A DNA stretch of 64,000 nucleotides from Acaryochloris sp. CCMEE 5410. GTDB lineage: Bacteria > Cyanobacteriota > Cyanobacteriia > Thermosynechococcales > Thermosynechococcaceae. The position numbers and the translations under genes are program-made. The stretch lies in NCBI RefSeq assembly GCF_000238775.2, contig NZ_AFEJ02000003.1:248001-312000 (forward strand), in the 5' to 3' direction. Position 1 is the stretch's first letter; every line of letters starts with the position of its first letter. Positions 1 to 64,000 of this stretch are shown here, piece by piece. The notes under the pieces are model-generated. The model worked only from the letters and a program-made list of their open reading frames with translations. It did not search any database and was not told where the DNA came from.

Positions 1-1
1 C

Positions 2-1285
2 TTAGATGTTGTATTCAATCACACAGATGAAGGTAATCACCAAGGGCCAACCTTTTCATTTAAAGGTATCGATAATAGCGTGTATTACTATCTCACTCCT
101 GATGACAAGGAACATTATGCCGACTATACAGGCTGTGGAAATACTTTGAACTGCAATCATCCCGTAACTCAAAAAATGATTGTGGAATGTTTGCACTATT
201 GGGTAAAAGAAATGCATGTGGATGGCTTTCGTTTCGATGAGGCTTCTGTATTGTCAAGAGGTGAAGACGGCTCACCGATGAAATATCCACCAGTTGTTTG
301 GCAAGTCGAGCTGGATGAAACTCTAGCGGATACAAAGATGATTGCAGAGGCTTGGGATGCTGCTGGACTCTATCAGGTCGGCTACTTTCCTGGATATCGT
401 TGGGCCGAGTGGAATGGACGATATCGGGACGATATTCGCCGCTTTGTTAAAGGAGAGTCGGGACTTGTCGGTGCCGTTGCATCGCGGATTACGGGTAGTG
501 CCGATCTCTATCAATGGCGGGGACATTCCCCCATCAACAGCATTAATTTTATTACTTGTCATGATGGTTTTACCCTCAATGACTTAGTGTCTTATGACCA
601 TAAGCATAATCAAGCCAACGGCGAGCAGAATCGAGATGGTGCTGATGAGAATCTGAGTTGGAATCACGGGATTGAAGGCGAAACAGATAATTCTGAGATT
701 GAATTATTGCGAGAACGTCAGATTAAGAATTTTGCTACGATTCTGTTGCTTTCTCGGGGTGTGCCGATGATTCTGGCGGGGGACGAAATTCGGCGTACTC
801 AGAAAGGCAACAACAATGCCTACTGTCAAGATAATGAAATTAGCTGGTTTGATTGGACTTTGCTTCAGAAAAACCATCATCTTTTGAGGTTCTGGCGACA
901 GATGATTCAGTTCCGTAAATATCACTCAACTTTACAAAGCCCGCATTACTTTTCTGGAAATGAAATGAATGAACGTGGTTTAGCTGATATCTCTTGGCAT
1001 GGCTGTCAGCTAAATAGCCCTGGCTGGGATAATCCTCAATCTCGTGTGCTTGCTTTTACCCTGGGAGGATTTAATGGGGCATTAGACCTTCATGTCATGG
1101 CTAATATGTACCACGAAACATTGGGCTTTGAAATTCCATCTCTGCATGATAGACAGTGGTACAAAGCTGTTGACACTGCTCTAGAGGCTCCCTTAGATTT
1201 TCCAGAAATTGGTCAAGAAAGCTTGATAAAAGATAGTGTTTATCCAGTCACAGGGCGTAGCATTTGTGTCTTTATTTCAAAATAA
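2..1285 (+). CDS. glgX: Glycogen debranching enzyme GlgX, 5'-truncated by window edge
   Basis: This is a GH13 isoamylase-type enzyme that removes alpha-1,6 branches from glycogen in the cytoplasm. The frame is open from base 2, so the N-terminal CBM48 region and the first part of the barrel lie outside the window. All four GH13 signatures are visible: DVVFNHT near the window start, DGFRFDEAS with the nucleophile Asp, MIAEAWD with the acid/base Glu, and NFITCHDG. The C-terminal beta domain is complete. It reads into an MFS gene only 22 bases downstream. In context it would supply linear glucan and sugar phosphates to the phosphoketolase cassette that follows. Family assignment is firm; the link to the downstream genes is inferred from order and strand. 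Confidence 0.93.
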   Translation, partial: LDVVFNHTDEGNHQGPTFSFKGIDNSVYYYLTPDDKEHYADYTGCGNTLNCNHPVTQKMIVECLHYWVKEMHVDGFRFDEASVLSRGEDGSPMKYPPVVWQVELDETLADTKMIAEAWDAAGLYQVGYFPGYRWAEWNGRYRDDIRRFVKGESGLVGAVASRITGSADLYQWRGHSPINSINFITCHDGFTLNDLVSYDHKHNQANGEQNRDGADENLSWNHGIEGETDNSEIELLRERQIKNFATILLLSRGVPMILAGDEIRRTQKGNNNAYCQDNEISWFDWTLLQKNHHLLRFWRQMIQFRKYHSTLQSPHYFSGNEMNERGLADISWHGCQLNSPGWDNPQSRVLAFTLGGFNGALDLHVMANMYHETLGFEIPSLHDRQWYKAVDTALEAPLDFPEIGQESLIKDSVYPVTGRSICVFISK

Positions 1286-1307
1286 AATATTTGTCCGAAG
1301 GCTTTTT

Positions 1308-2525
1308 GTGAAGAAACACATTTTTCTCCTATTTATTTGTTTATTTGTTCTTATGATTGGTTTTGGTATTACCTTACCTGTACTACCTTATTACGCAGAG
1401 CGGCTTGATACATCTGGCCAGATTTCTAGGGAAACAATGGTCCTCCACGTTAGTCTTTTGACCAGTATTTATGCCCTAATGCAGTTTATCTGCGCACCGC
1501 TATGGGGCAAGTGGTCAGATCGCTTTGGGCGGAAGCCTTTGCTGTTACTGGGTATTGGAGGTTCTGCGATCTCTCAGATTCTCTTTGGCATGGCGTCTTC
1601 TTTGGAAATGCTTTACATCGTTAGGGGAATTGATGGCCTGCTCTCATCAGCAGCACTCCCTGCAGCAAAAGCGTACGTGTCTGATATAACAACCGAGCAC
1701 GAACGTAGTCAAGGCATGGCATGGCTTGGGACTGCTGTCAGTCTGGGTGTTGTGGCTGGACCGGCTGTGGGAGGACTGACATCCCGCAGAGATCTCCATT
1801 TTGATTTCAGTTTCGGGCATTTTGTGATCAGTAGCTTTTCGCTTCCGTTTTTTATAGCGGCAACGCTCATGCTTCTTATGTTCTTGATAGCTAATCTCTG
1901 GCTGCCTGAGTCTTTAGTTCGCCAACGGACTACCATACAGGTCACTCAAACACCGCTTCAATGGCAACTCATAGGCAATCAACTATTTATTCTGCTGAGT
2001 TTAACGACTCTAGGACAGTTGGGATTAGCAATATTTGAAGGAACTTTTGCGCTGTATGCCCAAGATAAATTGAGTTATACCCCGATGAAAATCGGAATTG
2101 TGTTTATGGTGTGTGGACTGGTGATGGCAGTATTCCAGATAATAGCTGTGAACTATCTTTCAGGAAGACTCAGTGTAATGAAGCAAATTGCTTCAGGGTT
2201 TTGCTTGATGGGTGTTGGTATTACCCTGCTGTTATTTGCCCGGACCTTATTCTATGTCGTTAGTACAGTTGGGGTATTTGCACTGGGAATGTCCTTAATT
2301 GCTCCTAACCTCTCAGCATTGATTTCAAAGCGAGGTGGACAACACTCGGGAACCGTGCTGGGAATGCAGAACTCGGCCTATAGTCTGGCCCAGGTTGGAG
2401 GTCCGGTGGTGGGAGGAATCCTATTCGCTTGGCAGAGTAGTGCTCCTTACTTGTTTGCTGGCGTCATTCTGTTCGGAATGGGTCTATTGCTCGGCTGGAA
2501 GAACAAAGCAGGCCATGTCAGCTAA
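1308..2525 (+). CDS. MFS transporter, TetA/drug:H+ antiporter-like
   Basis: The product is a 405-residue inner-membrane carrier with about 12 predicted hydrophobic segments. The loop 2-3 motif WGKWSDRFGRKP is the classic major-facilitator signature, and PVLPYYAERL at the end of helix 1 is typical of TetA-like drug antiporters. I chose the GTG at 1308 because it follows a CGAAGG purine tract at suitable spacing and directly precedes the first hydrophobic helix (KKHIFLLFICLF). A longer reading from 1236 would overlap glgX. The substrate cannot be read from sequence; it may be a sugar or organic acid given the neighbouring carbon genes, or a drug. Its presence between glgX and xfp is the only functional hint. 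Confidence 0.82.
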   Translation: MKKHIFLLFICLFVLMIGFGITLPVLPYYAERLDTSGQISRETMVLHVSLLTSIYALMQFICAPLWGKWSDRFGRKPLLLLGIGGSAISQILFGMASSLEMLYIVRGIDGLLSSAALPAAKAYVSDITTEHERSQGMAWLGTAVSLGVVAGPAVGGLTSRRDLHFDFSFGHFVISSFSLPFFIAATLMLLMFLIANLWLPESLVRQRTTIQVTQTPLQWQLIGNQLFILLSLTTLGQLGLAIFEGTFALYAQDKLSYTPMKIGIVFMVCGLVMAVFQIIAVNYLSGRLSVMKQIASGFCLMGVGITLLLFARTLFYVVSTVGVFALGMSLIAPNLSALISKRGGQHSGTVLGMQNSAYSLAQVGGPVVGGILFAWQSSAPYLFAGVILFGMGLLLGWKNKAGHVS

Positions 2526-2748
2526 TGTTTTGTCCTCAATAAAGTCATTGCCTATATTCCCTTTGGATCCAGCAATAATTTAAATTTCCGAAGAATTTTG
2601 CTCAACGGGTTTGCCTTCTTAACCAAGGTAATGGGTAAGTGAATAAAGTCGAATTTAGATAGTAAAGGCTATATTCCAAAGCCATAGGTTTCATATTCAA
2701 TCCTACATACATAGAATTTGTCAGTGATTTTTTTGGGAGAAATGAAAG

Positions 2749-5175
2749 ATGACTTCATCAGTCCAATCAACAGTTTCAATGCCGGATTCCCTCACAGAAA
2801 GTGAGTTGAATAATATCGATGCTTACTGGCGAGCATGTCACTATCTCGCTGTAGGGATGATTTATTTACGAGATAATCCCCTATTAAGGGAGCCGCTCAA
2901 AGTTGAGCATATTAAGCATCGGTTACTTGGACATTGGGGAGCCTCACCTGCCTTGAGCTTTACCTATATCCATTGCAACCGACTGATTAAGAAGTATGAC
3001 CTGAATATGGTGTTTGTGGCAGGTCCTGGGCATGGTGCACCGGGCGTACTGGGTCCAGTCTATTTAGAGGGTAGCTACTCCGAAATATATCCTGATAAGA
3101 GCGAGGATATTGAAGGGCTGCAGCGTTTTTTCAAGCAATTTTCATTTCCAGGCTTTATCGGGAGTCACGTCACCCCTGAAACACCTGGATCGATTCATGA
3201 AGGGGGTGAATTGGGCTATAGCGTATCTCACGCCTACGGAGCAGTTTTAGACAACCCTGATCTAATTGTGACTTGCGTGGTCGGGGATGGTGAAGCTGAA
3301 ACAGGGCCGTTGGCGACAGCGTGGCACTCCAATAAGTTTATTAATCCAGACCGAGATGGTGCGGTTTTACCAGTTCTGAATTTAAACGGGTACAAGATCG
3401 CTAATCCCACGATTCTAGCTCGAATTTCTCATGAAGAGCTCGATCATCTCATCCGGGGCTATGGCTATACGCCTTACTTTGTAGAGGGCGATGACCCGGC
3501 TGAAATGCATCAGAGAATGGCTTCGGTGATGGAAATGTGTATTCTCAAGATTAAGGAAATTCAGCAGGAAGCTCGAAAGACTGGAAAAATTCAGCGGCCT
3601 CGCTGGCCAATGATTGTGTTGCGGACGCCAAAGGGGTGGACCGGGCCACAAGAAGTAGATGGTAAGAAGGTGGAGGGCTTTTGGCGAGCGCATCAAGTTC
3701 CGATGGGTGGGATGCATGAGAACCCAGATCACCTGCGTCGGCTAGAGGAGTGGATGCGTGGCTACAAACCGGAAGAGTTATTTGACGAGAATGGCGCACT
3801 GATCTCGGAACTAAAAGCCTTGGCTCCTGTGGGGGATCGTCGTATGGGTTCAAATCCTCACGCCAATGGTGGTTTGCTGCGTCGGGCATTAAAGCTACCT
3901 AGGTTCCATGATTACGCCATTGAGATGGACCAGCACGGCTGTGAAAAGTTCGAAAATACAAAGGTACTCGGTCTCTTTATGCGAGACATCTTTCGGGATA
4001 ATCCCAATAACTTTCGCCTCATGGGACCGGATGAAACTGCATCAAATCGACTGCAGGACGTATACCAAGTGACCAAAAAGGTCTGGATGGCCGATTTCTA
4101 TCCTGAAGATGAAGGTGGTACAGAGCTATCCCGCGATGGTCGGGTGATGGAGATGCTGAGTGAACATACACTGCAGGGATGGCTTGAAGCCTACCTGCTC
4201 ACCGGACGCCACGGCCTATTCCATACCTATGAGGCATTTGCCCATATCGTTGATTCCATGTTTAATCAGCATGCAAAGTGGCTCGATATTTGTCGGAATC
4301 ATGTACCTTGGCGTCGATCTGTATCTTCACTGAATATCCTGCTATCTTCGTTAGTCTGGCGGCAAGACCATAACGGTTTTAGTCACCAAGATCCAGGGTA
4401 TGTAGATTTGGTGACGAACAAAAGTCCTGATGTGGTTCGGGTCTACTTCCCCCCAGATGCAAACTGCGTGCTTTCAGTGGCGGACCATTGCTTCCGCAGT
4501 GTCGATTACGTCAACATCATAATCTCTGATAAGCAGCAGCACCTACAATATTTGCCAATCAATGAGGCGATTCAACATTGTGCTAAAGGGGTCGGTATTT
4601 GGGGCTGGGCCAGCAACGATGACTGTGGTGTAGAACCGGATAGTCCTGATGTTGTAATGGCCAGTTGTGGTGATATTCCTACGATGGAATCCCTTGCAGC
4701 AACGGCCATTTTGCGAGAAGAGTTCCCTGAACTAAAGGTACGCTTTGTCAACGTGGTGGATCTGTTCAAACTGGTATCGCAAGGGGAGCATCCCCACGGT
4801 TTATCGGATTGGGATTTTAACTCCCTGTTTACGAAGGATAGGCCGATTATTTTTAACTTCCATGGTTATCCCTGGCTGATTCACAAGCTGGTGTATCGCC
4901 GCACCAATCAAGAGCGCATTCATGTCCGGGGCTACAAGGAACAGGGAAATATCAACACCCCGCTGGAGCTGGCAATCAATAACCAGGTTGACCGTTTTAA
5001 CTTAGTCATCGATGTTATTGATCGTGTGCCAAAACTAGGGTCTGCAGCAGCCCATGTAAAGGAACGAATGAAGAACAAGATCCTTGAGTCTTTGGCCTAT
5101 GCTCACGAGAACGGCAAGGATCACGATGAGATCGTGAATTGGACGTGGCCCTACTCACAAGGTGAGCAGAAATAG
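2749..5175 (+). CDS. xfp: Phosphoketolase (xylulose-5-P/fructose-6-P)
   Basis: This thiamine-diphosphate enzyme cleaves xylulose 5-phosphate (and usually fructose 6-phosphate) with inorganic phosphate to acetyl phosphate plus glyceraldehyde 3-phosphate or erythrose 4-phosphate. The 808-residue length is normal for the family. The diagnostic EGGELGY motif and the ThDP-binding GDGEAETGP motif both lie in the N-terminal domain, and the C-terminal domain ends in the conserved [10 protein letters not shown] region. A GGGAGA ribosome site sits just before the ATG. The downstream histidine phosphatase, acetate kinase and aldolase make a coherent acetyl-phosphate route on one strand. A decayed copy of its 3' end lies at 8211-8704. 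Confidence 0.96.
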
Positions 5176-5251
5176 TTCAAACCGGCCTGTTGCACACTCC
5201 TGCTGCAGGCTGTTCTGACCATATGCTGTTAGCAATAAATTGGAGTAATCC

Positions 5252-5890
5252 ATGAGCTTGAGTCTCTACTTTTTACGGCATGGGGAAACCACTCACAGCC
5301 TTACTGGTGGTTACTGTGGAGAGTTGGATCCTGAACTCACACTATCGGGTTTACAAATGGCACAGGGTTTTGCCGATGCCTACCAGGCATTACATTGGGC
5401 TGCTGTTTTTACCAGTCCAATGAAACGGACTGTTGCGACAGCTCAGCCCATATGTACGGCATTGGGGGTCAAACCCCAACTACGGGATGGCCTCAAAGAG
5501 ATTTTCTACGGGGAGTGGGAGGATCGAACCCCTGAGTATGTAAAAACAAACTACGCTGACAATTATGTTCGTTGGTTGACAGAACCGGCCTGGAATCCTC
5601 CTACGGGAGGAGAAACCGCCGTCCAAGTCGCCAGCCGTGCATCGTTGGTGATTGCTGAAATCGAAAAGACCTATTCAACAGGAAATATACTAGTCGTTTC
5701 TCACAAAGCCACCATTCGGATTATTCTTTGTAACCTTTTAGGAATTGATGTGGGCCGCTATCGTGATCGGATTGAGATGCCAGTGGCGTCTGTGAGTTTA
5801 GTGAAGTTTGATCGCCATGGGCCGATGCTACAGCGGCTGGGCGATCGCGCTCATCTGCCTGAGCAACTGCGAAATCGAGCGGGAACATGA
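5252..5890 (+). CDS. Histidine phosphatase family protein (phosphoglycerate mutase-like)
   Basis: The 212-residue protein opens with FLRHGETTHS, the RHG signature whose His is phosphorylated during catalysis, and has a second conserved His in LVVSHKATIR. The family includes cofactor-dependent phosphoglycerate mutases, fructose-2,6-bisphosphatases and broad sugar-phosphate phosphatases. The length and the lack of the long insertion of true dPGMs favour a phosphatase. It lies 76 bases after xfp and 6 bases before ackA, so it is almost certainly co-transcribed. A role in trimming sugar phosphates around the phosphoketolase step is inferred from position only. Confidence 0.85.
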   Translation: MSLSLYFLRHGETTHSLTGGYCGELDPELTLSGLQMAQGFADAYQALHWAAVFTSPMKRTVATAQPICTALGVKPQLRDGLKEIFYGEWEDRTPEYVKTNYADNYVRWLTEPAWNPPTGGETAVQVASRASLVIAEIEKTYSTGNILVVSHKATIRIILCNLLGIDVGRYRDRIEMPVASVSLVKFDRHGPMLQRLGDRAHLPEQLRNRAGT

Positions 5891-5896
5891 ATCGCG

Positions 5897-7105
5897 ATGA
5901 AGATTTTAGTTCTTAACGCAGGGTCTAGCAGTCATAAATGTTGTTTGTACACCATTGATGGAATACTCCCAGAGCCCCCCCCTACTCCCCTCTGGGAAGC
6001 TGAGCTTGATTGGCATGATCAAAACAATGCTGCGCTAATCGTCAAAACAAAACAAGACAACAAACTTACAGAGGAATTGTCTTCTCTCTCTAGGTCCGAA
6101 GCCCTCTTATATCTGTTGGGTACGCTTTGGCAGGGGGCAACGCCTGTCCTCCAAGGTCTGAAAGAGATTGATGTTGTGAGCCATCGTGTGGTCCACGGAG
6201 GGCATGATTATCAATCTAGTGTGGTGGTGACCGCAGAAGTGAAGGATGCGATCTCAACCTTAATTCCCTTGGCCCCTGCCCATAACCCAGCCAACCTAGA
6301 AGGTATTGTGCTGATGGAGCAACTGCTGGGCAATATTCCTCAGGTTGCTGTTTTCGATACTGCCTTTCACAGCCATATCCCAGATGTTTCAACCACCTAT
6401 CCTGGTCCCTATGATTGGATTGAACAGGGAATCCGCCGCTACGGGTTTCACGGTATTAGCCATCAGTACTGTGCTCAGCGAGCCGCTCAACTTTTAAATC
6501 TGGAGCTGGCCGATCTGCGTCTGATTATCTGTCATTTGGGAAATGGGGCCTCTCTTGCAGCTGTTAAGAAGGGGCAATGCATTGATACCACAATGGGCTT
6601 CACGCCTTTAGATGGTTTGATGATGGGGACTCGGTCTGGATCAGTTGACCCTGGCATCTTGATTCATCTGATGCACCAAGGTTATTCAGCAGATCGCCTT
6701 GATCACCTTCTGAACCAAGAATCTGGTCTGAAAGGGATATCGGGAATATCACATGATTTACGGGACGTTGAGATTGCGATCTCACAGGGACATAAGCAAG
6801 CCAAACTAGCTCGGGATCTTTATCTCCATCGCTTAAAATCCTGTCTGGGTGCAATGCTAATGAGCCTAGGTGGTGCCGATGTAATTGTCTTCACTGCTGG
6901 AATTGGAGAACATTCAGCAGGGGTACGCGCAGAGATCTGTGACGCTTTAGCGTTTTTGGGAGTGAAGATTGACCCGACTAAGAATGACTGTGCTCCGGTT
7001 GATCAGGATATTGCTGCTGCTGAATCTACCATCCGAGTCTTAGTGATACATACCCAGGAGGATTGGATGATCGCCAAAGAGTCCTGGAACTGCCTCATGA
7101 CATAG
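5897..7105 (+). CDS. ackA: Acetate kinase
   Basis: AckA converts acetyl phosphate and ADP to acetate and ATP. The 402-residue protein begins MKILVLNAGSSSHK, the ASKHA phosphate-1 signature of acetokinases. It also carries FDTAFHSHIP, RYGFHGISH and GNGASLAAV, then the adenosine motif FTAGIGEHS. It starts 6 bases after the histidine phosphatase stop, which indicates one operon. Since phosphoketolase makes acetyl phosphate, this gene completes a two-step ATP-yielding route to acetate without glycolytic ATP consumption. No key residue is missing that I can see. Confidence 0.96.
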   Translation: MKILVLNAGSSSHKCCLYTIDGILPEPPPTPLWEAELDWHDQNNAALIVKTKQDNKLTEELSSLSRSEALLYLLGTLWQGATPVLQGLKEIDVVSHRVVHGGHDYQSSVVVTAEVKDAISTLIPLAPAHNPANLEGIVLMEQLLGNIPQVAVFDTAFHSHIPDVSTTYPGPYDWIEQGIRRYGFHGISHQYCAQRAAQLLNLELADLRLIICHLGNGASLAAVKKGQCIDTTMGFTPLDGLMMGTRSGSVDPGILIHLMHQGYSADRLDHLLNQESGLKGISGISHDLRDVEIAISQGHKQAKLARDLYLHRLKSCLGAMLMSLGGADVIVFTAGIGEHSAGVRAEICDALAFLGVKIDPTKNDCAPVDQDIAAAESTIRVLVIHTQEDWMIAKESWNCLMT

Positions 7106-7134
7106 AAGATAACTTGAAGATTAGGAGATATTCA

Positions 7135-8175
7135 ATGACTAGCTACGGTCAAGAACTAAGATCTACAGCGCTAGCGATGGTTGCCCGTGGTAAGGGGTTG
7201 CTGGCGATTGATGAAAGTAATGGTACTTGCAATAAACGCTTTAAGAAATTGGATATTCCTGCCACTGAGGAGAATCGCAGGGCCTATCGTGAACTGATTC
7301 TAACCACACCTCATCTGGCAGATTACATCAATGGTCTTATTCTTTACGATGAGACAATTCGTCAAATGACTAAAGAGGGAACTCCCTTTGTCCAGATCAT
7401 TAAAAATGCAGGTATGATCCCTGGCATTAAGCTTGATACAGGAGCTAAGGATTTAGCAGGCCATCAAGGAGAGAAGGTGACGGAGGGGTTAGATCTCCTA
7501 CGGGATCGTATCGCTGAATATTATGAGATGGGTGCTCGGTTTGCCAAGTGGCGTGCTGTTCTTACTATCGGTGATAAAGCTCCGAGTGATGCTTGTATAG
7601 AAGCCAATGCCCATGCCCTAGCCCGATACGCTGCTTTATGTCAGGAGGGAGGTCTGGTCCCGATAGTTGAGCCTGAGGTGCTCATCGATGGGGAACATAC
7701 TCTGGAGCGTTGCTATCAGGTTACAGACAAGACACTGCATTCGGTTTTTTGTCAGCTATACAGTCAAGGGGTTGAGTTTGAGCAAATGGTGCTTAAGCCT
7801 AATATGGTTCTTGCGGGTCAAGAATGTAGCCAGCAATCAACTCCTGATGCAGTTGCTGAAACTACAGTCAAGTGTTTACTGAAAAACGTGCCTGCAGCCG
7901 TCAGCGGTGTGGCTTTTCTATCCGGTGGACAAAGCAGTGAAAAAGCTTCAGCTCATTTGAGTCTTATGAATGAACGATTTGGTGATCAATGCCCATGGCC
8001 ACTAACCTTCTCCTATGGCCGCGCTATCCAGCAACCTGCTCTTGACCATTGGCGCGGTGATAGCCATCAAGTGTCCGAAGCTCAACAACGATTACTACAC
8101 AGGGCAAAATGCAACAGCCTAGCTAGCTTGGGTAAATATAGTTCCACTATGGACCGGGAACGAGATCGCCCCTGA
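7135..8175 (+). CDS. Class I fructose-bisphosphate aldolase
   Basis: This 346-residue Schiff-base aldolase interconverts fructose 1,6-bisphosphate with dihydroxyacetone phosphate and glyceraldehyde 3-phosphate. Family landmarks are GKGLLAIDESNGTCNKRF near the N terminus, GIKLDTGAKDL, FAKWRAV, and VLKPNMVL containing the likely Schiff-base Lys. The frame is open from 7063 within ackA, but the ATG at 7135 follows a TAGGAGA ribosome site and gives the usual N terminus. It is 29 bases after ackA and probably the last gene of the operon. In this setting it could recycle triose phosphate made by phosphoketolase. Confidence 0.93.
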   Translation: MTSYGQELRSTALAMVARGKGLLAIDESNGTCNKRFKKLDIPATEENRRAYRELILTTPHLADYINGLILYDETIRQMTKEGTPFVQIIKNAGMIPGIKLDTGAKDLAGHQGEKVTEGLDLLRDRIAEYYEMGARFAKWRAVLTIGDKAPSDACIEANAHALARYAALCQEGGLVPIVEPEVLIDGEHTLERCYQVTDKTLHSVFCQLYSQGVEFEQMVLKPNMVLAGQECSQQSTPDAVAETTVKCLLKNVPAAVSGVAFLSGGQSSEKASAHLSLMNERFGDQCPWPLTFSYGRAIQQPALDHWRGDSHQVSEAQQRLLHRAKCNSLASLGKYSSTMDRERDRP

Positions 8176-8210
8176 GTCAATCAATACATACAGTCACTGC
8201 CCGTTTACTT

Positions 8211-8704
8211 TATATCGTTATGGCTTCTAAGCAGAAGCACCTGCGATATCTGTCAGTGGATGAGGGTATTGTTCACTGCACCAAGGGCATCAGCATTTGG
8301 GACTGGGCCAGCAACGATGACTGTGGTACGGAGTTAGATGAACCGGACGTGGTGATGGCCTGCTGTGGCGACATTCCGACGATGGAGTCGCTAGCGGCAA
8401 CAGCCATTTTGCGATAAGAGTTTCCCTATCTTAAGGTGCGCTTTGTGAATGTGGTGGATCTGTTCCGATTGCTCTCAGAAGGAGAGCATCCCCATAGTCT
8501 CTCGGACCGGGATTTTGACTCGCTGTTTACGTGGATCGTTTTAACCTAGTGATTGATGCGATTAATCGAGTTCTTAAATTGGGATCTTCCGCAGGTCATG
8601 TCAACGAGCGAATGAAGAACAAAATTATAGAAAGTTTGGCTTACTCCCATGAGCTTGGCAAGGACCAAGATGAGATTATGAACTGGGCTTGGCCTTATCC
8701 TTGA
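8211..8704 (+). pseudogene. Phosphoketolase 3'-end remnant
   Basis: This stretch is a decayed copy of the C-terminal quarter of xfp. It reads IVMASKQKHL, then [11 protein letters not shown] and [15 protein letters not shown], closely matching xfp. The codon after ILR, a GAA in xfp, is TAA here. The reading continues in frame as [16 protein letters not shown]. Near 8529 about 153 bases of the xfp sequence (4834-4986) are missing, which also shifts the frame. The end then matches again through ESLAYSHELGKD to a stop at 8704. The divergence suggests an old second xfp, not a recent tandem copy. It cannot encode a functional enzyme. Confidence 0.9.
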
Positions 8705-8756
8705 ATGTCAGGACTTACGCAGGCTTCATTTCTTCTACCGAATATTTAACGATATT

Positions 8757-10196
8757 GTGAAACGCCGAAAATTCTTGTATCTTGCAGCCGCAGCCTCTAT
8801 CACACCGCTTCTAGCTCAGTGCAATCGCCGCCGAAGCTCGCTTCCCCTTAAGTCGTTTCCGCGCTTCTCTAGCACGTCAGGGCTACTTGATCTTTCTCTA
8901 ACTGCGCAGCACTCTACCGACATTAAAATCGGCAAGCAGTTTGCAAAACGAATGACCTACAACGGTCATTCTCCGGGGCCAATTCTAGAAGTACAGGCAG
9001 GGGATACGATTCGTCTTACGATGGCGAATGAACTGGGTGAGCCAACCAACTTGCACTACCACGGTCTACATATCTCTCCTGAGATAGACAACGTTTTTCG
9101 AGAAGTTTCTAGCGGAGAGGCTTACACCTACGAATTTCAGATTCCCAGTAACCATCCTGCAGTCACAGGTTGGTACCACCCCCATTATCATCTCAAGGTC
9201 GCCTCACAGATTTTCAACGGCTTAGCTGGGCCACTGATTGTGCGGGGCAAGCTGGACGAAATTCCTGAGGTTCAGCAGGCTAAAGAAGAAGTCTTAGTAC
9301 TTCAAGACTTTGAACCTAATTTCCCAGATGATGAAGCACTCTCTACCTTAGCTAAACGATGGGGACGAGAAGGCAGTATACAGCTAGTAAATGGACAGCA
9401 AAATCCAATCATTGACTTGCCGCAAAATGGATTGCTGCGGCTGCGACTCATCAATGCTTCGGCTTCTCGCATTTACCAGCTTAAGTTACTTGAGCATCCG
9501 TGGTTCTTGATTGCAACTGATCGAGGCGCGATCGCTGAACCCCAAGAAATAGAAACGCTTCTTCTTTCACCTGGGGAACGCGCAGACTTGCTTATTCCAG
9601 GACAAATAGAACCTGGTGACTATGGGCTGCTGAGTCTGCCATACGACCGGGGGCTTGCAGAGATGATTCAGGGGATAGGCAATCACGCTAAACAAGTACC
9701 CGGAGTCGCGCTACCGGCAGAAACAACCATCGCTACATTACGGTATGTGGAAGGGAACCGCACCAGTCCCCTTCCGCTTCCAAAAGCGCTCATCCCAGTT
9801 GACCGCTTACCCAACCCCTCAACAACCCGAGAATTCTTACTTAATCATGGCATCGACACCACTGCAGGCTCCAACAGCTTCATCATCAATGGTCAGTCCT
9901 TTGTAATGGATCGAGTCAATACTCAGGTACAGCTCAATCAGGTAGAAGATTGGCATATCATCAACAAAGCCAGCGTAGATCATCCTTTCCATCTACACAC
10001 CAACCGCTTTCAGGTCATCGAGCGCAATGGCAAACCCGAACCGCTGCTGGCCTGGAAAGACACCGTGAGCGTAGGAGGATATGAATCCGTCAAAATTAGA
10101 GTAAGATTCGAAGACTATACAGGTCGCACTGTCTACCACTGCCATATTCTTGACCACGAAGATCAAGGCATGATGGGAATCGTAGAGATTGTTTAG
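8757..10196 (+). CDS. Multicopper oxidase, exported (Tat-like lipoprotein signal)
   Basis: This 479-residue laccase-like oxidase probably acts in the periplasm, oxidising Cu(I) or organic substrates with O2. All copper motifs are intact: LHYHGLH, WYHPHYH, HPFHLHTNRF and YHCHILDHEDQGMMG, the last holding the type 1 Cys and two His. The N terminus KRRKFLYLAAAA has a twin-arginine pattern, and LLAQC looks like a lipobox. The start is a GTG, with little ribosome-site support. It is homologous to the frameshifted oxidase at 19754-21230 but lacks that protein's Met-rich insert. No TYTCAT-type operator is visible upstream, unlike the other copper genes here. Confidence 0.9.
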   Translation: MKRRKFLYLAAAASITPLLAQCNRRRSSLPLKSFPRFSSTSGLLDLSLTAQHSTDIKIGKQFAKRMTYNGHSPGPILEVQAGDTIRLTMANELGEPTNLHYHGLHISPEIDNVFREVSSGEAYTYEFQIPSNHPAVTGWYHPHYHLKVASQIFNGLAGPLIVRGKLDEIPEVQQAKEEVLVLQDFEPNFPDDEALSTLAKRWGREGSIQLVNGQQNPIIDLPQNGLLRLRLINASASRIYQLKLLEHPWFLIATDRGAIAEPQEIETLLLSPGERADLLIPGQIEPGDYGLLSLPYDRGLAEMIQGIGNHAKQVPGVALPAETTIATLRYVEGNRTSPLPLPKALIPVDRLPNPSTTREFLLNHGIDTTAGSNSFIINGQSFVMDRVNTQVQLNQVEDWHIINKASVDHPFHLHTNRFQVIERNGKPEPLLAWKDTVSVGGYESVKIRVRFEDYTGRTVYHCHILDHEDQGMMGIVEIV

Positions 10197-10254
10197 ACAT
10201 ATCTTGCTGCGTAGGAGAAGAGAACCCTTGATGTAAATAACGAAGGCCATGCTG

Positions 10255-10512
10255 CTACAGCGCTAGCTCCACGACATCAGCGGTAGACTGCATCTCAAGT
10301 AAATGGTCTGGGAGCGGTTCGAGCATGAGCTGAATCGCATTTTTGAGATTTGCGATGGCCGTTAGCGTAGCTCCTCCTTTGGAGGCAGGCCGGTCGGAGA
10401 CCATCGCGGCTTCTCGACTCTCGCCATAGGAAGACACAAAGTTTAGCTCTGGACAGGTTGCTGAGTAGGACTCAGCTTCAGCATCCCATTCCAAAACCGC
10501 TCTGATTAACAT
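10255..10512 (-). CDS. HicB-like (UPF0150) small protein with in-frame repeat insertion
   Basis: The 85-residue product has the HicB-type fold signature: a strand-rich start (MLIRAVLEWDAEAESYSATC) followed by a REAA-IANLKNAIQLMLE helix. HicB proteins are usually antitoxins of HicA mRNA interferases, but no HicA gene is visible beside it, so this may be an orphan. A 16-residue stretch, MVSDRPASKGGATLTA, is wedged between REAA and IANLKN. It is encoded by a 48-bp repeat inserted at what would otherwise be a GCGATCGC octamer. The frame survives the insertion. Whether the protein still folds is unknown. Confidence 0.6.
   Translation of the reverse strand: MLIRAVLEWDAEAESYSATCPELNFVSSYGESREAAMVSDRPASKGGATLTAIANLKNAIQLMLEPLPDHLLEMQSTADVVELAL
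10357..10404. repeat. 48-bp palindrome-ended repeat inserted at a HIP1 site
   Basis: The insert sits between GCGAT (10352-10356) and CGC (10405-10407). Removing it restores GCGATCGC and the uninterrupted HicB frame. Its ends pair (GATGG and CCATC), and its centre holds CCTCC-TTT-GGAGG. This looks like one of the short dispersed cyanobacterial palindromic repeats; I cannot name the family. Confidence 0.65.
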
Positions 10513-10597
10513 AACTGTAGCTCCGCTAGCTTCGGACGATCCTAGTCAACCTTCTCCATCACAATATCGCCCATAGTTCTATCCTTCTGGATAGGAC

Positions 10598-10628
10598 TTG
10601 ACCTTGAAGTCAGATAGAGCGTTTAGGC
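10598..10628 (+). promoter_or_regulatory. MerR-type promoter of the thioredoxin-like gene
   Basis: TTGACC at 10598 and TTAGGC at 10623 are separated by 19 bp, the over-long spacer typical of MerR-family promoters. The spacer matches the stronger site at 11012 at most positions (ACCyTG, AG, TCA, TAGAG, GTTTA). Confidence 0.65.
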
Positions 10629-10656
10629 TGCACATAGAACTCAGGAGGACATTGAA

Positions 10657-10926
10657 ATGGCCAAGCGCTCTATTGAAGTTTTTACCGCTGGATGCCCACT
10701 CTGCGATTCTACCGTTGAGCTAGTTAGAGAGCTAGCCGCTCCTGACTGCCAGGTAAAAGTTTGGGATTTACATGAAGGCTGCGAAACCAATGAATGTCAA
10801 GACAGAGCAGCGCAGTACGGAATCCATCGCCTCCCTGCAGTTGTCGTTGACGGTCAACTGGCAGAATGTTGCCAAAACCAAAGGCCCATCTCCCGTGAAT
10901 CGCTCATTGCTTCTGGCATTGGATAG
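10657..10926 (+). CDS. Thioredoxin/glutaredoxin-fold protein with CPLC motif
   Basis: The 89-residue protein starts with a strand, KRSIEVFTAGCPLCDSTVELV, placing a CxxC redox motif where thioredoxin-fold proteins have it. It continues to a cis-Pro loop (RLPAVVVDG). Additional cysteines (CETNEC and ECC) suggest thiol chemistry or metal handling. It has an AGGAGG-like ribosome site. The promoter upstream resembles a MerR-family operator, so I infer it is induced by the metal sensed by the MerR protein encoded at 11073. The substrate is unknown. Confidence 0.7.
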   Translation: MAKRSIEVFTAGCPLCDSTVELVRELAAPDCQVKVWDLHEGCETNECQDRAAQYGIHRLPAVVVDGQLAECCQNQRPISRESLIASGIG

Positions 10927-10940
10927 GACTGAAACGGTCA

Positions 10941-10957
10941 TCTCATCCTGATCTCAT
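10941..10957 (+). promoter_or_regulatory. TYTCAT-N5-TYTCAT direct repeat upstream of merR operon
   Basis: TCTCAT-CCTGA-TCTCAT is a perfect direct repeat with an 11-bp period, the geometry used by OmpR/PhoB-type regulators. The same element precedes the two-cysteine peptide, copA, the frameshifted oxidase and others in this window. Confidence 0.6.
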
Positions 10958-11011
10958 CATGTCCTGCCAACCTAGAAATAGTGGGATATTCGCACAGGAA
11001 TGCGAGTTGCC

Positions 11012-11042
11012 TTGACCCTGTAGCTCACTAGAGGGTTTAAGG
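11012..11042 (+). promoter_or_regulatory. MerR-type operator-promoter
   Basis: TTGACC, a 19-bp spacer and TTAAGG. The spacer holds the dyad ACCCT-GTAGCTCACTAG-AGGGT. This is the textbook MerR-family layout, in which the regulator untwists an over-long spacer. It lies 31 bp before merR, so autoregulation is likely. Confidence 0.75.
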
Positions 11043-11072
11043 TTGAGTTAGCTGCCCTGGGAGGACTGTTCA

Positions 11073-11489
11073 ATGGTGGTTGCAACACGCTTAAAAATCG
11101 GTGAGGTTTCCAAGCAGACCAACACATCTGTAGGGGCGTTGCGCTACTACGAAAGCCTGGGCTTGCTGGCATCAGATCGAGGTGAAAATGGCTACCGCTA
11201 TTATCCCCAGGAAGCGGTGCAGCAGGTGTTGTTTATCAAGAAGGCGCAAGCTCTAGGTTTTTCCCTAGAGGATATCCATGAGGTTTTGAACGTCCACCAG
11301 CAGGGAGATGTGCCCTGTGAGTTTGTCCAGTCACTGCTGCAGGACAAGATCGAGCAGCTTGAGGCTCAGATTCAGAAGATGATGGCCTTCAAAGCAGAGC
11401 TGGAAGACTATCGCGATCGCTGGTCTACTAGCCAACCGCCTCCTCAACCGGGTGATATCTGCCCTTTGATTTCAACCGTTCCGCTGTAA
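11073..11489 (+). CDS. MerR-family metal-responsive regulator
   Basis: The 138-residue protein has the MerR winged helix (LKIGEVSKQTNTSVGALRYYE), the arm RGENGYRYYP, a dimerisation coiled coil (residues about 80-115) and a C-terminal metal loop. Two cysteines remain at MerR-like positions: VPCEFV before the coiled coil and ICPLI at the end. The middle mercury-binding Cys of MerR, in the coiled coil, is not present, so the ligand is more likely a thiophilic or divalent metal in the ZntR/CueR range than strictly Hg(II). The gene is 4 bases before the response regulator, so the three regulators form one transcript. Confidence 0.82.
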   Translation: MVVATRLKIGEVSKQTNTSVGALRYYESLGLLASDRGENGYRYYPQEAVQQVLFIKKAQALGFSLEDIHEVLNVHQQGDVPCEFVQSLLQDKIEQLEAQIQKMMAFKAELEDYRDRWSTSQPPPQPGDICPLISTVPL

Positions 11490-11493
11490 CCGT

Positions 11494-12192
11494 ATGCGAG
11501 TCTTATTAGTTGAAGATGAACCCGATCTGGGAGCTGCCATTCAGCGCACCCTCACTCAAGAAGCCTACATCGTGGACTGGGCACAGGATGGCCTGGAAGC
11601 TTGGGATTATCTAGAAAGCCAGTGGACCCAATACACGCTAGCTATTTTCGATTGGCTCTTGCCTGGACTCTCTGGGGTTGAGCTATGCCAGCGTCTACGC
11701 ACCCAGAATAGCCCCCTGCCAGTGTTGATGCTGACGGCGAAGGACCGCCCGGAGGATACCGCAGCAGGACTAGATGCTGGTGCTGACGACTATCTCGTCA
11801 AACCCTTTCGTAAAATTGAGTTACTGGCTCGACTGCGGGCACTGCAGCGGAGATCGCCCCATTTCCAACCCCAGCAGCTTCAGGTCGGTCAGCTCACCCT
11901 AGACTACGGCACTCACAACGTCTCGATTACCAATGAGGGACAAGCCCCACAAAATGTATTGTTAACCCATAAAGAATTTCAGCTTTTGGAATATTTCATG
12001 CAGCATCCGAGGCAAATCATCAGCCGCGATCAGATTCTCAATCAGCTTTGGGGAGCTGACGCTGATGCTGTCAGTAATGTGGTGGCTGCGCTGATGCGTC
12101 AACTGCGTCGCAAGCTCTCTGAACAGGGCTGTGACGGTACCATAGAGACGATCTACGGGATTGGCTATCGTCTTAACTTAGACCATGAATGA
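11494..12192 (+). CDS. OmpR-family response regulator (copy 1)
   Basis: The 232-residue regulator has a receiver domain with acidic pocket VEDEPD, phospho-acceptor Asp53 in IFDWLLPG, Thr/Ala at MLTA and Lys at VKPF, followed by an OmpR/PhoB winged helix (residues about 135-230). Its stop overlaps the kinase start by 8 bases, so the two are translationally coupled. It is a close paralogue of the regulator at 27265-27969. It resembles the RppA/CopR group of cyanobacterial metal regulators. The 11-bp-period TYTCAT repeats around the copper genes are its most likely binding sites; this is inference. Confidence 0.9.
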   Translation: MRVLLVEDEPDLGAAIQRTLTQEAYIVDWAQDGLEAWDYLESQWTQYTLAIFDWLLPGLSGVELCQRLRTQNSPLPVLMLTAKDRPEDTAAGLDAGADDYLVKPFRKIELLARLRALQRRSPHFQPQQLQVGQLTLDYGTHNVSITNEGQAPQNVLLTHKEFQLLEYFMQHPRQIISRDQILNQLWGADADAVSNVVAALMRQLRRKLSEQGCDGTIETIYGIGYRLNLDHE

Positions 12193-13546
12193 GCAAACGC
12201 TGTTTCGTCAGACTCGCTGGCGGTTGGCAAGTTGGTATGCCGGGGTCATGGGTATTATTCTGGCGGTCAGCGGCCTTGGGGTCTATGAAGCGATTGACCA
12301 TGCTCACCGGACGGCGGCAGATCGAGAACTACAGGCGATCGCAGGCCGACTCCACGACAACATAGAGCCAACCCTACAACAACCCGGAGAAATTCCAGCT
12401 AGCGCTCAGCGTTTCCTACCTGATCCCTGTAATAGCCCGAGTCAATGTACGGAAACCGTTAGAGCTGCTGAACATGCCCCTGGAGAAATGTTTCAGGGCA
12501 ACTACTACATTCGACTCCTTGACCCCTCGCAAGACCTTGTTGCCCTTGCTGGGCTTAAACCACCCGGATTAATATCCTCTTCATCTGCGTCCGAGTGGCA
12601 GTTTCTCAAAGACAGAGATAAGACTCGCTATCGCCAAGTTACGTTGCCTTTGCAAAACCCCAATGAGCAACTGTGGGGATATCTGCAGGTCGGCAGTTCT
12701 CTCAAAGACTCAGATCGCTATCTTTCCTCAGTCAGATTGGCTCTATTTGCCGGATTGCCTTTAGCTCTGGGGTTTGTCGGCGTTGCAGGCTGGTGGTTAG
12801 CTGGCCGAGCGATGCGACCGATTCGTCAGTCTTACCAGCAGATGCAGCAGTTCACGGCAGATGCCGCTCACGAGTTACGCACCCCGATCGCTGCTGCCCA
12901 AGCCACGGTGGAATCAGTTTTGGATTTGCCTCAGTTATCGGAAGCTGAGGCCCGCGAAACGTTGCAGACTTTGGATCGCCAGAATCAGCGCTTGTCCCAA
13001 CTGATTCAGGACTTGCTGTTGCTGACTCGATTAGATCGCCAAATACAACTGAAGCAGAATGATGCTTGCTGCCTCCAGGATTTAGTTAGCGACATCGCTG
13101 AAGAGTTAGCGGCTCTGGCCCTAAGCAAAAAGATCCAGCTTCTAACTGATGTTCAAGTGGATCAGCCCCTATGGGTCAACGGAGATGAAGCACAGCTTTA
13201 CCGACTCGTGTTTAACCTCGTGATCAATGCAATTCAGTACACCCCTGAAGGAGGTAAAGTCACCCTCGCACTCGATCAGCAGGACCAGCAGGCGGTGATT
13301 CAGGTGCAGGATACGGGGGTGGGAATTGTGCCGGAGTATCAAGCCAAGATCTTTGATCGGTTTTATCGGGTGGATAGCGATCGCAACCGACAGACTGGCG
13401 GGTCAGGGTTGGGGTTGGCCATTGCAAGTGCGATCTCTCAAACACATGGCGGCAAAATCTCGGTGCAGAGCCAGCCTGGGCAGGGTAGTACTTTTATTCT
13501 TTCTCTACCGATTGGTTCAGTTCGGCAACCTACACCGACTCTCTAG
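12185..13546 (+). CDS. Sensor histidine kinase (copy 1), periplasmic Cys pair
   Basis: The 453-residue membrane kinase has two transmembrane helices (about residues 15-36 and 185-205) around a periplasmic sensor, a DHp domain with His229 in AHELRTP, and an HATPase with N, G1 (DTGVGI) and G2 (GGSGLGL) boxes. The sensor contains C-x5-C (CNSPSQC). The paralogue at 25932 keeps the same spacing, which points to a metal or thiol-sensing site. No full HAMP domain is evident. It is encoded together with its regulator next to copper genes, so copper or another thiophilic metal is the probable signal. Confidence 0.88.
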   Translation: MNEQTLFRQTRWRLASWYAGVMGIILAVSGLGVYEAIDHAHRTAADRELQAIAGRLHDNIEPTLQQPGEIPASAQRFLPDPCNSPSQCTETVRAAEHAPGEMFQGNYYIRLLDPSQDLVALAGLKPPGLISSSSASEWQFLKDRDKTRYRQVTLPLQNPNEQLWGYLQVGSSLKDSDRYLSSVRLALFAGLPLALGFVGVAGWWLAGRAMRPIRQSYQQMQQFTADAAHELRTPIAAAQATVESVLDLPQLSEAEARETLQTLDRQNQRLSQLIQDLLLLTRLDRQIQLKQNDACCLQDLVSDIAEELAALALSKKIQLLTDVQVDQPLWVNGDEAQLYRLVFNLVINAIQYTPEGGKVTLALDQQDQQAVIQVQDTGVGIVPEYQAKIFDRFYRVDSDRNRQTGGSGLGLAIASAISQTHGGKISVQSQPGQGSTFILSLPIGSVRQPTPTL

Positions 13547-13603
13547 TAAAGAATAAAGTTTTCATGATTTAAGTATTGTTAAAACACCAGAATTAGAATC
13601 AAA

Positions 13604-13620
13604 TATCATTCTGATCTCAT
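13604..13620 (+). promoter_or_regulatory. TYTCAT-type direct repeat upstream of two-Cys peptide gene
   Basis: TATCAT-TCTGA-TCTCAT, 11-bp period, lies 48 bp before the ATG at 13668. Confidence 0.55.
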
Positions 13621-13667
13621 TTTTGCAATCTACATTAAAGATAGATTGTTATTCAGCTTTAAAATCC

Positions 13668-13859
13668 ATGAAGTCTATTAAGGTTTTCATCGGTGCAGTC
13701 TTGGTTTCTGTACCTCTTTTAAGCATTGGGTTGATCAGTCGCGCCTCTGCGAAAACGCTAGTTGTTTGTGGTCCAAATGGGGCAGCTAGAGTTGTAGAAA
13801 AAGTTCCTGTAGGGTGCCATGTCCTCAAGGCAAACACCCCGCCAGCAAGAGCATCATAG
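13668..13859 (+). CDS. Small secreted two-cysteine protein (copy 1)
   Basis: The 63-residue precursor has a signal peptide (MKSIKVFIGAVLVSVPLLSIGL, cleavage near RASA-K). The mature part is about 36 residues with VCGPNGAAR, VEKVPVGC and VLKANTPP. A second copy at 28752-28952 has almost the same mature sequence. I do not recognise the family. Both copies sit next to a DUF2808 gene and a response regulator/kinase pair, and this one has an operator-like TYTCAT repeat upstream. Two conserved Cys in a tiny periplasmic protein beside copper genes suggest metal binding or a redox role, but this is inference. Confidence 0.72.
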   Translation: MKSIKVFIGAVLVSVPLLSIGLISRASAKTLVVCGPNGAARVVEKVPVGCHVLKANTPPARAS

Positions 13860-13895
13860 CGTTTAATCCTATGTGAATCTGAAGACTCTTTATCA

Positions 13896-13926
13896 GGATC
13901 TGGGAGACGCTTGGCCTCTCAGATCC
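13896..13926. repeat. Hairpin downstream of the two-Cys peptide
   Basis: GGATCTGGGAG and CTCTCAGATCC pair over 11 positions with one G-U and a 9-nt loop. No T-run follows, so it may be a processing or weak termination signal and not a canonical terminator. Confidence 0.4.
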
Positions 13927-14022
13927 CCCCTAACTAGCTCAAGAATAATTCTCATTAAATCTTGAGGAAACTTGCTGCTGCAATGTAAATCATCTGTCTG
14001 ATTTAAAGCTAGGAGAATAAGC

Positions 14023-14499
14023 ATGAAATTTCTGATCTACACTACTATAATTAGCCTCTCTTTAGCTGGTTCCATCACAGCAGCCCGAGCAGCAGGCGTC
14101 CTTAAAGATGCCAAGGTTCCTCATCTAACAACCACTGCTGCCATCCCTCGAAATCCTCGGGTTCCCTTTGCAAAATATCGCTTTGGTCTCCACGTCTCTG
14201 GCTATCCTTTGTCTCAACTGACCATCGGCATCCCTGAACGGGTTCGGGTCAGCGATGGTATCACCGTCACGGATCAATCAGGTCAAGAAATTGAGTCAAG
14301 CACAACCTTCGAGGGGAACACAGCAATTGTCACCTTTGCTCAACCCGTTGCGCCAGACACGACACTGAAGGTCACCTTAAATGGGGTTCGCACGTCAACG
14401 TTTAGTAGTCGGGTGTGGCTGTTCCCCGTTACGGGGCGAGGCGCAGAGATGACAACAGATATTCCCTTGGGGATGGCTCGAATTGCCACCTATGACTAA
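14023..14499 (+). CDS. DUF2808 secreted protein (copy 1)
   Basis: This is a 158-residue exported protein of the cyanobacterial DUF2808 family, with a signal peptide ending near ARAA. The conserved core includes VPFAKYRFGLHVSGYPLSQL and the C-terminal TTDIPLGMARI segment. The paralogue at 28042 has the matching APFAKFQFGINVAGYSVSQI and TDTPIGIARI. An AGGAG ribosome site precedes the ATG. The function of the family is unknown. Repeated association with a two-component system and copper oxidases in this window suggests a periplasmic role in metal stress. Confidence 0.8.
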   Translation: MKFLIYTTIISLSLAGSITAARAAGVLKDAKVPHLTTTAAIPRNPRVPFAKYRFGLHVSGYPLSQLTIGIPERVRVSDGITVTDQSGQEIESSTTFEGNTAIVTFAQPVAPDTTLKVTLNGVRTSTFSSRVWLFPVTGRGAEMTTDIPLGMARIATYD

Positions 14500-14510
14500 C
14501 GTAGCTGGCA

Positions 14511-14527
14511 TCTCATTCTGATTTCAT
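14511..14527 (+). promoter_or_regulatory. TYTCAT-type direct repeat upstream of copA
   Basis: TCTCAT-TCTGA-TTTCAT with an 11-bp period, 83 bp before the first copA start candidate. Confidence 0.6.
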
Positions 14528-14609
14528 TTTTATGTTCCACAAGTAGTAGAGAGGGTATTCCCTCATACCTCACACCATAAATTGCCGTAAGCATCAGAGA
14601 GATACTCAA

Positions 14610-16613
14610 ATGCTTTTTGATGCTTACTCCTTCTTCAACTGCTGTTCATCTGGCTATCATTCGTCACGAAACGCTATGGGTTACACCGCCAAAACCATTA
14701 CCCGACGCAACTTTATTCGGTTTTCAGCCGGAATGGGCCTTGCATTGGGGTTTGACAGTCTGGTGCCTAAGCTGCGGGCTGCAACGGCCCGCGTGGCAGG
14801 GGGGAGCCAGACCTATCCCGACATTATTAATCTTCAAGTCCAGAAAACGAGATTGGCGATCGCCGGGAAGGAGACACCCGCTATCACCTCAAATGGCTCT
14901 ATCCCTGGTCCCCTAGTGCGGCTACGGGAAGGTCAAACCGCCACCATCAAAGTGACCAACCAGCTCAAGGAAGACACGTCAATTCACTGGCACGGCATCC
15001 TGCTGCCGCCAGAGATGGATGGCGTACCCGGCGTGAGTTTTGCCGGAATCAAGCCAGGAGAGACGTTTACTTATAGCTTCCCTGTCCAGCAAAGCGGCAC
15101 CTACTGGTATCACAGTCACAGCGGTGTGCAGGAACAGATGGGGCATTTTGGTGCGCTAATTGTGGATCCTCTAGAGCCAGAACCGTTTGACTATCAGCAG
15201 GACTATGTGGTGACGCTCTCCGACTGGACCTTTGAGGATCCCCATAGCGTTCTAGCTAATCTCAAAAAGATGAGCGCCTACTACAACTACAACCGGCGCA
15301 CAGTGGCAACGCTATTCAAAGATTTGCCCTGGAAACGGATGCGAATGGATCCGACAGATCTTGCGGATGTGACGGGAGCCACCTACACCTATCTGATGAA
15401 CGGCATGGCTCCTGACTCGAACTGGACGGGACTATTTCAGCCTGGAGAAAAAGTGCGCTTGCGGTTCATCAACGCTTCCGCTATGACCTTTTTTGATGTG
15501 CGGATTCCTGGCCTAAAGATGACCGTTGTGCAGGCTGATGGTCAGAATATCCAGCCAGTCCCTGTCGATGAATTTCGCATCGCTGTGGCTGAAACCTACG
15601 ACGTAATTGTAGAGCCGCAGGACGAGCAAGCCTACACCATTTTTGCCGAAACGATGGACCGCAGTGGGTATGCCCGTGGTACCTTGGCTCCCCGTCAAGG
15701 CATGACGGCTCCTATTCCTGAGCAACGTCCCCGCGTCATGCGCTCGATGGCGGACATGGGCATGATGCACGATATGTCGGGTATGGACTCTGGTGGCACG
15801 GATACCATGCAGCACAACATGTCAGGGAACGGTTCCAGCGACATGCAAAATATGCAGCACAACATGTCAAGGAACGGTTCCGGCGGTATGAACCATATGC
15901 AGCACGACATGTCAGGCATGAAATCCGGTGATATGGGCAACATGCAGCATGACATGTCGGGTATGAGTTCAGGCGACATGAATAATATGCAACACAACAT
16001 GCCTGGGAAGGATAACGGCGGCATGAACCACATGCAGCACAATATGTCGGGTATGAACTCTGGCGATATGACCCCACACGGTCCTGATGGTCACGGTCCC
16101 GGCAATGCAGGAGTGCCGATGATGCTTCAAAGTCGCCTCGATGATCCTGGCATTGGCTTGGAGAATACGGGAACCCGTGTCCTTCTCTACACTGATCTAC
16201 GCAGTCTTACCCCCAGAGAGGACCAGCGACAGCCTGAGCGGGAAATTGAACTCCATCTCACGGGCAACATGGAGCGTTACATGTGGTCCTTTGATGGGAA
16301 AAAGTATTCGCAAGCGAAGGAGCCAATTCAGTTTCGTAATGGGGAACGGCTCCGGCTCACCTTTATCAACGACACCATGATGGAGCACCCCATCCATCTA
16401 CATGGCATGTGGATGGAGCTGGTCAATGGGGCTGGGTCTCATCAACCCCGGAAGCACACCCTCAATGTCAAACCCGCCGAGAAAGTATCGGTGGATGTCA
16501 CGGTGGATGCTCCTGGTAATTGGGCCTTCCACTGCCATCTGCTCTACCACATGGAAGTGGGAATGTTTCGAGTCGTTTCTGTCACTAATCAAATTGCAGA
16601 GGTAAATTCATGA
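14610..16613 (+). CDS. copA: CopA-type multicopper oxidase with Met/His-rich repeats
   Basis: This 667-residue periplasmic oxidase belongs to the CopA/PcoA family, which oxidises Cu(I) and sequesters copper. A Tat motif (ITRRNFIRFSAG) is followed by three cupredoxin domains with IHWHGI, WYHSHS, HPIHLHGM and FHCHLLYHMEVGMF copper ligands. Between about residues 385 and 490 lie seven 15-residue Met/His/Asp-rich repeats. The ATG at 14610 has an AGAGAG ribosome site. The ATG at 14676 would give a more usual Tat n-region, so the start is uncertain. It overlaps the next gene by ATGA and is preceded by a TYTCAT operator-like repeat. Confidence 0.93.
   Translation: MLFDAYSFFNCCSSGYHSSRNAMGYTAKTITRRNFIRFSAGMGLALGFDSLVPKLRAATARVAGGSQTYPDIINLQVQKTRLAIAGKETPAITSNGSIPGPLVRLREGQTATIKVTNQLKEDTSIHWHGILLPPEMDGVPGVSFAGIKPGETFTYSFPVQQSGTYWYHSHSGVQEQMGHFGALIVDPLEPEPFDYQQDYVVTLSDWTFEDPHSVLANLKKMSAYYNYNRRTVATLFKDLPWKRMRMDPTDLADVTGATYTYLMNGMAPDSNWTGLFQPGEKVRLRFINASAMTFFDVRIPGLKMTVVQADGQNIQPVPVDEFRIAVAETYDVIVEPQDEQAYTIFAETMDRSGYARGTLAPRQGMTAPIPEQRPRVMRSMADMGMMHDMSGMDSGGTDTMQHNMSGNGSSDMQNMQHNMSRNGSGGMNHMQHDMSGMKSGDMGNMQHDMSGMSSGDMNNMQHNMPGKDNGGMNHMQHNMSGMNSGDMTPHGPDGHGPGNAGVPMMLQSRLDDPGIGLENTGTRVLLYTDLRSLTPREDQRQPEREIELHLTGNMERYMWSFDGKKYSQAKEPIQFRNGERLRLTFINDTMMEHPIHLHGMWMELVNGAGSHQPRKHTLNVKPAEKVSVDVTVDAPGNWAFHCHLLYHMEVGMFRVVSVTNQIAEVNS
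15762..16076 (+). repeat. Seven 45-bp tandem repeats encoding MQHxM units
   Basis: The units read MMHDMSGMDSGGTDT, MQHNMSGNGSSDMQN and five more of 15 residues each, rich in Met, His and Asp, which are Cu(I)/Cu(II) ligands. Variation is mostly at N/D, S/P and K/M positions. Copy number could change by slippage. Confidence 0.85.
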
Positions 16614-16999
16614 CCGTTCAAAAAGTAAGTTATGCAACTGCTGGATTGTTGTTGGTTGCAGCCCTAGCCGTGTTTACCCCTCGGGTACAGGCACAAGAAC
16701 AGCAGCAGCTCGGCAATACCCAAACAGGCACTGAAGCACCTGCATCCACGGGTTCAGAATCTTCAGCCCCACACCAACCAATGGGAAATGGGATGCAGCA
16801 TAATATGCCCCACGATATGCCGGGTATGAAGTCTGGCGACATGCAGCATGACATGGGCGATATGCAGCACAACATGCCGGGAATGGATTCTGGCGACATG
16901 AACAACATGCAGCACAATATGGGCGATATGCAGCATGACAAGTCGGGAACGAATTCGACAACATCGGATAACCCCACTGAGCAGAGTCCCGCGAATTAG
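16610..16999 (+). CDS. Secreted Met/His-rich copper-binding protein
   Basis: The 129-residue exported protein has a signal peptide ending at VQAQ. It is followed by a low-complexity linker and four Met/His-rich blocks (MQHNMPHDMPGM, MQHDMGDMQHNM and so on) like those in CopA. In proteobacteria such repeats form the N terminus of CopB/PcoB. Here they are a separate polypeptide between copA and copB. It overlaps copA by ATGA, so it is translated in step with it. A periplasmic copper sponge or shuttle is the likely role, inferred from composition and position. Confidence 0.8.
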   Translation: MTVQKVSYATAGLLLVAALAVFTPRVQAQEQQQLGNTQTGTEAPASTGSESSAPHQPMGNGMQHNMPHDMPGMKSGDMQHDMGDMQHNMPGMDSGDMNNMQHNMGDMQHDKSGTNSTTSDNPTEQSPAN

Positions 17000-17113
17000 G
17001 TTGGCTATGTACCTGTAACTCGCACAAAACAATGTGCTTTTTGACAGCGAATGATGCAGTCTTGCAGATTCGTGCTGTCTTTATCGTTGGAAAATTTGCA
17101 GAGGTAATTGTGA

Positions 17114-18286
17114 GTGAGGATGCAACATCGTTATTGGGCCACTGCGCTTTCTGGAACGTTGGTCTCGATGACGCTAGGGAGTGGTCTTCTACCAGCACAG
17201 GCTGAGGAGACGCAAACGGGGACTAAAACACAGCCAATGCATCAGGAGGTTGAAATCTCAGCAAATCCTGACCTGCCTCTAGCCGATCTGTTGGAAGTCC
17301 CTAGTGAAGCAGAACTCTCTGCAGAGGAAGGCGATCAACTGGCACCCCTTACATCGAAGCCTAGCGCTACCGCAGACGCCCTAAAACCGACAATTGCAGA
17401 AACCTCCAATTCAGGAGCGTTGCTGCCCACTCACGCCCAAGAATTTGAGAGGACAGAGGAAAGCAAAGTACAGCCGCCCACACTTTTCCTTGAGACCAGC
17501 AGGCAGGCCCCCCAGCCCTCTTTTACAAACGGCCCTCTGGCACAGACTCTGACGCAGAAACCACCTGAAACTCCGCAGTCCTCATCTGAGACTCCACAGA
17601 CAACTGATAAGGAAGACTGGCCATCACCCGTTAAAGACAATCAAACCTTCTCCTTTGTCTTAATCGATCAGTTGGAGGTTCGCACCGTTGATGGCCCAAC
17701 GACGCTGAACTGGGATGCGATTGGCTGGGTGGGGGGCGACATCAGACGCTTCTGGTTCAAAACAGAAGGTGATGTGGGCCTCTCGGCGGACACTGGCGGT
17801 GAGGCAGAGGTACAGGCTCTATACGGTCAACTGGTTGCACCTTTTTGGGACTTTCAGGCGGGCCTAAGGTATGACCGCTTGTATGGTCCTGGCCCAGACC
17901 GAGGGCGGGCCTTTGCAGTGGTCGGCATCCAGGGATTAGCGCCCTACCTACTTGAGGTGGATGCTTCCCTATTCATTAGCGAGGATGGCGATGTTTCAGC
18001 CAGACTCACGGGAGAATATGAGATGTTGCTGACCCAGCGCTTGATCTTACAGCCCAAGGCTGAGATCAATCTTGCCGCCCAGAGGGTTGAAAACTTTGGT
18101 GTTGGCTCAGGTCTTAATGATATTGAGCTGGGGCTGCGACTCCGCTATGAGATTAGCCGTAAGTTTGCTCCTTACGTTGGCATCAACTGGCAGCGCAAGT
18201 TCTTTGAAACCGCTGACTTGGCTAGAGAAGAAGGAGAAAGCGTCGGGGACTTCTCGGCCCTAGCGGGCGTAAGGCTTTTATTCTAG
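17114..18286 (+). CDS. copB: CopB-family outer-membrane copper resistance protein
   Basis: The 390-residue precursor has a signal peptide (ending near AQAEE), a Pro/Thr/Glu-rich linker to about residue 170, and a C-terminal beta-barrel. The barrel begins FSFVLIDQLEVRT and includes the CopB-type RFWFKTEGD and YGQLVAPFWDFQAGLRYD segments. It ends in Phe (GVRLLF), as outer-membrane barrels do. The Met-rich N-terminal repeats usual for CopB are absent and instead encoded by the preceding gene. Start at GTG 17114 with a GAGGT site; ATG 17120 is an alternative. It is the third gene of the copA operon. Confidence 0.88.
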   Translation: MRMQHRYWATALSGTLVSMTLGSGLLPAQAEETQTGTKTQPMHQEVEISANPDLPLADLLEVPSEAELSAEEGDQLAPLTSKPSATADALKPTIAETSNSGALLPTHAQEFERTEESKVQPPTLFLETSRQAPQPSFTNGPLAQTLTQKPPETPQSSSETPQTTDKEDWPSPVKDNQTFSFVLIDQLEVRTVDGPTTLNWDAIGWVGGDIRRFWFKTEGDVGLSADTGGEAEVQALYGQLVAPFWDFQAGLRYDRLYGPGPDRGRAFAVVGIQGLAPYLLEVDASLFISEDGDVSARLTGEYEMLLTQRLILQPKAEINLAAQRVENFGVGSGLNDIELGLRLRYEISRKFAPYVGINWQRKFFETADLAREEGESVGDFSALAGVRLLF

Positions 18287-18310
18287 AGTTGAGTACGATT
18301 GGAGATTGGA

Positions 18311-18327
18311 TATCATTCTGAGATAGG
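18311..18327 (+). promoter_or_regulatory. Degenerate TYTCAT-type repeat
   Basis: TATCAT-TCTGA-GATAGG keeps the first half-site and the spacer of the neighbouring operators; the second half-site is weak. It lies 69 bp before the ATG at 18396. Confidence 0.35.
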
Positions 18328-18395
18328 AACTTTATTCTGCGATCCTAAATTTACGTTAGCTAATTTGAACACTAATACGTCACGAGGGAATATCG

Positions 18396-18736
18396 ATGAC
18401 TCTTCACCGTTTCACAAAGGCAGAGCCAAATACTGCAGCTTTTCTTTGGCTCACAGTGGCGAAAGTCACGTTCGCTCAAGTAAAAGCCAGAAAACTGAAA
18501 CTTCAACATCTCATGGATCGGAGACTGTGCCAAAGTCTCAGCATACTGAGCCTGCCGAGATTGCCAAGCCGTCGCCTATCCCTGTAGAACCTTCTACAGC
18601 GTCAGTGGTAAGTGATCAGACAACGCTTGCAAGTTCCATAATGGGCTTTCCCTTCGGTTTGGGTGAACTCTCCTTAGGTTTGATTCTAGTTGGCCCAGTC
18701 TGCTTGTCTGCTGTAAGACGGTGGCTGCAGTCATGA
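18396..18736 (+). pseudogene. Small exported/membrane protein, apparent frameshift
   Basis: The ATG at 18396 has a strong GAGGG ribosome site and starts a signal-like sequence (TAAFLWLTVAKVTFAQ). The frame that overlaps the next gene by ATGA carries a Ser/Thr/Pro-rich linker (KTETSTSHGSETVPK) and a C-terminal membrane helix (LGELSLGLILVGPVCLSAV). The two frames join if one A is added to the A-run at 18482-18485, giving a protein of about 113 residues. I therefore treat them as one gene with a one-base loss, real or a sequence error. No family is recognised. The position between copB and a PepSY-like helix protein suggests a copper-related membrane function. Confidence 0.55.
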
Positions 18737-19017
18737 GTTCCGCTCGCTTGAACCTCCGCCGCCTACACAAAGCAACTGCCCCATTGATGTGTGTTCCCCT
18801 GCTGCTAACGTTACTCACTGGCGTTGGGTTTCAAATGGCGGCTGTCAGCGGCAAGGGAGATCAGTTTCTCTGGCTGCTGGACCTTCATCGAGGAAAGTTT
18901 GGTCGATTTAATCTAGAGCTGGTCTACCCATTCCTCAACGCGCTTGGCCTACTGGTACTGATCATTACGGGAACGTTGATGTGGTTGAAGCAGCGTCAAC
19001 CTCGGGTAAGACGGTAA
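18733..19017 (+). CDS. PepSY-associated transmembrane protein, small
   Basis: The 94-residue protein has the layout of short PepSY-TM proteins: RLHKATAPLMCVPLLLTLLTG for the first helix, LLDLHRGKFG in the loop and a second helix LVLIITGTLMWLKQR. Full PepSY-TM proteins have extra domains, so this is a minimal form. It starts by ATGA overlap with the preceding gene. Similar small proteins accompany copper and iron systems, but the biochemical role is not known. Confidence 0.7.
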   Translation: MSSARLNLRRLHKATAPLMCVPLLLTLLTGVGFQMAAVSGKGDQFLWLLDLHRGKFGRFNLELVYPFLNALGLLVLIITGTLMWLKQRQPRVRR

Positions 19018-19025
19018 CTCCCAAC

Positions 19026-19736
19026 TCATTCAACTCTGATGATGTTTTGCATCCCAAACCAGTTGTAGCGCCGAATGCCCCAGGGCAGGCCAACCAACAG
19101 AATCAGAAAAATAGCAGACAGGGCAATTCCGGCAGGTAGACCTATTGTAAATGCTGACCCCATGTAGGTTAGGAGAAGGGTTGAAGGAATCATGCCCAAC
19201 AAGGTAGCGCTGGCGTAGATGGGGAGCGAAAGTCCGGTAATACCTGCGCCATAGCTCATTAAGTCAAACGACAAGACCGGAAGTAAACGAGTCAGGAATA
19301 TCAACCAGCCAAGATATAGCTCTCCTCGCTCCTTTGAGAAGTAGATGAGTTTCCCAGTGAGAGCGTAAACAGTGGAACGCCCTAAGGTACAGCCAATGTA
19401 GTAAGCAACCAAGCTACCAATAAATCCACCCATGACGCTGTAGATTCCCGCCACTAGAGACCCCCATATTGCTCCGGCAGCAACTGCAATGGGGGCACCT
19501 GGAATCGGACTAATCACCACGGATAGAGCCACGATGCCTATGTAGACGAATGGACCTAGCCAGCCTGCGTTGATGACCGTTTGCCTGAAGGTTTCAGGGC
19601 TAGATAGATCGGGCGGAGAATAAATCCACCAGCAGGCTAGCAAGCACCCGATGAGCAGCAAAAATGCAATCGCATTTGGGCGGGTGAATAGAGCCCGCAA
19701 TCGTCTGATTTGGCTTCTCCTTCTCAATCTACCCAC
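19026..19736 (-). CDS. DedA/TVP38 (SNARE-associated) family membrane protein
   Basis: The 236-residue membrane protein carries the VTT-domain core: GPFVYIGIVAL, ISPIPGAPIAVAAGAIWG, GGFIGSLVAYYIG and LTRLLPVLSFDLMSYGAGIT. These include the re-entrant loops with conserved Pro, Gly and Arg. Family members act as lipid scramblases or transporters and influence metal and membrane stress tolerance. It begins 17 bases after the frameshifted oxidase stop, so both are probably co-transcribed. A TVP38-like protein beside a mercuric or copper oxidase is a common arrangement. No specific substrate can be assigned. Confidence 0.85.
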   Translation of the reverse strand: MGRLRRRSQIRRLRALFTRPNAIAFLLLIGCLLACWWIYSPPDLSSPETFRQTVINAGWLGPFVYIGIVALSVVISPIPGAPIAVAAGAIWGSLVAGIYSVMGGFIGSLVAYYIGCTLGRSTVYALTGKLIYFSKERGELYLGWLIFLTRLLPVLSFDLMSYGAGITGLSLPIYASATLLGMIPSTLLLTYMGSAFTIGLPAGIALSAIFLILLVGLPWGIRRYNWFGMQNIIRVE

Positions 19737-19753
19737 GCCTAATTCCCAGATCC

Positions 19754-21230
19754 CTAAGCTTGCATCTCAATCGTGCCCATCATTCCTAGTTCCTCATGAT
19801 CGAGAATATGACAGTGGTAAACAGTTTTGCCTGGATAGTCTTTGAATGGAATCCGAATCCGCACCGTCTCACCAGTTGGGATTAAGACCGTATCCTTCCA
19901 AGTTTGATACGGCTCAGGTTTACCATTTCGGGCAATCACCTGAAAGGGATTAGTGTGGAGATGGAAGGGATGATCCATGACCCCAGTATTTGAGATGTCC
20001 CAATCTTCTATGGTGTCCAGTGCTACTTCCGTATCAATGCGCTGCGGATCAAAAGACTTGCCATTGATTAAAAACACCATTCCCTGTCCCGGCACCATGC
20101 CATGATTGAGGGCAAATTTGCGTTCAGTCGTTGGGCTTGCCAGGTCATCTACGGGAAGCAGTTTTTGGGGTAAAGATTGCGGTTCAACCTGGCCTGAGTA
20201 GGACAATGTTGCCAAGGTCTGAGGGGAGTCTTGATCATTTTGGTGCATCATTCCTGGCCCCATATGTTCCCGACCCATCATGCCGGGTCCTCTGCGGTTT
20301 TGACCCATCATGCCGCCCATCATCCCCATCTGCCCTCGGCTGTAGGGCAGATCCAATAATCGATACTCGCCGGGTTCTTGCTCCCCACGCACAAGGACTT
20401 CAGCTCGTTCACCCGGCGATAAAAGGAGTTCCGACATCTCAACAGGAACTGATAAGGGATGACCATCGGTCGCAATCAGATAAAACGGATGCTTTTCCAG
20501 CGCTAAACGATAAAATCGGGCATTGGACGCGTTGACCAACCTCAGCCGCGCCAACCCACCTGCGGGAATTGAAAATGAAGGATTGACCTGACCATTGACC
20601 GTCACAAGATCCCCTCCCGACCCGCCATGCGACCCATCATGGGTCGATCTTGTTCAACCACAAAGTCTTTTAAAAACAGAAAAATCTCTTCTGCTGCCTG
20701 AATTTCAGGTATCTCATCCAGCGGGCCTCGGACGACGAAAATACCGCCTAACCCTCCTAGAATTTGGTCCGCAACATAGCCATGTAAATGGGGATGGTAG
20801 TAGGCTAATCCCCCGGAATGCGTCTGAGGAATTGAGAACTCGTAGGTGACCTGTTCCCCACTGCCAACGCTGAGAAAAACGTTGTCTGCATTGCCTGTGG
20901 GTGGAATATGCAGGCCATGGTAATGCAGGTTGGTCGGGTCTGGCAGATTATTCTGAAACCGGATCCGCACGGTATCACCGAGTTTGCTTCCAGCCGTGGG
21001 CCAGGAATCTGACCGTTATAGGCCAGTAAATCCACGGTTTCGTCCCCTAAATTAATCTCCCGAGCGCTGGCTTCGAGGTCAAGTTCCAATACCCCATTGC
21101 GGCTGGTGTGCAGCTTTGGACGCTTGACCTGAGGCTCAGGGGCTGTTTGGGTTTGACCACGACCGCATCTTGAAAGCAGTACAGAACCCGCACTACTGGC
21201 GCACAAGGCTAGAAATTGCCTACGTTGCAT
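19754..21230 (-). pseudogene. Multicopper oxidase split by two one-base frameshifts
   Basis: Three overlapping frames together encode one oxidase related to the protein at 8757. The first (start 21230, MQRRQFLALCASSAG, Tat plus lipobox SRCG) ends near an A-run at 20983-20985. The second carries LHYHGLHIPP and YYHPHLHG, and ends at a G-run at 20611-20614. The third carries a Met-rich insert (MMGGMMGQNRRGPGMMG), HPFHLHTNPF and YHCHILDHEELGMMG. Adding one base at each run restores a single protein of about 490 residues. All copper ligands are otherwise intact. This is either a recent pseudogene or a sequence error. Confidence 0.85.
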
Positions 21231-21296
21231 CCCTGTCCCCTCCTAATGTTGGGGCTGTCCTAGCAGCCCCCTTACTCTCAATTAGGGCACAAGATT

Positions 21297-21313
21297 ATGA
21301 GATTAGGATGATA
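21297..21313 (-). promoter_or_regulatory. TYTCAT-type direct repeat upstream of the frameshifted oxidase
   Basis: On the minus strand it reads TATCAT-CCTAA-TCTCAT, 11-bp period, 67 bp before the oxidase ATG. Confidence 0.55.
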
Positions 21314-21362
21314 TCTCTTCGTGCGGTAAGCGCTTTGTGCCAAGCCAGGGTGGATATTAGCC

Positions 21363-21884
21363 TTAGGAATGATGTTCTGCAAATACGGTAGTCTGCCCTG
21401 CCTCATCAAACGTGAATACAGAATAGGGTTCTTTGATGTTCCCCGATTCCATCCCCGGTGATCCAATTGGCATGCCAGGGACGGCTATACCTGCAACATC
21501 AGGTTTCTCAGCTAGTAACCGTTTAACATCAGCAGCGGGAATATGGCCTTCAATCACGTAACCATTTGCGATCGCAGTATGGCAAGACGCTAGATCGTCA
21601 GGTACATTATGTTCCCGCTTTACACCTTCGAGATTCTCAGTGATATTATCTTGAACCTGGAATCCTTGAGCCTTCATATGCTCTATCCAAACACCGCAGC
21701 AGCCACAAGTGGGGCTACGGAAAGCTGTAATTTTCAATGCTTCGGGGGGAAGGTTTTCTGCGATTGCAGGGTGATGCATCTGTTTGGGGGCAACCACAGC
21801 ATAGATGCCTATACCGACGCCACCCGTCACTAGGATTGCAGCTCCGATACGAAGCCAAGGGTGTTGGAAAAGATTTTTTATCAT
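21363..21884 (-). CDS. DUF411 metal-binding protein
   Basis: The 173-residue protein has an N-terminal signal anchor (LRIGAAILVTGGVGIGIYAVV) and a periplasmic DUF411 domain. The family signature FRSPTCGCCGVWIEHM contains the CGCC motif, and ASCHTAIANGYVIEGHIPAADV supplies a second Cys/His pair. DUF411 proteins are found with copper, silver and mercury resistance genes and probably bind or pass on soft metals. It lies upstream of the frameshifted oxidase on the same strand. A short Met-rich segment, PGMPIGSPGME, could also take part in copper binding. Confidence 0.85.
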   Translation of the reverse strand: MIKNLFQHPWLRIGAAILVTGGVGIGIYAVVAPKQMHHPAIAENLPPEALKITAFRSPTCGCCGVWIEHMKAQGFQVQDNITENLEGVKREHNVPDDLASCHTAIANGYVIEGHIPAADVKRLLAEKPDVAGIAVPGMPIGSPGMESGNIKEPYSVFTFDEAGQTTVFAEHHS

Positions 21885-22292
21885 TGTTCAATTTGTTGAA
21901 TATTGGATTGACATCACGCTTGAATCGATTGCGATGTCTGTTGGCTCCAGTATAGCCATACCCACCCACTAGAGTGTCAAGGGGCCTTAATCAGAATGTA
22001 GTCCTGCTATGGTTTTTAAGAGATTTAGTACCCCTAAAGGTATCGATTTCTCTGATCTCATCCTGATCTCATAATGCTTTGCCAGGATTTTAGAGGGAAC
22101 CTCCCTATGACTGACTCATAGCACCTGAACCGCAGTATGCCTTTTCGACAATCCTGCAAAGAGTTCATAGAGGAGGTTCTTCTACAGTCATGTGGATTGT
22201 GCATAGGGTATATGGGAGTAGGCATCGCTAAAACGATTTCTGGTCTCGGCCAGACGCTCAAGGTTTAGGTATCAGCTTAGTTTTGTTCCTTA
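21885..22292. other. Intergenic stretch with one operator-like repeat
   Basis: No convincing gene is seen on either strand. It contains the perfect TYTCAT repeat at 22056-22072, described separately. Sequence after that repeat resembles the merR upstream region for a few bases (ATGCTTTGCCA against ATGTCCTGCCA). Confidence 0.5.
22056..22072 (+). promoter_or_regulatory. Orphan TYTCAT-N5-TYTCAT direct repeat
   Basis: TCTCAT-CCTGA-TCTCAT is identical to the site at 10941 over 17 bases. No plus-strand gene follows closely, so it may mark the lost upstream edge of a deleted gene or act at a distance on DUF411. Confidence 0.5.
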
Positions 22293-22310
22293 CTGAACTG
22301 TCCAGTTCAG
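22293..22310. promoter_or_regulatory. Perfect palindrome, TetR-type operator
   Basis: CTGAACTG-TC-CAGTTCAG is a perfect 8-bp-arm dyad 10 bp before the truncated tetR start at 22321, as expected of an autoregulatory operator. Confidence 0.6.
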
Positions 22311-22320
22311 AAGAAGTTCT

Positions 22321-22416
22321 ATGGATGGAAAGACCTTGCCAAAAATTCAGGAACGGATTTTTGCCACAAACTCATTTGTCCTACACGGTTGTTTGGGGAC
22401 ATCATGGATGAGGTGA
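22321..22416 (+). pseudogene. TetR-family regulator, 5' remnant
   Basis: The ATG at 22321 opens MDGKTLPKIQERIFATNSFV and then LHGCLGTSW, stopping after 31 residues. The IQERIFATNSFVLHG stretch resembles the first helix of TetR DNA-binding domains (usual pattern: ILxAAxxLFxxHG). The helix-turn-helix and ligand domain are missing. With the palindrome just upstream, this looks like the start of a tetR gene cut off by a deletion or rearrangement. It is short, so similarity by chance is possible. Confidence 0.45.
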
Positions 22417-22529
22417 ATGATAGGTTTGAAAGGGGGACGCTGGAGATTGCGGCGTCGGGGCTACGGCAGACCTGCCAATCGCGAATTGTTGAGGGGGATG
22501 GCGGTGGGGTTACAAATTGTATTCGATGA

Positions 22530-24440
22530 TCATCTTAAAATGCGCCCAGCATTGAAAATAGCCAACAATGCTACACCGACATCAGCAAAGACAGCCTCCC
22601 AGAGTGTTGCAACGCCAACAGCTCCTAGACCAATGAAAATTGCTTTCACCGTCATCGCAAGGATGATATTCTGCCAGACAATCTGTAGGGTGCGCTGGGC
22701 AATTGCAATCGCCTCAGCTACTTTGGACGGTGCATCAGTCATAATCACCACATCAGCGGTTTCAATCGCCGCATCTGAGCCGAGTCCTCCCATCGCCATC
22801 CCCACATCTGCTCTGGCAATTACGGGGGCATCGTTAATGCCATCCCCGACAAAGGCCACTTTGCCTTGAGTATGACTGGCCCGATCTAATATTTCCTCTA
22901 AAGCCGCAACTTTACCCTCGGGCAACAGTTCAGCACGATACTGGTCGAGACCAAGGGTGTGAGCAATACGATCGGCCACCGCTTGGTTATCACCTGTCAG
23001 CATGACGGTTTGAATGCCCTGCAAATGTAGGGCTTGAATCGCTGCTATTGCGTCTTCTTTCAGTTCATCCTCAATGACGATACGCCCAGTATATTCACCA
23101 TCCACAGCTAGGTGAGTGACGGTTCCTTCTACGATGCAAACGTCATGGGGAATGCTTTCTCGATGCAGCAGTCGGTCATTTCCTGCTAGAACGGTACGCT
23201 CCTCTATGCGGGCAATAATGCCGTGACCTGCAATCTCTTCGTACTCCTGAACGCCAGATTTATGGACTGATTTACCATGCGCCTGTCGAATAGACTGCGC
23301 AACGGGATGATTAGACTGAGACTCAACTTGAGCTGCCAGCGCCAACAGTTGGGACTGGGTGAACCCATTCTCGGAGATAACGTCTGTGACGCGGAAGTTG
23401 CCTTGGGTTAAGGTACCCGTTTTATCAAAGACGACGGTTTTCACCTGGGCCAGCGCATCCAAGAAGACGGAACCTTTGACAAGAATGCCGCGTTTAGCAG
23501 CTCCTCCCACGCCCCCAAAATAGCCCAGCGGAATACTAATTACTAGACCGCAGGGACAGGAAATGACGAGCAGCACCAACGCGCGATAGGTCCATTCAGC
23601 CTGGGTTGCACCAGCAATGAGCAGCGGCGGCAAAATTGCCACCGCCAGCGATAGGACCACAACGACAGGAGTGTAGTAGCGGGCAAAGCGGGTGATGAAC
23701 TTTTCGGTGTTGGCCTTCTTACTACTGGCGTTTTCCACCAGTTCTAAAATTCTGGAGATTGAGGATTCTGCAAAGGGTTTGGTAACGCGCACCGTCAGCA
23801 CTCCCGACTGGTTAATCATGCCAGAAAGGACAGTTTCACCAGTCACGACAGTGCGGGGGACCGACTCTCCCGTGAGGGCAGAGGTATCGACTTGGGATTG
23901 GCCCGATAGGATCTCCCCATCCAAAGGCACCTTCTCTCCCGGTCGAATCAGAATGAGATCACCAATGTTGATGGATTTAGGATCCACCTCACGAACCTGA
24001 TCGCCCAGTTTGAGATTGGCAGTATCGGGTCGCACCTCTAGTAGGGCTTTGATAGAGCGGCGCGATCTCCCTACTGAATAATCCTGAAACAGCTCTCCGA
24101 TCTGGAAAAACAGCATGACCGCCACGGCCTCGGGAAGTTCATGAATGGCGATCGCGCCCAGCGTGGCAATGGCCATCAGAAAATTCTCGTCAAAGATTCG
24201 CCCTCTCAGGATGTTGCGTCCCGCCGTTATCAATACGCTCCAACCACTAATTAGATAGGCCGGAATCAAAACCGCGTATTCGCCAACGGAATAGGGGGTG
24301 TTGTTTAGAGCCTTGTTAAATAACAGACCAATAACGAAGAGCAATGCTGAGACCGCAATGGGAATCAATGCCTTACGAAGGCTAAACTGATGGCGATCCT
24401 GATGGTCGCAGCAGTCGCCGTGGGTGTGAGACGCTGACAT
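22530..24440 (-). CDS. Zn2+/Cd2+-type P1B ATPase
   Basis: The 636-residue heavy-metal exporter pumps divalent metal out of the cytoplasm using ATP. Motifs in order are the actuator TGES, the metal-site CPC in VISCPCGL, the phosphorylated DKTGTLT, SNHPVA and GDGINDAP. The last helix has DVGVALLAIFNA, whose Asp is typical of Zn/Cd/Pb pumps (ZntA group). The N terminus lacks the usual HMA domain but has a His/Cys cluster (HTHGDCCDHQDRH). An SmtB-type operator sits directly before the start. The adjacent SmtB-like gene is the likely repressor. Zn export is the best guess; Cd or Co cannot be excluded. Confidence 0.93.
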   Translation of the reverse strand: MSASHTHGDCCDHQDRHQFSLRKALIPIAVSALLFVIGLLFNKALNNTPYSVGEYAVLIPAYLISGWSVLITAGRNILRGRIFDENFLMAIATLGAIAIHELPEAVAVMLFFQIGELFQDYSVGRSRRSIKALLEVRPDTANLKLGDQVREVDPKSINIGDLILIRPGEKVPLDGEILSGQSQVDTSALTGESVPRTVVTGETVLSGMINQSGVLTVRVTKPFAESSISRILELVENASSKKANTEKFITRFARYYTPVVVVLSLAVAILPPLLIAGATQAEWTYRALVLLVISCPCGLVISIPLGYFGGVGGAAKRGILVKGSVFLDALAQVKTVVFDKTGTLTQGNFRVTDVISENGFTQSQLLALAAQVESQSNHPVAQSIRQAHGKSVHKSGVQEYEEIAGHGIIARIEERTVLAGNDRLLHRESIPHDVCIVEGTVTHLAVDGEYTGRIVIEDELKEDAIAAIQALHLQGIQTVMLTGDNQAVADRIAHTLGLDQYRAELLPEGKVAALEEILDRASHTQGKVAFVGDGINDAPVIARADVGMAMGGLGSDAAIETADVVIMTDAPSKVAEAIAIAQRTLQIVWQNIILAMTVKAIFIGLGAVGVATLWEAVFADVGVALLAIFNAGRILR

Positions 24441-24468
24441 AGGAACACTTACTCTATTGAATATGAAT

Positions 24469-24488
24469 ATCTGAAAGATTATTCAGAT
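24469..24488. promoter_or_regulatory. SmtB/ArsR-type operator of the P-type ATPase
   Basis: ATCTGAA-N6-TTCAGAT is a perfect 7-bp dyad located 28 bp before the ATPase start. It shares TCTGAA/TTCAGA half-sites with the operator of the repressor gene at 25049. Confidence 0.7.
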
Positions 24489-24589
24489 GATACAGCAAAT
24501 TGATTGCTTTAGCCACTGGTTGCGATGAGAGGGATTGGTGGCGTCCTCGGTGTTTTGTTAATCCTCGCTGGAATGAAGAGAAGGTTGGT

Positions 24590-24997
24590 TTAGAAGGCAC
24601 TCTGCTCGTCAAGGTGATCAGCGACTTCTCTATAGAGGGTCATGATGTGGTCGTCGGCAAGACTGTAGCAAACGTTGCGACCTTGGCGGCGGTACTTGAC
24701 CAGCCGTTGCGATCTCAACACGCGCAATTGATGGGACACGGCTGATTCGCCCATTTTGACAGCGGCAGCCAAATCACAGACACACAGCTCCTGCTGAGCG
24801 AGGGCCGACAGTAGCTTGAGGCGATGGGGGTCAGAGAGGGCACTAAAAAAGTCTGCCATTCGCTGCGCCTTCTCTGTTTCTATAATGTCGGGTTGCACTT
24901 GGCGAACATTGTCTAGATGGACTAGGGCGTCCTCACAACTCGGAGCGTCAAGTGATACAGGGACGGATTGAGAGTTCGATGCTTCTGTGGCAGCCAT
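24590..24997 (-). CDS. SmtB/ZiaR-family zinc-responsive repressor
   Basis: The 135-residue ArsR-family winged-helix protein represses metal-export genes and releases DNA on metal binding. It has ELCVCDLAA (the alpha-3 CxC site used by CadC/ZiaR), the recognition helix [11 protein letters not shown], and a C-terminal alpha-5 site [17 protein letters not shown] with Asp, His, His and Glu in the SmtB pattern. Having both sites is typical of ZiaR. Two matched palindromes, one before this gene and one before the ATPase, indicate autoregulation plus control of the pump. Confidence 0.9.
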
Positions 24998-25048
24998 CGC
25001 AGGATGATGAAGGTATCTGTACTTCCATGATACTGAGAATCATTACTG

Positions 25049-25066
25049 TCTGAATACCTATTCAGA
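25049..25066. promoter_or_regulatory. SmtB/ArsR-type operator of the repressor gene
   Basis: TCTGAATA-CC-TATTCAGA is a perfect 8-bp dyad lying 52 bp before the smtB-like start, close to the classic 12-2-12 ArsR-family operator. Confidence 0.75.
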
Positions 25067-25169
25067 TTTTCCGTTAATTCCTCGGTCAGTCTTACGAGTA
25101 AAGCTTAGGCATTGCCGGGTTAGAGCCGCCTGTTTTGCGGTTGCGATCTTCATCTTGGTTACGAATTGA

Positions 25170-25616
25170 TTAACTCAGCAACGTATTCGTAGGAACAACC
25201 TGAAAATTCATGCCCACTTGCAGAAAATGAGCATCACCCGTCAGAACGGTAACAATACCCAGCTCCTGCATAACCACCATTGACGTGAGATCCGTAAAAG
25301 AGATTCTGGGCTTGTCCAAGTACTTCAGTCGTAGTGTCCGCGTTGCGGCAAATCGCTCAATCGTGATTCGCTCTAGATAAAAGCTGTCTTGCTCAAAAGC
25401 ATCCAGCAATAGCTCCATCGATGCTTTTGCCTGCTCAGCCCGTAGACGTTTGAAAAACAGCGTAAAAGTTTCATCCAGCACATAGTCTGTGGTGTAGACC
25501 TGCCCTCCTGCAGCCCGAATGGTTTGATACTGCTTAACAACAGTAGCGTGCTGGTCTTCCCGGCGATCATGGAGAGTCAACCAACCCCAGGTGTCTACAA
25601 ATAGCTTAGTCACCAT
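25170..25616 (-). CDS. PIN-domain toxin (VapC-like)
   Basis: The 148-residue ribonuclease-fold protein has the acidic PIN residues in LFVDTWGWL, VLDETFTLFF, SFTDLTSMVV and LTGDAHFLQ. The frame is open further upstream, but the ATG at 25616 gives the standard PIN N terminus and overlaps the antitoxin stop by 11 bases. Such toxins cleave RNA and are neutralised by the adjacent antitoxin. The pair could stabilise the replicon. It lies between the zinc and second two-component modules and is transcribed away from its antitoxin's promoter as a two-gene operon. Confidence 0.82.
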   Translation of the reverse strand: MVTKLFVDTWGWLTLHDRREDQHATVVKQYQTIRAAGGQVYTTDYVLDETFTLFFKRLRAEQAKASMELLLDAFEQDSFYLERITIERFAATRTLRLKYLDKPRISFTDLTSMVVMQELGIVTVLTGDAHFLQVGMNFQVVPTNTLLS

Positions 25617-25830
25617 AGAGGTCAGCATCCACCTCTTGCGCCAGCGAACCGTGGGAAACCGCTCCGATGAAGGAGGAAAGGGGATCTGGCGTCGGCTCCA
25701 TTGTCGATATGCCGTGTTGAGGATTTGCTTGCAACGTCCCCACAAACCTAAGAACCTCAGTTAGTTGGCTTTCGGGCAACTGCTCAATCTCAGTCAGAAG
25801 GCGCTGCTTAACGGATGGGTTAGTCGTCAT
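25606..25830 (-). CDS. Antitoxin of the PIN-domain toxin
   Basis: The 74-residue protein begins MTTNPSVKQRLLTEIEQLPESQLTEVLRFVGTLQ, an N-terminal helical dimerisation segment common in cyanobacterial DUF2281-like antitoxins. An acidic, unstructured C terminus that could occupy the PIN active site follows. It overlaps the toxin gene by 11 bases. The family name is a tentative match, while the TA role follows from gene order and size. Confidence 0.7.
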   Translation of the reverse strand: MTTNPSVKQRLLTEIEQLPESQLTEVLRFVGTLQANPQHGISTMEPTPDPLSSFIGAVSHGSLAQEVDADLYGD

Positions 25831-25931
25831 TGTCTTTAGATTTCTTCCATGAAGTCGCTTCTATCCTATCTTGCCAGTCTAATTTCGACTGATCTCAAGA
25901 GCCTTGAGCCTGTTCCCTACGTTCCTCAGCG

Positions 25932-27278
25932 TCATACCGTTGCTATAGGAAGAGACACGATAAAAGTGCTACCTTGACCCACTTGGCTTCGGATATGAAC
26001 TGTGCCTTTGTGTTTCAGTGCGATCGCTTGGGCAATCGCTAAGCCTAAGCCTGAGCCGCCTGTCTTGCGGTTGCGATCCCGATTCACCCGATAGAAGCGG
26101 GTAAACACATGGGCCTGTTGCTCGGCAGGGATGCCAATGCCTGTATCTCGAACCTCAACCAAGGCATATTTTTTATCCCGATTGAGTCGAATGACCACAT
26201 CACCACCCCGAAGGGTGTATTGAATCGCGTTCATTACCAGATTTGCGATCATTCGGTAGAGCTGTTCTTCATCCCCCTGGACAATCAGCGGTTGCGTCGT
26301 GTCCAGTTCCGCAGAGAGAGATAAGCCTGTATTGTGGGCTAGAGCCAGAAATTCATCCATCACGTCGTTGATGATCAGCCCTAACTGGCAGGTTTTATGG
26401 TCGTCCTTTCGGTTTTGTTGCGTATCAATCAGAGTCAGCAGCAGCAAATCCTGGACCAATTGCGTCAGGCGATTGACCTGTCGATTGATTGTCCCTAGTG
26501 TTTTTCGAGCCTCATCCTCTGAGATATTGTCCGTCTCTAGAACAGACTCCACCGTTGCCTTAGCCGCTGATAACGGCGTGCGTAACTCATGGGCTGCATT
26601 AGCGGTGAATCGTTGGATATCTTGGTATGCGTTTTGGACGGGCTTCAGGGAGAGTCCGGCTAACCACCAACCCGCCCCTGAGACAAGCAGCATCGCTAGG
26701 GGCCACCCCCACAGTAGAAACTGCTGGGTCGCGACTAACTCCTGATCCAGTTCCCTGAGCGATCGCCCCACCTGAAGATAGCCCCAGTTCCTGTGATTGA
26801 CCGTCTCCAGCAGCAATGAATACTGCAGAAAGCGCTCTCCGTCCCTATTCGTGAAGACCTGCCAGCCCTCCAGAACTATGTTGTCTGGGATATGGTCCAC
26901 CGATGGCCCCAACGTGGCGACCGTCTGACCCGACAGATCTTTTAATTGGGCATAGTAGACATCCTGCTTGACCAGTCCCAGGACGTGTCTTTTGGTAAAA
27001 CGGTCTGGCTCTGGGCATTGGACCTTTGCCTTGCACAGGCCAGGGAGTAACTTTTCTGCAGAGGCATTGAGACGTCCAGGTTGGAGCAACACCGCACCTA
27101 AGCTGTCGTGCAGTATGCCTGACGATGATTCAATTTTTTGCGTCAACGCCTGTAGGCGCTGACGCTCAGTGATTTGATAGTAGCCCATTCCGCAGAGGGC
27201 CAAAATGAGACCCATGACCCCTGCATAGTAGCCAGTCAAGCGCCAGCGGGTGCGGTTAAAGGGATCACGCTGAGGCAT
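25932..27278 (-). CDS. Sensor histidine kinase (copy 2)
   Basis: This 448-residue membrane kinase is paralogous to the one at 12185. It has two transmembrane helices, a periplasmic sensor with the same C-x5-C pair (CKAKVQC), a DHp motif NAAHELRTPLSAAKATVESVL, and ATPase boxes DTGIGIP and GGSGLGLA. The start at 27278 (MPQRDPFNRTRWRL) overlaps its response regulator by 14 bases. A longer open frame begins at 27338 but would run far into the regulator. It probably senses a related metal or thiol signal, with different specificity from copy 1. Confidence 0.88.
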   Translation of the reverse strand: MPQRDPFNRTRWRLTGYYAGVMGLILALCGMGYYQITERQRLQALTQKIESSSGILHDSLGAVLLQPGRLNASAEKLLPGLCKAKVQCPEPDRFTKRHVLGLVKQDVYYAQLKDLSGQTVATLGPSVDHIPDNIVLEGWQVFTNRDGERFLQYSLLLETVNHRNWGYLQVGRSLRELDQELVATQQFLLWGWPLAMLLVSGAGWWLAGLSLKPVQNAYQDIQRFTANAAHELRTPLSAAKATVESVLETDNISEDEARKTLGTINRQVNRLTQLVQDLLLLTLIDTQQNRKDDHKTCQLGLIINDVMDEFLALAHNTGLSLSAELDTTQPLIVQGDEEQLYRMIANLVMNAIQYTLRGGDVVIRLNRDKKYALVEVRDTGIGIPAEQQAHVFTRFYRVNRDRNRKTGGSGLGLAIAQAIALKHKGTVHIRSQVGQGSTFIVSLPIATV

Positions 27279-27969
27279 GGGGAAGATTGAGACGATATCC
27301 CAGACCATAGATGGTGTCGAGGGAATCCCCCAAACCATAGTCCGTCAGCTTCCGTCTCAACAGGCGCATCTGTGCTGGGACAACATTACTGGTGGGATCG
27401 GCTTCGATTTCCCAAACCTGGTTCATCAACTGCTCCCGAGGAATAATCTGATTGGGATGTTTCATAAAGTACTCTAGCAACTGGAACTCCTTTGCTGTCA
27501 GTGGTATGACCGAGGCTGTCCCCGGCTCATCCTGTACAGAGACGGTTGCGGTGCCGTAGTCTAGGATGAGCTGCCCCACTTGGAGTTGCTGCGCTTGAAG
27601 TTGGGGCGATCGCCGCTGCAGCGCCCGCAATCTCGCCTTGAGTTCGCCCATCTCAAAAGGTTTGACAAGATAATCATCAGCCCCTGCATCCAGGCCAGCC
27701 ACCTTATCTTCCATGCGCTCCATGGCCGTCAGCATCAGCACAGGTAGGCAGGATTTTGACTGCCGCAGACGCTGGCAGAGTTCCATCCCCGACAGACCCG
27801 GCAGCAACCAGTCAAAAATTGCTAGAGAATAATGGACGTGCGGATTCTCTAGATAGTCCCAGGCTTGGGTGCCATCCTGCGCCCAGTCAACCACGTATTT
27901 GTCTCGCGACAGGCTACGCTTAATTGCCTCCCCCAGATCTACCTCATCCTCAACGAGAAGAATCCGCAT
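27265..27969 (-). CDS. OmpR-family response regulator (copy 2)
   Basis: The 234-residue regulator has a receiver (VEDEVDLG, Asp53 in IFDWLLPG, MLTA, VKPF) and an OmpR-type winged helix ending TIYGLGYRLNLP. It is a close paralogue of the regulator at 11494 and is translationally coupled to its kinase. No clear TYTCAT direct repeat is seen immediately upstream, in contrast to copy 1, so the two copies may be controlled differently. Confidence 0.9.
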   Translation of the reverse strand: MRILLVEDEVDLGEAIKRSLSRDKYVVDWAQDGTQAWDYLENPHVHYSLAIFDWLLPGLSGMELCQRLRQSKSCLPVLMLTAMERMEDKVAGLDAGADDYLVKPFEMGELKARLRALQRRSPQLQAQQLQVGQLILDYGTATVSVQDEPGTASVIPLTAKEFQLLEYFMKHPNQIIPREQLMNQVWEIEADPTSNVVPAQMRLLRRKLTDYGLGDSLDTIYGLGYRLNLPHASA

Positions 27970-28041
27970 TGCGATAGGAACCTCTCTAGCGTCCTGGGAC
28001 CATTATCGATCTGACGAGCCACATAGAGAGAACGATCCAAT

Positions 28042-28521
28042 TCAGTTGCTATAGGTGTGAATGCGGGCTATCCCGATCGGAGTATCTGTTGCAGTCTCAG
28101 CCCTTTTTACAGAGACGGGCATCAGCCATACCCGGTTTAACATTGACAAGGTGCGAACAGAAGAGAGTTGGATTCTCAGCGCGGTACCCGGTGAGACCTG
28201 TTGGGTGAATGAAATGATGGCAGAGCCATTTTTAACTGTTGTGGATGCCTCAATCACCTGATTGTCCGCCCCACGAACAGAAACACTCCCGACCGATATT
28301 CGATCAGGGAGATCGATGGAGATCTGAGAAACTGAATACCCAGCAACGTTTATTCCAAACTGGAATTTTGCAAAGGGAGCGCGAGTATTGCGGGGTAGTG
28401 ATCTGCTGGTGGTCAGGTAGGGTGCGGAAGCATCTGGCACAGTAGAGGCCGCCCAGACGGGTACGGTCGATGATGCCAGATAAAATATCCCTGCAATTGC
28501 TAGTGACGATAGTTTAACCAT
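28042..28521 (-). CDS. DUF2808 secreted protein (copy 2)
   Basis: The 159-residue exported protein (signal peptide to about PVWAA) is the paralogue of the protein at 14023, with the shared APFAKFQFG, RVWLMPVS and TDTPIGIARI segments. I prefer the ATG at 28521, which has a GAAAGAA site; the frame is open to 28551. It lies between the response regulator and the two-cysteine peptide, keeping the gene content of the first module though in inverted orientation on the map. Confidence 0.8.
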   Translation of the reverse strand: MVKLSSLAIAGIFYLASSTVPVWAASTVPDASAPYLTTSRSLPRNTRAPFAKFQFGINVAGYSVSQISIDLPDRISVGSVSVRGADNQVIEASTTVKNGSAIISFTQQVSPGTALRIQLSSVRTLSMLNRVWLMPVSVKRAETATDTPIGIARIHTYSN

Positions 28522-28751
28522 AATTCTTTCGGTGAAAGATTTTGACTGCAATAATGCTGACGTTCTGAAATATGAGTAGAAATGGAAACATTAAAATCTG
28601 TTGATTCAGCCATCAGAAATTTGTGGAGCAAACTTCCATAAACGTCTACTTCATTTGGCAAGGCGAAGGAAGATATTTAGGGAAGCTGCCACACCAAAGT
28701 TCATTGACATGAACGTCTTGTGGGAGTGATTTTCGATTTAGGAAAAGCAAA

Positions 28752-28952
28752 CTATGAGCTAGAGTTAGAGCTACTCTTAGGCGGTGTATTTGCCTTAAGT
28801 ACAGAACAACCGATCGGTACCTTTTCGACAATTCGAGCCGCCCCATTGGGTCCACAAACAACAATCGACTTAGCAGAGGCTCGGCTTGGCAACAGTAGCC
28901 CTGCCATTAACGTTGTTAATAAAACACCCATAAAGGCTTTACTGTTTTTCAT
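28752..28952 (-). CDS. Small secreted two-cysteine protein (copy 2)
   Basis: The 66-residue precursor has a signal peptide (MKNSKAFMGVLLTTLMAGLLL, cleavage near RASA-K). Its mature sequence carries VCGPNGAARIVEKVPIGC and VLKANTPP, ending in a Ser-rich tail. It is nearly identical to the mature part of the protein at 13668, while the signal peptides have diverged. This indicates selection on the short mature region. The family is not recognised. Its recurrent neighbours are DUF2808 and a two-component system. Confidence 0.72.
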   Translation of the reverse strand: MKNSKAFMGVLLTTLMAGLLLPSRASAKSIVVCGPNGAARIVEKVPIGCSVLKANTPPKSSSNSSS

Positions 28953-29079
28953 GACTTTCAATGAAATCAATAACATCATTCAACGTATGTCATGAAAATA
29001 AAATACGAATGAAATTGAAGCCTCTGATACAAATTAGTTAACTAACTCTAACTGAAGGTATCAATCGAAGTAACTTCCC

Positions 29080-29631
29080 TCATTTCTCAATGCTAAATCG
29101 ACTATTGATCTTTTCACCGCCAATGTCAGTTTGCACAACTAAATCGTATTGACCTGTGGCTTGGGCTGTTAATAGGCCGGTATAGCCTTCTTCGGCAGGC
29201 TCATAAACCAGCTTCACCGTTTGTTGCTCTCCGTCTGGTTGCTGTACGTTAGCCGTCACTTGGGCATCGGTAATCACCCGTTCTTCAGCTTCATGGAGAA
29301 GATATAGATTAAGCTGGGTTCCATCGTCCTTGGGTTTCGTGACCAGTTCAATGTGGTAGGGGTCGGACTCGACTACCTGCCCCCCTTTGGAATGCAGCTC
29401 ATGTTCACTGTGCTCATGCCCATCATCTGCAGAGTGCGTTTCTTCGCCTTTTGAATGGTCGTGGCCGTCATTGGCGGAGTGCGTTTCTTCATCTTTTGAG
29501 TGATCATGCCCATCATCGGCAGAGTGCTCAGTTTCAGCATCAGCAGCCGTACTATCTGAGGTGCTGCTGCAGGCCGTCAACGGCAACAATATCAGACCCA
29601 GCAAGATGGGGACGGTTAGAAAATGGCGCAT
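29080..29631 (-). CDS. His/Asp-rich metal-binding lipoprotein
   Basis: The 183-residue protein has a lipoprotein signal (ILLPLTAC) and then three near-identical repeats of the type HSADDGHDHSKDEET. These are followed by a folded domain of about 100 residues ending SRFSIEK. The ATG at 29631 follows AAGGAG at correct spacing. The His-rich segment should bind Zn, Ni, Co or Cu. It is the last gene of the RND efflux operon, so a periplasmic metal buffer or donor to the pump is likely. The C-terminal domain has no name that I recognise. Confidence 0.8.
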   Translation of the reverse strand: MRHFLTVPILLGLILLPLTACSSTSDSTAADAETEHSADDGHDHSKDEETHSANDGHDHSKGEETHSADDGHEHSEHELHSKGGQVVESDPYHIELVTKPKDDGTQLNLYLLHEAEERVITDAQVTANVQQPDGEQQTVKLVYEPAEEGYTGLLTAQATGQYDLVVQTDIGGEKINSRFSIEK

Positions 29632-29671
29632 AGGATGTACTCCTTGATTCAATGAAAACGGCAGATGGTCG

Positions 29672-29998
29672 TTACCAAACTTCAATCGGGTGGCAGGTGA
29701 CAAACGCATCCTTGAGCAGAGGTTGCAGCGAGGTGTAGAAATTTGAAATGATATCCTCCCGATCAATGACAGTGATGACCAGCGGTAAGTCCGAGGACTC
29801 AGAGGCTGCATCCAACACGTTGAGCGTGCGGAACACACCATGCTTGCCATAGCCTGCGATCGCCTGCATGACAGTGACTCCCATCAAATCCTGCTGGCGG
29901 GCCATCCCCAATATTTCTTGGTAGAGGGGTTGGTGCTGCCAAAGGCTGTACTCACTAGTGTGAATAGTTAGCTGTCTCCAGGCGGTTATTGTCTGCAT
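29672..29998 (-). CDS. DUF190 PII-like protein
   Basis: This 108-residue protein resembles DUF190/PII-like trimeric sensors: WRQLTIHTSEYSLWQHQPLYQEILGMARQQDLMGVTVMQAIAGYG followed by LPLVITVIDREDIISNFYTSL. It lies between the RND pump gene and the lipoprotein, with short gaps of 34 and 40 bases. Small PII/CutA-like proteins next to metal-efflux operons may sense metal or nucleotides and tune transport. That role is inferred from context. Confidence 0.75.
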   Translation of the reverse strand: MQTITAWRQLTIHTSEYSLWQHQPLYQEILGMARQQDLMGVTVMQAIAGYGKHGVFRTLNVLDAASESSDLPLVITVIDREDIISNFYTSLQPLLKDAFVTCHPIEVW

Positions 29999-30032
29999 TG
30001 GGTCTCTCGTTAGGGGATGGAATCACTGATAT

Positions 30033-33000
30033 TCAATGCTTCAAGGTCAAATCATGCTTAAGTAAGTCAGCTTCAGGTTCAGGCTGACTAGCTGTTGGAT
30101 CAGATTTGGGGCGTAGGAATCGACCGAACTGGGCATAGAGCGCGGGTAAGAGAAGTAGGGTTAGGGCAGTGGAGGTGAACAGCCCCCCTAAAACCACAAC
30201 TGCCAACGGCTGCAAGATTTCTTTACCTGCACCTGAGCCAATCACCAGTGGCAACATTCCAAGGGCAGACGTTAGGGCCGTCATCAAGATTGCTTCCAGG
30301 CGTTCTGTCGATCCCTCGATCACACCTACCTGGATCGACTTGCCCTCAGCAAATTTATTGTTGTAGTTGTCCACCAGGAGTAAGCCATTGCGGGTGGCCA
30401 CACCGAACAGGGTGATAAAACCCACCATCGACGCCACCGAGAGAATGCCCCCACCCAAGGCCACGGAAAAGATGCCGCCTGATAAGGCCAGGGGTAGGTT
30501 GAGCATAATCATCACCGTGGCGGGGACGGATTTGACCGCAAAGTACATCATCACGGCCACCACCACCAGCGCTAGCAAACCAAAAGTGATGAGGTTTTGG
30601 GAGGCTCGCTGCTCTGACTCAAACTGACCGCCATACTGGATGAAGTAGCCTTCTGGCAGCTCCACCTCTTGGGCCACAGTGGTCTTAATTTCCTCAACGG
30701 CACTGCCTAAGTCTCGATCGGTGACGTTGGTGGACACAATGAAGCGGCGCAGCACATTTTCACGGTTAATCGTGTTGGGGCCAGTGCCAAAGCTGATATC
30801 GGCCACCTGCGCCAGGGGTATCTTCGTCCCGTTGGGGGTATCAACCAGCAGGTTGCGAATGGTATTTAGGTTGCTGCGATCGTCTTCCTGTAGCCAGACC
30901 AGTAGATCAAAGAGCTGTTGTCCCTCTAGCACCTGAGATACGGCTCGTCCGTTGAAAGCCGTTTCAACGGTTTCTGAAAGCTGGCCAACGGTCAGACCAT
31001 AACGGGCGGCAGCTTGGCGATCGAACTCGATCTGAAGCTGCTTGATGTCCACTTGGGGTTCGAGCTGTAAATCCACCAGGCCAGGGACTTCGCTGATGGC
31101 GGTCTGAATTTGCGCACCAAGGGAGCGCAGCCCATCTAAATCGGGTCCGAAGATCTTGATGGCGATCGCGCTTCTCACCCCGGACAGAATTTCGTCAATG
31201 CGGTGGGAAATAAAGCCACCAATCCCCGGCACCACTCCCGGAATTTGGGCAAACGTCTCGCGCAGCGTCTCGATCGTGGCCTCGCGGTCTTTCATCCCAG
31301 CCTCACTGATTTCCACATCAACGTGACCAAATGAAACGCTGGCGGCATCAGCATCTCCCGACACTCGACCCGCTCGAAGCTGCACTGAATCAAACCGAGG
31401 ATCATCTATCAGTAAATCTTGGATCGCAAGTCCGGCCCGACTGGTGAGTTCTAACGAGCTACCGGGATAGAGCGTCATCGTATTCACTAAGGAACGCTCT
31501 TGAAACTCCGGTAGAAACACCCGCCCCAGCGTCGGCAACACCAGCATTGAAGCCACAAATAGGGCCACCGCGATCATGAGAACCACCTTGGCGCGGCTGA
31601 GGGAGAATCGCAGTAGGGGCTGATAAAGTCGCTTGGCAGTTCGGGCAACCCAGGTTTCCACTGCGGGCAGGGTTTGATTCGAGAGCAGCAAGGCAGAGAG
31701 TGCGGGGGAGAGCGTCAGGGCCACAAAGGTGGAAGAGAAAATGGACAGCAGATAGGCAAACCCCATTGGGGCGAAGATTTTGCCTTCAATCCCCGTTAGG
31801 GTAAAGATGGGGGCAAAAATGACCGCGATGATGATGGTGGAAAATAGAACGCTTACCCGAACTTCTCTGGAGGCGTTATACACTACCTGCAGCGGAGGAA
31901 CAGGAGTGCCCGCCAGTTGATTTTCTCGGAGACGCCGATAGGAATTTTCCATATCGACAATGGCATCATCGACGACGGAACCAATCGCCACGGCTAGTCC
32001 TCCCAGCGTCATGGTGTTGATTCCCAGACCGAACAGATTGAGGATACTGAGGCCAATCAAGAGCGATAGGGGGATGGCGCTCAAAGCCATAACTGCCGTG
32101 CGCCAGTTCATCAAAAACAGCAGCAGCACAACCGCCACGATGATGATGCCATCACGCAGGGCGCTGGTGACGTTCTCAATCGAAGCATCAATAAAATCAG
32201 ATTGGCGAAACGTGGCCGTCACTTCCACATCTTCCGGCAACCCAGCTTTAATCGTCTCCATCTGGGCTTCCACCGCTCGGGTGACCGTGGGCGTATCAGA
32301 GAGCGGTTGCTTGTTCACCATCATCACAATGGCTGCTTTGCCATTGGCGCTGGCATCCCCTCGCTTGAGGGCGGCTCCAATCTGAATATCAGCTACGTTA
32401 CCCAGCAGGACTGGCACCCCATCACGGGCGACCACCACCGATTCCCGCAATGCCTCCACCGATTGGATGCGACCGAGGCCACGAATTAAATACTCTCGGT
32501 CGGGGGTAATCAAAAAGCCGCCCCCGGCATTGGTATTGGCCTCCTGGACCGCCTGTGTCACTTCCGCCAAGGTGACATCATAGGCTCTCAATTGGGCCGG
32601 ATCGACTAATACCTGATACTGACGGGTTTCGCCCCCGTAGGAGAGCACCTGGGTGACGCCAGGGACGGCCAGCAGTTGATTGGTAATCTCCAGATCAACG
32701 AGGTTACGGACATCCATCAGAGTGGTTTTGCCCCCATCCGCAATCGTGAAGGCATAGGTTAAAACCGTACCAATCGGGGAAGACAGCGGCGAGATTTGAG
32801 GAATTTCGACCCCAGTAGGAAGCTTGCTGGTCACCTGCTGCAGCCGTTCGGAAACCAATTGTCGAGCCAGGTAAACGTCCGTTCCCCAATTAAACGTGAT
32901 CTGAACTACGGAAATCCCCACGCCGGAAGAGGACCGGACAATATCTACCCCTGGCGTCCCGTTGACGGCGCTCTCAATGGGAAAGGTGACTAAAGACTCC

Positions 33001-33182
33001 ACTTCTTCTGGCGCTAGCCCTGGTGCCTCTGTTTGCACATCCACCTGTGGGGGCGCAAAGTTGGGGAACACGTCTAACGGCATTCTTAAAACGGTCAATA
33101 CCCCCCAAACCGTCACGATGATTGCGCCGATGACAATCAACCAGCGCTGGGCGATGGACCATTTCAGAATGGCATTCAACAT
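30033..33182 (-). CDS. czcA: HME-RND heavy-metal efflux pump (CzcA family)
   Basis: The 1049-residue inner-membrane proton-driven pump has the usual 12-helix RND layout with two large periplasmic loops. The helix-4 motif is AIGSVVDDAIVDMEN, not the DFGxxxDGAxxxVEN of classical CzcA. The Met triad of the Cu/Ag pump CusA is not evident: the position in RIDxL where CusA has Met is Glu here. A divalent cation such as Ni, Co or Zn is therefore more likely than Cu(I). It follows the fusion protein CzcB by 62 bases. No outer-membrane CzcC gene is in the operon. Confidence 0.9.
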   Translation of the reverse strand: MLNAILKWSIAQRWLIVIGAIIVTVWGVLTVLRMPLDVFPNFAPPQVDVQTEAPGLAPEEVESLVTFPIESAVNGTPGVDIVRSSSGVGISVVQITFNWGTDVYLARQLVSERLQQVTSKLPTGVEIPQISPLSSPIGTVLTYAFTIADGGKTTLMDVRNLVDLEITNQLLAVPGVTQVLSYGGETRQYQVLVDPAQLRAYDVTLAEVTQAVQEANTNAGGGFLITPDREYLIRGLGRIQSVEALRESVVVARDGVPVLLGNVADIQIGAALKRGDASANGKAAIVMMVNKQPLSDTPTVTRAVEAQMETIKAGLPEDVEVTATFRQSDFIDASIENVTSALRDGIIIVAVVLLLFLMNWRTAVMALSAIPLSLLIGLSILNLFGLGINTMTLGGLAVAIGSVVDDAIVDMENSYRRLRENQLAGTPVPPLQVVYNASREVRVSVLFSTIIIAVIFAPIFTLTGIEGKIFAPMGFAYLLSIFSSTFVALTLSPALSALLLSNQTLPAVETWVARTAKRLYQPLLRFSLSRAKVVLMIAVALFVASMLVLPTLGRVFLPEFQERSLVNTMTLYPGSSLELTSRAGLAIQDLLIDDPRFDSVQLRAGRVSGDADAASVSFGHVDVEISEAGMKDREATIETLRETFAQIPGVVPGIGGFISHRIDEILSGVRSAIAIKIFGPDLDGLRSLGAQIQTAISEVPGLVDLQLEPQVDIKQLQIEFDRQAAARYGLTVGQLSETVETAFNGRAVSQVLEGQQLFDLLVWLQEDDRSNLNTIRNLLVDTPNGTKIPLAQVADISFGTGPNTINRENVLRRFIVSTNVTDRDLGSAVEEIKTTVAQEVELPEGYFIQYGGQFESEQRASQNLITFGLLALVVVAVMMYFAVKSVPATVMIMLNLPLALSGGIFSVALGGGILSVASMVGFITLFGVATRNGLLLVDNYNNKFAEGKSIQVGVIEGSTERLEAILMTALTSALGMLPLVIGSGAGKEILQPLAVVVLGGLFTSTALTLLLLPALYAQFGRFLRPKSDPTASQPEPEADLLKHDLTLKH

Positions 33183-33244
33183 GATGGTTCCAGAAATACT
33201 TCGCTACCGACCAAATACTCAGACAAAGGGAGATCTCTTAACAC

Positions 33245-34963
33245 TTAGGCTGACTCCCGATGCTGGCTGATAGCGGTTTCTTCAGGAGTGGATGACTGTT
33301 CCGCTGCTTCATGGAACTCGACCTTATCGGGAGCAAGAGTAGCCTCAGAAACCCCGTCTCTCAGAGTCTGGTTGTTCTCCTCAGTAGCCTGAGTTAATTC
33401 TGAAACAGGCTCACTCAAACCAACGCGACCCCGACGTCCTGCCAGATACGCCCCAGCCGCGATCGCCCCCCCAGTGGGAAACACAATCCACCAAGGTAAG
33501 CGACCAGCACTCAACAATGAGAAACCAGAGGACGTTTCGGCTGTTTCACTGCCATGATCATGCTCATCTTGTTCAGAGGCTTGACTCCCACCTTGGAGCG
33601 ATTGAGCGTGGAGCATCATGGCCCCTTGCGTCACGATTCGGTCACCATCAAAAAGGCCCCGTTTGATTTCAACCCAGCCTCCAAAGGTCTCGCCCAGCTC
33701 AACTTCCACTGGCTCAAAGCGACCTTTGCCATTTTCCACATACACGAAGGATTGATTATTCACCTCTACCAATCCTCCCGAAGGAATGGCTGTCGTTGCA
33801 GTGGAAGCACGACCCGTCATAATCTCTAGCTCTGCAAACATACCGGGCTTGAGTTTATTGCGGGGATTGCTCACGCTGGCTCGGACTGGAACTACCCGAG
33901 TTTCACCCGCAACGACAGGATCAATTTGAACAATCTGCCCATTAAAGATTTCTCCAGGTAGGCTCGCAACCTGCAGCCGAATGGGTTGGCCTCGACTCAA
34001 CTGATCGAGGTCTTTCTCGTAAACATTGGCCGTTGCCCAGACTTCAGCATCGTTCACAATGGTCATCAGTTGGCCCCCTGCATCTTCAAAGGACGCCCCT
34101 GGGGTGACCTCCCGCTTGGAGATCGTGCCCGCGATAGGGGCCTGTACGACCACTAAACCTTGCCGATTGGAGGGGGTCCGTAGTTGTCTCAACCGGGTTT
34201 GATAGGTTGTGTCACTTTGCCCAACCCGCTGTTTAGCTCCATCGACTGCTGCTAAGGCGCGTCTGAGTTCTGCTTCGGCTCTGAGGACGGCTTGGCGACT
34301 CTTGCTTTTGTCTACTGCTGCCTTCGCTTCGGCAAGCTGAGTCTTAGATGTTAACATCTCGCGACGGGGCAGTGCACCAGCAGAGGCTAACCGTGTATCT
34401 CCGTTGTAGCGCTCTTGAGCCTCTGCCAGTTGCGTTTGGGCCTGAGCAATTTCAGTCGCGGCGATTTGACGCTCACGGGCTAAGTTCTCCTGGGCGAGGC
34501 GCAAGTTTGCCTGTGCTTCTCTCAAACCAACTTCTGCATCTGTACGTCTATCAAGGGATTCAACTCGCAGTTGCAGTAGCTCTAGGCTAGATATCACCGC
34601 CACAGGCTGTCCCTTTTTGACGCGATCTCCCGGTTTAACTAAAAGTTCAACAACGGTGCCTGGGGTCGGAATTGTCACATTCGCTTGACGATTGGGCTGA
34701 GTTTCAATCTGTCCTGTGGCTTTGATGCCAACACCAATCCGACGACGATCAACAGGCTCAATTTTGATGCCGATGCGTTTGGCAATGTCAGCGTTGACCT
34801 CAACGCTTTTAGGCCCACCTGTATTCCCGCCTGTTTCAAACTCATTCCCATGGTTGTGACCTGCTCCCGCCAGGGTGGGCGCGACTCCTAGAGTCGTAAG
34901 ACAACCAATGAGTATTCCTGAAGCAACTACGGCTGCAAGCGGGTTACGGAGAACAAGAGGCAT
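33245..34963 (-). CDS. czcB: CzcB-type membrane fusion protein with C-terminal membrane helix
   Basis: The 572-residue periplasmic adaptor links the RND pump to an outer-membrane channel. It has a signal peptide, a short His stretch (GAGHNHGNEF), a lipoyl half-motif (GTVVELLVKPGDRVKKGQPVA), a long coiled coil (about residues 130-245), the second half-motif (VVQAPIAGTISK) and beta-barrel domains. Unusually, it continues past the barrel into a transmembrane segment (LPWWIVFPTGGAIAAGAYLAG, about 485-508) and an acidic tail of about 65 residues. Typical CzcB proteins end before this. The operon runs CzcB, CzcA, DUF190, lipoprotein. Confidence 0.88.
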   Translation of the reverse strand: MPLVLRNPLAAVVASGILIGCLTTLGVAPTLAGAGHNHGNEFETGGNTGGPKSVEVNADIAKRIGIKIEPVDRRRIGVGIKATGQIETQPNRQANVTIPTPGTVVELLVKPGDRVKKGQPVAVISSLELLQLRVESLDRRTDAEVGLREAQANLRLAQENLARERQIAATEIAQAQTQLAEAQERYNGDTRLASAGALPRREMLTSKTQLAEAKAAVDKSKSRQAVLRAEAELRRALAAVDGAKQRVGQSDTTYQTRLRQLRTPSNRQGLVVVQAPIAGTISKREVTPGASFEDAGGQLMTIVNDAEVWATANVYEKDLDQLSRGQPIRLQVASLPGEIFNGQIVQIDPVVAGETRVVPVRASVSNPRNKLKPGMFAELEIMTGRASTATTAIPSGGLVEVNNQSFVYVENGKGRFEPVEVELGETFGGWVEIKRGLFDGDRIVTQGAMMLHAQSLQGGSQASEQDEHDHGSETAETSSGFSLLSAGRLPWWIVFPTGGAIAAGAYLAGRRGRVGLSEPVSELTQATEENNQTLRDGVSEATLAPDKVEFHEAAEQSSTPEETAISQHRESA

Positions 34964-35222
34964 TAATGATTCACCAAAGTGATGGATGGAAACAGTTCCT
35001 GGCTAGCCAAAGGGGCAACAAACCATCAGTACTCTCTCGCCTCACATGACATAGCTGACTTTGAACAGCGTTGCATCCAAAAATAAAATCAAAGTGAAAT
35101 ATACTCTGACGTTGCAAAAAAGCTGGCGCAGTCTTATGTCTGTTTAGGAATATATTTGATTTTCGCTACCTGCTCTCCTCAATCAACTGATTATCATTGC
35201 TGCCCCCCATTCTGCCCCTCTA

Positions 35223-36023
35223 TCAAGACAGAGGGGCGCGATTCTGCTGTTCAACCTGTTCAATAAACATCAGTGTCTTTTGATAGTTTTCCGGGTCACC
35301 CAGTTCTTGAAACAAGTCTGCTGCCTTCTGCAAATCCTTCAAACCCGCTTGGGTATCTCCTTTGCGAGCAAGGAGTAGACCTCGGTGGCCGTAAGCTTCC
35401 GCGAGCTTAGCATCAATGTTAATCGCCTGAGTGTAATCTGTGATCGCCCCATCGATATCGCCCATTGCCGTGAGAATATTGCCGCGATTGTAGTAGGCAT
35501 TGGCATAGTTAGGTTGAAGCTTAATCGCGTGCTGCAAATCATCCAGGGCCAGTTTCAAATTGCCTAGCCGAGTGCTATACAGGATGGCGCGCAAGTTAAA
35601 CGCCTCTGCATAGTTGGGGTCAACCTCTATGGCTTGATTGAGATCGGACATAGCCCCGTCTAGATCGCCGACGTCACTGCGGGTTTCGCCTCGGTTGTAG
35701 AGCACTACTGCATTTTGGGGTTCAATGTTCAAGGCTTGGTTAAAATCAGCGATCGCTTGCTGATAGTTTTGCAGATCGTGATAGGCTAGCCCCCGTGCTA
35801 GGTAGACTTCTGTAAATCGAGGGTTGGCTTGCAGAGCTTGATTGTAGGTGGCGATTGCCCCTTGGTAATTTCCCTGTTTGGCTTGGGCCTGCCCTTTTTC
35901 CAGTAAACGCACCGCTGTTGACACTGCTGCTACCTGAAACGCTGGCCTTGCCTGAACTGCAGGCAAGATTGGCATCAGCACGATTGCAGCACTCAAAGCC
36001 GTGACTTGCCAACCCAATTTCAT
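35223..36023 (-). CDS. Exported TPR protein (copy 1)
   Basis: The 266-residue protein has a signal peptide (LSAAIVLMPILPAVQA) and at least five tetratricopeptide repeats with the usual W/Y-G-A-P spacing, for example GNYQGAIATYNQALQANPRFTEVYLARGLAYHDL. I chose the ATG at 36023 because GAGGAG precedes it. TPR proteins are binding scaffolds. It is divergently placed to a homologous TPR gene at 36263, and both lie between the RND operon and a DUF4382 gene. No partner can be named from sequence. Confidence 0.82.
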   Translation of the reverse strand: MKLGWQVTALSAAIVLMPILPAVQARPAFQVAAVSTAVRLLEKGQAQAKQGNYQGAIATYNQALQANPRFTEVYLARGLAYHDLQNYQQAIADFNQALNIEPQNAVVLYNRGETRSDVGDLDGAMSDLNQAIEVDPNYAEAFNLRAILYSTRLGNLKLALDDLQHAIKLQPNYANAYYNRGNILTAMGDIDGAITDYTQAINIDAKLAEAYGHRGLLLARKGDTQAGLKDLQKAADLFQELGDPENYQKTLMFIEQVEQQNRAPLS

Positions 36024-36262
36024 ACCGCTGCTCCTCAACCCAATGCAACAACTCAATGCTAGCTAATGCTAACTTGTGCCGCCTAGGTAATACCTCAATA
36101 GTTTCACTGAATCACTTTCAGCAAGGTGTGCAGATGAGTTAGTCGTTAGTCAATTGCTTCAAACAGTGTGCACCCTAGGTGCCAGTACAGGAGCCCTTTA
36201 AAAATTTCAGCTAACATTGAAGGAAATCCCACGGTAGGGTTTTATAGCTGCAATGAGCGGGG

Positions 36263-37060
36263 ATGCATATGAACTCAAGTGCAAAAACCACACTGATCCT
36301 CGGTATTCTTCTCGCAATACCAGGAATTAGTTCTTCTGCTCAAACTCAGTCTCCGTTAGTTGCGATCTCAGCACCTTCAGAACCTGCTCAGACGTTATTG
36401 CAAAGCGGTCGAGAAAAAGCAAAGAGGGGAAATTATCAAGAAGCAATTTCTATTTATAATCAGGCTATTCAATCGAATCCCCGAAATACATCCGCATATA
36501 TTTATCGGGGGTTAGCCTACCATGATCTAGGTGACTATCAAGGTGCAATTGCCGACTTTAATCGAGCTTTAGAAATTGAACCAGATCATGCAATCGCGCT
36601 ATACAACCGAGGAGAATCTCGTTCTGATATCGGCGATTTTGAAGGCGCTATCATCGATTTAACCCAAGCAATCCGATTGAAGCCAAATTATGCAGAGGCT
36701 TACAATATTCGAGCGATTATCTTTGGTGCAGTTCAAGGGCAATGGGAAAAAGCATTGAAGGATTTAAATCAAGCCATTCTCTTTCGGCCAGACTTTGCAG
36801 ATGCCTACTATAACCGGGGTAGAACCTATGCTGCAATGCGCGATGCTACTAATGCAATTGCTAACTATACAAAAGCTATAGAATTAAATGCTGAATTAGC
36901 TGAAGCATATGGCAATCGAGGCATGATTAAAGCCCAAACTGGAGACAAGCAAGGTGCAATAGTAGATTTGCGACATGCAGCAAATCTTTTTAAGGAACAG
37001 GGAAATCAGGGAAATTATCAGCAAACATTACTCATGATTCATCAAGTAGAACAGCAATAG
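36263..37060 (+). CDS. Exported TPR protein (copy 2)
   Basis: This 265-residue paralogue of the protein at 35223 has a signal peptide (LILGILLAIPGISSSAQ) and the same repeat series (GNYQEAISIYNQAIQSNPRNTSAYIYRGLAYHDLGDYQGAI). Its codons are visibly more A/T-rich than those of the copy-1 gene, which suggests a different history and not recent duplication in place. The ATG at 36269 is an alternative start, as neither has a strong ribosome site. It is divergent from copy 1 across a 239-bp gap in which I see no clear gene. Confidence 0.8.
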   Translation: MHMNSSAKTTLILGILLAIPGISSSAQTQSPLVAISAPSEPAQTLLQSGREKAKRGNYQEAISIYNQAIQSNPRNTSAYIYRGLAYHDLGDYQGAIADFNRALEIEPDHAIALYNRGESRSDIGDFEGAIIDLTQAIRLKPNYAEAYNIRAIIFGAVQGQWEKALKDLNQAILFRPDFADAYYNRGRTYAAMRDATNAIANYTKAIELNAELAEAYGNRGMIKAQTGDKQGAIVDLRHAANLFKEQGNQGNYQQTLLMIHQVEQQ

Positions 37061-37141
37061 ATTTCAGTTGAACCGTCATGTCCTAAGGTGGCGCTAAGAC
37101 AATACAGGCTTGAGCGGGCAGTAAACCACCTAAGATGTGCA

Positions 37142-37588
37142 TTACTGCTTCCTTTTAGAGAACAACAAAATGGCCGTCAAGACGGAGCCCCCAATCACGA
37201 CAACGCTTATTACGTTCCGCACTAGAGGACTGAACAACTCAGCTCCTGCTGTCCCACTGCTAGTTTCGTTGACAGGGATATTAAGAATCTTGCCGTGACC
37301 CGCCTGCTGGACCTTAATCTGCCAAGTGCCTTTCTGGTCAGCCGGAGGCGAGAAGGTAAAGTGGCCCTCCTCATCCGCCGTTGCCGTTAGCCAGGGTTCA
37401 GCCGCCTGATCGGGCGCATAGATCGTCACTTGGGCATTCGCCATTGGCTCCCCCGATTCAAAGGCCGCTTCAATTTCAACAGTGTCAGGGGTGACGCGAT
37501 AATCCACAACGATGCCGTGTGCAAGGATCGCCGGAGCCACCCAGAGATTTACCCACAATCCTAATATCGGTGCCCACCGTCTGTTCAT
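37142..37588 (-). CDS. Secreted Ig-like/carboxypeptidase-regulatory-like protein with C-terminal TM
   Basis: The 148-residue protein has a signal peptide ending at ILAHG. It is followed by a beta-sandwich like those of transthyretin or carboxypeptidase-regulatory folds (VEIEAAFESGEPMANAQVTIYAP, WLTATADEEGHFTFSPP) and a C-terminal helix (NVISVVVIGGSVLTAILLF) before KRKQ. Similar small proteins accompany Ni/Co uptake genes in bacteria, but no permease is seen here. It starts 9 bases after the DUF4382 gene, so the two are co-expressed and possibly work together. Confidence 0.65.
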   Translation of the reverse strand: MNRRWAPILGLWVNLWVAPAILAHGIVVDYRVTPDTVEIEAAFESGEPMANAQVTIYAPDQAAEPWLTATADEEGHFTFSPPADQKGTWQIKVQQAGHGKILNIPVNETSSGTAGAELFSPLVRNVISVVVIGGSVLTAILLFSKRKQ

Positions 37589-37597
37589 CCCAGACCT

Positions 37598-38440
37598 CTA
37601 TGACGTGACAACCTCAGATCGACAGTGGCCCTCACCGACATGCCCAAGCCCGACCAATGCCTTCTCTAGGGTCTGGAACGCATCGGGAGACAGCTTTTGC
37701 TTCAGCGTGGACCAATCTGCTTTGAGCGTCTGCTCCTCAGCTAAAGCGGCCAAGGACGCAAACCCCAAAGCGGAGGCGTTGAGGTCATCATCAGCCGGGA
37801 GTTCCCCATCCCCAAAGATGTGATCAAAGTGGAAGGTGGCTTCTAGATTTGCCGTTTGTCCGGGTTCAACGACGCCTTTGCGCTCGTCACCGACAAACTC
37901 GCCACAGGTGTAGGCCAACTCGCGATCAAAGCTGAGCGTAAAGTCAACAGTCTTGCCATCCTTGATTGCCTGCCCCACCAGCATCAGCACCTGCCCCGCC
38001 GCAGGCCCATTTTCAGCCGGAGTCATCTTCCAGGCTAGGGCATTGTAGTGCCCTGCAGGTGCTTCTGTTTCGCTCACCGACACAGGAGCAGCGTTTTCAT
38101 CCCCTGCAGCAAGATCCACTGTTTCAGCAGGCAGTGTTACTTCAGAGGTGGACTGCAGCGGTGCTTCTGTATCGGGGTCAAAGGGGGGATTGGTTTGATA
38201 GGCTTTAATTTCGGACAAATGGGCGTAGACATGATCAAAGCTGATCTGCCAACCATCCTTAGAGGTGAAGCCTTGGCGCACAAAGTCTTCACCATTAGCT
38301 GCTACCTGCAGCGTCCCGGACCCTGAAGCGTTAGCATCTGGAGAAGTGGCGGTGTCTGGAGAGGGGGAATCCCCCGATGGTTGACAGGCAACTAGCAAAC
38401 CAGAGCACAGCGCAACTGCAAAGAGAGATTGTTTCAGCAT
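37598..38440 (-). CDS. DUF4382-like lipoprotein
   Basis: The 280-residue lipoprotein (lipobox LLVAC at about residue 19) has a Ser/Pro/Asp-rich linker. Its body includes WQISFDHVYAHLSEIKAYQT, AGHYNALAWKM and YTCGEFVGDERKG, consistent with the DUF4382 beta-sandwich. A His-containing FHFDHIFGDGE and a C-terminal GHVGEGHC could bind metal. The function is unknown. Its pairing with the Ig-like protein and its place at the end of the metal island suggest an envelope metal-handling role, which is inference. Confidence 0.6.
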   Translation of the reverse strand: MLKQSLFAVALCSGLLVACQPSGDSPSPDTATSPDANASGSGTLQVAANGEDFVRQGFTSKDGWQISFDHVYAHLSEIKAYQTNPPFDPDTEAPLQSTSEVTLPAETVDLAAGDENAAPVSVSETEAPAGHYNALAWKMTPAENGPAAGQVLMLVGQAIKDGKTVDFTLSFDRELAYTCGEFVGDERKGVVEPGQTANLEATFHFDHIFGDGELPADDDLNASALGFASLAALAEEQTLKADWSTLKQKLSPDAFQTLEKALVGLGHVGEGHCRSEVVTS

Positions 38441-38551
38441 TCCTTTCCTTTAGCACTCAGAAAGCCTTCAGCGAATGAAAAAGCTCGATGGAGTTTTTAT
38501 GCAAAGTACTGGCAAAATCAGACTTGTGTTAGATAGACCTGTGGCAGCGTT

Positions 38552-38770
38552 TCACAATCTATCACCCCTTTTCAAAGAATGCAATCCAGCGGCGAGGGCA
38601 AGCCATTGGGTATCTCTCTGCAGGACTCCGAATAACGTCTCTATCTTGGGTGCTGACTTTGATTCCACTGGGGGTTCGCTAATGGTGACACACCACGCAG
38701 TTCCCCCAAGTGTCACCATTAGCGAACTCGTTAAACCAACGCTGCTTGCCAGTAATCGAAGATTTTTCAT
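38552..38770 (-). CDS. Short secreted protein, possibly truncated
   Basis: The 72-residue product starts at an ATG with a strong GAGGAG site and a signal peptide (LRLLASSVGLTSSLMVTLGGT). The mature end, KIETLFGVLQRDTQWLALAAGLHSL, faintly resembles the first helix of a fasciclin (FAS1) domain, but the rest of such a domain is missing. Part of its coding sequence is one arm of a perfect 18-bp inverted repeat. It may be the stump of a longer gene. It is upstream of nothing obvious and downstream of the DUF4382 start region. Confidence 0.4.
   Translation of the reverse strand: MKNLRLLASSVGLTSSLMVTLGGTAWCVTISEPPVESKSAPKIETLFGVLQRDTQWLALAAGLHSLKRGDRL
38674..38727. repeat. Perfect 18-bp inverted repeat with 18-nt loop
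   Basis: GTTCGCTAATGGTGACAC (38674-38691) and its exact complement (38710-38727) surround an 18-nt spacer. It lies within the signal-peptide part of the small secreted ORF, where a long stem is unexpected. Confidence 0.85.
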
Positions 38771-38836
38771 AACACTCCTCACACACCTGATCAAAAATCT
38801 AAATCGTCTTGCTGATGAACCGCTTAGCGGTGGAAT

Positions 38837-39928
38837 TCAGCTTGAACGAATCACAGTAGTGGTCATTGCAGGAGATTCTGATGTTGCTAGCAGCAGTGGA
38901 AAATGATGGGCATTAGGTGAATGCATGGCTTGAAAGCCTAAATTGGCTTGATTGACAATATCTGCATAGGTCGGAATGGCTGCCCCAGATCTGTCTACCA
39001 CGGAATGATTAAAGTTAAAGCCATTCAGGTTAAACGCCATGCTACTCACTCCCAGCGCAGAGAACCAAATACAGACTGTTGGGAAAATAGCCAGCCATAA
39101 GTGTATTGATCGCTTACTTCGGAAAGCAAAGCTTGGAATGGTCAATCGCCCCCAAAACCCACCATGCCCAGCGAATAGATTATAGGTGTCCTTTGCTTGT
39201 CCAAATCGATATCCGGCATTAGGGGATTCGTTTTCACTCGTTTCGCGAATTAAGCTCGATGTGACCAGAGAACCATGCAAACTACTGAGCACAGCTCCTC
39301 CGAAGACGCCTGCAACGCCCAGCATATGAAAAGGATGCATCAATATATTGTGATCTGCTTGGAACGTGATCATGAAATGAAACGTTCCGGCGATTCCTAG
39401 GGGTAATCCTTCTGAAAAGCTCCCTTGACCAACGGGATAGACCAGTAGAACAGCCGTTGCCGCAGCAGCAGGAGCGGAGAAAGCCACTTGATTCCAGGAA
39501 CGCATACCCAGCCTATAGCTGAACTCCCACATTCGTCCTAGATAACACCAAATTGCAATCAAGGTGTGGAGAACGATCAATTGATAGGGTCCCCCGTTAT
39601 ACAGCCACTCATCTACAGAACTAGCTTCCCATAAAGGATAGAGATGCAATCCAATCGCAGCAGAGGTAGGAACTACTGCGGCAGTGACGACATTATTGCC
39701 ACTGAGTAGTGCCCCTTCAATTGGCGCTCGAATGCCATCCATATCCACTGAAGGAGCAGCCACAATAGCCAGCAAAAAACAGGTTAGTGCGACTAAAGCT
39801 GAGGGAATCATCAAGATGCCAAACCAGCCAATATAAATGCGGTTCTTAGAACTCGTAATCCAATTCGAGAAGTTGAGCCATTGAGAACCCTCTGAGGAGG
39901 AGAAAGAAACTTGAGTCATGTTGCTCAT
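38837..39928 (-). CDS. psbA: Divergent photosystem II D1 protein (rogue/sentinel type)
   Basis: The 363-residue protein aligns with D1 along its whole length. With the internal Met numbered 1, it matches D1 numbering exactly: Tyr161, His190, His198, His215, His252, His272, His332 and His337 are all kept. Several Mn-cluster or water-channel residues are changed: Glu65 to Ala, Asn87 to Ala, Asp170 to Glu, Asn181 to His, Glu189 to Asp, Glu333 to Ser and Asp342 to Leu. Ser264 in the QB pocket is Ala, and one Trp is inserted after Phe255. Residues 130-131 are Met-Trp, not the Gln-Asp reported for chlorophyll f synthase. This fits the non-water-oxidising rogue or sentinel D1 group. Start chosen at ATG 39928. 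Confidence 0.88.
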
Positions 39929-39964
39929 AATCAAACCTGCAATGTGATAAAGCGGGCAAAGTTA

Positions 39965-40003
39965 TTTCATATTGCTTTCATTTTTAATTCACATTGCTTT
40001 CAT
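39965..40003. promoter_or_regulatory. Four-unit 11-bp array of TTTCAT half-sites
   Basis: TTTCAT occurs at 39965, 39976 and 39998, with a degenerate ATTCAC at 39987, so the four fall exactly 11 bp apart; three of the four units are linked by ATTGC. It lies 37-75 bp before the D1 start. The spacing suits an OmpR-type regulator. Confidence 0.6.
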
Positions 40004-40169
40004 ATTTAAATCAATCGTTGCAAAAAGCAATACTTTGTCACCCATTAAGGTGTCCTGCATGACCAAATTTGGGGCTCTAGAGATTGAAAAATCCCCGAAA
40101 TACTGCTTCCAGAATGTATAGATATATAAAGCAAACTGGAATTCGCTTCTAACTGAGATAAAAGTAAAT

Positions 40170-40186
40170 ATGAAATGATTATGAAA
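40170..40186. promoter_or_regulatory. ATGAAA-N5-ATGAAA direct repeat before mntC
   Basis: Read on the minus strand this is TTTCAT-N5-TTTCAT, the same half-site and period as the array before psbA. It ends 14 bp before the mntC ATG. Confidence 0.5.
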
Positions 40187-40652
40187 AAGCCTTCCTCTGT
40201 ATGACCGAGATTCCTCTCCGAAGAAGTATTGTGTTTGCCTCTATTCTGGCGATTGGGGTTGCATTTGCTGGCTGCACAACCGTTGACGGACCTCCAACCA
40301 ATCCTCAAGAGCAGACGGCAGACAATGAGAATCGGCCTGCAAATGCTGAGGGGAAAAAGACGGTACTCACCACATTCACGATTCTGGCTGATATGGCCCG
40401 CAACGTCGCAGGAGATAAGTTGAACGTGGAATCCATCACCCGCATTGGTGCTGAGATTCACGGCTATGAACCCACGCCTAGCGACTTGACCAAAGCCCAA
40501 AATGCGGACTTGATTCTCTACAACGGTATGAATCTGGAACGCTGGTTTGAGAAGTTTCTGGGTAATGTTCAAGATGTCCCCTCTGTGCTGCTGACAGAGG
40601 GGATTGAACCAATTCCGATTGCGGAAGGTCCCTATACCGATAAACCCAATCC

Positions 40653-40662
40653 CCATGCTTGG
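40653..40662 (+). repeat. Left 10-bp target-site duplication of the IS
   Basis: CCATGCTTGG precedes the IS and is repeated at 42153-42162. Confidence 0.9.
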
Positions 40663-42152
40663 CTACGGTGTACACACAAGTCTGAATTAGACTGTAGTGA
40701 AGCCGTATAGAGCATCCTCAAAGATATGGAAAATCCTATTCTGGTGCACGAAGAACTGATTAATGGAACTACCTTTGGAGACCTTCGTTTACTCAAAAGG
40801 GGGCTTCATTATTCGATGCCATTCATCACCATCAGAGCGTAAGCATCCGTCAAATCAGCCAAGGTCGCGCAGAGCAAGTGGGCTTCTATCGCTTCTTAGA
40901 GAATGAAAACGTGTCCATGTCTGAGTTGGTCAAAAGCCTCTGTGACCACTGCCAGCAACAGGTCAAAGGACGACACGTTTTAGCCGTCAGTGATACAAGT
41001 GAGGTCAACTTACAATCTCATTCAGGACGCTTAAAGCTCGAAGAATTGGGTGTCGTCGGCAATGATCGCGATGTGGGCTTTTTTATTCACCCGACCCTCG
41101 CCTTAGATGCAGGGACTGGTTTCCCGTTAGGATTGAGTGCACTTCAACTGTGGACTCGGGACCCGAATCGTCCAACAGTCAAAGATAGAGGAGGATATCA
41201 AAACCTGCCGATTGAGGAGAAAGAATCCTTCAAATGGTTAGCATCTGCTGAGCGAAGTCAACACTGTCTGAAGACAGGAGGGGCTAGCCTGGTCACTCAT
41301 ATCGGTGACCGAGAATCGGACTTGTATGAAGAGTGGGCAACGGTGCCTGATGCATTCAATCATCTCCTAGTCAGGGTTCGTCAAGACCGTCGTCTGCTAG
41401 GTCAATCCAAATCACTCTATGGATATCTCAAATCACAGTGGGGGATTGGATTTACCACGATTACGATTGAGTACGAATCCCGTACTCAGCGGATGGCGAG
41501 AGATGCAAAGCTACTGATCCGCTGTGCTCCAGTCAAAATTCAACGACCTGAGCATTTAAAGGAATGGGACTATCCACCGAGTATTCAACTGTATGCCATC
41601 GAAGCGGTAGAACAGACAACGCCCAAAGGTCAGAAACCGATTCATTGGCGCTTATTGACCACTCACACGGTGGAATCCCTTGAGCAAGCGCTACAAATCC
41701 TGGAATGGTACAAATTCAGGTGGAGAATTGAGCGGCTTTTTGCCCAACTAAAAAAGACTGGTTTAGATCTTGAATCGACGCAACTCGAATCGGGTGAAGC
41801 AATTCAGCGCCTCACCGTCTTAGCCTTATCTGTTGCGGTTGCGACATTGCAAATGGTGGAAGGACGAGACGAGCCACAATGGCCTGCATCTATCACTTTT
41901 ACCGATGAACAGCAGCAATACCTGAAACAAATTGCCCCCACAGTCCAAGGTAAAACTACAAAGCTACAAAATCCTTATCCGATTAACTCCTTGGCCTGGG
42001 CAACTTGGATTGTTGCCCGCCTGGGTGGATGGAAGGGGTATCAGTCTCAAAGACCTCCAGGTACAGCAACGCTAACCCATGGCCTGAAACGGTTTGAGAT
42101 GATGTTCTTTGCATGGGAAATAGCTCAAAATCGACTTATGTGTACACCGTAG
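40663..42152 (+). mobile_element. IS4-family insertion sequence, 1490 bp
   Basis: The terminal inverted repeats start CTACGGTGTACACA at the left. The right end complements this with one mismatch in the next bases (CAC against CAT), then AAGTC. A 10-bp duplication of CCATGCTTGG flanks the element, so insertion was recent enough to keep perfect target copies. The transposase stop codon lies inside the right repeat. Confidence 0.93.
40726..42152 (+). CDS. IS4-family transposase, one-base frameshift near the 5' end
   Basis: The DDE transposase shows AVSDTSEVNL (first Asp), THIGDRESDLYE (second Asp) and the IS4 signature YKFRWRIERLFAQLK (Y-x2-R-x3-E-x6-K, catalytic Glu). A first frame from ATG 40726 (MENPILVHEELINGTTFGD) stops at 40842. 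The main frame covers the rest. They join if the G-run at 40799-40803 had one more G. This could be a real mutation, a sequence error or programmed slippage on AAAAGGGGG. The internal GTG at 40878 may also start a shorter product. Confidence 0.85.
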
Positions 42153-42721
42153 CCATGCTTGGATGTCACCCCGCAATGCCCTGGTGTATGTCGAGAATAT
42201 TCGCAAAGCCTTTGTGGAACTTGATCCAGAGAATGCGGAGACTTACAACGCCAATGCTGAAGCCTATAGCGAGAAGCTCAAGACGATTGATAAAGAACTG
42301 AAAGCGGATCTAGAGCAAGTCTCTACCAACCAACGCTATTTGGTGAGTTGTGAAGGGGCATTTTCCTATCTGGCCCGAGACTACAACATGAAAGAAATTT
42401 ATATGTGGCCGATTAATGCTGAGCAACAGTTCACACCCAAGCAGGTCCAGAGTGTGATTAAACAGGTCAAAGCGAATGATGTACCCACGATTTTTTGCGA
42501 AAGTACCGTGAGCGATGAAGGGCAAAAGCAAGTCGCAAAAACTACTGGAGCGCGCTTTGGGGGTAACCTCTACGTCGATTCTCTATCGACGGAAGAGGGA
42601 CCAGTCCCCACTTTCTTAGATTTATTGGAATATGACGCCCGAACGATTTCGAATGGCTTGCTTGCGGGTCGCAAAAATTAAACGTTCCCTAGACATTTGC
42701 TAACTATCAATATTCAAAACG

Positions 42722-43504
42722 ATGAATTCTACAACTCAATCCTTCGGCATTACAGTGGATAATCTGAGCGTGACCTACAATAATGCCCGCTTAGCTCTGT
42801 ATAATGCGACGTGCAACGTAGAACCTGGAACAATTACGGGCTTGGTCGGACCCAACGGCTGCGGTAAATCAACCCTGTTCAAATCAATTATGGGTTTTTT
42901 GCGTCCTACTCAGGGCCAAATTCGGGTACAAGGTTTGCCTGTCCAAAAAGCCCAAAAGCGGCAGTTAATGGCCTATGTCCCGCAAGCCGATGAGGTGGAC
43001 TGGAATTTTCCAGTGAGCGTTTTTGATGTAGTGATGATGGGACGCTACGGCTATATGAATTTGCTGCGAATTCCCTCTGCCAAGGATCGACGGCTAGTGA
43101 TGTCCAGTCTAGAGCGAGTTGGTATGGTTGATTTTCGCCATCGTCAGATTGGAGAACTATCGGGTGGCCAGAAAAAGCGGGCATTTCTGGCACGGGCATT
43201 GGCCCAAGAAAGCAAGGTCATGTTATTAGATGAGCCATTTACAGGAGTAGATGTCAAGACGGAAAAGCGCATCATTGATCTGATGCTCCAGTTGCGTCAA
43301 GAAAACCATACTATTTTGATTTCTACCCACGATCTGGCCTCTGTCTCCACCTTTTGCGATCGCACCATCCTTCTCAATCAGACGATTCTCGCGTCAGGGA
43401 CGACAGCCGAAACCTTCACCGAAGAAAATCTAGCCCTAACCTTTGGCGGTTTACCCATCAGAAGCCTTAACCCAATGCCTCTGCAATCTGAGGTAGAAGC
43501 ATGA
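42722..43504 (+). CDS. mntA: Manganese ABC transporter, ATP-binding subunit
   Basis: The 260-residue ATPase has Walker A GPNGCGKST, the signature LSGGQKKR, Walker B VMLLDEPF and the H-loop STHDLAS. It belongs to the cluster-9 metal transporter group. The gene order (binding protein, ATPase, permease) is that of cyanobacterial mntCAB, and the broken upstream binding protein has Mn-type ligands. Its stop overlaps the permease start by ATGA. It appears intact although its operon's first gene carries an insertion, so polar effects on its expression are likely. Confidence 0.9.
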   Translation: MNSTTQSFGITVDNLSVTYNNARLALYNATCNVEPGTITGLVGPNGCGKSTLFKSIMGFLRPTQGQIRVQGLPVQKAQKRQLMAYVPQADEVDWNFPVSVFDVVMMGRYGYMNLLRIPSAKDRRLVMSSLERVGMVDFRHRQIGELSGGQKKRAFLARALAQESKVMLLDEPFTGVDVKTEKRIIDLMLQLRQENHTILISTHDLASVSTFCDRTILLNQTILASGTTAETFTEENLALTFGGLPIRSLNPMPLQSEVEA

Positions 43505-44376
43505 ATGCTTTGATTGCATCTATTCCTCTGTGGGATTGGATCGTAGAACCCTTGCAATATGGATTTTTGGTGCAAGCGATCTGGGTGAGTGCCTTTGTGG
43601 GACTAGTTTGTGCGGTACTCTCTTGCTACATCACCCTGAAAGGGTGGTCACTGATGGGAGACGCTATTTCTCATGCAGTTGTACCTGGAGTTGTCGTAGC
43701 TTACGCCCTGAATATCCCCTTTGCCATTGGTGCGTTTGTATTCGGGTTTGGGGCTACGGTTGCCATCGGTTATGTCAAGTCCAATACCCGGCTGAAAGAA
43801 GATGCGGTAATTGGGGTGATCTTCACTGGATTTTTTGCCTTCGGCCTCGTACTAGTCACCAAAATTCCCAGCAATATTGATCTATTTCATATCCTGTTTG
43901 GCAATGTCTTGGGAATTTCTCAACAGGATATTATCCAAACCTTGATTGCAGGGACCATTACGCTGGTAGTCATTCTCCTGCGGCGTAAAGATCTGATGCT
44001 GTTTTGTTTCGATCCGAACCACGCTAAAGCCATTGGTCTGAATACCCAGGCCATATACTACACCCTACTTTCTGTGCTAGCCCTAACGATTGTCACCGCT
44101 CTGCAGACGGCAGGCATTATCTTAGTCATCTCAATGTTAGTGACACCGGGCTCAATAGCTTATTTGTTGAGCGATCGCTTTGACCATATGCTGATAATTT
44201 CAGTGATCAGTAGCATTTTCTCTTGTGTAATGGGCACCTATCTCAGTTATCACTTGGATATTTCTACGGGGGGTAGTATTGTCACGCTCTTAACACTGGT
44301 ATTTATAGTGACAATGTTTCTCTCCCCCAAATATGGCGTTCTAGCACAGCATTTAAAGAGAAAATATCAGCCTTAA
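43501..44376 (+). CDS. mntB: Manganese ABC transporter, permease subunit
   Basis: The 291-residue ABC-3 family permease has about eight to nine membrane helices with the conserved GWSLMGDAISHAVVPGVVVAY region near the N terminus. The cytoplasmic coupling region is near HAKAIGLNTQAIYY. It overlaps mntA by ATGA. No defect is seen. It completes the mntCAB uptake system that brings Mn(II) into the cytoplasm, which photosystem II biogenesis needs. Confidence 0.9.
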   Translation: MNALIASIPLWDWIVEPLQYGFLVQAIWVSAFVGLVCAVLSCYITLKGWSLMGDAISHAVVPGVVVAYALNIPFAIGAFVFGFGATVAIGYVKSNTRLKEDAVIGVIFTGFFAFGLVLVTKIPSNIDLFHILFGNVLGISQQDIIQTLIAGTITLVVILLRRKDLMLFCFDPNHAKAIGLNTQAIYYTLLSVLALTIVTALQTAGIILVISMLVTPGSIAYLLSDRFDHMLIISVISSIFSCVMGTYLSYHLDISTGGSIVTLLTLVFIVTMFLSPKYGVLAQHLKRKYQP

Positions 44377-44661
44377 AATTCTCGATAAATCGCTGATATA
44401 ATACCTGAATTTTCCCAGCAAATCTTCAAAAGCTTATGTGGTAAGGGCTTAGAATACATAGTGGGGTAAGCATAGGCTAAAATCGAGTTCTCACTTAACC
44501 AACACTTTTTGACACCCTTATTGTTCTATACAGCATTCTCATTTGTAATCTACCATTGCTAAAATACCTTGAAAACAATTCCCGTCTCATCGCCCAGAAG
44601 TACTGATTATAAAGGGTTGTAGGAGATAACGGGAAAGTCAGTTCAAGGATGGGCTTTATGA
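44377..44661. other. Intergenic region without a recognised feature
   Basis: I see no gene, RNA or clear repeat. It separates the mnt operon from the plasmid-type genes that follow. Confidence 0.5.
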
Positions 44662-44934
44662 TCAGGTCTCTTTTGTAAATAGCTGTTTGAATAGCTCTCG
44701 GCTTCTCGCTAGTCCTTCAGGTGTCAGAATTACAGATTTGGCCTTGGTGACAGGGTCACTGATCCACCCTTTGTGGTGCAACCGATTAAGAGCCTCCCAA
44801 TCGTGCCCTTTCCAACTGCGAGCCCCCTGTTCAGTTTCATCATGGATGTTCAGGGCTAGCAAAGCGAGAACGGCATCATCAATTTTGTCATAGTCGGGCT
44901 GCATAACTATTTGACTAACATCGTTAGCTATCAA
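44662..44934 (-). CDS. DUF6429 family small protein
   Basis: The 90-residue product matches the DUF6429 pattern: DYDKIDDAVLALLALNIHDE, ARSWKGHDWEALNRLHHKGWI and DPVTKAKSVILTPEGLARS. The last part looks like a small winged-helix or DNA-binding module. The family is common next to transposons and on plasmids; no function is established. The Met at 44904 is an alternative start. Confidence 0.75.
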   Translation of the reverse strand: MIANDVSQIVMQPDYDKIDDAVLALLALNIHDETEQGARSWKGHDWEALNRLHHKGWISDPVTKAKSVILTPEGLARSRELFKQLFTKET

Positions 44935-45016
44935 TGGTGTTATTCTATACCCTCAAAACTGTCGGTCTTCTGGCATCACTTCCACCCAGTAGAATGTTTG
45001 GAACTAAGCAGAGCGT

Positions 45017-45907
45017 TTGAACCCTTTGAAAACAGACTCCATTTTCTACCGCATCTTTCAGACAGACCCTGGCATCTTATTTGAGCTGTTAGGTCAATCC
45101 CCTGAAGTCGCTCAAGGCTATGAATTTAAGTCGGTTGAAATCAAACAAGTCTCCTTTCGCATCGATGGCGTTCTGTTGCCTACCCCAGACGCTTCAGATC
45201 AGACAGTCTGGTTTGTGGAATTTCAGTTTCAACGTGACTCTCTCTTCTATCAACGGTTCTTTTCTGAAATTTATCTGTATCTGAAACTTTATCCCGAGAC
45301 AGTGGACTGGCAAGCTGTCGTTATCTATCCCAAGCACAGCATCGAGCCTGCTCATCCCTATACCTTGCGAGCCAATTTAAACAGTGATCAGGTACATCGA
45401 ATTTATCTAACAGACCTGGATGAATCAATTGACTCTCTGGGGGTAGGTCTGATGCGGTTGATTGTGGTTGATTCAGTAGATACCGTCACCCAGGCTCAAG
45501 CTTTGCTTTCAAAGGCTCAAGCCCAGACACAGACAAATCCTAGGTTTGCGGCGATAATAGAGATGATTGAAACGATTGTGGTCTATAAGTTTCCTCAACT
45601 AAGTCGGGAAGAGATAGAGAACATGTTGGGCTTAAGTGAACTCAAGCAAACGAAGGTGTACCAGGAAGCCTTGGATGAAGGTCGCCAGGAAGGGGAACAG
45701 ACTGGCATCCTCAAAGGGAAACTTGAAGGTGAACAGTCACTTGTCCTCCGCCTTCTTAACCGACGCATTGGTGACGTTTCTCCAGAGTTGCGATCGCAAA
45801 TCCAATCCCTACCTCTCGACCAACTCGAAGCATTAGGTGAAGCCTTGCTCGACTTTACAGAATCCTCTGATTTGGTGAACTGGTTGCAGGACCATCGATC
45901 TGAGTAA
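45017..45907 (+). CDS. Rpn/DUF2887-type PD-(D/E)XK nuclease family protein
   Basis: The 296-residue protein starts at TTG with KTDSIFYRIFQTDPGILFELLG. It has the nuclease core FRIDGVLLP (Asp) and VWFVEFQFQRD (Glu-x-Gln), and ends with a DUF4351-like segment (LVLRLLNRRIGDVSPELRSQIQSLPLDQLEALGEALLDF). Such proteins are abundant in cyanobacteria and related to recombination-promoting transposase-like nucleases (RpnA group). It is probably a selfish or DNA-repair linked nuclease; the in vivo role is unclear. Confidence 0.8.
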   Translation: MNPLKTDSIFYRIFQTDPGILFELLGQSPEVAQGYEFKSVEIKQVSFRIDGVLLPTPDASDQTVWFVEFQFQRDSLFYQRFFSEIYLYLKLYPETVDWQAVVIYPKHSIEPAHPYTLRANLNSDQVHRIYLTDLDESIDSLGVGLMRLIVVDSVDTVTQAQALLSKAQAQTQTNPRFAAIIEMIETIVVYKFPQLSREEIENMLGLSELKQTKVYQEALDEGRQEGEQTGILKGKLEGEQSLVLRLLNRRIGDVSPELRSQIQSLPLDQLEALGEALLDFTESSDLVNWLQDHRSE

Positions 45908-46098
45908 CAAGGGACTGCTTCTCAAAGCAAACTTGGGTGAATACTAACTGAGGGACGGACATTACCCCGTATCGCTCCCGCGATTGGTTAACGGAATGAT
46001 TCACGGAGGATATGAACATTGAACGGGAGCTGGCCGATCTCCTCTACTGCGGCACTATCTTGCGATCTCAACGTAAACAGCTCTCCCTGCCTAATCTG

Positions 46099-46490
46099 GG
46101 GGTTTGTGGAAGAACCCCCAAAAGTGACGATTCTGAAGTCGGTATGTCCAGAAAACATACATCAAGCGTTTTCGAGCAAGGGATATCAAGTTCAGTAGAA
46201 CCGTTGCAAATACTAGGCTTAAAGCTTCTTCATATTATTCAATTGTCTCCTAACTCAAGAGTTAGGAGACAGCTAAAATCACCCCAAAAACACTGTCTAT
46301 TAAATCGTTAAATCCGAGTTAGTAGACACTACTGTCTATTAATCGATTTAGGAGACATCATTAGAGGCGAAAACTGCACGAGCGTGGGTTTTCATGCTTG
46401 GGATTTTATACCTTGATAAGCTTTAGGACCGGATCAACAACCCAATTCATTGCAGAATCGTCACTTTTGGGGGTTCCTCCACAAAACCCC
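46099..46490. mobile_element. 392-bp MITE with 37-38 bp inverted ends and 7-bp TSD
   Basis: The left end begins GGGGTTTGTGGAAGAACCCC and runs to GACGATTCTG. The right end is its complement with one extra T and one A/G change. TAATCTG is duplicated at 46092-46098 and 46491-46497. No transposase is encoded. The interior holds three related hairpins. Confidence 0.9.
46244..46357. repeat. Three consecutive hairpins with TGTCT/AGACA ends inside the MITE
   Basis: Hairpin 1 (46244-46271) is TGTCTCCTAACTC-AA and its perfect complement. Hairpin 2 (46294-46328) and hairpin 3 (46333-46357) have similar arms, with TGTCTATTAA at the left and TAGACA or GGAGACA at the right. Confidence 0.8.
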
Positions 46491-46653
46491 TAATCTGATT
46501 CAGCTTATGCATGAAATTGCGGATCGTGCGCTCCAGGCTCAACGTCTCGCCGCACCAAGGACGACTCCTTTTCTTGATCAACTCATCCCTCAAGAAAACA
46601 TCCAGCTTGATCATTCAAGACCAGGCCAATAATTACACCTTGGAGGGCTCACC

Positions 46654-46833
46654 ATGACTCCTTTCGATTATGAACTGGCCAAGGGCAATTTAATCAGCGC
46701 GATCAATCTCGCGATCCAGGATGCAAACCAAGCTCTTGACGATGCCGAAAACGCGATCACTAACCTCAATAAACGACAACTACACATCCATCATCTCGCC
46801 CAAAACGCTCTCAACAAGTTCCAGAAACTTTAA
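46654..46833 (+). CDS. Small hypothetical protein, 59 aa
   Basis: The ATG has a GGAGG site 7 bases upstream. The product is MTPFDYELAKGNLISAIN followed by a helical, Ala/Asn-rich body (LAIQDANQALDDAENAITNLNKRQ) ending FQKL. A single long helix or coiled coil is likely. No family is recognised. It lies between the MITE-split gene and DUF6876 on the same strand. Confidence 0.6.
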   Translation: MTPFDYELAKGNLISAINLAIQDANQALDDAENAITNLNKRQLHIHHLAQNALNKFQKL

Positions 46834-46891
46834 ACGAAGCACCTTACTTAACTGCTTCAACCCTCTCGCTACAAATTTCAGAGGAAAATTT

Positions 46892-47281
46892 ATGCTAACT
46901 GCTTCTGAACTGCTTGCTGATCTTGATCATTACTATTGCACTACACAACATTACAAACACCCCTTTGGCCTTCTCTATACCGATGGCGTTAAAGCACTGG
47001 CTATGGGTGGGGAATGCTACTGGCTCATCGATGCGATCGCTAGCTACCAACCAGGAAAAGTCATCCGCGCTAATCCTATGCTCCTAGAGTTCCAGTTATG
47101 GATGTTGACGGTAAAAGAAGACCACAGCGCAGCTTTGGCTTGCTACGAAGATAGCCCCGAAACTTGTGAACCTGTGATTACACAGAACATCCCTAATACC
47201 AATTTCGTTCTGCCAGAAATCAAGCTTTATAAGGTGGGGTGTTACTCTTACCTTCTGAACATTGAGCTGAACTGTCTTTAA
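46892..47281 (+). CDS. DUF6876 family protein
   Basis: The 129-residue product has the family pattern LTASELLADLDHYYCTTQHYKHPFGLLYTDGVKALAMGGECYWLIDAIASYQP and a C-terminal LYKVGCYSYLLNIE. The ATG at 46892 with GAGGAAA is preferred to the upstream in-frame Met at 46721, which would overlap the preceding gene. DUF6876 proteins are frequent on plasmids and integrative elements; the function is unknown. Confidence 0.75.
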   Translation: MLTASELLADLDHYYCTTQHYKHPFGLLYTDGVKALAMGGECYWLIDAIASYQPGKVIRANPMLLEFQLWMLTVKEDHSAALACYEDSPETCEPVITQNIPNTNFVLPEIKLYKVGCYSYLLNIELNCL

Positions 47282-47296
47282 ATACCTGTAATTCAT

Positions 47297-47336
47297 ACCT
47301 AAAATACTTGACTTTAGGTGCAAGTCTTGCTATATT
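47297..47336 (+). promoter_or_regulatory. Cassette promoter 1 with palindromic operator
   Basis: TTGACT (47308) and TATATT (47331) have an ideal 17-bp spacer. ACCTAAA (47297) and TTTAGGT (47313) form a dyad around the -35 box with a 9-bp centre, ATACTTGAC. The same layout recurs at 51205, 57907 and 62170. Confidence 0.75.
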
Positions 47337-47407
47337 AAGTACAGGTTGAGAGGCAAGCCGTTCCTGCTCCACCCATTACTTCTAAAACTGAATAGAACAA
47401 GCGACGA

Positions 47408-47638
47408 ATGCAGACCGCTTATGAGTTACCGCTTCCAGCCGTACCGATAAGGATTGCACCGCTCCTCGAAGGATTAGTAGAGGGTTCAAGGTCTTACCGA
47501 TCTGACCTGAATGATGATCGGTTATTCAAATCTTTTTGCCGCTGGTTAATTCTCGCTGGCTTCATACTCCGCCACTTCTATCTGGGAGTTATTCACGAGG
47601 ATTGGCCAGGGGCTGAGATCGGGCTGATGTCCCGGTGA
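47408..47638 (+). CDS. Cassette small ORF, copy 1 (76 codons)
   Basis: It begins MQTAYELPLPAVPIRIAPLL and EGLVEGS, matching two 52-codon ORFs at 51319 and 58018, then diverges. It lies about 70 bases after the predicted transcript start. In this copy the stop is 149 bases before the next gene, while in the others it overlaps the next gene. The family is not recognised. The sequence is too conserved in all three copies to be an incidental frame, though the underlying RNA could also be what is conserved. Confidence 0.6.
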   Translation: MQTAYELPLPAVPIRIAPLLEGLVEGSRSYRSDLNDDRLFKSFCRWLILAGFILRHFYLGVIHEDWPGAEIGLMSR

Positions 47639-47731
47639 ACCTCATACCTCGCCACTTCGGTCTATGGAGGTCTGTTTCTCCGGGATATGCCTGATCTTGT
47701 TTCTTTTATTGTTGATGTTCTTTTTTCTATG

Positions 47732-47769
47732 GCCCCGGCGAGTTATCCAGTCCGGGGTCGCTCTTTTCT
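47732..47769 (+). terminator. GC-rich hairpin before the DUF932 gene
   Basis: GGCCCCGG and CCGGGGTC pair over 8 positions, with an 13-nt loop, followed by GCTCTTTTCTTG. It could be a terminator or attenuator for the leader transcript, as it ends only 19 bases before the DUF932 start. Confidence 0.5.
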
Positions 47770-47787
47770 TGAATGGGAGTTTTGATT

Positions 47788-48825
47788 ATGCTTCAAGGTT
47801 TATCTTTGGATGCGTTGGCGAATGAGATTCAGGAACAGGCTCAGTTGAAGCAGGATTTTGCGGTGGAGTCTCAACAGATTCAGATGACTCCACAGGGCGA
47901 TCGCTTGCTCGTTCCTAAATTGGGCCTGGATCTATTGGTGAATGATATGGCTCACCGGCAGATGGGGGCTTCGATGAAGATTCATCGTAAGTACTATCTA
48001 CAGATGTTGCACAATGCACCTGATTTGCTGGCGACCAATGTCAATTACTGGCTACAACGTCAAGGACAACGCACTCATGTCCTCCGAACAATGGAGGGGA
48101 CGGCTCGGGCGTTCTTGGGGGGTGGCTATGGCATCGTGGATCATGAGCATTTGCTGTTGCCGTTGCTACTGAAGCTACGAGAGTTAGACGATGACCTGGA
48201 GGTCTTGAGTACAGGGCTGACGGAGAATCGGCTGTTCCTGAAGCTGGCGTTCCCGAAGCTGGAAGGTGAGATCCGAAAAGGAGACGTGATTCGCTCAGGG
48301 GTGACGATTTGCAATTCTGAGACGGGATTGGGGGGACTCAATACGTTTCAAGCGAATTTCCGCCTAGTCTGTACGAATGGGATGACGCGAATGGAGCGGG
48401 GAATGCGCTTCTCGATCCGCCATTCGGGTCAGCGTCATGAGCTGGGGGAAATCCTCGATCCTGATGTCGCGGCTGAGAAGGTTGAGCGCTTTTTGGAACA
48501 CTTCAATGAGGCCAGGGATGAGGCGGCGTTTCAAACGACGCTGGAGCAAATGAGACGCGCTACGCAGCAGTCCGTGGAGGTCTCGGCGGATGTGCTCTTG
48601 GAGAATGCGCGGCAGCACTTTGGACTGACCCTCGATGAGCAAAAAAATGCCCTTGAAAATATCCTCATGGAGGAGGATTTGACCCAGTATGGCCTGATGA
48701 ATGCGTTCACGGCGACGGCGAAGCAGGTTCACTCCTACGCTAGAGCCTCTGAACTCGAAGCGATGGGCTCTAAAATCCTTAACCTCTCTCCCCATAATTG
48801 GAGAGAACTCGCTACCGCTCAGTAA
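47788..48825 (+). CDS. DUF932 protein (phage/plasmid-related)
   Basis: The 345-residue product has the DUF932 pattern: LVPKLGLDLLVNDMAHRQMGASMKIHRKYYLQML, LRTMEGTARAFLGGGYGIVDHEHLL and GGLNTFQANFRLVCTNGM. I chose the ATG at 47788 with GGGAG upstream. DUF932 proteins are widespread on plasmids and phages; a role in DNA metabolism is suspected but not shown. The first promoter/small-ORF cassette is directly upstream. Confidence 0.85.
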   Translation: MLQGLSLDALANEIQEQAQLKQDFAVESQQIQMTPQGDRLLVPKLGLDLLVNDMAHRQMGASMKIHRKYYLQMLHNAPDLLATNVNYWLQRQGQRTHVLRTMEGTARAFLGGGYGIVDHEHLLLPLLLKLRELDDDLEVLSTGLTENRLFLKLAFPKLEGEIRKGDVIRSGVTICNSETGLGGLNTFQANFRLVCTNGMTRMERGMRFSIRHSGQRHELGEILDPDVAAEKVERFLEHFNEARDEAAFQTTLEQMRRATQQSVEVSADVLLENARQHFGLTLDEQKNALENILMEEDLTQYGLMNAFTATAKQVHSYARASELEAMGSKILNLSPHNWRELATAQ

Positions 48826-48890
48826 GCGCTCATTGCAATCACCCTGGCCAGACAAGCTGGGGTGAGCTGGTTTTCACTAAGGAGAATTCT

Positions 48891-49115
48891 ATGCAGACGG
48901 TTAATGATTTCACTCCTGATGAACTCAGGGGAATGGATTTCACGGTCAAGAGTATGCCTGTTGTTTCGGTTTGGATGTGTAAGACTTGCGTGTTCTTCAA
49001 TGCCAACGGTGGTAATGCTGTTGGCATTCGACCCAGTACCCCTATTGATCAGGTACAAGCGGAAATTCACAGCGTTGTCGAGGACTTCAAAAAGTTGGAG
49101 TGGAGACCAGGATAG
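48891..49115 (+). CDS. Small hypothetical protein with CKTC motif
   Basis: The 74-residue product, with an AAGGAG site, includes MPVVSVWMCKTCVFFNANGG and ends DFKKLEWRPG. The CxxC may bind metal. It shares the strand with the DUF932 gene 65 bases upstream. No family is recognised. Confidence 0.6.
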   Translation: MQTVNDFTPDELRGMDFTVKSMPVVSVWMCKTCVFFNANGGNAVGIRPSTPIDQVQAEIHSVVEDFKKLEWRPG

Positions 49116-49279
49116 AAATGAATGTTTTGACCTAGTTACGTCAGTGGACACCTGGCTAGTGTCTTGTCTCACGCAATCGTTTACTCGCAAACACCGCCCG
49201 ATGTTCGTTTTGACCCAAACAATTCGATTCTGCCGTTCTTTGTCTAAGCTGATAATTCTCTACAAGGATTGATGGAAAA

Positions 49280-49447
49280 ATGCCTGAAACCCTCTTAGAT
49301 GCTATCTATGACGCGCTTCGTCTCTCTAATCTGGAGGTCTCTATTGATGGTGACCATAAGTCTAGTGAACTGTTCATTGCCAATGGTCAACACCAAATCT
49401 TTATTCACTCCCGCGATATTGAAGTCTATGAAGTTATCGATGAATAA
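49280..49447 (+). CDS. Small acidic hypothetical protein, 55 aa
   Basis: The frame encodes MPETLLDAIYDALRLSNLEV and later FIHSRDIEVYEVIDE. It is acidic and looks like a compact alpha/beta protein. The ribosome site (AAGGATTG) is modest. No family is recognised; I keep it because the composition is protein-like and it lies in a run of same-strand small genes. Confidence 0.45.
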   Translation: MPETLLDAIYDALRLSNLEVSIDGDHKSSELFIANGQHQIFIHSRDIEVYEVIDE

Positions 49448-49648
49448 GGGAGGATGAAATTGCAATTCGGGGATGCAATTGGGGGGATCTGGACTCGCGA
49501 TCGCACTCCCAAAATTTTGAGCGAGAAAAGTGAGTTAAGTGAGTAGACTGTCAATCTTGAATAGGTACGAATCTAATCCACTTAACACTATAGGTAATAT
49601 CTAGTCTAAATTTCTTGCTGGAAAGTTTTAGAAACACCATACATAACT

Positions 49649-50431
49649 ATGAGAATACTGTACCCTTGCAACCCGCTTGAACCGAAAGAACCGGATCAGC
49701 CTTATACAGACGAATGCATTGCCATCCAACAATTAGGAATACCTGTTTCTCTATTTGCCTATGATAATTTGAGCTTTGGTGATTTCAAACCTTTACCACG
49801 CATTGAGTCAGGTGAAATGGTTTTGTATCGCGGCTGGATGTTTAATATCATCGCTTATCAAGAATTTACCGACTTTATCCGCAAAAAAGGGGGGATTCCA
49901 CTTACTTCAGCCGCAGATTATGCTCATTGCCATCATCTCAATCAGTGGTATTCAGCCTGTGCTGATCTCACCCCTGAAACAGTATTTCTTGAAAGGGACT
50001 CAAACTATCTGGAGCAAATATCAAACTTGAAATGGGACGCTTATTTCATCAAAGACTTTGTGAAATCCAACACTGATGGTCAAGGGTCAATAGCCAATAC
50101 CCCAGAACAAGCGGTTAAAATTATCGGACTGATCGAACAGTATCGGGGAGAGATAGAAGGAGGTGTTTCTGTTCGCAAAGTAGAGTGTTTTCAACCCCAA
50201 TCAGAATTGAGATTTTTTGTGGTCAATGGCACAGCTTATTCGCCCATCCCTGAAGTACCTGCCATTGTTGAAACCGTCACTCAACGGATTGATGCTCCAT
50301 TTTACTCAGTTGATGTCGCCAAAACCGTTGAAGGAAAGGAGCGCATAATTGAGCTAGGAGATGGTCAGGTCTCAGAGCGCAAAACTTGGACTCTTGAGCG
50401 TTTTATCAATATACTGGCTCAAATTGGTTAG
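49649..50431 (+). CDS. ATP-grasp domain protein (R2K-clade-like)
   Basis: The 260-residue product has an N-terminal Rossmann-like half and an ATP-grasp core. Relevant segments are FIKDFVKSNTDGQGS (phosphate-binding loop region), GGVSVRKVECFQPQSELRFFVVNG and a metal-binding IIELGDGQVSE. Members of this R2K clade are often found in biological-conflict loci, where they may ligate peptides or modify a partner. The next gene (50548), on the same strand 116 bases downstream, could be its partner. The substrate is not known. Confidence 0.75.
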   Translation: MRILYPCNPLEPKEPDQPYTDECIAIQQLGIPVSLFAYDNLSFGDFKPLPRIESGEMVLYRGWMFNIIAYQEFTDFIRKKGGIPLTSAADYAHCHHLNQWYSACADLTPETVFLERDSNYLEQISNLKWDAYFIKDFVKSNTDGQGSIANTPEQAVKIIGLIEQYRGEIEGGVSVRKVECFQPQSELRFFVVNGTAYSPIPEVPAIVETVTQRIDAPFYSVDVAKTVEGKERIIELGDGQVSERKTWTLERFINILAQIG

Positions 50432-50547
50432 CTCTCGCAAAAACATCAAAAATACTATTTGAGATCGCAGAACCAGATTGACAATTAAAAGGCTTCCTTA
50501 ATAACCGAATCCCACGAGATTGCACATTCACCTCAATCCATACCGAC

Positions 50548-51180
50548 ATGGAAGAACCGATTAAAGACAACCTCAACATCTTGTTTCTTTTACACCAGCG
50601 GTTCAAGTACCTCAACAATCACCCTTGCATCTTAGAATGCAATGACATAGAGAATGCCTGCTATATTGGCAACCTGAGAACTGATAACTTCATTGGGTTT
50701 GTCCTCGGGTATGAAATTTCAGAAGTCTCACTAAAACCAGATCACTTCAAGCTGCTGGAAGAGACCGAGAACCTGCAAATCACAAAGTACAGAATGCTAA
50801 ATGCTGTAAAGCCTTGGCCCCAACCAAATATTTCAATCGGGATGAATGAAGGTCATCCTGGAGAAGTCATTGAGATTCAAGAAATTCCAGTAATCCTTAA
50901 AAATTTCGGTTCTGCCCAATTATGGTGGGGAGAGAAAGTTGCAGTCCTTTGGGAAGCGTTTTTTGATGAAAAATTCGATATTCCACTCGACAGTGACATG
51001 CTTTTGAATCAGCTCTGGCAAAATTGCGAGAGCTTTCTTGCTCATCAAGGTGTACGGCATATCTATACCTATAATCGTGATCCACGATTCGAGACTGATT
51101 GGTATCAAAGCTTTCTCAAGCAAAGAGGTTATCAATCTGTAAAGCAAAGACCAGCAACAGTCTGCAAGCTAATGGCCTGA
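50548..51180 (+). CDS. Hypothetical protein, possibly GNAT-like C terminus
   Basis: The 210-residue product is not recognised. The last third (QLWQNCESFLAHQGVRHIYTYNRDPRFETDWYQSFLKQRGYQSV) resembles the end of acetyltransferase-like folds, where a residue pattern F-x5-GY closes the domain. It follows the ATP-grasp gene on the same strand and precedes the second promoter cassette. The prediction is weak. Confidence 0.5.
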   Translation: MEEPIKDNLNILFLLHQRFKYLNNHPCILECNDIENACYIGNLRTDNFIGFVLGYEISEVSLKPDHFKLLEETENLQITKYRMLNAVKPWPQPNISIGMNEGHPGEVIEIQEIPVILKNFGSAQLWWGEKVAVLWEAFFDEKFDIPLDSDMLLNQLWQNCESFLAHQGVRHIYTYNRDPRFETDWYQSFLKQRGYQSVKQRPATVCKLMA

Positions 51181-51204
51181 GCATTTGACTTAAATTGTCC
51201 ACAA

Positions 51205-51249
51205 CTCACACCTAAAATACTTGACTTTAGGTGTGAGTATTGCTATATT
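51205..51249 (+). promoter_or_regulatory. Cassette promoter 2 with 12-bp-arm perfect palindrome
   Basis: CTCACACCTAAA (51205) and TTTAGGTGTGAG (51226) form a perfect 12-bp dyad with centre ATACTTGAC, overlapping TTGACT (51221). TATATT follows at 51244 with a 17-bp spacer. This is the strongest of the four operators. Confidence 0.8.
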
Positions 51250-51318
51250 AGGTACAGGTTAAGAGACAGGTTCTCCTGTTCCACCCACCACTTAAAAAAC
51301 TGAATAGAACAGCGACGA

Positions 51319-51477
51319 ATGCAGAACGCTTATAGATTGCCGCTCCCAGCCGCTTCTATAGGGATTGCACAGCTCCCCGAAGGATCAGTAAGGGGTTCAC
51401 CCACACCAAAAACAACAGCTTTTGACATCAAGGAAAGTCCCGTTGGGGCTGTTGTTTCTAAGGAGTCATTTATATGA
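51319..51477 (+). CDS. Cassette small ORF, copy 2 (52 aa)
   Basis: The frame reads MQNAYRLPLPAASIGIAQLP then EGSVRGS and ends at TGA 51475-51477, overlapping the next ATG (51474) as ATGA. The overlap implies translational coupling. The first 27 codons match copies 1 and 3, whereas the C terminus differs. A hairpin (AAACAACAGC with GCTGTTGTTT) spans its last third. It is below usual annotation size, and the family is not recognised. Confidence 0.6.
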   Translation: MQNAYRLPLPAASIGIAQLPEGSVRGSPTPKTTAFDIKESPVGAVVSKESFI

Positions 51478-51761
51478 CTACTATTTCTTTATCCCTAGCA
51501 ATTGCCAGTATTCCTGAAGTGCAGCTTGTGGCTGCTCAGCGACAATACCTGATCGCTACATTGGGTGACCAGCATTTGAATGAGATGGCAATAGTGGATT
51601 GCTACGGTTGGACTCTAGATCACTACTGCGGTGGTGATGCCGACCTAGCATATGAAGTTTTATCTGCTGTGTTCAGCATACCCAATCGGGTTCGAGTTAC
51701 CAGCTTAGATGAAGCACTACAACCGTTGCCAGGTGAGCCAGTGCAGCTTAACTTGTTCTAG
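51474..51761 (+). CDS. Hypothetical protein, 95 aa
   Basis: The product MTTISLSLAIASIPEVQLVA is followed by AQRQYLIATLGDQHLNEMAIVDCYGWTLDHYCGGDADLAYEVLSAVF and a C-terminal QLNLF. No family is recognised. It is controlled by cassette 2 and translationally coupled to the small ORF. The LNLF end may be a short binding tail, as seen in some sliding-clamp ligands (QL-x-LF pattern), but this is speculative. Confidence 0.6.
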   Translation: MTTISLSLAIASIPEVQLVAAQRQYLIATLGDQHLNEMAIVDCYGWTLDHYCGGDADLAYEVLSAVFSIPNRVRVTSLDEALQPLPGEPVQLNLF

Positions 51762-51864
51762 GGATTTTTGGGGCATATGCCCCAGTCTTAATGCAGCCTG
51801 CACCCTACAGCAGCCCGTGACAAGCCGGAAATGCAGAGTCAAGGCAATTTATTGGGGAGTTGCG

Positions 51865-51996
51865 ATGAGAATGAAATCTTGGGAATCTCCACGCAGAGGG
51901 AAAACCCGAAACAATAAGTCCAAAAAAGCTACCGCCAGACTAAGGCAGCTCAAAAAACGACGACAACAGTTCAAGAAAGCATTGGAGGCATCATGA
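51865..51996 (+). CDS. Very basic 43-aa protein
   Basis: The ATG follows GGGGAG. The product MRMKSWESPRRGKTRNNKSK and the following Arg/Lys-rich helix suggest nucleic-acid binding. Its stop overlaps the next ATG as ATGA, supporting that it is translated. Confidence 0.55.
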   Translation: MRMKSWESPRRGKTRNNKSKKATARLRQLKKRRQQFKKALEAS

Positions 51997-52292
51997 AATT
52001 TAACCTCCAGCGATTACAGCATGGTCTCCAACCTGGGTTCGTATTCAAGGTCAAACCTGAATCCATACATTGGGATCGTGAAGATCGCTACTTCTATGCT
52101 ATCCCTAGCCATTATTGTTCATCTCAATGTGAAATTGGCGATTGCTGGATCGTTGATCAATCCGGCAATATCCATCCAGGATATTGCAACAGTCCTATTC
52201 CACTCTGCCGAGATGCATTGGAATATCCTGCTGTCGGTATTGTCTCGCTGGAGCAAGAACCCCATGAGCAAGAAATCCAGCATGTCTATTAA
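51993..52292 (+). CDS. Hypothetical protein, Cys-rich, 99 aa
   Basis: The product has a beta-rich body, FVFKVKPESIHWDREDRYFYAIPSHYCSSQCEIGDCWIVDQSGNIHPGYCNSPIPLC, with five cysteines in spaced pairs, so it may bind zinc. It overlaps the upstream basic protein by ATGA. No family is recognised. The downstream IscB transcript region begins near its stop. Confidence 0.55.
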   Translation: MKFNLQRLQHGLQPGFVFKVKPESIHWDREDRYFYAIPSHYCSSQCEIGDCWIVDQSGNIHPGYCNSPIPLCRDALEYPAVGIVSLEQEPHEQEIQHVY

Positions 52293-52297
52293 AGGCG

Positions 52298-52547
52298 ATG
52301 GTCAGCAACCTCTATGAACTAGCGACCCCTTCTTTTAGGTAGGGACTTACAAATTCTATAGCTGACCATGGCTAAGTCTTAACTGACTACGTTTTTAAGG
52401 CCAACTCACCCATGAATGCTTGCCAGTTTGTGGCTCTGAGGTTGGAGATTAAACAGAAGTATGAGGATTAATTCAGTGTCTCCAGCACGACAAACCTCAA
52501 AAACATTGCCGAGGCAAACATCACACGAAAGTAGAAGGGACGCAACA
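52298..52547 (+). ncRNA. Candidate omega RNA upstream of iscB
   Basis: OMEGA guide RNAs lie directly 5' of iscB, and this 250-base gap has no gene. A long-range stem (ATGGTCAGC at 52298 with GCTGACCAT at 52361) encloses a loop containing CCCCT and AGGG complementary pieces. The 5' limit and guide segment cannot be fixed by eye. Confidence 0.5.
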
Positions 52548-53825
52548 ATGTCCAACTATGTTTTTGTCATTGATACCAACCATAGACAACTCAATCCTTC
52601 TACGCCAGGTGTGGCACGTTCACTCTTGAATGCAAGGAAGGCGGCAATCTATCGACGGTATCCATTCACTATTATTCTAAAGAAGGAAGTTACGGGACTA
52701 GTTGAGCCTTGCCAACTCAAGATTGACCCAGGTTCTAGAGCAACAGGGTTAGCGATTCTCCAAGGCAATAGAGTTCTCTGGGGTGCGGAACTAACCCATA
52801 GAGGCCAATCTATCAAGAACAGTTTGGAGTCTCGCCGCTCACTTCGTAGGGGCCGACGAGGACGAAAAACCCGATATCGTCAGCCCAGATTTCTCAATCG
52901 AACTCGACCAAAAGGCTGGCTAGCTCCCTCCTTAATGCACCGGATATTGACCACCATGACTTGGGTAAATCGGCTAATCAAGCTTTGCCCAATCCAATCC
53001 ATCGCCCAAGAACTAGTAAGGTTTGATACCCAAGTAATACAAAATCCTGAGATATCAGGTACTCAGTACCAGCAAGGCACTCTTTATCAATACGAGACAC
53101 GAGAATATCTCCTCGAAAAATGGGGACGGCAATGTGTCTACTGCGGTCAAGAAGACACTCCTTTAGAAGTAGAGCATATTGTTTCCCGCTCCAAAGGTGG
53201 GAGTAACCGCGTCTCTAATCTCACAATTGCCTGTGTGCCCTGCAATCAAAAGAAGTCTAATCGTTCTATCGAAGACTTTCTATCGGGCAAACCTGATCTG
53301 CTTAAGCGGATCAAGGCCCAGGCGAAAGCACCGCTTAAGGATGCCGCAGCCGTTAACGCGACACGATGGAAACTATTCAATGCGCTGAAAGAGATGGGCC
53401 TTCCTGTTTCAGTTGGGACAGGTGGTCAGACCAAGTTTAACCGCAAGCAACAGGACTTACCCAAGGCGCATTGGATTGATGCAGCGGCAACAGGGAAAGA
53501 TATACCCGAGCTTGAGTTCTGCACTAGTCAGCCGTTGTTGATTCAATGTTCTGGTCATGGCACACGTCAAATGTGTGGCACAGACAAATACGGGTTCCCA
53601 ATCCGTTATCGGTCGAAGAAGAGGATTCACTACGGCTTCCAGACTGGTGATATCGTCAAGGCTGTTGTTACGCAAGGTAAAAAGATTGGCTCTTATATGG
53701 GGCGTGTTTTATGCCGAAAGTCTGGCAACTTCGATATCTCGACAAAAGATGGACGAGTAACCGGAATCAGTCACAAGTATTGCACTCATATTCATAAAAA
53801 GGATGGTTACAATTATGCTTTCTAG
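52548..53825 (+). CDS. iscB: IscB (RuvC-HNH OMEGA nuclease)
   Basis: The 425-residue RNA-guided nuclease has an N-terminal PLMP/RRXRR-type domain (FVIDTNHRQLNPSTPGVARSLLNARKAAIYRRYPF), RuvC-I with Asp60 in KIDPGSRATG, and an Arg-rich bridge helix (RRSLRRGRRGRKTRYRQPRF). RuvC-II has Glu155 in AQELVRFD. The HNH with zinc cysteines has CVYCGQ and EHIVSRSKGGS, where His210 is catalytic. RuvC-III has Asp311 in HWIDAAA. All catalytic residues are kept. I chose ATG 52548 over an upstream in-frame start, because AAGGGA precedes it and it gives the standard N terminus. No transposase accompanies it. Confidence 0.92.
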   Translation: MSNYVFVIDTNHRQLNPSTPGVARSLLNARKAAIYRRYPFTIILKKEVTGLVEPCQLKIDPGSRATGLAILQGNRVLWGAELTHRGQSIKNSLESRRSLRRGRRGRKTRYRQPRFLNRTRPKGWLAPSLMHRILTTMTWVNRLIKLCPIQSIAQELVRFDTQVIQNPEISGTQYQQGTLYQYETREYLLEKWGRQCVYCGQEDTPLEVEHIVSRSKGGSNRVSNLTIACVPCNQKKSNRSIEDFLSGKPDLLKRIKAQAKAPLKDAAAVNATRWKLFNALKEMGLPVSVGTGGQTKFNRKQQDLPKAHWIDAAATGKDIPELEFCTSQPLLIQCSGHGTRQMCGTDKYGFPIRYRSKKRIHYGFQTGDIVKAVVTQGKKIGSYMGRVLCRKSGNFDISTKDGRVTGISHKYCTHIHKKDGYNYAF

Positions 53826-53867
53826 ATTTGTTGATTTGGGGTTCGAGACCCCAAATCAACAAATCTA
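53823..53867. repeat. 20-bp perfect hairpin at the iscB stop codon
   Basis: TAGATTTGTTGATTTGGGGT (53823-53842) and its exact complement (53848-53867) flank TCGAG. The stem starts in the stop codon. No T-run follows, so it is more likely an element end or processing signal than an intrinsic terminator. Confidence 0.85.
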
Positions 53868-54010
53868 TACCTACCCTCTCGATCGCATCACTCACTATAT
53901 GAAGGGGCTTCTCGGAGGTTCTGGTGAATGGCGTAAACATAGAAACAAAAGGCAATCAAGACGGTCCTGGAAGCGCGAAAGACAAGCCTACAAGCGGAGG
54001 GTACGCAACG

Positions 54011-54736
54011 ATGGCTAACGCAATCCTTCACATCCGTGATCTCCCCGTTGAAGATAGGCCAAGAGAACGGCTGATGAATAATGGTGCTAATCAGCTCAGC
54101 AGTGCTGAACTCCTCACCATCTTGTTGGGAACGGGACAGGGACCAGGGAAACTTTCGGCGATGGGTCTAGGTCAGTCGTTACTCAAAGAATTAAATCAAG
54201 ATCAAGACCCCCTAAAACGTCTCAGACAAATCACCCCGGAAGAGCTAACTCAAATTCATGGCATTGGCCAAGCTAAAGCTGCCACAATACTAGCTGCCAT
54301 CGAATTAGGGAGAAGAGTTCATCATCCGAGCCCTAACCTAGGAACCATCATCGATGATCCATCGGTAGCTGTTGAAGCCTTATCAGAACACCTCATGGGG
54401 CAGATCAAGGAAAAATTTGCAGTACTCCTGCTCGACGTAAAACATCGTCTGCTTGGAACACACATCGTTTCCGTTGGCACAGCAACCGAAACCCTAGCGC
54501 ATCCCCGTGAAATATTTGGGGAAATCATTCGCAGAGGTGCTTCACGAGCCATCATTGCTCACAATCACCCCAGTGGCATGGCAGACCCCAGTCAAGACGA
54601 TATTACCCTAACTCGGCAGCTCCTAGATGCAGCCAAAATTATGGGTATTCCAATCCTCGATCATTTAGTCATTGGGAACGGTTCGTTTACCAGCCTTCGC
54701 CAAACCACATCCCTTTGGGAGGATGTCACCGAATAA
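54011..54736 (+). CDS. radC: RadC-family JAB-domain protein
   Basis: The 241-residue product has the RadC layout: an N-terminal UPF0758 part ([32 protein letters not shown]), a helix-hairpin-helix ([24 protein letters not shown]) and a JAMM metalloprotease-like motif ([15 protein letters not shown]). The ATG at 54011 follows GGAGGG. RadC homologues are common on plasmids and integrative elements; a role in DNA repair is not established. It lies immediately after IscB's hairpin. Confidence 0.9.
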
Positions 54737-54748
54737 TCTCAATCGTTT

Positions 54749-54780
54749 TCTTATGTAAAATATTCGATTTTTACATAAGA
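54749..54780. promoter_or_regulatory. 12-bp-arm palindrome between radC and next gene
   Basis: TCTTATGTAAAA and TTTTACATAAGA form a perfect dyad with an 8-bp centre. GATAAT at the right edge could be a -10 box, which would make this an operator of the gene at 54805; alternatively it terminates radC. Confidence 0.5.
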
Positions 54781-54804
54781 TAATCAACCTCTTGGAACTG
54801 CAAA

Positions 54805-55041
54805 ATGGACTTTCAACTCAGCTACGTTTGGCCAGACGAACAATTCACCACCATCCGCGTAGATGCCGCAGTCGCTTGCGGCAAACGATTTGAAGGTGTG
54901 GCCTATATTCTCCAACCGCTCTCAAAGAACCCTAGCCTTCAAATCCCCAACGGACTGGGAATAAGAAGCACTCAGCAAATCCTTGATCGGATTAGTCAAG
55001 GATTTGAGATTCCTGAAATAAGCAAGGAAGAACGTCAATGA
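54805..55041 (+). CDS. Hypothetical protein, 78 aa
   Basis: The product MDFQLSYVWPDEQFTTIRVD continues AAVACGKRFEGVAYILQPLSKNPSLQIPNGLGIRSTQQILDRISQGFEI. It overlaps the next gene by four bases (ATGA), which supports it being expressed. No family is recognised; it may work with the DUF5983 protein that follows. Confidence 0.55.
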   Translation: MDFQLSYVWPDEQFTTIRVDAAVACGKRFEGVAYILQPLSKNPSLQIPNGLGIRSTQQILDRISQGFEIPEISKEERQ

Positions 55042-55397
55042 ATACTCATCCATCACTAGGGAGTTTTGCCCTAGTCAATACCGATCAAATTCCCTCAGAA
55101 GATTTCTGTAAACTCCTCAAGGCTACAAAACCGGAGGTTGGCAATCCCCAAGTGTTCCGCACTGGTCTGGTGGATGCTGGTTTTTTCGTCTTTATCGGTG
55201 AAGATCCAGAAACTTGGGTAGAAGATTTCAAGCTGTATTCCCCTCGCCTTCAGCAAATCGTGCGATGGGCAGCAAGCATAGGTGCTACCTACCTGCTACT
55301 TCACCCAGACTGTACCCATGCAGAAATTGGAAGCCTACCTATTGCACCAATCAAAAAAAGCCAGCATATAGAAAACCGAACTGAGGCTGAATTTTGA
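55038..55397 (+). CDS. DUF5983-like protein
   Basis: The 119-residue product shows a pattern similar to DUF5983: FALVNTDQIPSEDFCKLLKA, then WVEDFKLYSPRLQQIVRWAASIGATYLLLHPDCTHAEIGSLP. Members are found on plasmids and integrative elements, often near RadC and DUF932. The match is by eye. It overlaps the preceding gene by ATGA. The function is unknown. Confidence 0.6.
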   Translation: MNTHPSLGSFALVNTDQIPSEDFCKLLKATKPEVGNPQVFRTGLVDAGFFVFIGEDPETWVEDFKLYSPRLQQIVRWAASIGATYLLLHPDCTHAEIGSLPIAPIKKSQHIENRTEAEF

Positions 55398-55443
55398 GTT
55401 TTCTATCCGTTCACCAACTACAACACTGAACAGGAGGAATTGA

Positions 55444-55794
55444 ATGAGAACTGGATCTCATTTAAAAATTAAAAACTTCGGTACAAACGCTCAAGGTATT
55501 GAACTCAAAGGAAATCCCCAACAGCGCGAACATGCAACCTTCCTAGTTTTCTTCCCAGGTGGATGCGTTGAAATAACTCGAACATCAGATTGCCGGTACT
55601 GGATCCATACAATGATCCTAGAACCCAATACTGGCAATGGTGATCGAACAGATGATCGGGCAATTGGCCAGATGGTTGAAGCATTCTTTCGCCATCCAAA
55701 GGACGGAGCAATTGATCTAACCCACTCTCAAGAGATCGCAGATAACACCCGCGTTCTTAGCGCTCTCATCGATCACAACAGACGCAAGCGCTAA
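55444..55794 (+). CDS. Hypothetical protein, 116 aa
   Basis: The product includes IKNFGTNAQGIELKGNPQQREHATFLVFFPGGCVEITRTSDCRYWIHTMIL and an acidic centre (NGDRTDDRAIGQMVEAFFRHPKD). AGGAGG precedes the ATG. No family is recognised. It lies 24 bases before the TGT-like/DGQHR gene and may be part of the same transcript. Confidence 0.6.
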   Translation: MRTGSHLKIKNFGTNAQGIELKGNPQQREHATFLVFFPGGCVEITRTSDCRYWIHTMILEPNTGNGDRTDDRAIGQMVEAFFRHPKDGAIDLTHSQEIADNTRVLSALIDHNRRKR

Positions 55795-55818
55795 TAAAGC
55801 TTTCATCAAAACTAACCC

Positions 55819-57897
55819 ATGAAATTCTACACATCAGGCATCTCCGGGAAAAAGGAGTTGTCCATGGTTGAGGCCGCAGGTACGCAACTCCCACTCTTAG
55901 TCGATCCCGTAGACTTGAAGCACGTTGCTAATTGGCCTGGTCCCATAGCTCTAGATTCAGGCGCATATCGAGCGTTTAAGTCTAAGTCACTGATCAATAT
56001 CGAGCAGTACTTAGCAGCCGCGTTCAGCCGCCCCTTTGATTTTGTTGTAGCACCCGACGTGATCGGAAACCCAGAGCAGAGCTATCAGAATTGGCTGAAA
56101 GTTAAGGATCTGTCCTTAAATATCCTGCCTGCTTGGGAATGGGGTAGTGATCAGTCCTATCTCCATCACTACTTAGATCATGCCCCAGTTGTCGGTATCG
56201 GCGGCCTGGTGCCGGTGATGCGAATGAAGAATTCCGGGTCAGAGCGAAAAATCAAGGATCAGATGCTGGCGGAGCTAAAACAGATGTGCCTTCAGTATCC
56301 TGCTCGGTTTCATATCTTCGGCATGAACTGGCTTTGGGCCATTGAAAGTCTCAATAGCCTAGTTTTTAGCGGAGATAGCTCTAAGTGGCTGGATGGCGCA
56401 CGTTATGGTCATCTAATTTTTACAAATTCTCGAACAGGCCATCTTTCTCAAGCGCCAGCAAAAGCCTTGCCTGAATCTCAAAGCATGGATCGGCAAGACC
56501 GCTGCATTTCAAATATTCAAGCAATCGCTAATTTTACTCAAGCAGAGGAGCCCCAAAATATGGCTACATCATCTCAAACCAAAACGACTCCATCCGCAAA
56601 GGAAAAAGCCTCCTCAAAAAAAGAAACAACCCCCTGTTACCAATTCCCCGCTGTATCTGGAATTCAAAGTGGCCAGCCCTATTACACAACAATGATTCCG
56701 ATCAAGCTGCTTCCCAAGTTTTTCGTCTTGGAGACGGAGACAATGCCCGCCGAAATGAGGGCTCAACGCCAACTCAATTCATCCCGAGCTAGAAAACTAT
56801 CTGCCTACGTTCTGGCTGGTGATTACACCCTATCCAGCGTTGTTGTTACGGTCGAGCTTGAAAAAAAGGATGCTAAAGCCTTCCAATTTGACCCGGTACA
56901 GGGCGAACTCGGCATGTTGAATGTGCCGATGTCATCTAGGTTTCTGATTGCAGATGGCCAGCATCGCATCCACGGACTAAAACTTGCACTAGAAGAGAAC
57001 CCAGAGATCGGTGAAGAATCGATAAGCTGTGTTGTTTTTCTCCACTCGGATTTAGACCGAGCCCAGCAAATTTTCCACGATCTAAATTTTTACGCGAGTA
57101 AGCCCAACAAGTCGATCACCAGCCTTTACAACCATAAATCCGAATCTGCTGAGATTGCCCGGTTAGTCATGGTCGGTGTTCCTATCTTCAGGCAGTACAC
57201 AGACACGGAAAAAACTAGTTGCTCAAAGAAATCCCTCAAAGTCTTTACCTTCAATGCCATTGAGGAAGCCTCGCACATTCTCTCTGAAAGACTAACTGGC
57301 ACACCGAAACAAAAGGCTAAGCTCATTTGTGCCTTCTTCAAACTCATTACTGAAGAAATCACTGAATGGTCAAGCCTAATCAAAAAATCGACTACATCGT
57401 CTGAAATCCGCCAGGACTTCATCTGTTGCCATGCGATTGCCCTGATCGCGATCGCACGGGCAGGAGCTACTTGCATTCACCTTAAAAACTGGAGAGAATC
57501 AATTCAGTCTCTAGCCCTTGGCCAGGTGAACTGGACAAAAACTAATCCCGATTGGGAGAACCTAATTATCTTCGGAGGCAGGATTCATAAGAATCAAACT
57601 ACTGCTGGCGAATTCGCTCAATACTTGCTCCAACGTGGTGTTCCTTGCGAGGAAGTGATCCAAGCCTCCATGAAAGATTGGCTTTCACAGCACTTCCATG
57701 GATATACCAAAGCTGATATTGAAAATCAGCTAGGTGCAAAAGCAGATATTCTGAGCGTGCTGGAGACCTTCCTTGAGGAAAAGCCCATCCAGGCCGACGA
57801 TCCAACACTTAAATCTGCCTGGTTCAACGCTCGAACACAGTTCCTGAAAGTGCGAGGGATCTTTCTACTCGAATCAATACAGAAAGGTGGTAAGTAA
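55819..57897 (+). CDS. TGT-like (DpdA-like) domain fused to DGQHR (DndB-like) domain
   Basis: The N-terminal 235 residues have the order and motifs of tRNA-guanine transglycosylase-like folds: LDSGAY (Asp46), APDVIG (Asp80), PAWEWG, VGIGGLVP, FHIFGM and SGDSSKWLDGARYG (Asp186). Enzymes of this superfamily exchange guanine for a 7-deazaguanine in RNA or, as DpdA, in DNA. A Lys/Thr/Ser-rich linker (about 240-270) leads to a DndB/DpdB-like domain with RFLIADGQHRIHG (Asp379). An ATG at residue 248 (56560) follows AGAGGAG, so the second domain may also be made alone. Linkage of the two domains in one ORF is unusual. No sulfur-modification genes (dndCDE) are nearby. Confidence 0.7.
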   Translation: MKFYTSGISGKKELSMVEAAGTQLPLLVDPVDLKHVANWPGPIALDSGAYRAFKSKSLINIEQYLAAAFSRPFDFVVAPDVIGNPEQSYQNWLKVKDLSLNILPAWEWGSDQSYLHHYLDHAPVVGIGGLVPVMRMKNSGSERKIKDQMLAELKQMCLQYPARFHIFGMNWLWAIESLNSLVFSGDSSKWLDGARYGHLIFTNSRTGHLSQAPAKALPESQSMDRQDRCISNIQAIANFTQAEEPQNMATSSQTKTTPSAKEKASSKKETTPCYQFPAVSGIQSGQPYYTTMIPIKLLPKFFVLETETMPAEMRAQRQLNSSRARKLSAYVLAGDYTLSSVVVTVELEKKDAKAFQFDPVQGELGMLNVPMSSRFLIADGQHRIHGLKLALEENPEIGEESISCVVFLHSDLDRAQQIFHDLNFYASKPNKSITSLYNHKSESAEIARLVMVGVPIFRQYTDTEKTSCSKKSLKVFTFNAIEEASHILSERLTGTPKQKAKLICAFFKLITEEITEWSSLIKKSTTSSEIRQDFICCHAIALIAIARAGATCIHLKNWRESIQSLALGQVNWTKTNPDWENLIIFGGRIHKNQTTAGEFAQYLLQRGVPCEEVIQASMKDWLSQHFHGYTKADIENQLGAKADILSVLETFLEEKPIQADDPTLKSAWFNARTQFLKVRGIFLLESIQKGGK

Positions 57898-57906
57898 GTA
57901 ATTCAT

Positions 57907-57946
57907 ATCTAAAATACTTGACCTTAGATACAAGTCTTACTATATT
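57907..57946 (+). promoter_or_regulatory. Cassette promoter 3 with palindromic operator
   Basis: ATCTAAA (57907) and CTTAGAT (57923) form the dyad with one mismatch around TTGACC (57918); TATATT is at 57941 after 17 bp. Confidence 0.7.
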
Positions 57947-58017
57947 AGGTACAGGTTGATGGGCAGGCCATCCCTGCTCATCCCCATTACTGCCACAACT
58001 GAATAGAACTGCGACGA

Positions 58018-58176
58018 ATGCAGCAGGCTTATGAAATGCCGCTTTATGCCGCGTCCATAGGGATTGCACCGCACCTCGAAAGACTAGTAGAGGGTTCAGG
58101 GTTTTCCCGGTCAACCCTTCAACAGGCCGGGAAACGTTCTAATTTTTTACTCTCCCAATTAGAGGAACGCCAATGA
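58018..58176 (+). CDS. Cassette small ORF, copy 3 (52 aa)
   Basis: The frame reads MQQAYEMPLYAASIGIAPHL, then ERLVEGS, and stops at TGA 58174-58176, overlapping the ATG of the DUF5895 gene (58173). Its length is exactly that of copy 2, though the last 25 codons are unrelated in sequence. A hairpin (TTTCCCGG and CCGGGAAA) lies in its second half. Confidence 0.6.
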   Translation: MQQAYEMPLYAASIGIAPHLERLVEGSGFSRSTLQQAGKRSNFLLSQLEERQ

Positions 58177-58883
58177 TGACCCAACCAAACCCCACTGATG
58201 AATTCAGCGGAGAGGAATTTGGAGCTGGTAAAACCTTTACTCCGTATCTTCAAGTCATTCACCATAAAGAGGCGAACGATTCAGGCTTCTTTCTGGCCGA
58301 AGACAACGCCCAGGCCGTCAACTTTAAGCCTAATCCAGATTGGTTGCCCTACACAGCTAGTCTAGGCGCGGATACCATACCAGGATACCGATCACTAAGC
58401 GCCCGAATCGTGGTTGTCCGACGCACCCCATTATTGATGTTCAGTCGGAGTGAGAAAACATTCTTAGGTGTATTTGACACAAATACCTATAACGCTCAAA
58501 AAGCCTCCATCCTGTTAAAAAGTAGATACCTCATCTACCTCATCTCAAAGGACAAAAAACTTCTTCATACCGAGCCACTGCAATTTACGACTAAAGGCTC
58601 ATTGTCTGGTTCCTTTGGTCAATCCTATTCCGAATTCAGACAAGCCATGGAATCAGCCTATGGTCGAAAACGAGGCGATCGCTTCTTTGCTCTATGCGTC
58701 TTTCCGGTTCAACTACAGCCGGTGCTGAAAGGCAGAGAACAGCAGTCCTACGTTTGTACCGTAGAGAAATTCGGAAAACCCACCGCTGAAAATTGGAAAG
58801 GATTTTTCCTGGGCTATTCAGAAGTCAAGGATAAATTACTCCAAGACTTCGACACCTATGCTGATTTCGTAAACGTAGATTGA
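58173..58883 (+). CDS. DUF5895 family protein
   Basis: The 236-residue product matches the cyanobacterial DUF5895 pattern: FTPYLQVIHHKEANDSGFFLAEDNAQAVNF, RIVVVRRTPLLMF and a C-terminal WKGFFLGYSEVK. Members occur on plasmids and islands; no function is known. Its ATG overlaps the cassette-3 small ORF, so both are translated in step. Confidence 0.75.
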   Translation: MMTQPNPTDEFSGEEFGAGKTFTPYLQVIHHKEANDSGFFLAEDNAQAVNFKPNPDWLPYTASLGADTIPGYRSLSARIVVVRRTPLLMFSRSEKTFLGVFDTNTYNAQKASILLKSRYLIYLISKDKKLLHTEPLQFTTKGSLSGSFGQSYSEFRQAMESAYGRKRGDRFFALCVFPVQLQPVLKGREQQSYVCTVEKFGKPTAENWKGFFLGYSEVKDKLLQDFDTYADFVNVD

Positions 58884-58978
58884 ACCATTGAGACTCGTCC
58901 AGCTATAGCTTCTGGACGAGTCCTCTGACCACGCTCCGACCACTTCAAGGAGCATCCACGCTTTTAAGGACATAACCC

Positions 58979-59593
58979 ATGATTAACCTTCCAAAACCAT
59001 CTCTAGAGAACGAACAAGCAACCGACCTAGACAACTACAATCCACTTTCAACAGCACGGCTTGAAATCAGATCGGAGAAAGCTTTCTTGTTCTATCGCCA
59101 AGTCTTCCTTGGGCTAACTGACAAACTAGGTACTTTTGCCCTCATGGTCCTGGTCGAGATTATTAAAGCCCTATGGCATCTCGTGAGTTTACTCGGGCAA
59201 GCAGGCTTTAGGAGCTTTCAGCACAACCACCCTCAAACTTCAGAACGAGCGGTCTGGTTGGCTGGTGCAACAAAAGCCTTATTCACCAAAGCTGACATTC
59301 CCCAGTTCCCAGTGTTTAAGGAAAAGCCTTCAGAAAGTAAAGAGTCAGAGACTCAAGAGTCTTTAACTCAAGAAACGGACAATCAAGTAGAGGAGTATGA
59401 TCCACCTCTGGAAGACACTGAAGAGCCGCAGGAAGAGCAAGCCCCTATAGTAGCGGCCACTGACTTGCTTGAAGACCTTGATACGAATGCTCTGAGAAAG
59501 CTGGCAACTAAGCGGAAAGTCCACCTAAATTTGCCGGTGAGCCAATGCCGCAAACCGGAACTCATTGAGGCATTAACAACACACTCTCGTTAA
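58979..59593 (+). CDS. Hypothetical protein with C-terminal SAP/Rho-N-like motif
   Basis: The 204-residue product has a hydrophobic helix near residues 45-75 (FLGLTDKLGTFALMVLVEIIKALWHLVSLL), an acidic Glu/Gln-rich linker (about 120-155) and a C-terminal DLDTNALRKLATKRKVHL plus KPELIEAL. The last part resembles the SAP or Rho N-terminal helix-extended-loop-helix that binds nucleic acid. It follows DUF5895 by about 95 bases and is probably co-transcribed. No named family. Confidence 0.6.
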   Translation: MINLPKPSLENEQATDLDNYNPLSTARLEIRSEKAFLFYRQVFLGLTDKLGTFALMVLVEIIKALWHLVSLLGQAGFRSFQHNHPQTSERAVWLAGATKALFTKADIPQFPVFKEKPSESKESETQESLTQETDNQVEEYDPPLEDTEEPQEEQAPIVAATDLLEDLDTNALRKLATKRKVHLNLPVSQCRKPELIEALTTHSR

Positions 59594-59600
59594 TTAGCGA

Positions 59601-59837
59601 GCTGGTCACCATAAATCCTAGAGGTGGCCAGCGAGTGACAGTCTCAACAGCTATTTCAACCAGTGAGTCATGAACCCCTCCCTGCCCTTCGGGACTGAGG
59701 AAGGGGCTTGATCGGTCTCAGCCGAGCACTAAGTCATGACTAGACCATGAGCTAAATGCAGTCACGTACGTTCGGGCGTTTCCCTAACTCGAACCTCTAC
59801 AAGCCTTCTGAGAAAAGGCGTGGGGTAAAGCCCAGAG
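59601..59837 (+). ncRNA. Candidate omega RNA of IsrB
   Basis: The 237-base gap before isrB is rich in stems: GCTGGTCACC with GGTGGCCAGC (59601-59632), and CCCCT-CC-TGCCC around TTCG with GGG and AGGAAGGGG (about 59676-59707). Guide RNAs of IsrB and IscB lie at this position. Exact ends and the guide cannot be read by eye. Confidence 0.5.
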
Positions 59838-61167
59838 ATGCTGAATTTAGTGGTCTTAGGGACATACAACTCGCAAGAGGATTATCTCAAATTGCAATTA
59901 AGAGTACCCGTTATATCAGCAGAAGGTAAACCACTCATGCCGACTAAGCCTAGTCGTGCTAGGCGCATGGTGCGTGATGGTGTAGCTGTGGGCAAGTGGA
60001 ACGATGCTGGACTTTATTACATTCAGCTCACCAAACCGCCGTCTGACAAACAGAGGCAGCCGATTCATTTAGGCTGTGACCCTGGCAAATCCTATACAGG
60101 GATTGCTGTGCAGTCAGCTAAGTTCACGCTCTATACCGCCCACCTTGTTTTACCGTTTCAGCGGGTCAAAGAGCGCTTAGGTGCAGCCGTCATCAAAGGT
60201 GGCAAAGCCATCAAAAACGTCAGGGGTAGAGCGCTGCAACGTCGGGTTAGGCGAGGCAGGCGCATCAACCGCAGTGTTTTGTTTCAGTTCAGGGCACACC
60301 GTCAAAAGCGGTTCAACAATCGCCGCCAGCCAAAACTAGCGCCATCCATCAAAGCATCCCGGCACATGGAAATTAGAGTCATTTCAGAGCTGGCTAAAAT
60401 CTTCCCGCTCACTAGCATTGCCTACGAAGTGGTCAAAGCTGATGTAGATTTGACCAGTGGCCGCAAGGGTGCGCGTTCTGGTAAAGGTTTCTCTCCGGTC
60501 ATGGCAGCTCAATACTGGGCTATGAAACAGCTAGAGTCTATCGCTCCAGTTGTTAGGCGCTACGGCTGGCAGTCTGACGGTAATGGCACCTCTCAGGTTC
60601 GGAAACATTTGGGCCTGATTAAGATTAAAGACAAGAAAGCGCAGACGCCAGAGGCCCATGCTGTCGATGGCATTGCGCTAGCAGCCAGCCAGTTCACGCG
60701 ATATCAAGCGACTCACATTGATGCGATGGACTGGACGGGGGCTGTAGAAGTAACCCCAGCACCGTTCAAGGTCATCACTCGACCTGGGTATTTCAGACGG
60801 GCACTGCACTTCGACAATCCAAGCACAGGAGGCATTCGGAAGCGTAAGGGTGGAACGGTTACCCCATTTGGCTACCGAGCTGGCGACAAGGTACAGGTTG
60901 CCACTAAAGGCCAGATTTTAACGGGCTGGGTTGGTGGTTTCACAGATACCGAAAAGTCGAAGAAAGTCTCTGTTTATGACGTGAACTGGAAGCGTCTAGG
61001 GCAATACGGACTCAAACAAATATCAATGATTCGGAGGTCTAACAAACTATGCGTATCCTAGAAGATTGCCAACATAAAGAGCATCGAACCCTTTATGTTG
61101 GCCGCTAACCCTCCCCGTCCTGCTACGCGGAGGCCGGGGATTCCCGCGATTCAGTTGAAATAGCTGT
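59647..61167 (+). mobile_element. IsrB element bounded by 14-bp inverted repeats
   Basis: ACAGCTATTTCAAC (59647-59660) and GTTGAAATAGCTGT (61154-61167) are exact complements on either side of the omega-RNA candidate and isrB. A GC-rich stem (CCCCGTCC with GGAGGCCGGGG) lies just inside the right end. No transposase is encoded, so mobilisation in trans is inferred. Confidence 0.6.
59838..61061 (+). CDS. isrB: IsrB (RuvC-only OMEGA nickase)
   Basis: The 407-residue protein is IscB-like without an HNH domain. It has a PLMP/RRXRR domain (RVPVISAEGKPLMPTKPSRARRMVRDG), RuvC-I with Asp81 in GCDPGKSYTG, an Arg-rich bridge (ALQRRVRRGRRINRS), RuvC-II with Glu197 in AYEVVK and RuvC-III with Asp277 in HAVDGIALA. 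The residues between II and III are too few for HNH. IsrB enzymes nick the non-target strand with an omega RNA. The first 20 residues (MLNLVVLGTYNSQEDY) precede the usual domain start, so a later start is possible. Confidence 0.9.
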   Translation: MLNLVVLGTYNSQEDYLKLQLRVPVISAEGKPLMPTKPSRARRMVRDGVAVGKWNDAGLYYIQLTKPPSDKQRQPIHLGCDPGKSYTGIAVQSAKFTLYTAHLVLPFQRVKERLGAAVIKGGKAIKNVRGRALQRRVRRGRRINRSVLFQFRAHRQKRFNNRRQPKLAPSIKASRHMEIRVISELAKIFPLTSIAYEVVKADVDLTSGRKGARSGKGFSPVMAAQYWAMKQLESIAPVVRRYGWQSDGNGTSQVRKHLGLIKIKDKKAQTPEAHAVDGIALAASQFTRYQATHIDAMDWTGAVEVTPAPFKVITRPGYFRRALHFDNPSTGGIRKRKGGTVTPFGYRAGDKVQVATKGQILTGWVGGFTDTEKSKKVSVYDVNWKRLGQYGLKQISMIRRSNKLCVS

Positions 61168-61230
61168 AGGTGATCCATGCAGCCAAATACCTGCTGCCAA
61201 TCCACAATTAACTCTTAGCAAGATTGAAGT

Positions 61231-61446
61231 ATGAAAGCGTCTACCTATTCGCCGCACAAGCACCTTGAACGCTTCATTGGAACTGTCAGGTTACCTGATG
61301 GGAAGATAGTCGAAGCGTATTCAACCATTTCTAGAAATCATATCCTGATGATTCAAAAAAAATCATCAGGGAAGCTAAGCAAGAAATTTATGTCCACCCA
61401 GATCACTGATCTAAGTCGAGATATTCGACTACAGCTTTGCTGCTAA
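61231..61446 (+). CDS. Hypothetical protein, 71 aa
   Basis: The basic product MKASTYSPHKHLERFIGTVR continues LPDGKIVEAYSTISRNHILMIQKKSSGKLSKKFM. No family is recognised. The composition is protein-like but the ribosome site is weak, and the call rests mostly on being the only frame here. Confidence 0.45.
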   Translation: MKASTYSPHKHLERFIGTVRLPDGKIVEAYSTISRNHILMIQKKSSGKLSKKFMSTQITDLSRDIRLQLCC

Positions 61447-61539
61447 TAGAGGGAATCAGCTAGAGACATGAGTTCTCAAACCTATCCCTCCACTTATATA
61501 GAATGGAAATAGTTGCAAAGGCTATTCAAAGGCTATGTT

Positions 61540-61794
61540 ATGAAGACCCTCCAAATCGAAGTTGATATCGATGAAGATCGCCAGCTAACGATTCAACTCC
61601 CTGACGATATCGAGTTAGGCAAGCATCAAGTGACTGTGGTCTTAAACCCTCAGCAGCATATGGACGAGCCAGAAGGAACTAACCATCAACTGAATCAGCT
61701 TGCGGGCAAGATCAAATCCTTTGCTCATCTAGATGCTGTCGGTTGGCAGAAACAAATTAGAGACGAATGGGATGAAAATCGAGTACCTGATTGA
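61540..61794 (+). CDS. Antitoxin of a VapBC-like pair
   Basis: The 84-residue product has MKTLQIEVDIDEDRQLTIQL and then PDDIELGKHQVTVVL, an N-terminal strand pair common to cyanobacterial antitoxins, and a C-terminal acidic helical end (KQIRDEWDENRVPD). It overlaps the PIN gene by 23 bases. An ATG with an in-frame upstream extension exists, but 61540 is the natural start. Confidence 0.72.
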   Translation: MKTLQIEVDIDEDRQLTIQLPDDIELGKHQVTVVLNPQQHMDEPEGTNHQLNQLAGKIKSFAHLDAVGWQKQIRDEWDENRVPD

Positions 61795-62137
61795 TACGAA
61801 TATCTTCATCTTGCTTTTCAATAATCGTTTAACAGAACCAATCCCAAATGGATCGTTGGGATATTCAGTAATTACAGAGATAGAACTCTTATCATTTCCC
61901 CAACTGGACAAAGCTGAAGAACAGCTCATTCGCAGTCACTTAGCCGCTTTGCAGCGCATCCCTCTAGATACTGAAATAGCTCAGAAGACAATTACACTTC
62001 GCCGCCAACACCGACTGAAAACCCCTGATGCAATAATTGTCGCCAGTGCTATGGCAATGAAAGCAACATTGATTACCAATGATCAACAACTGAAGAATTT
62101 GAATGTTGTAGCCACGCTAGGACTTGAGTATTCGTGA
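61772..62137 (+). CDS. VapC-like PIN-domain toxin
   Basis: The 121-residue product has the PIN acidic residues in YLIDTNIFILL, VITEIELLS, KTPDAIIVASA and TNDQQL. It starts within the last codons of the antitoxin gene, as is usual for these operons. It would cleave RNA when not bound by the antitoxin and help maintain the replicon. It is unrelated in sequence to the toxin at 25170 apart from fold. Confidence 0.85.
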   Translation: MKIEYLIDTNIFILLFNNRLTEPIPNGSLGYSVITEIELLSFPQLDKAEEQLIRSHLAALQRIPLDTEIAQKTITLRRQHRLKTPDAIIVASAMAMKATLITNDQQLKNLNVVATLGLEYS

Positions 62138-62165
62138 GTAAAGACTGTGATTCCATCTATTAACA

Positions 62166-62210
62166 CTTGTATCTAAATTTCTTGATTTTTAGATATAAGT
62201 GCTCTACTGT
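62166..62210 (+). promoter_or_regulatory. Fourth operator-promoter, no leader
   Basis: TATCTAAA (62170) and TTTAGATA (62188) form the dyad, extended by ACTT and AAGT outside. TTGATT (62182) and TACTGT (62205) have a 17-bp spacer. The layout equals the three cassette promoters, but the conserved leader and small ORF do not follow. Confidence 0.6.
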
Positions 62211-62251
62211 TTAGATAACTAGAATCTTCATCTAGCCTTGAAAGGTGCTCT

Positions 62252-62443
62252 ATGGAACCTAAAAATATAGGCATGAAAAGCGCATGGGAGGCTCATCAGC
62301 ATGACATGCTTAGAGGTTTAGGTTATGCCTGCGATATCAACCACCCAACCGATGATCCAGAAACTATCGCACTTTGGAAACAGACCGCTACAAAGCTAGG
62401 GCTCACTTATATAGACAGAGAAGAGACCGAAGCTACGGAATAG
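62252..62443 (+). CDS. Small hypothetical protein, 63 aa
   Basis: The product MEPKNIGMKSAWEAHQHDML continues RGLGYACDINHPTDDPETIALWKQ. It is acidic and probably helical. GAAAGG precedes the ATG. It is preceded by the fourth palindromic promoter and ends 15 bases before the kinase gene, so the two are likely one transcript. No family is recognised. Confidence 0.55.
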   Translation: MEPKNIGMKSAWEAHQHDMLRGLGYACDINHPTDDPETIALWKQTATKLGLTYIDREETEATE

Positions 62444-62458
62444 CTGAAAGGAAAGGGA

Positions 62459-63775
62459 ATGAAGGAAGCTATACAGCAAACTATTAAGGATTACACCATT
62501 ATTCGATCTCTAGCACAAGGAGGATTTGGTGTAACATTCCTAGCTGAAGACAGTAACCAGAAACGACTAGTCATCAAACAACTAAGGCCAATCGCCCAAA
62601 ATGACCTAGAGTCATCACTAACCTACTTCATAAAGGAATGCGATCGCTTAAAAGCTGTCGGACATCATGATCGAATCCCTACGTTTATTGAGTATTTTGA
62701 GGAGGGTGGCCAGCACCATATCGTCCAGCAGTATATTCCTGGTCAAAACTTGCTGGAAGAAGCCAGGGGCCGAGATAGGTATTCTGAAACTGAAGTCATT
62801 GACCTATTGCTTGATTGCCTCGAAACCCTCGATTTCATCCACAGCAAAAATTTAATTCACCGGGATATCAAACCAGCAAATCTGATCCGACGACAAATTG
62901 ACAGCAAAATTTGTTTAGTCGATTTTGGCGCTGCTAAGGCGGTATCGGAAACAATATTAGCTAAAACATCCCATACCTTAATCGGGAGTGTCTCCTATAG
63001 TGCCCCCGAGCAGATGATCGGTCACGCTACTTATGCCTCTGATTTATACGCCCTCGGTGCTACCTGCTTATTCTTACTAACTGGCCAAGAGCCCACGGAT
63101 TTGTATAGCATCGCTGAGGATCAGTGGTGCTGGCAAGAGACCTATCAAACCTCACCCGAGTTTGCTGAAGTTTTAAATAAGTTAATCCATCGAGCAACCA
63201 GTAAGCGCTATACGACTGCCAAGGAAGCGCGGAATGATGTGGCTGATGTTTGCGATCGCATTCGGAAACGGGAAAAAAATGAAGCTCGTGCCCATCAAAT
63301 ACAAACGCTTCGCCGCCATCAACTGGTACGCACTACCCGTAAAGTTGCCTTGAGAGTAGCCGCTGTAGCCGCTCTTGGGGTGGGAATCTGGCAAGTAACA
63401 CCAGTGATTACTTCTAACATCGAAAAGCTTCCCACTATTATCACCACAGAGGATCAGCCCCCCATCATCATCGAAAACGATGAGCCAAAGCCCGAAGTCA
63501 ACCCCTTTGAATTTGAAGGAGATTCTAAAAGTATTGAAGAATTAGTAAAGTCAAAAATGATTGCTGCTGGTTATCCAGCAATGATTGTAGAGCCTATCCC
63601 CTTTATGCTCGGTGCAGTAAAATTTGTTGTTCTAGCAAGCGGTATATTCTCACTAGGTTTCACGTATATTTCTTTCTCAAGGGGAGAGCGATTAGACACT
63701 TCCCGATTAGTCACTTCTGGCTTGCTGATGATTTTCGTACTCATTGGCCCACATCTTTTAATCGCTCTGTTGTAG
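62459..63775 (+). CDS. Membrane-anchored Ser/Thr protein kinase
   Basis: The 438-residue Hanks-type kinase has a Gly-rich loop (GGFGVTF, 21-27), catalytic Lys40 in VIKQL, HRDIKPAN (Asp136), DFGAAK (Asp155) and the SYSAPEQ activation-segment end. The cytoplasmic kinase is followed by a Lys/Arg-rich juxtamembrane part, one helix near 300-318, a Pro/Glu-rich loop and two more helices near the C terminus. It is under the fourth operator with the small 62252 gene. The next membrane protein gene may belong to the same operon. Confidence 0.88.
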   Translation: MKEAIQQTIKDYTIIRSLAQGGFGVTFLAEDSNQKRLVIKQLRPIAQNDLESSLTYFIKECDRLKAVGHHDRIPTFIEYFEEGGQHHIVQQYIPGQNLLEEARGRDRYSETEVIDLLLDCLETLDFIHSKNLIHRDIKPANLIRRQIDSKICLVDFGAAKAVSETILAKTSHTLIGSVSYSAPEQMIGHATYASDLYALGATCLFLLTGQEPTDLYSIAEDQWCWQETYQTSPEFAEVLNKLIHRATSKRYTTAKEARNDVADVCDRIRKREKNEARAHQIQTLRRHQLVRTTRKVALRVAAVAALGVGIWQVTPVITSNIEKLPTIITTEDQPPIIIENDEPKPEVNPFEFEGDSKSIEELVKSKMIAAGYPAMIVEPIPFMLGAVKFVVLASGIFSLGFTYISFSRGERLDTSRLVTSGLLMIFVLIGPHLLIALL

Positions 63776-63787
63776 GTATTGATCAAT

Positions 63788-64000
63788 ATGTCTAAACAGA
63801 CTGGGCTTAAACTCACAACCATCTTCGTCACCATCCCTTTTGCCCTGGCAATCAGCACGGGCTTATCAATCCCAGTTGTATTTTCAATTTTGAATGCTTT
63901 AGGAATGCCAGACTGGTCCGCCCCTCAAAGGGATTTCGGCTGGCTGATAGCTGCATTGATCCTTAGCGCTGTTTCCTACTTTGTTGTCAGCAAAATTTTA
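63788..64000 (+). CDS. Membrane protein, 3'-truncated by window edge
   Basis: The ATG at 63788 starts 13 bases after the kinase stop and stays open to the last base (71 codons). The visible part has two hydrophobic segments (TIFVTIPFALAISTGLSIPV and GWLIAALILSAVSYFVV). No family can be assigned from this fragment. It is probably in one operon with the kinase. Confidence 0.6.
   Translation, partial: MSKQTGLKLTTIFVTIPFALAISTGLSIPVVFSILNALGMPDWSAPQRDFGWLIAALILSAVSYFVVSKIL

Follow-up and report, generated by a model that had tools for sequence, protein, structure and literature searches.

A candidate control cassette of operator-promoter and predicted RNA leader, dispersed on a plasmid-like contig of Acaryochloris sp. 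CCMEE 5410

To judge from its sequence, a plasmid-like contig of Acaryochloris sp. CCMEE 5410 carries a dispersed control cassette, i.e. a putative operator-promoter followed by a leader that is predicted to fold as RNA, which is placed before different genes. The window of our analysis is a stretch of 64,000 nucleotides corresponding to positions 248001-312000 of contig C3 (416,239 bases), which belongs to a genome of 8.09 Mb in 23 contigs. A preliminary description of this DNA had located three such units at 47297-47638, 51205-51477 and 57907-58176, each with palindrome, promoter, leader and small open reading frame (ORF) in the same order, and we find all three at these places and in that order. 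It had also recognized that the promoter-leader unit is reused before unrelated genes; this is borne out on a larger scale, with six copies of the unit and not three.

The same set of six copies, all on C3 (Table 1), is obtained by a pattern search, by BLAST and by a covariance-model search of the own genome. BLAST with copy 2 against this genome yields the other five copies with E-values of 4.4e-30 or better, in addition to one chance match of 23 bases on contig C1 (E 0.1); the copies are 76-85% identical to copy 2. The copies at C3 11057 (+) and 408671 (-) lie inside an 11-kb inverted repeat with 98.7% identity, and those at 295381 and 404836 inside a 2.2-kb duplication with 92.4% identity, which includes the DUF932 gene. 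Because of these two segmental duplications, the six copies represent four independent settings. In all four, the similarity starts around the palindrome and stops sharply at GGTTC, a boundary that lies 26 codons into the small ORF. As the similarity is limited to this stretch in every setting, the copies do not derive from one recent tandem duplication that included the downstream genes, an origin that the preliminary description had weighed against its own reading. The leader measures about 150 nt in each copy, its last 107 nt or so being the predicted structured core, and all three cassettes of the window contain exact copies of AACTGAATAGAAC and GCGACGAATGCAG. Alignments, pair counts and pN/pS values are based on five of the six copies, the one at 408671 being left out, since its core does not differ from that of the copy at 11057; a six-row alignment was also made and served for the similarity boundaries. 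The two arms of the 11-kb inverted repeat are situated at the two ends of the contig (3548-14656 of locus L076 and 5169-16239 of locus L094). They contain a transposase gene of the rve/Mu-C type, an adjoining gene that appears ATPase-like by eye, a gene with a sub-cut-off match to sigma-70 region 2, and the cassette copy; some reading frames are unlike between the two arms.

Table 1. Predicted features of the cassettes. Positions refer to the window unless contig C3 is named.
Feature	Position	Strand	Basis
Cassette copies on contig C3	C3: 11057, 295381, 299293, 305992, 404836, 408671	+, +, +, +, -, -	
Copy 1, candidate palindromic operator over the -35 box	47292..47324	.	matrix 42.5 bits; 18 of 33 positions self-complementary
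Copy 1, sigma-70-like promoter TTGACT-17-TATATT	47308..47336	+	promoter scan
Copy 1, leader 5' hairpin (weakly supported; presumed transcription start)	47338..47380	+	consensus fold
Copy 1, predicted structured RNA core	47381..47487	+	consensus fold, single folds, column shuffles
Copy 1, small ORF of 76 codons without clear selection as a peptide	47408..47638	+	ORF reading, pN/pS
Copy 1, downstream gene, DUF932 protein	47788..48825	+	PF06067, 32.5 bits
Copy 2, candidate palindromic operator, 12-bp perfect arms CTCACACCTAAA-N9-TTTAGGTGTGAG	51205..51237	.	operator matrix
Copy 2, sigma-70-like promoter	51221..51249	+	promoter scan
Copy 2, leader 5' hairpin (weakly supported)	51251..51292	+	consensus fold, column shuffles
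Copy 2, predicted structured RNA core	51293..51398	+	consensus fold, single folds, column shuffles
Copy 2, small ORF, 52 codons, ATGA overlap with next gene	51319..51477	+	ORF reading, pN/pS
Copy 2, hypothetical protein of 95 aa, first gene downstream	51474..51761	+	no Pfam, NCBIfam or PADLOC match
Copy 3, candidate operator, arms ATCTAA/TTAGAT	57902..57934	.	37.2 bits
Copy 3, sigma-70-like promoter TTGACC-17-TATATT	57918..57946	+	promoter scan
Copy 3, leader 5' hairpin (weakly supported)	57948..57991	+	consensus fold, column shuffles
Copy 3, predicted structured RNA core	57992..58097	+	consensus fold, single folds, column shuffles
Copy 3, small ORF, 52 codons, ATGA overlap with next gene	58018..58176	+	ORF reading, pN/pS
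Copy 3, downstream gene, DUF5895 protein	58173..58883	+	PF19247, 113.9 bits

All six copies possess the promoter-like sequence TTGAC-17-TATATT. The three window promoters are among the four best-scoring (10/12) of nine promoter-like matches found on both strands of 46000-62000, and this overall number is below the shuffle mean of 20.2. The palindrome over the -35 box had been described as RYCTAAA-N9-TTTAGRY, a form that applies to copies 1 and 2 and to the copy at 404836, but not to copy 3 with its shorter arms, nor to the copies at 11057 and 408671, where the left arm is ATCTTAAA. Our symmetric operator matrix was built from five of the operators, so that high scores at its own sites are expected; it gives 37-46 bits at the six cassettes. 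The best place of one simulated contig scores 9.7 bits, and the scan of C3 reveals no further operator site outside the six cassettes (maximum 11.3 bits). Such a single set of operators would suit a dedicated repressor of six promoters. No repressor gene was found: among the scanned proteins encoded after the cassettes, the sub-cut-off match to sigma-70 region 2 is the only sign of a regulator family. The absence of an additional operator on C3 counts against an autoregulated repressor, unless the repressor is itself transcribed from one of the cassettes.

The last 107 nt or so of the leader are best read as a structured RNA, a reading behind which stand five distinct sequences. According to the RNAalifold consensus of these copies, a 5' hairpin (columns 1-44) precedes a core in which GAAC (59-62) pairs with GUUC (148-151) and thereby closes two arms; the first consists of UGCG/CGCA, continued by UGCAG/UUGCA and CUUAU/AUAAG, and the second of CCUC/GAGG. 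With its invariant GAA and AGUA, the loop of the second arm recalls what we take to be a loop-E (sarcin-ricin) motif. Both arms are part of the minimum-energy fold of all five distinct cores folded singly, and the closing stem GAAC/GUUC appears in two of these five folds; the 150-nt leader of copy 1, folded alone, has another minimum-energy fold than the consensus. The energies of the single cores are no better than those of dinucleotide shuffles (z between -0.82 and +0.57 for the five cores). When alignment columns are shuffled within conservation classes, the consensus energy of the core has a z of -2.92 and is reached by 5 of 1000 shuffles, that of the whole leader by 11 of 1000; for the 5' hairpin alone, 92 of 1000 shuffles fold as well, i.e. 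it is unsupported. No match to the three window cassettes was found in Rfam 15 at E <= 5, nor any in these cassettes at the gathering score when the whole window was searched.

At pair 64/127, three copies have U-A and two have A-U; the two DUF932 copies, which are the closest to each other, are swapped here by changes on both sides. Five of 46 pairs have changed on both sides. Of 500 shuffles, 43 give as many such pairs and 375 as many pair types, but only one attains the covariation score and two the count of paired cells. Eight columns of the core differ between the DUF932 copies: four differences lie in unpaired columns and four keep or restore pairs, namely the two of the 64/127 swap, one change from C-G to U.G and one from A.C to G-C. 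In the 5' hairpin of the same copies, two of four differences break pairs. The covariation of CCTC/GAGG with CCCC/GGGG that was reported beforehand holds for one pair, in which both sides are replaced (U-A to C-G), but the neighbouring position in register is a C.A in copy 2. Compared over 450 nt from the presumed transcription start, the leader regions of the two DUF932 copies differ at 29 positions, 12 in the first 150 and 17 in the next 300, and the core is no better conserved than the remainder; this leader differs at about a third of the synonymous proportion of the DUF932 gene in the one pair that is comparable.

For the small ORF, the length of 52 codons and the ATGA overlap given for copies 2 and 3 are correct, but the ORF length is not conserved across copies: it amounts to 76 and 65 codons in the DUF932 pair, and to 82 and 60 in the near-identical copies of the inverted repeat. 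Over the 26 shared codons, variable columns are spread 9/9/7 over first, second and third codon positions. The pooled pN/pS of the ORF is 0.74, with a span from 0.41 to 1.74 in single pairs (ten pairs), and the ratio is not a clean measure here, since the pairing also restrains synonymous sites. In the DUF932 pair, the ORF has a pN/pS of 0.72 over 65 codons versus 0.08 in the DUF932 gene, which differs at 13 nonsynonymous and 47 synonymous sites (pS 0.20) over 336 codons, the length of the comparison being set by the shorter ORF of the second copy. Hence, purifying selection on the amino acids of the small ORF, a check proposed in the preliminary description, is not seen (0.72-0.74 compared with 0.08 in the neighbour gene). 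The 64/127 swap turns a Leu codon into His, which is explained by RNA pairing and not by peptide constraint. Past the core, the frame remains open for longer than in shuffles, with fractions of 0.15, 0.46, 0.49 and 0.03 in the four settings; their product is 0.0009 with the repeat-borne copy and about 0.03 without it, and only this copy, in which the ORF frame overlaps another gene, makes the openness notable. The ORF is probably not a selected peptide, to judge from these substitutions; a weak peptide constraint is possible given the span of pN/pS, and the ORF of copies 2 and 3 may also have a coupling role that needs no selected peptide. For the control device that had been supposed to depend on either the peptide or the RNA, covariation and column shuffles of the five distinct sequences speak for the RNA, but the substitutions, which are spread over the codon positions and for the most part alter the amino acid, and the unlike ORF ends do not favour the peptide. 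The RNA, more than the potential small peptide, is probably what is kept in the cassette.

Between core and gene, the sequences are unrelated from one setting to another, and complementarity, accessibility, hairpins and terminators reveal no common expression platform after the core across the four settings. Complementarity between core and downstream sequence, compared with mononucleotide shuffles, is at chance in three of the four settings (p 0.55, 0.56 and 0.70), copy 3 having a p of 0.02. The accessibility of the start regions is ordinary (quantiles 0.26 to 0.87 relative to 173 predicted C3 genes), as are the hairpins before the cassette genes (quantiles 0.14 to 0.63 of 276 predicted genes), the control genes in both cases stemming from crude gene calling on C3. 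In local folds, the Shine-Dalgarno bases are mostly paired, with unpaired probabilities of 0.02-0.17 in copy 1 and 0.10-0.39 in copy 3. Terminator-like matches in 46000-62000 number 15, with 15.0 in shuffles; one weak terminator-like site is located between core and gene of copy 2 (51436-51450). An unusual masking of the ribosome site is rejected or at least weakened by the accessibility quantiles, and attenuation with a shared platform by the ordinary levels of terminators, hairpins and, in three settings, complementarity. With no shared platform found, an ordinary riboswitch becomes less plausible, and an element whose action does not depend on the sequence after it more so.

The genes after the cassettes include those for DUF932, RadC, a DndB-domain protein and DUF5895, given the assumed extent of the transcription units; downstream of the repeat-borne copy are a DUF6876 gene and the sub-cut-off match to sigma-70 region 2. 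For the 95-aa protein after copy 2, neither a Pfam, NCBIfam or PADLOC match nor a tblastn match in plasmids was found. Between the first two genes after copy 2, positions 51785-51844 (+) match the Twister-P1 ribozyme with 33.1 bits, short of the gathering score of 67.2 bits (local search, E 3.3e-5). Further downstream, 52301-53825 (+) comprises a HEARO RNA (129.8 bits) and, after it, an IscB gene (467.8 bits); a stretch of 1.5 kb at C3 334596-336142, with 95.9% identity to this HEARO/IscB region, contains a second IscB-like gene. A 407-aa IscB relative at 59838-61061 (+) is below the IscB cut-off (81.9 of 175 bits, residues 25-205 matched) and is possibly, as we presume, IsrB-like. The reading frame 55819-57897 (+) encodes a protein of 692 aa with about 270 N-terminal residues without Pfam match and a DndB domain.

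The explanation that we favour, and consider fairly probable, is a plasmid regulon like those of the establishment-gene regulatory sequences (EGeRS) of pLS20 and p576, in which an operator-promoter is joined to a folded, cis-acting leader and the ORF is a by-product or a coupling ORF. According to this model, one presumed repressor would bind the palindrome over the -35 box and hold six consensus-like promoters together. Where repression is absent, for instance in a newly entered cell, all these operons would be switched on together. Each transcript would begin with the leader, whose 3' two thirds would form a compact branched RNA with its arms closed by GAAC/GUUC. This RNA would act in cis at a fixed distance from the transcription start, largely regardless of the downstream sequence, and most likely modify the elongation complex or the fate of the transcript, not serve as a switch of a terminator or ribosome-binding site. 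The small ORF would result incidentally from the RNA sequence or would, at most, serve for coupling, with no selected peptide. A more far-reaching version sees in the branched leader a new class of RNA; by loading the elongation complex or protecting the transcript, this RNA would let dispersed establishment genes of a cyanobacterial plasmid be expressed together immediately on entry. We regard this version as tentative and on balance doubtful. If it were true, an RNA layer would lie on top of repressor-timed zygotic induction, with sister classes of leaders on other Acaryochloris plasmids. A regulon marked by both a DNA operator and an RNA leader would allow the co-regulated genes of a plasmid to be listed from the sequence alone, and the leader would be a tractable RNA for reporter tests of a cis role, with the pair-swap copies as natural mutants.

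Four other readings have to be weighed against this regulon. The similarity could be that of a scattered repeat without selected RNA function, explained by copying, in which the operator-promoter alone matters. The occurrence of the cassette on one replicon only, the segmental duplications that explain two of the six copies and the ordinary energies of the single folds agree with this view; it appears unlikely all the same, because the differences between copies preserve pairs, including the swap between the closest copies, the leader of the DUF932 pair has diverged less than the synonymous sites of its gene, and a common sharp 3' boundary is found in four settings. Translational coupling, in which the ORF is translated as a leader peptide and ribosomes at the ATGA stop open the next start site, would account for the overlaps and the equal spacing of 155 nt in copies 2 and 3, for a frame that is open past the core in all four settings and for the mostly paired Shine-Dalgarno bases of copies 1 and 3. 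But this geometry is absent in the DUF932 and repeat-borne copies, the ORF of the three window copies has by reading no clear Shine-Dalgarno sequence of its own, and a pN/pS near 0.7, the even spread over codon positions, the unlike ends in near-identical copies and the ordinary accessibility of the start regions make us give coupling little credence as the main function.

A classical riboswitch or attenuator, with the core as an aptamer that controls a downstream terminator, is suggested by the position of a structured core straight after the promoter, by mutually exclusive hairpins that can be drawn (by reading) after the core in copies 1 and 3, by the weak terminator-like site of copy 2 and by the complementarity in copy 3. 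However, the sequences after the core have nothing in common between settings, complementarity in the other three, terminator-like matches and hairpins before genes are all at ordinary levels, and the cassettes have no Rfam match, which leaves this mechanism improbable. The last reading is a single-stranded promoter like Frpo of leading regions, whose repeats fold as ssDNA after conjugative entry and become active promoters. As ssDNA, copies 1 and 2 indeed fold more favourably than their shuffles (z from -2.6 to -4.3), and a relaxase gene is present on C3; yet the fold of copy 3 is not beyond chance (z +0.65 and +0.51), and the hairpin formed by the palindrome of copies 1 and 2 has most of the -35 box in its loop, with the -10 box left unpaired. 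A folded stem with both boxes, as in Frpo/ssi promoters, was thus found in none of copies 1-3, and this reading seems very improbable.

The regulon reading that we prefer has its closest models in other bacteria. The available parts of PMC8708921 and PMC11541004 describe the control of establishment genes on E. coli and Bacillus plasmids; nothing of the kind for cyanobacteria was among the literature matches listed, and the main text of PMC11541004 on leading-region genes, as far as available, does not name DUF932, RadC or cyanobacteria. An establishment role of the cassettes is suggested by their organisation, not by gene content. In the accessible portion of PMC8708921, EGeRS2 of p576 is a promoter with operator under one repressor (Reg) before several operons. 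The likeness consists in a repeated regulatory sequence, an operator next to the -35 box and operons of mixed function: on C3, too, a conserved regulatory sequence precedes several operons of one plasmid-like replicon (six copies, four settings), and the sequence predicts a strong promoter and binding at an operator beside its -35 box. EGeRS2 differs in its TTATCCC dual-motif operators and in one copy that drives the repressor gene, according to the same part of this source, whereas the cassette has another palindrome, no repressor gene that we found and a long structured RNA after the promoter. EGeRS1 of pLS20 is described there as a sequence of 420-750 bp whose tested copy lacks a promoter and blocks read-through. 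Like the cassette, it is, in this text, a long repeated sequence with a predicted RNA or ssDNA fold that ends shortly before the genes of several operons; unlike EGeRS1, for which no sigma-A-type promoter inside is characteristic, the cassette starts with a consensus-like promoter. The cassette therefore appears to combine both kinds; it is EGeRS2-like at the DNA level, and we claim no membership in this type, to which transient expression in a recipient following transfer also belongs. Structured RNAs near the 5' end of transcripts of mobile elements are also the nascent-RNA antitermination elements put of HK022 and conAn2 of pLS20, as the available parts of PMC9378689 and PMC8955417 describe them; they are models for a possible action of the RNA, not relatives. 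Processive antitermination RNAs, among them put, EAR and conAn2, enable RNA polymerase to pass terminators.

Relatives of the cassette were sought beyond C3. The covariance-model search proposed at the outset gave no convincing copy outside the own genome: our RNA model, R1, has no convincing match under strict filters in 387 other genomes of the class, each search covering 388 genomes including the own one, with identical tallies that suggest largely one set. It also found no match in seven plasmid records under the same filters, where an empty answer shows little. A match with E 0.73 in one other genome aligns poorly and was taken as chance. Exact cassette patterns occur at no locus among genome contigs and viral contigs, and the 44 loci of a shorter pattern in unrelated bacteria, none of which R1 accepts at E <= 1, were likewise attributed to chance. 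With two mismatches allowed, a search of 194 genomes produced single matches in three other genomes in which the rest of the unit is absent. Neither blastn of the cassette (plasmids and phages) nor tblastn of the 27-aa core peptide (plasmids) gave a match.

Nine promoter-leader-hairpin units are present on the Acaryochloris plasmids pMB01, pMB03, pMB05, pREC1, pREC2 and pREC3 (loci L095, L096 and L098-L101). Three of these leaders precede DUF932 genes (pMB01, pMB03 and pREC2), and the others short hypothetical genes on all six plasmids, which are followed by a DUF3768 gene on pMB03, pMB05 and pREC2. Five of the nine share one sequence type, three another, and one belongs to neither; an AACTRAATA box occurs in five, and the hairpins of all nine are strong, within the lowest 13% relative to C3 control genes. 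The order of promoter, leader, hairpin and gene is that of the cassette, but R1 has no match to these leaders (one run with strict filters), and only 3 of 50 pairwise comparisons with the window cassette reach p <= 0.005, a marginal resemblance; we rejected them as members. On pMB03, AGTC..GACT palindromes are present both at a gene for a helix-turn-helix regulator, which adjoins DUF932, and at the two leader promoters, an arrangement that corresponds to the logic of an autoregulated repressor described for p576 in the available text of PMC8708921. pREC2 has one AGTC..GACT site, and a search by this pattern gave none at the four remaining loci. Further leader types, at least two in number and each with a strong hairpin behind it, are seen at L095 7749-7990, L099 5975-6190 and L101 6010-6250; Rfam gave chance-level matches or none on the searched stretches of L095, L096 and L100.

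As to mobility, C3 contains a TrwC-type relaxase match 25-36 kb from the window cassettes, which agrees with the regulon reading; its orientation, the same as that of these cassettes and thus unlike the case in the five relaxase-bearing Acaryochloris plasmids that were compared, counts against it. PF03135 (T4SS ATPase) has no match in the genome, and self-transfer is thus unsupported by sequence. Leader and TrwC gene are 17-26 kb apart in four of the five relaxase-bearing plasmid records and about 170 kb apart in the fifth; a common ancestry of these plasmids is possible. Six plasmid records, all from Acaryochloris, resemble the 40-64 kb part of the window at the DNA level, each over at most 6% of it. 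On a plasmid of Leptolyngbya NIES-3755 (L097 11380-11640), CTGCTGATACCGCAG occurs in the leader of the gene that immediately precedes a DUF5895 homologue, and it is also present in the DUF932 leader of L095.
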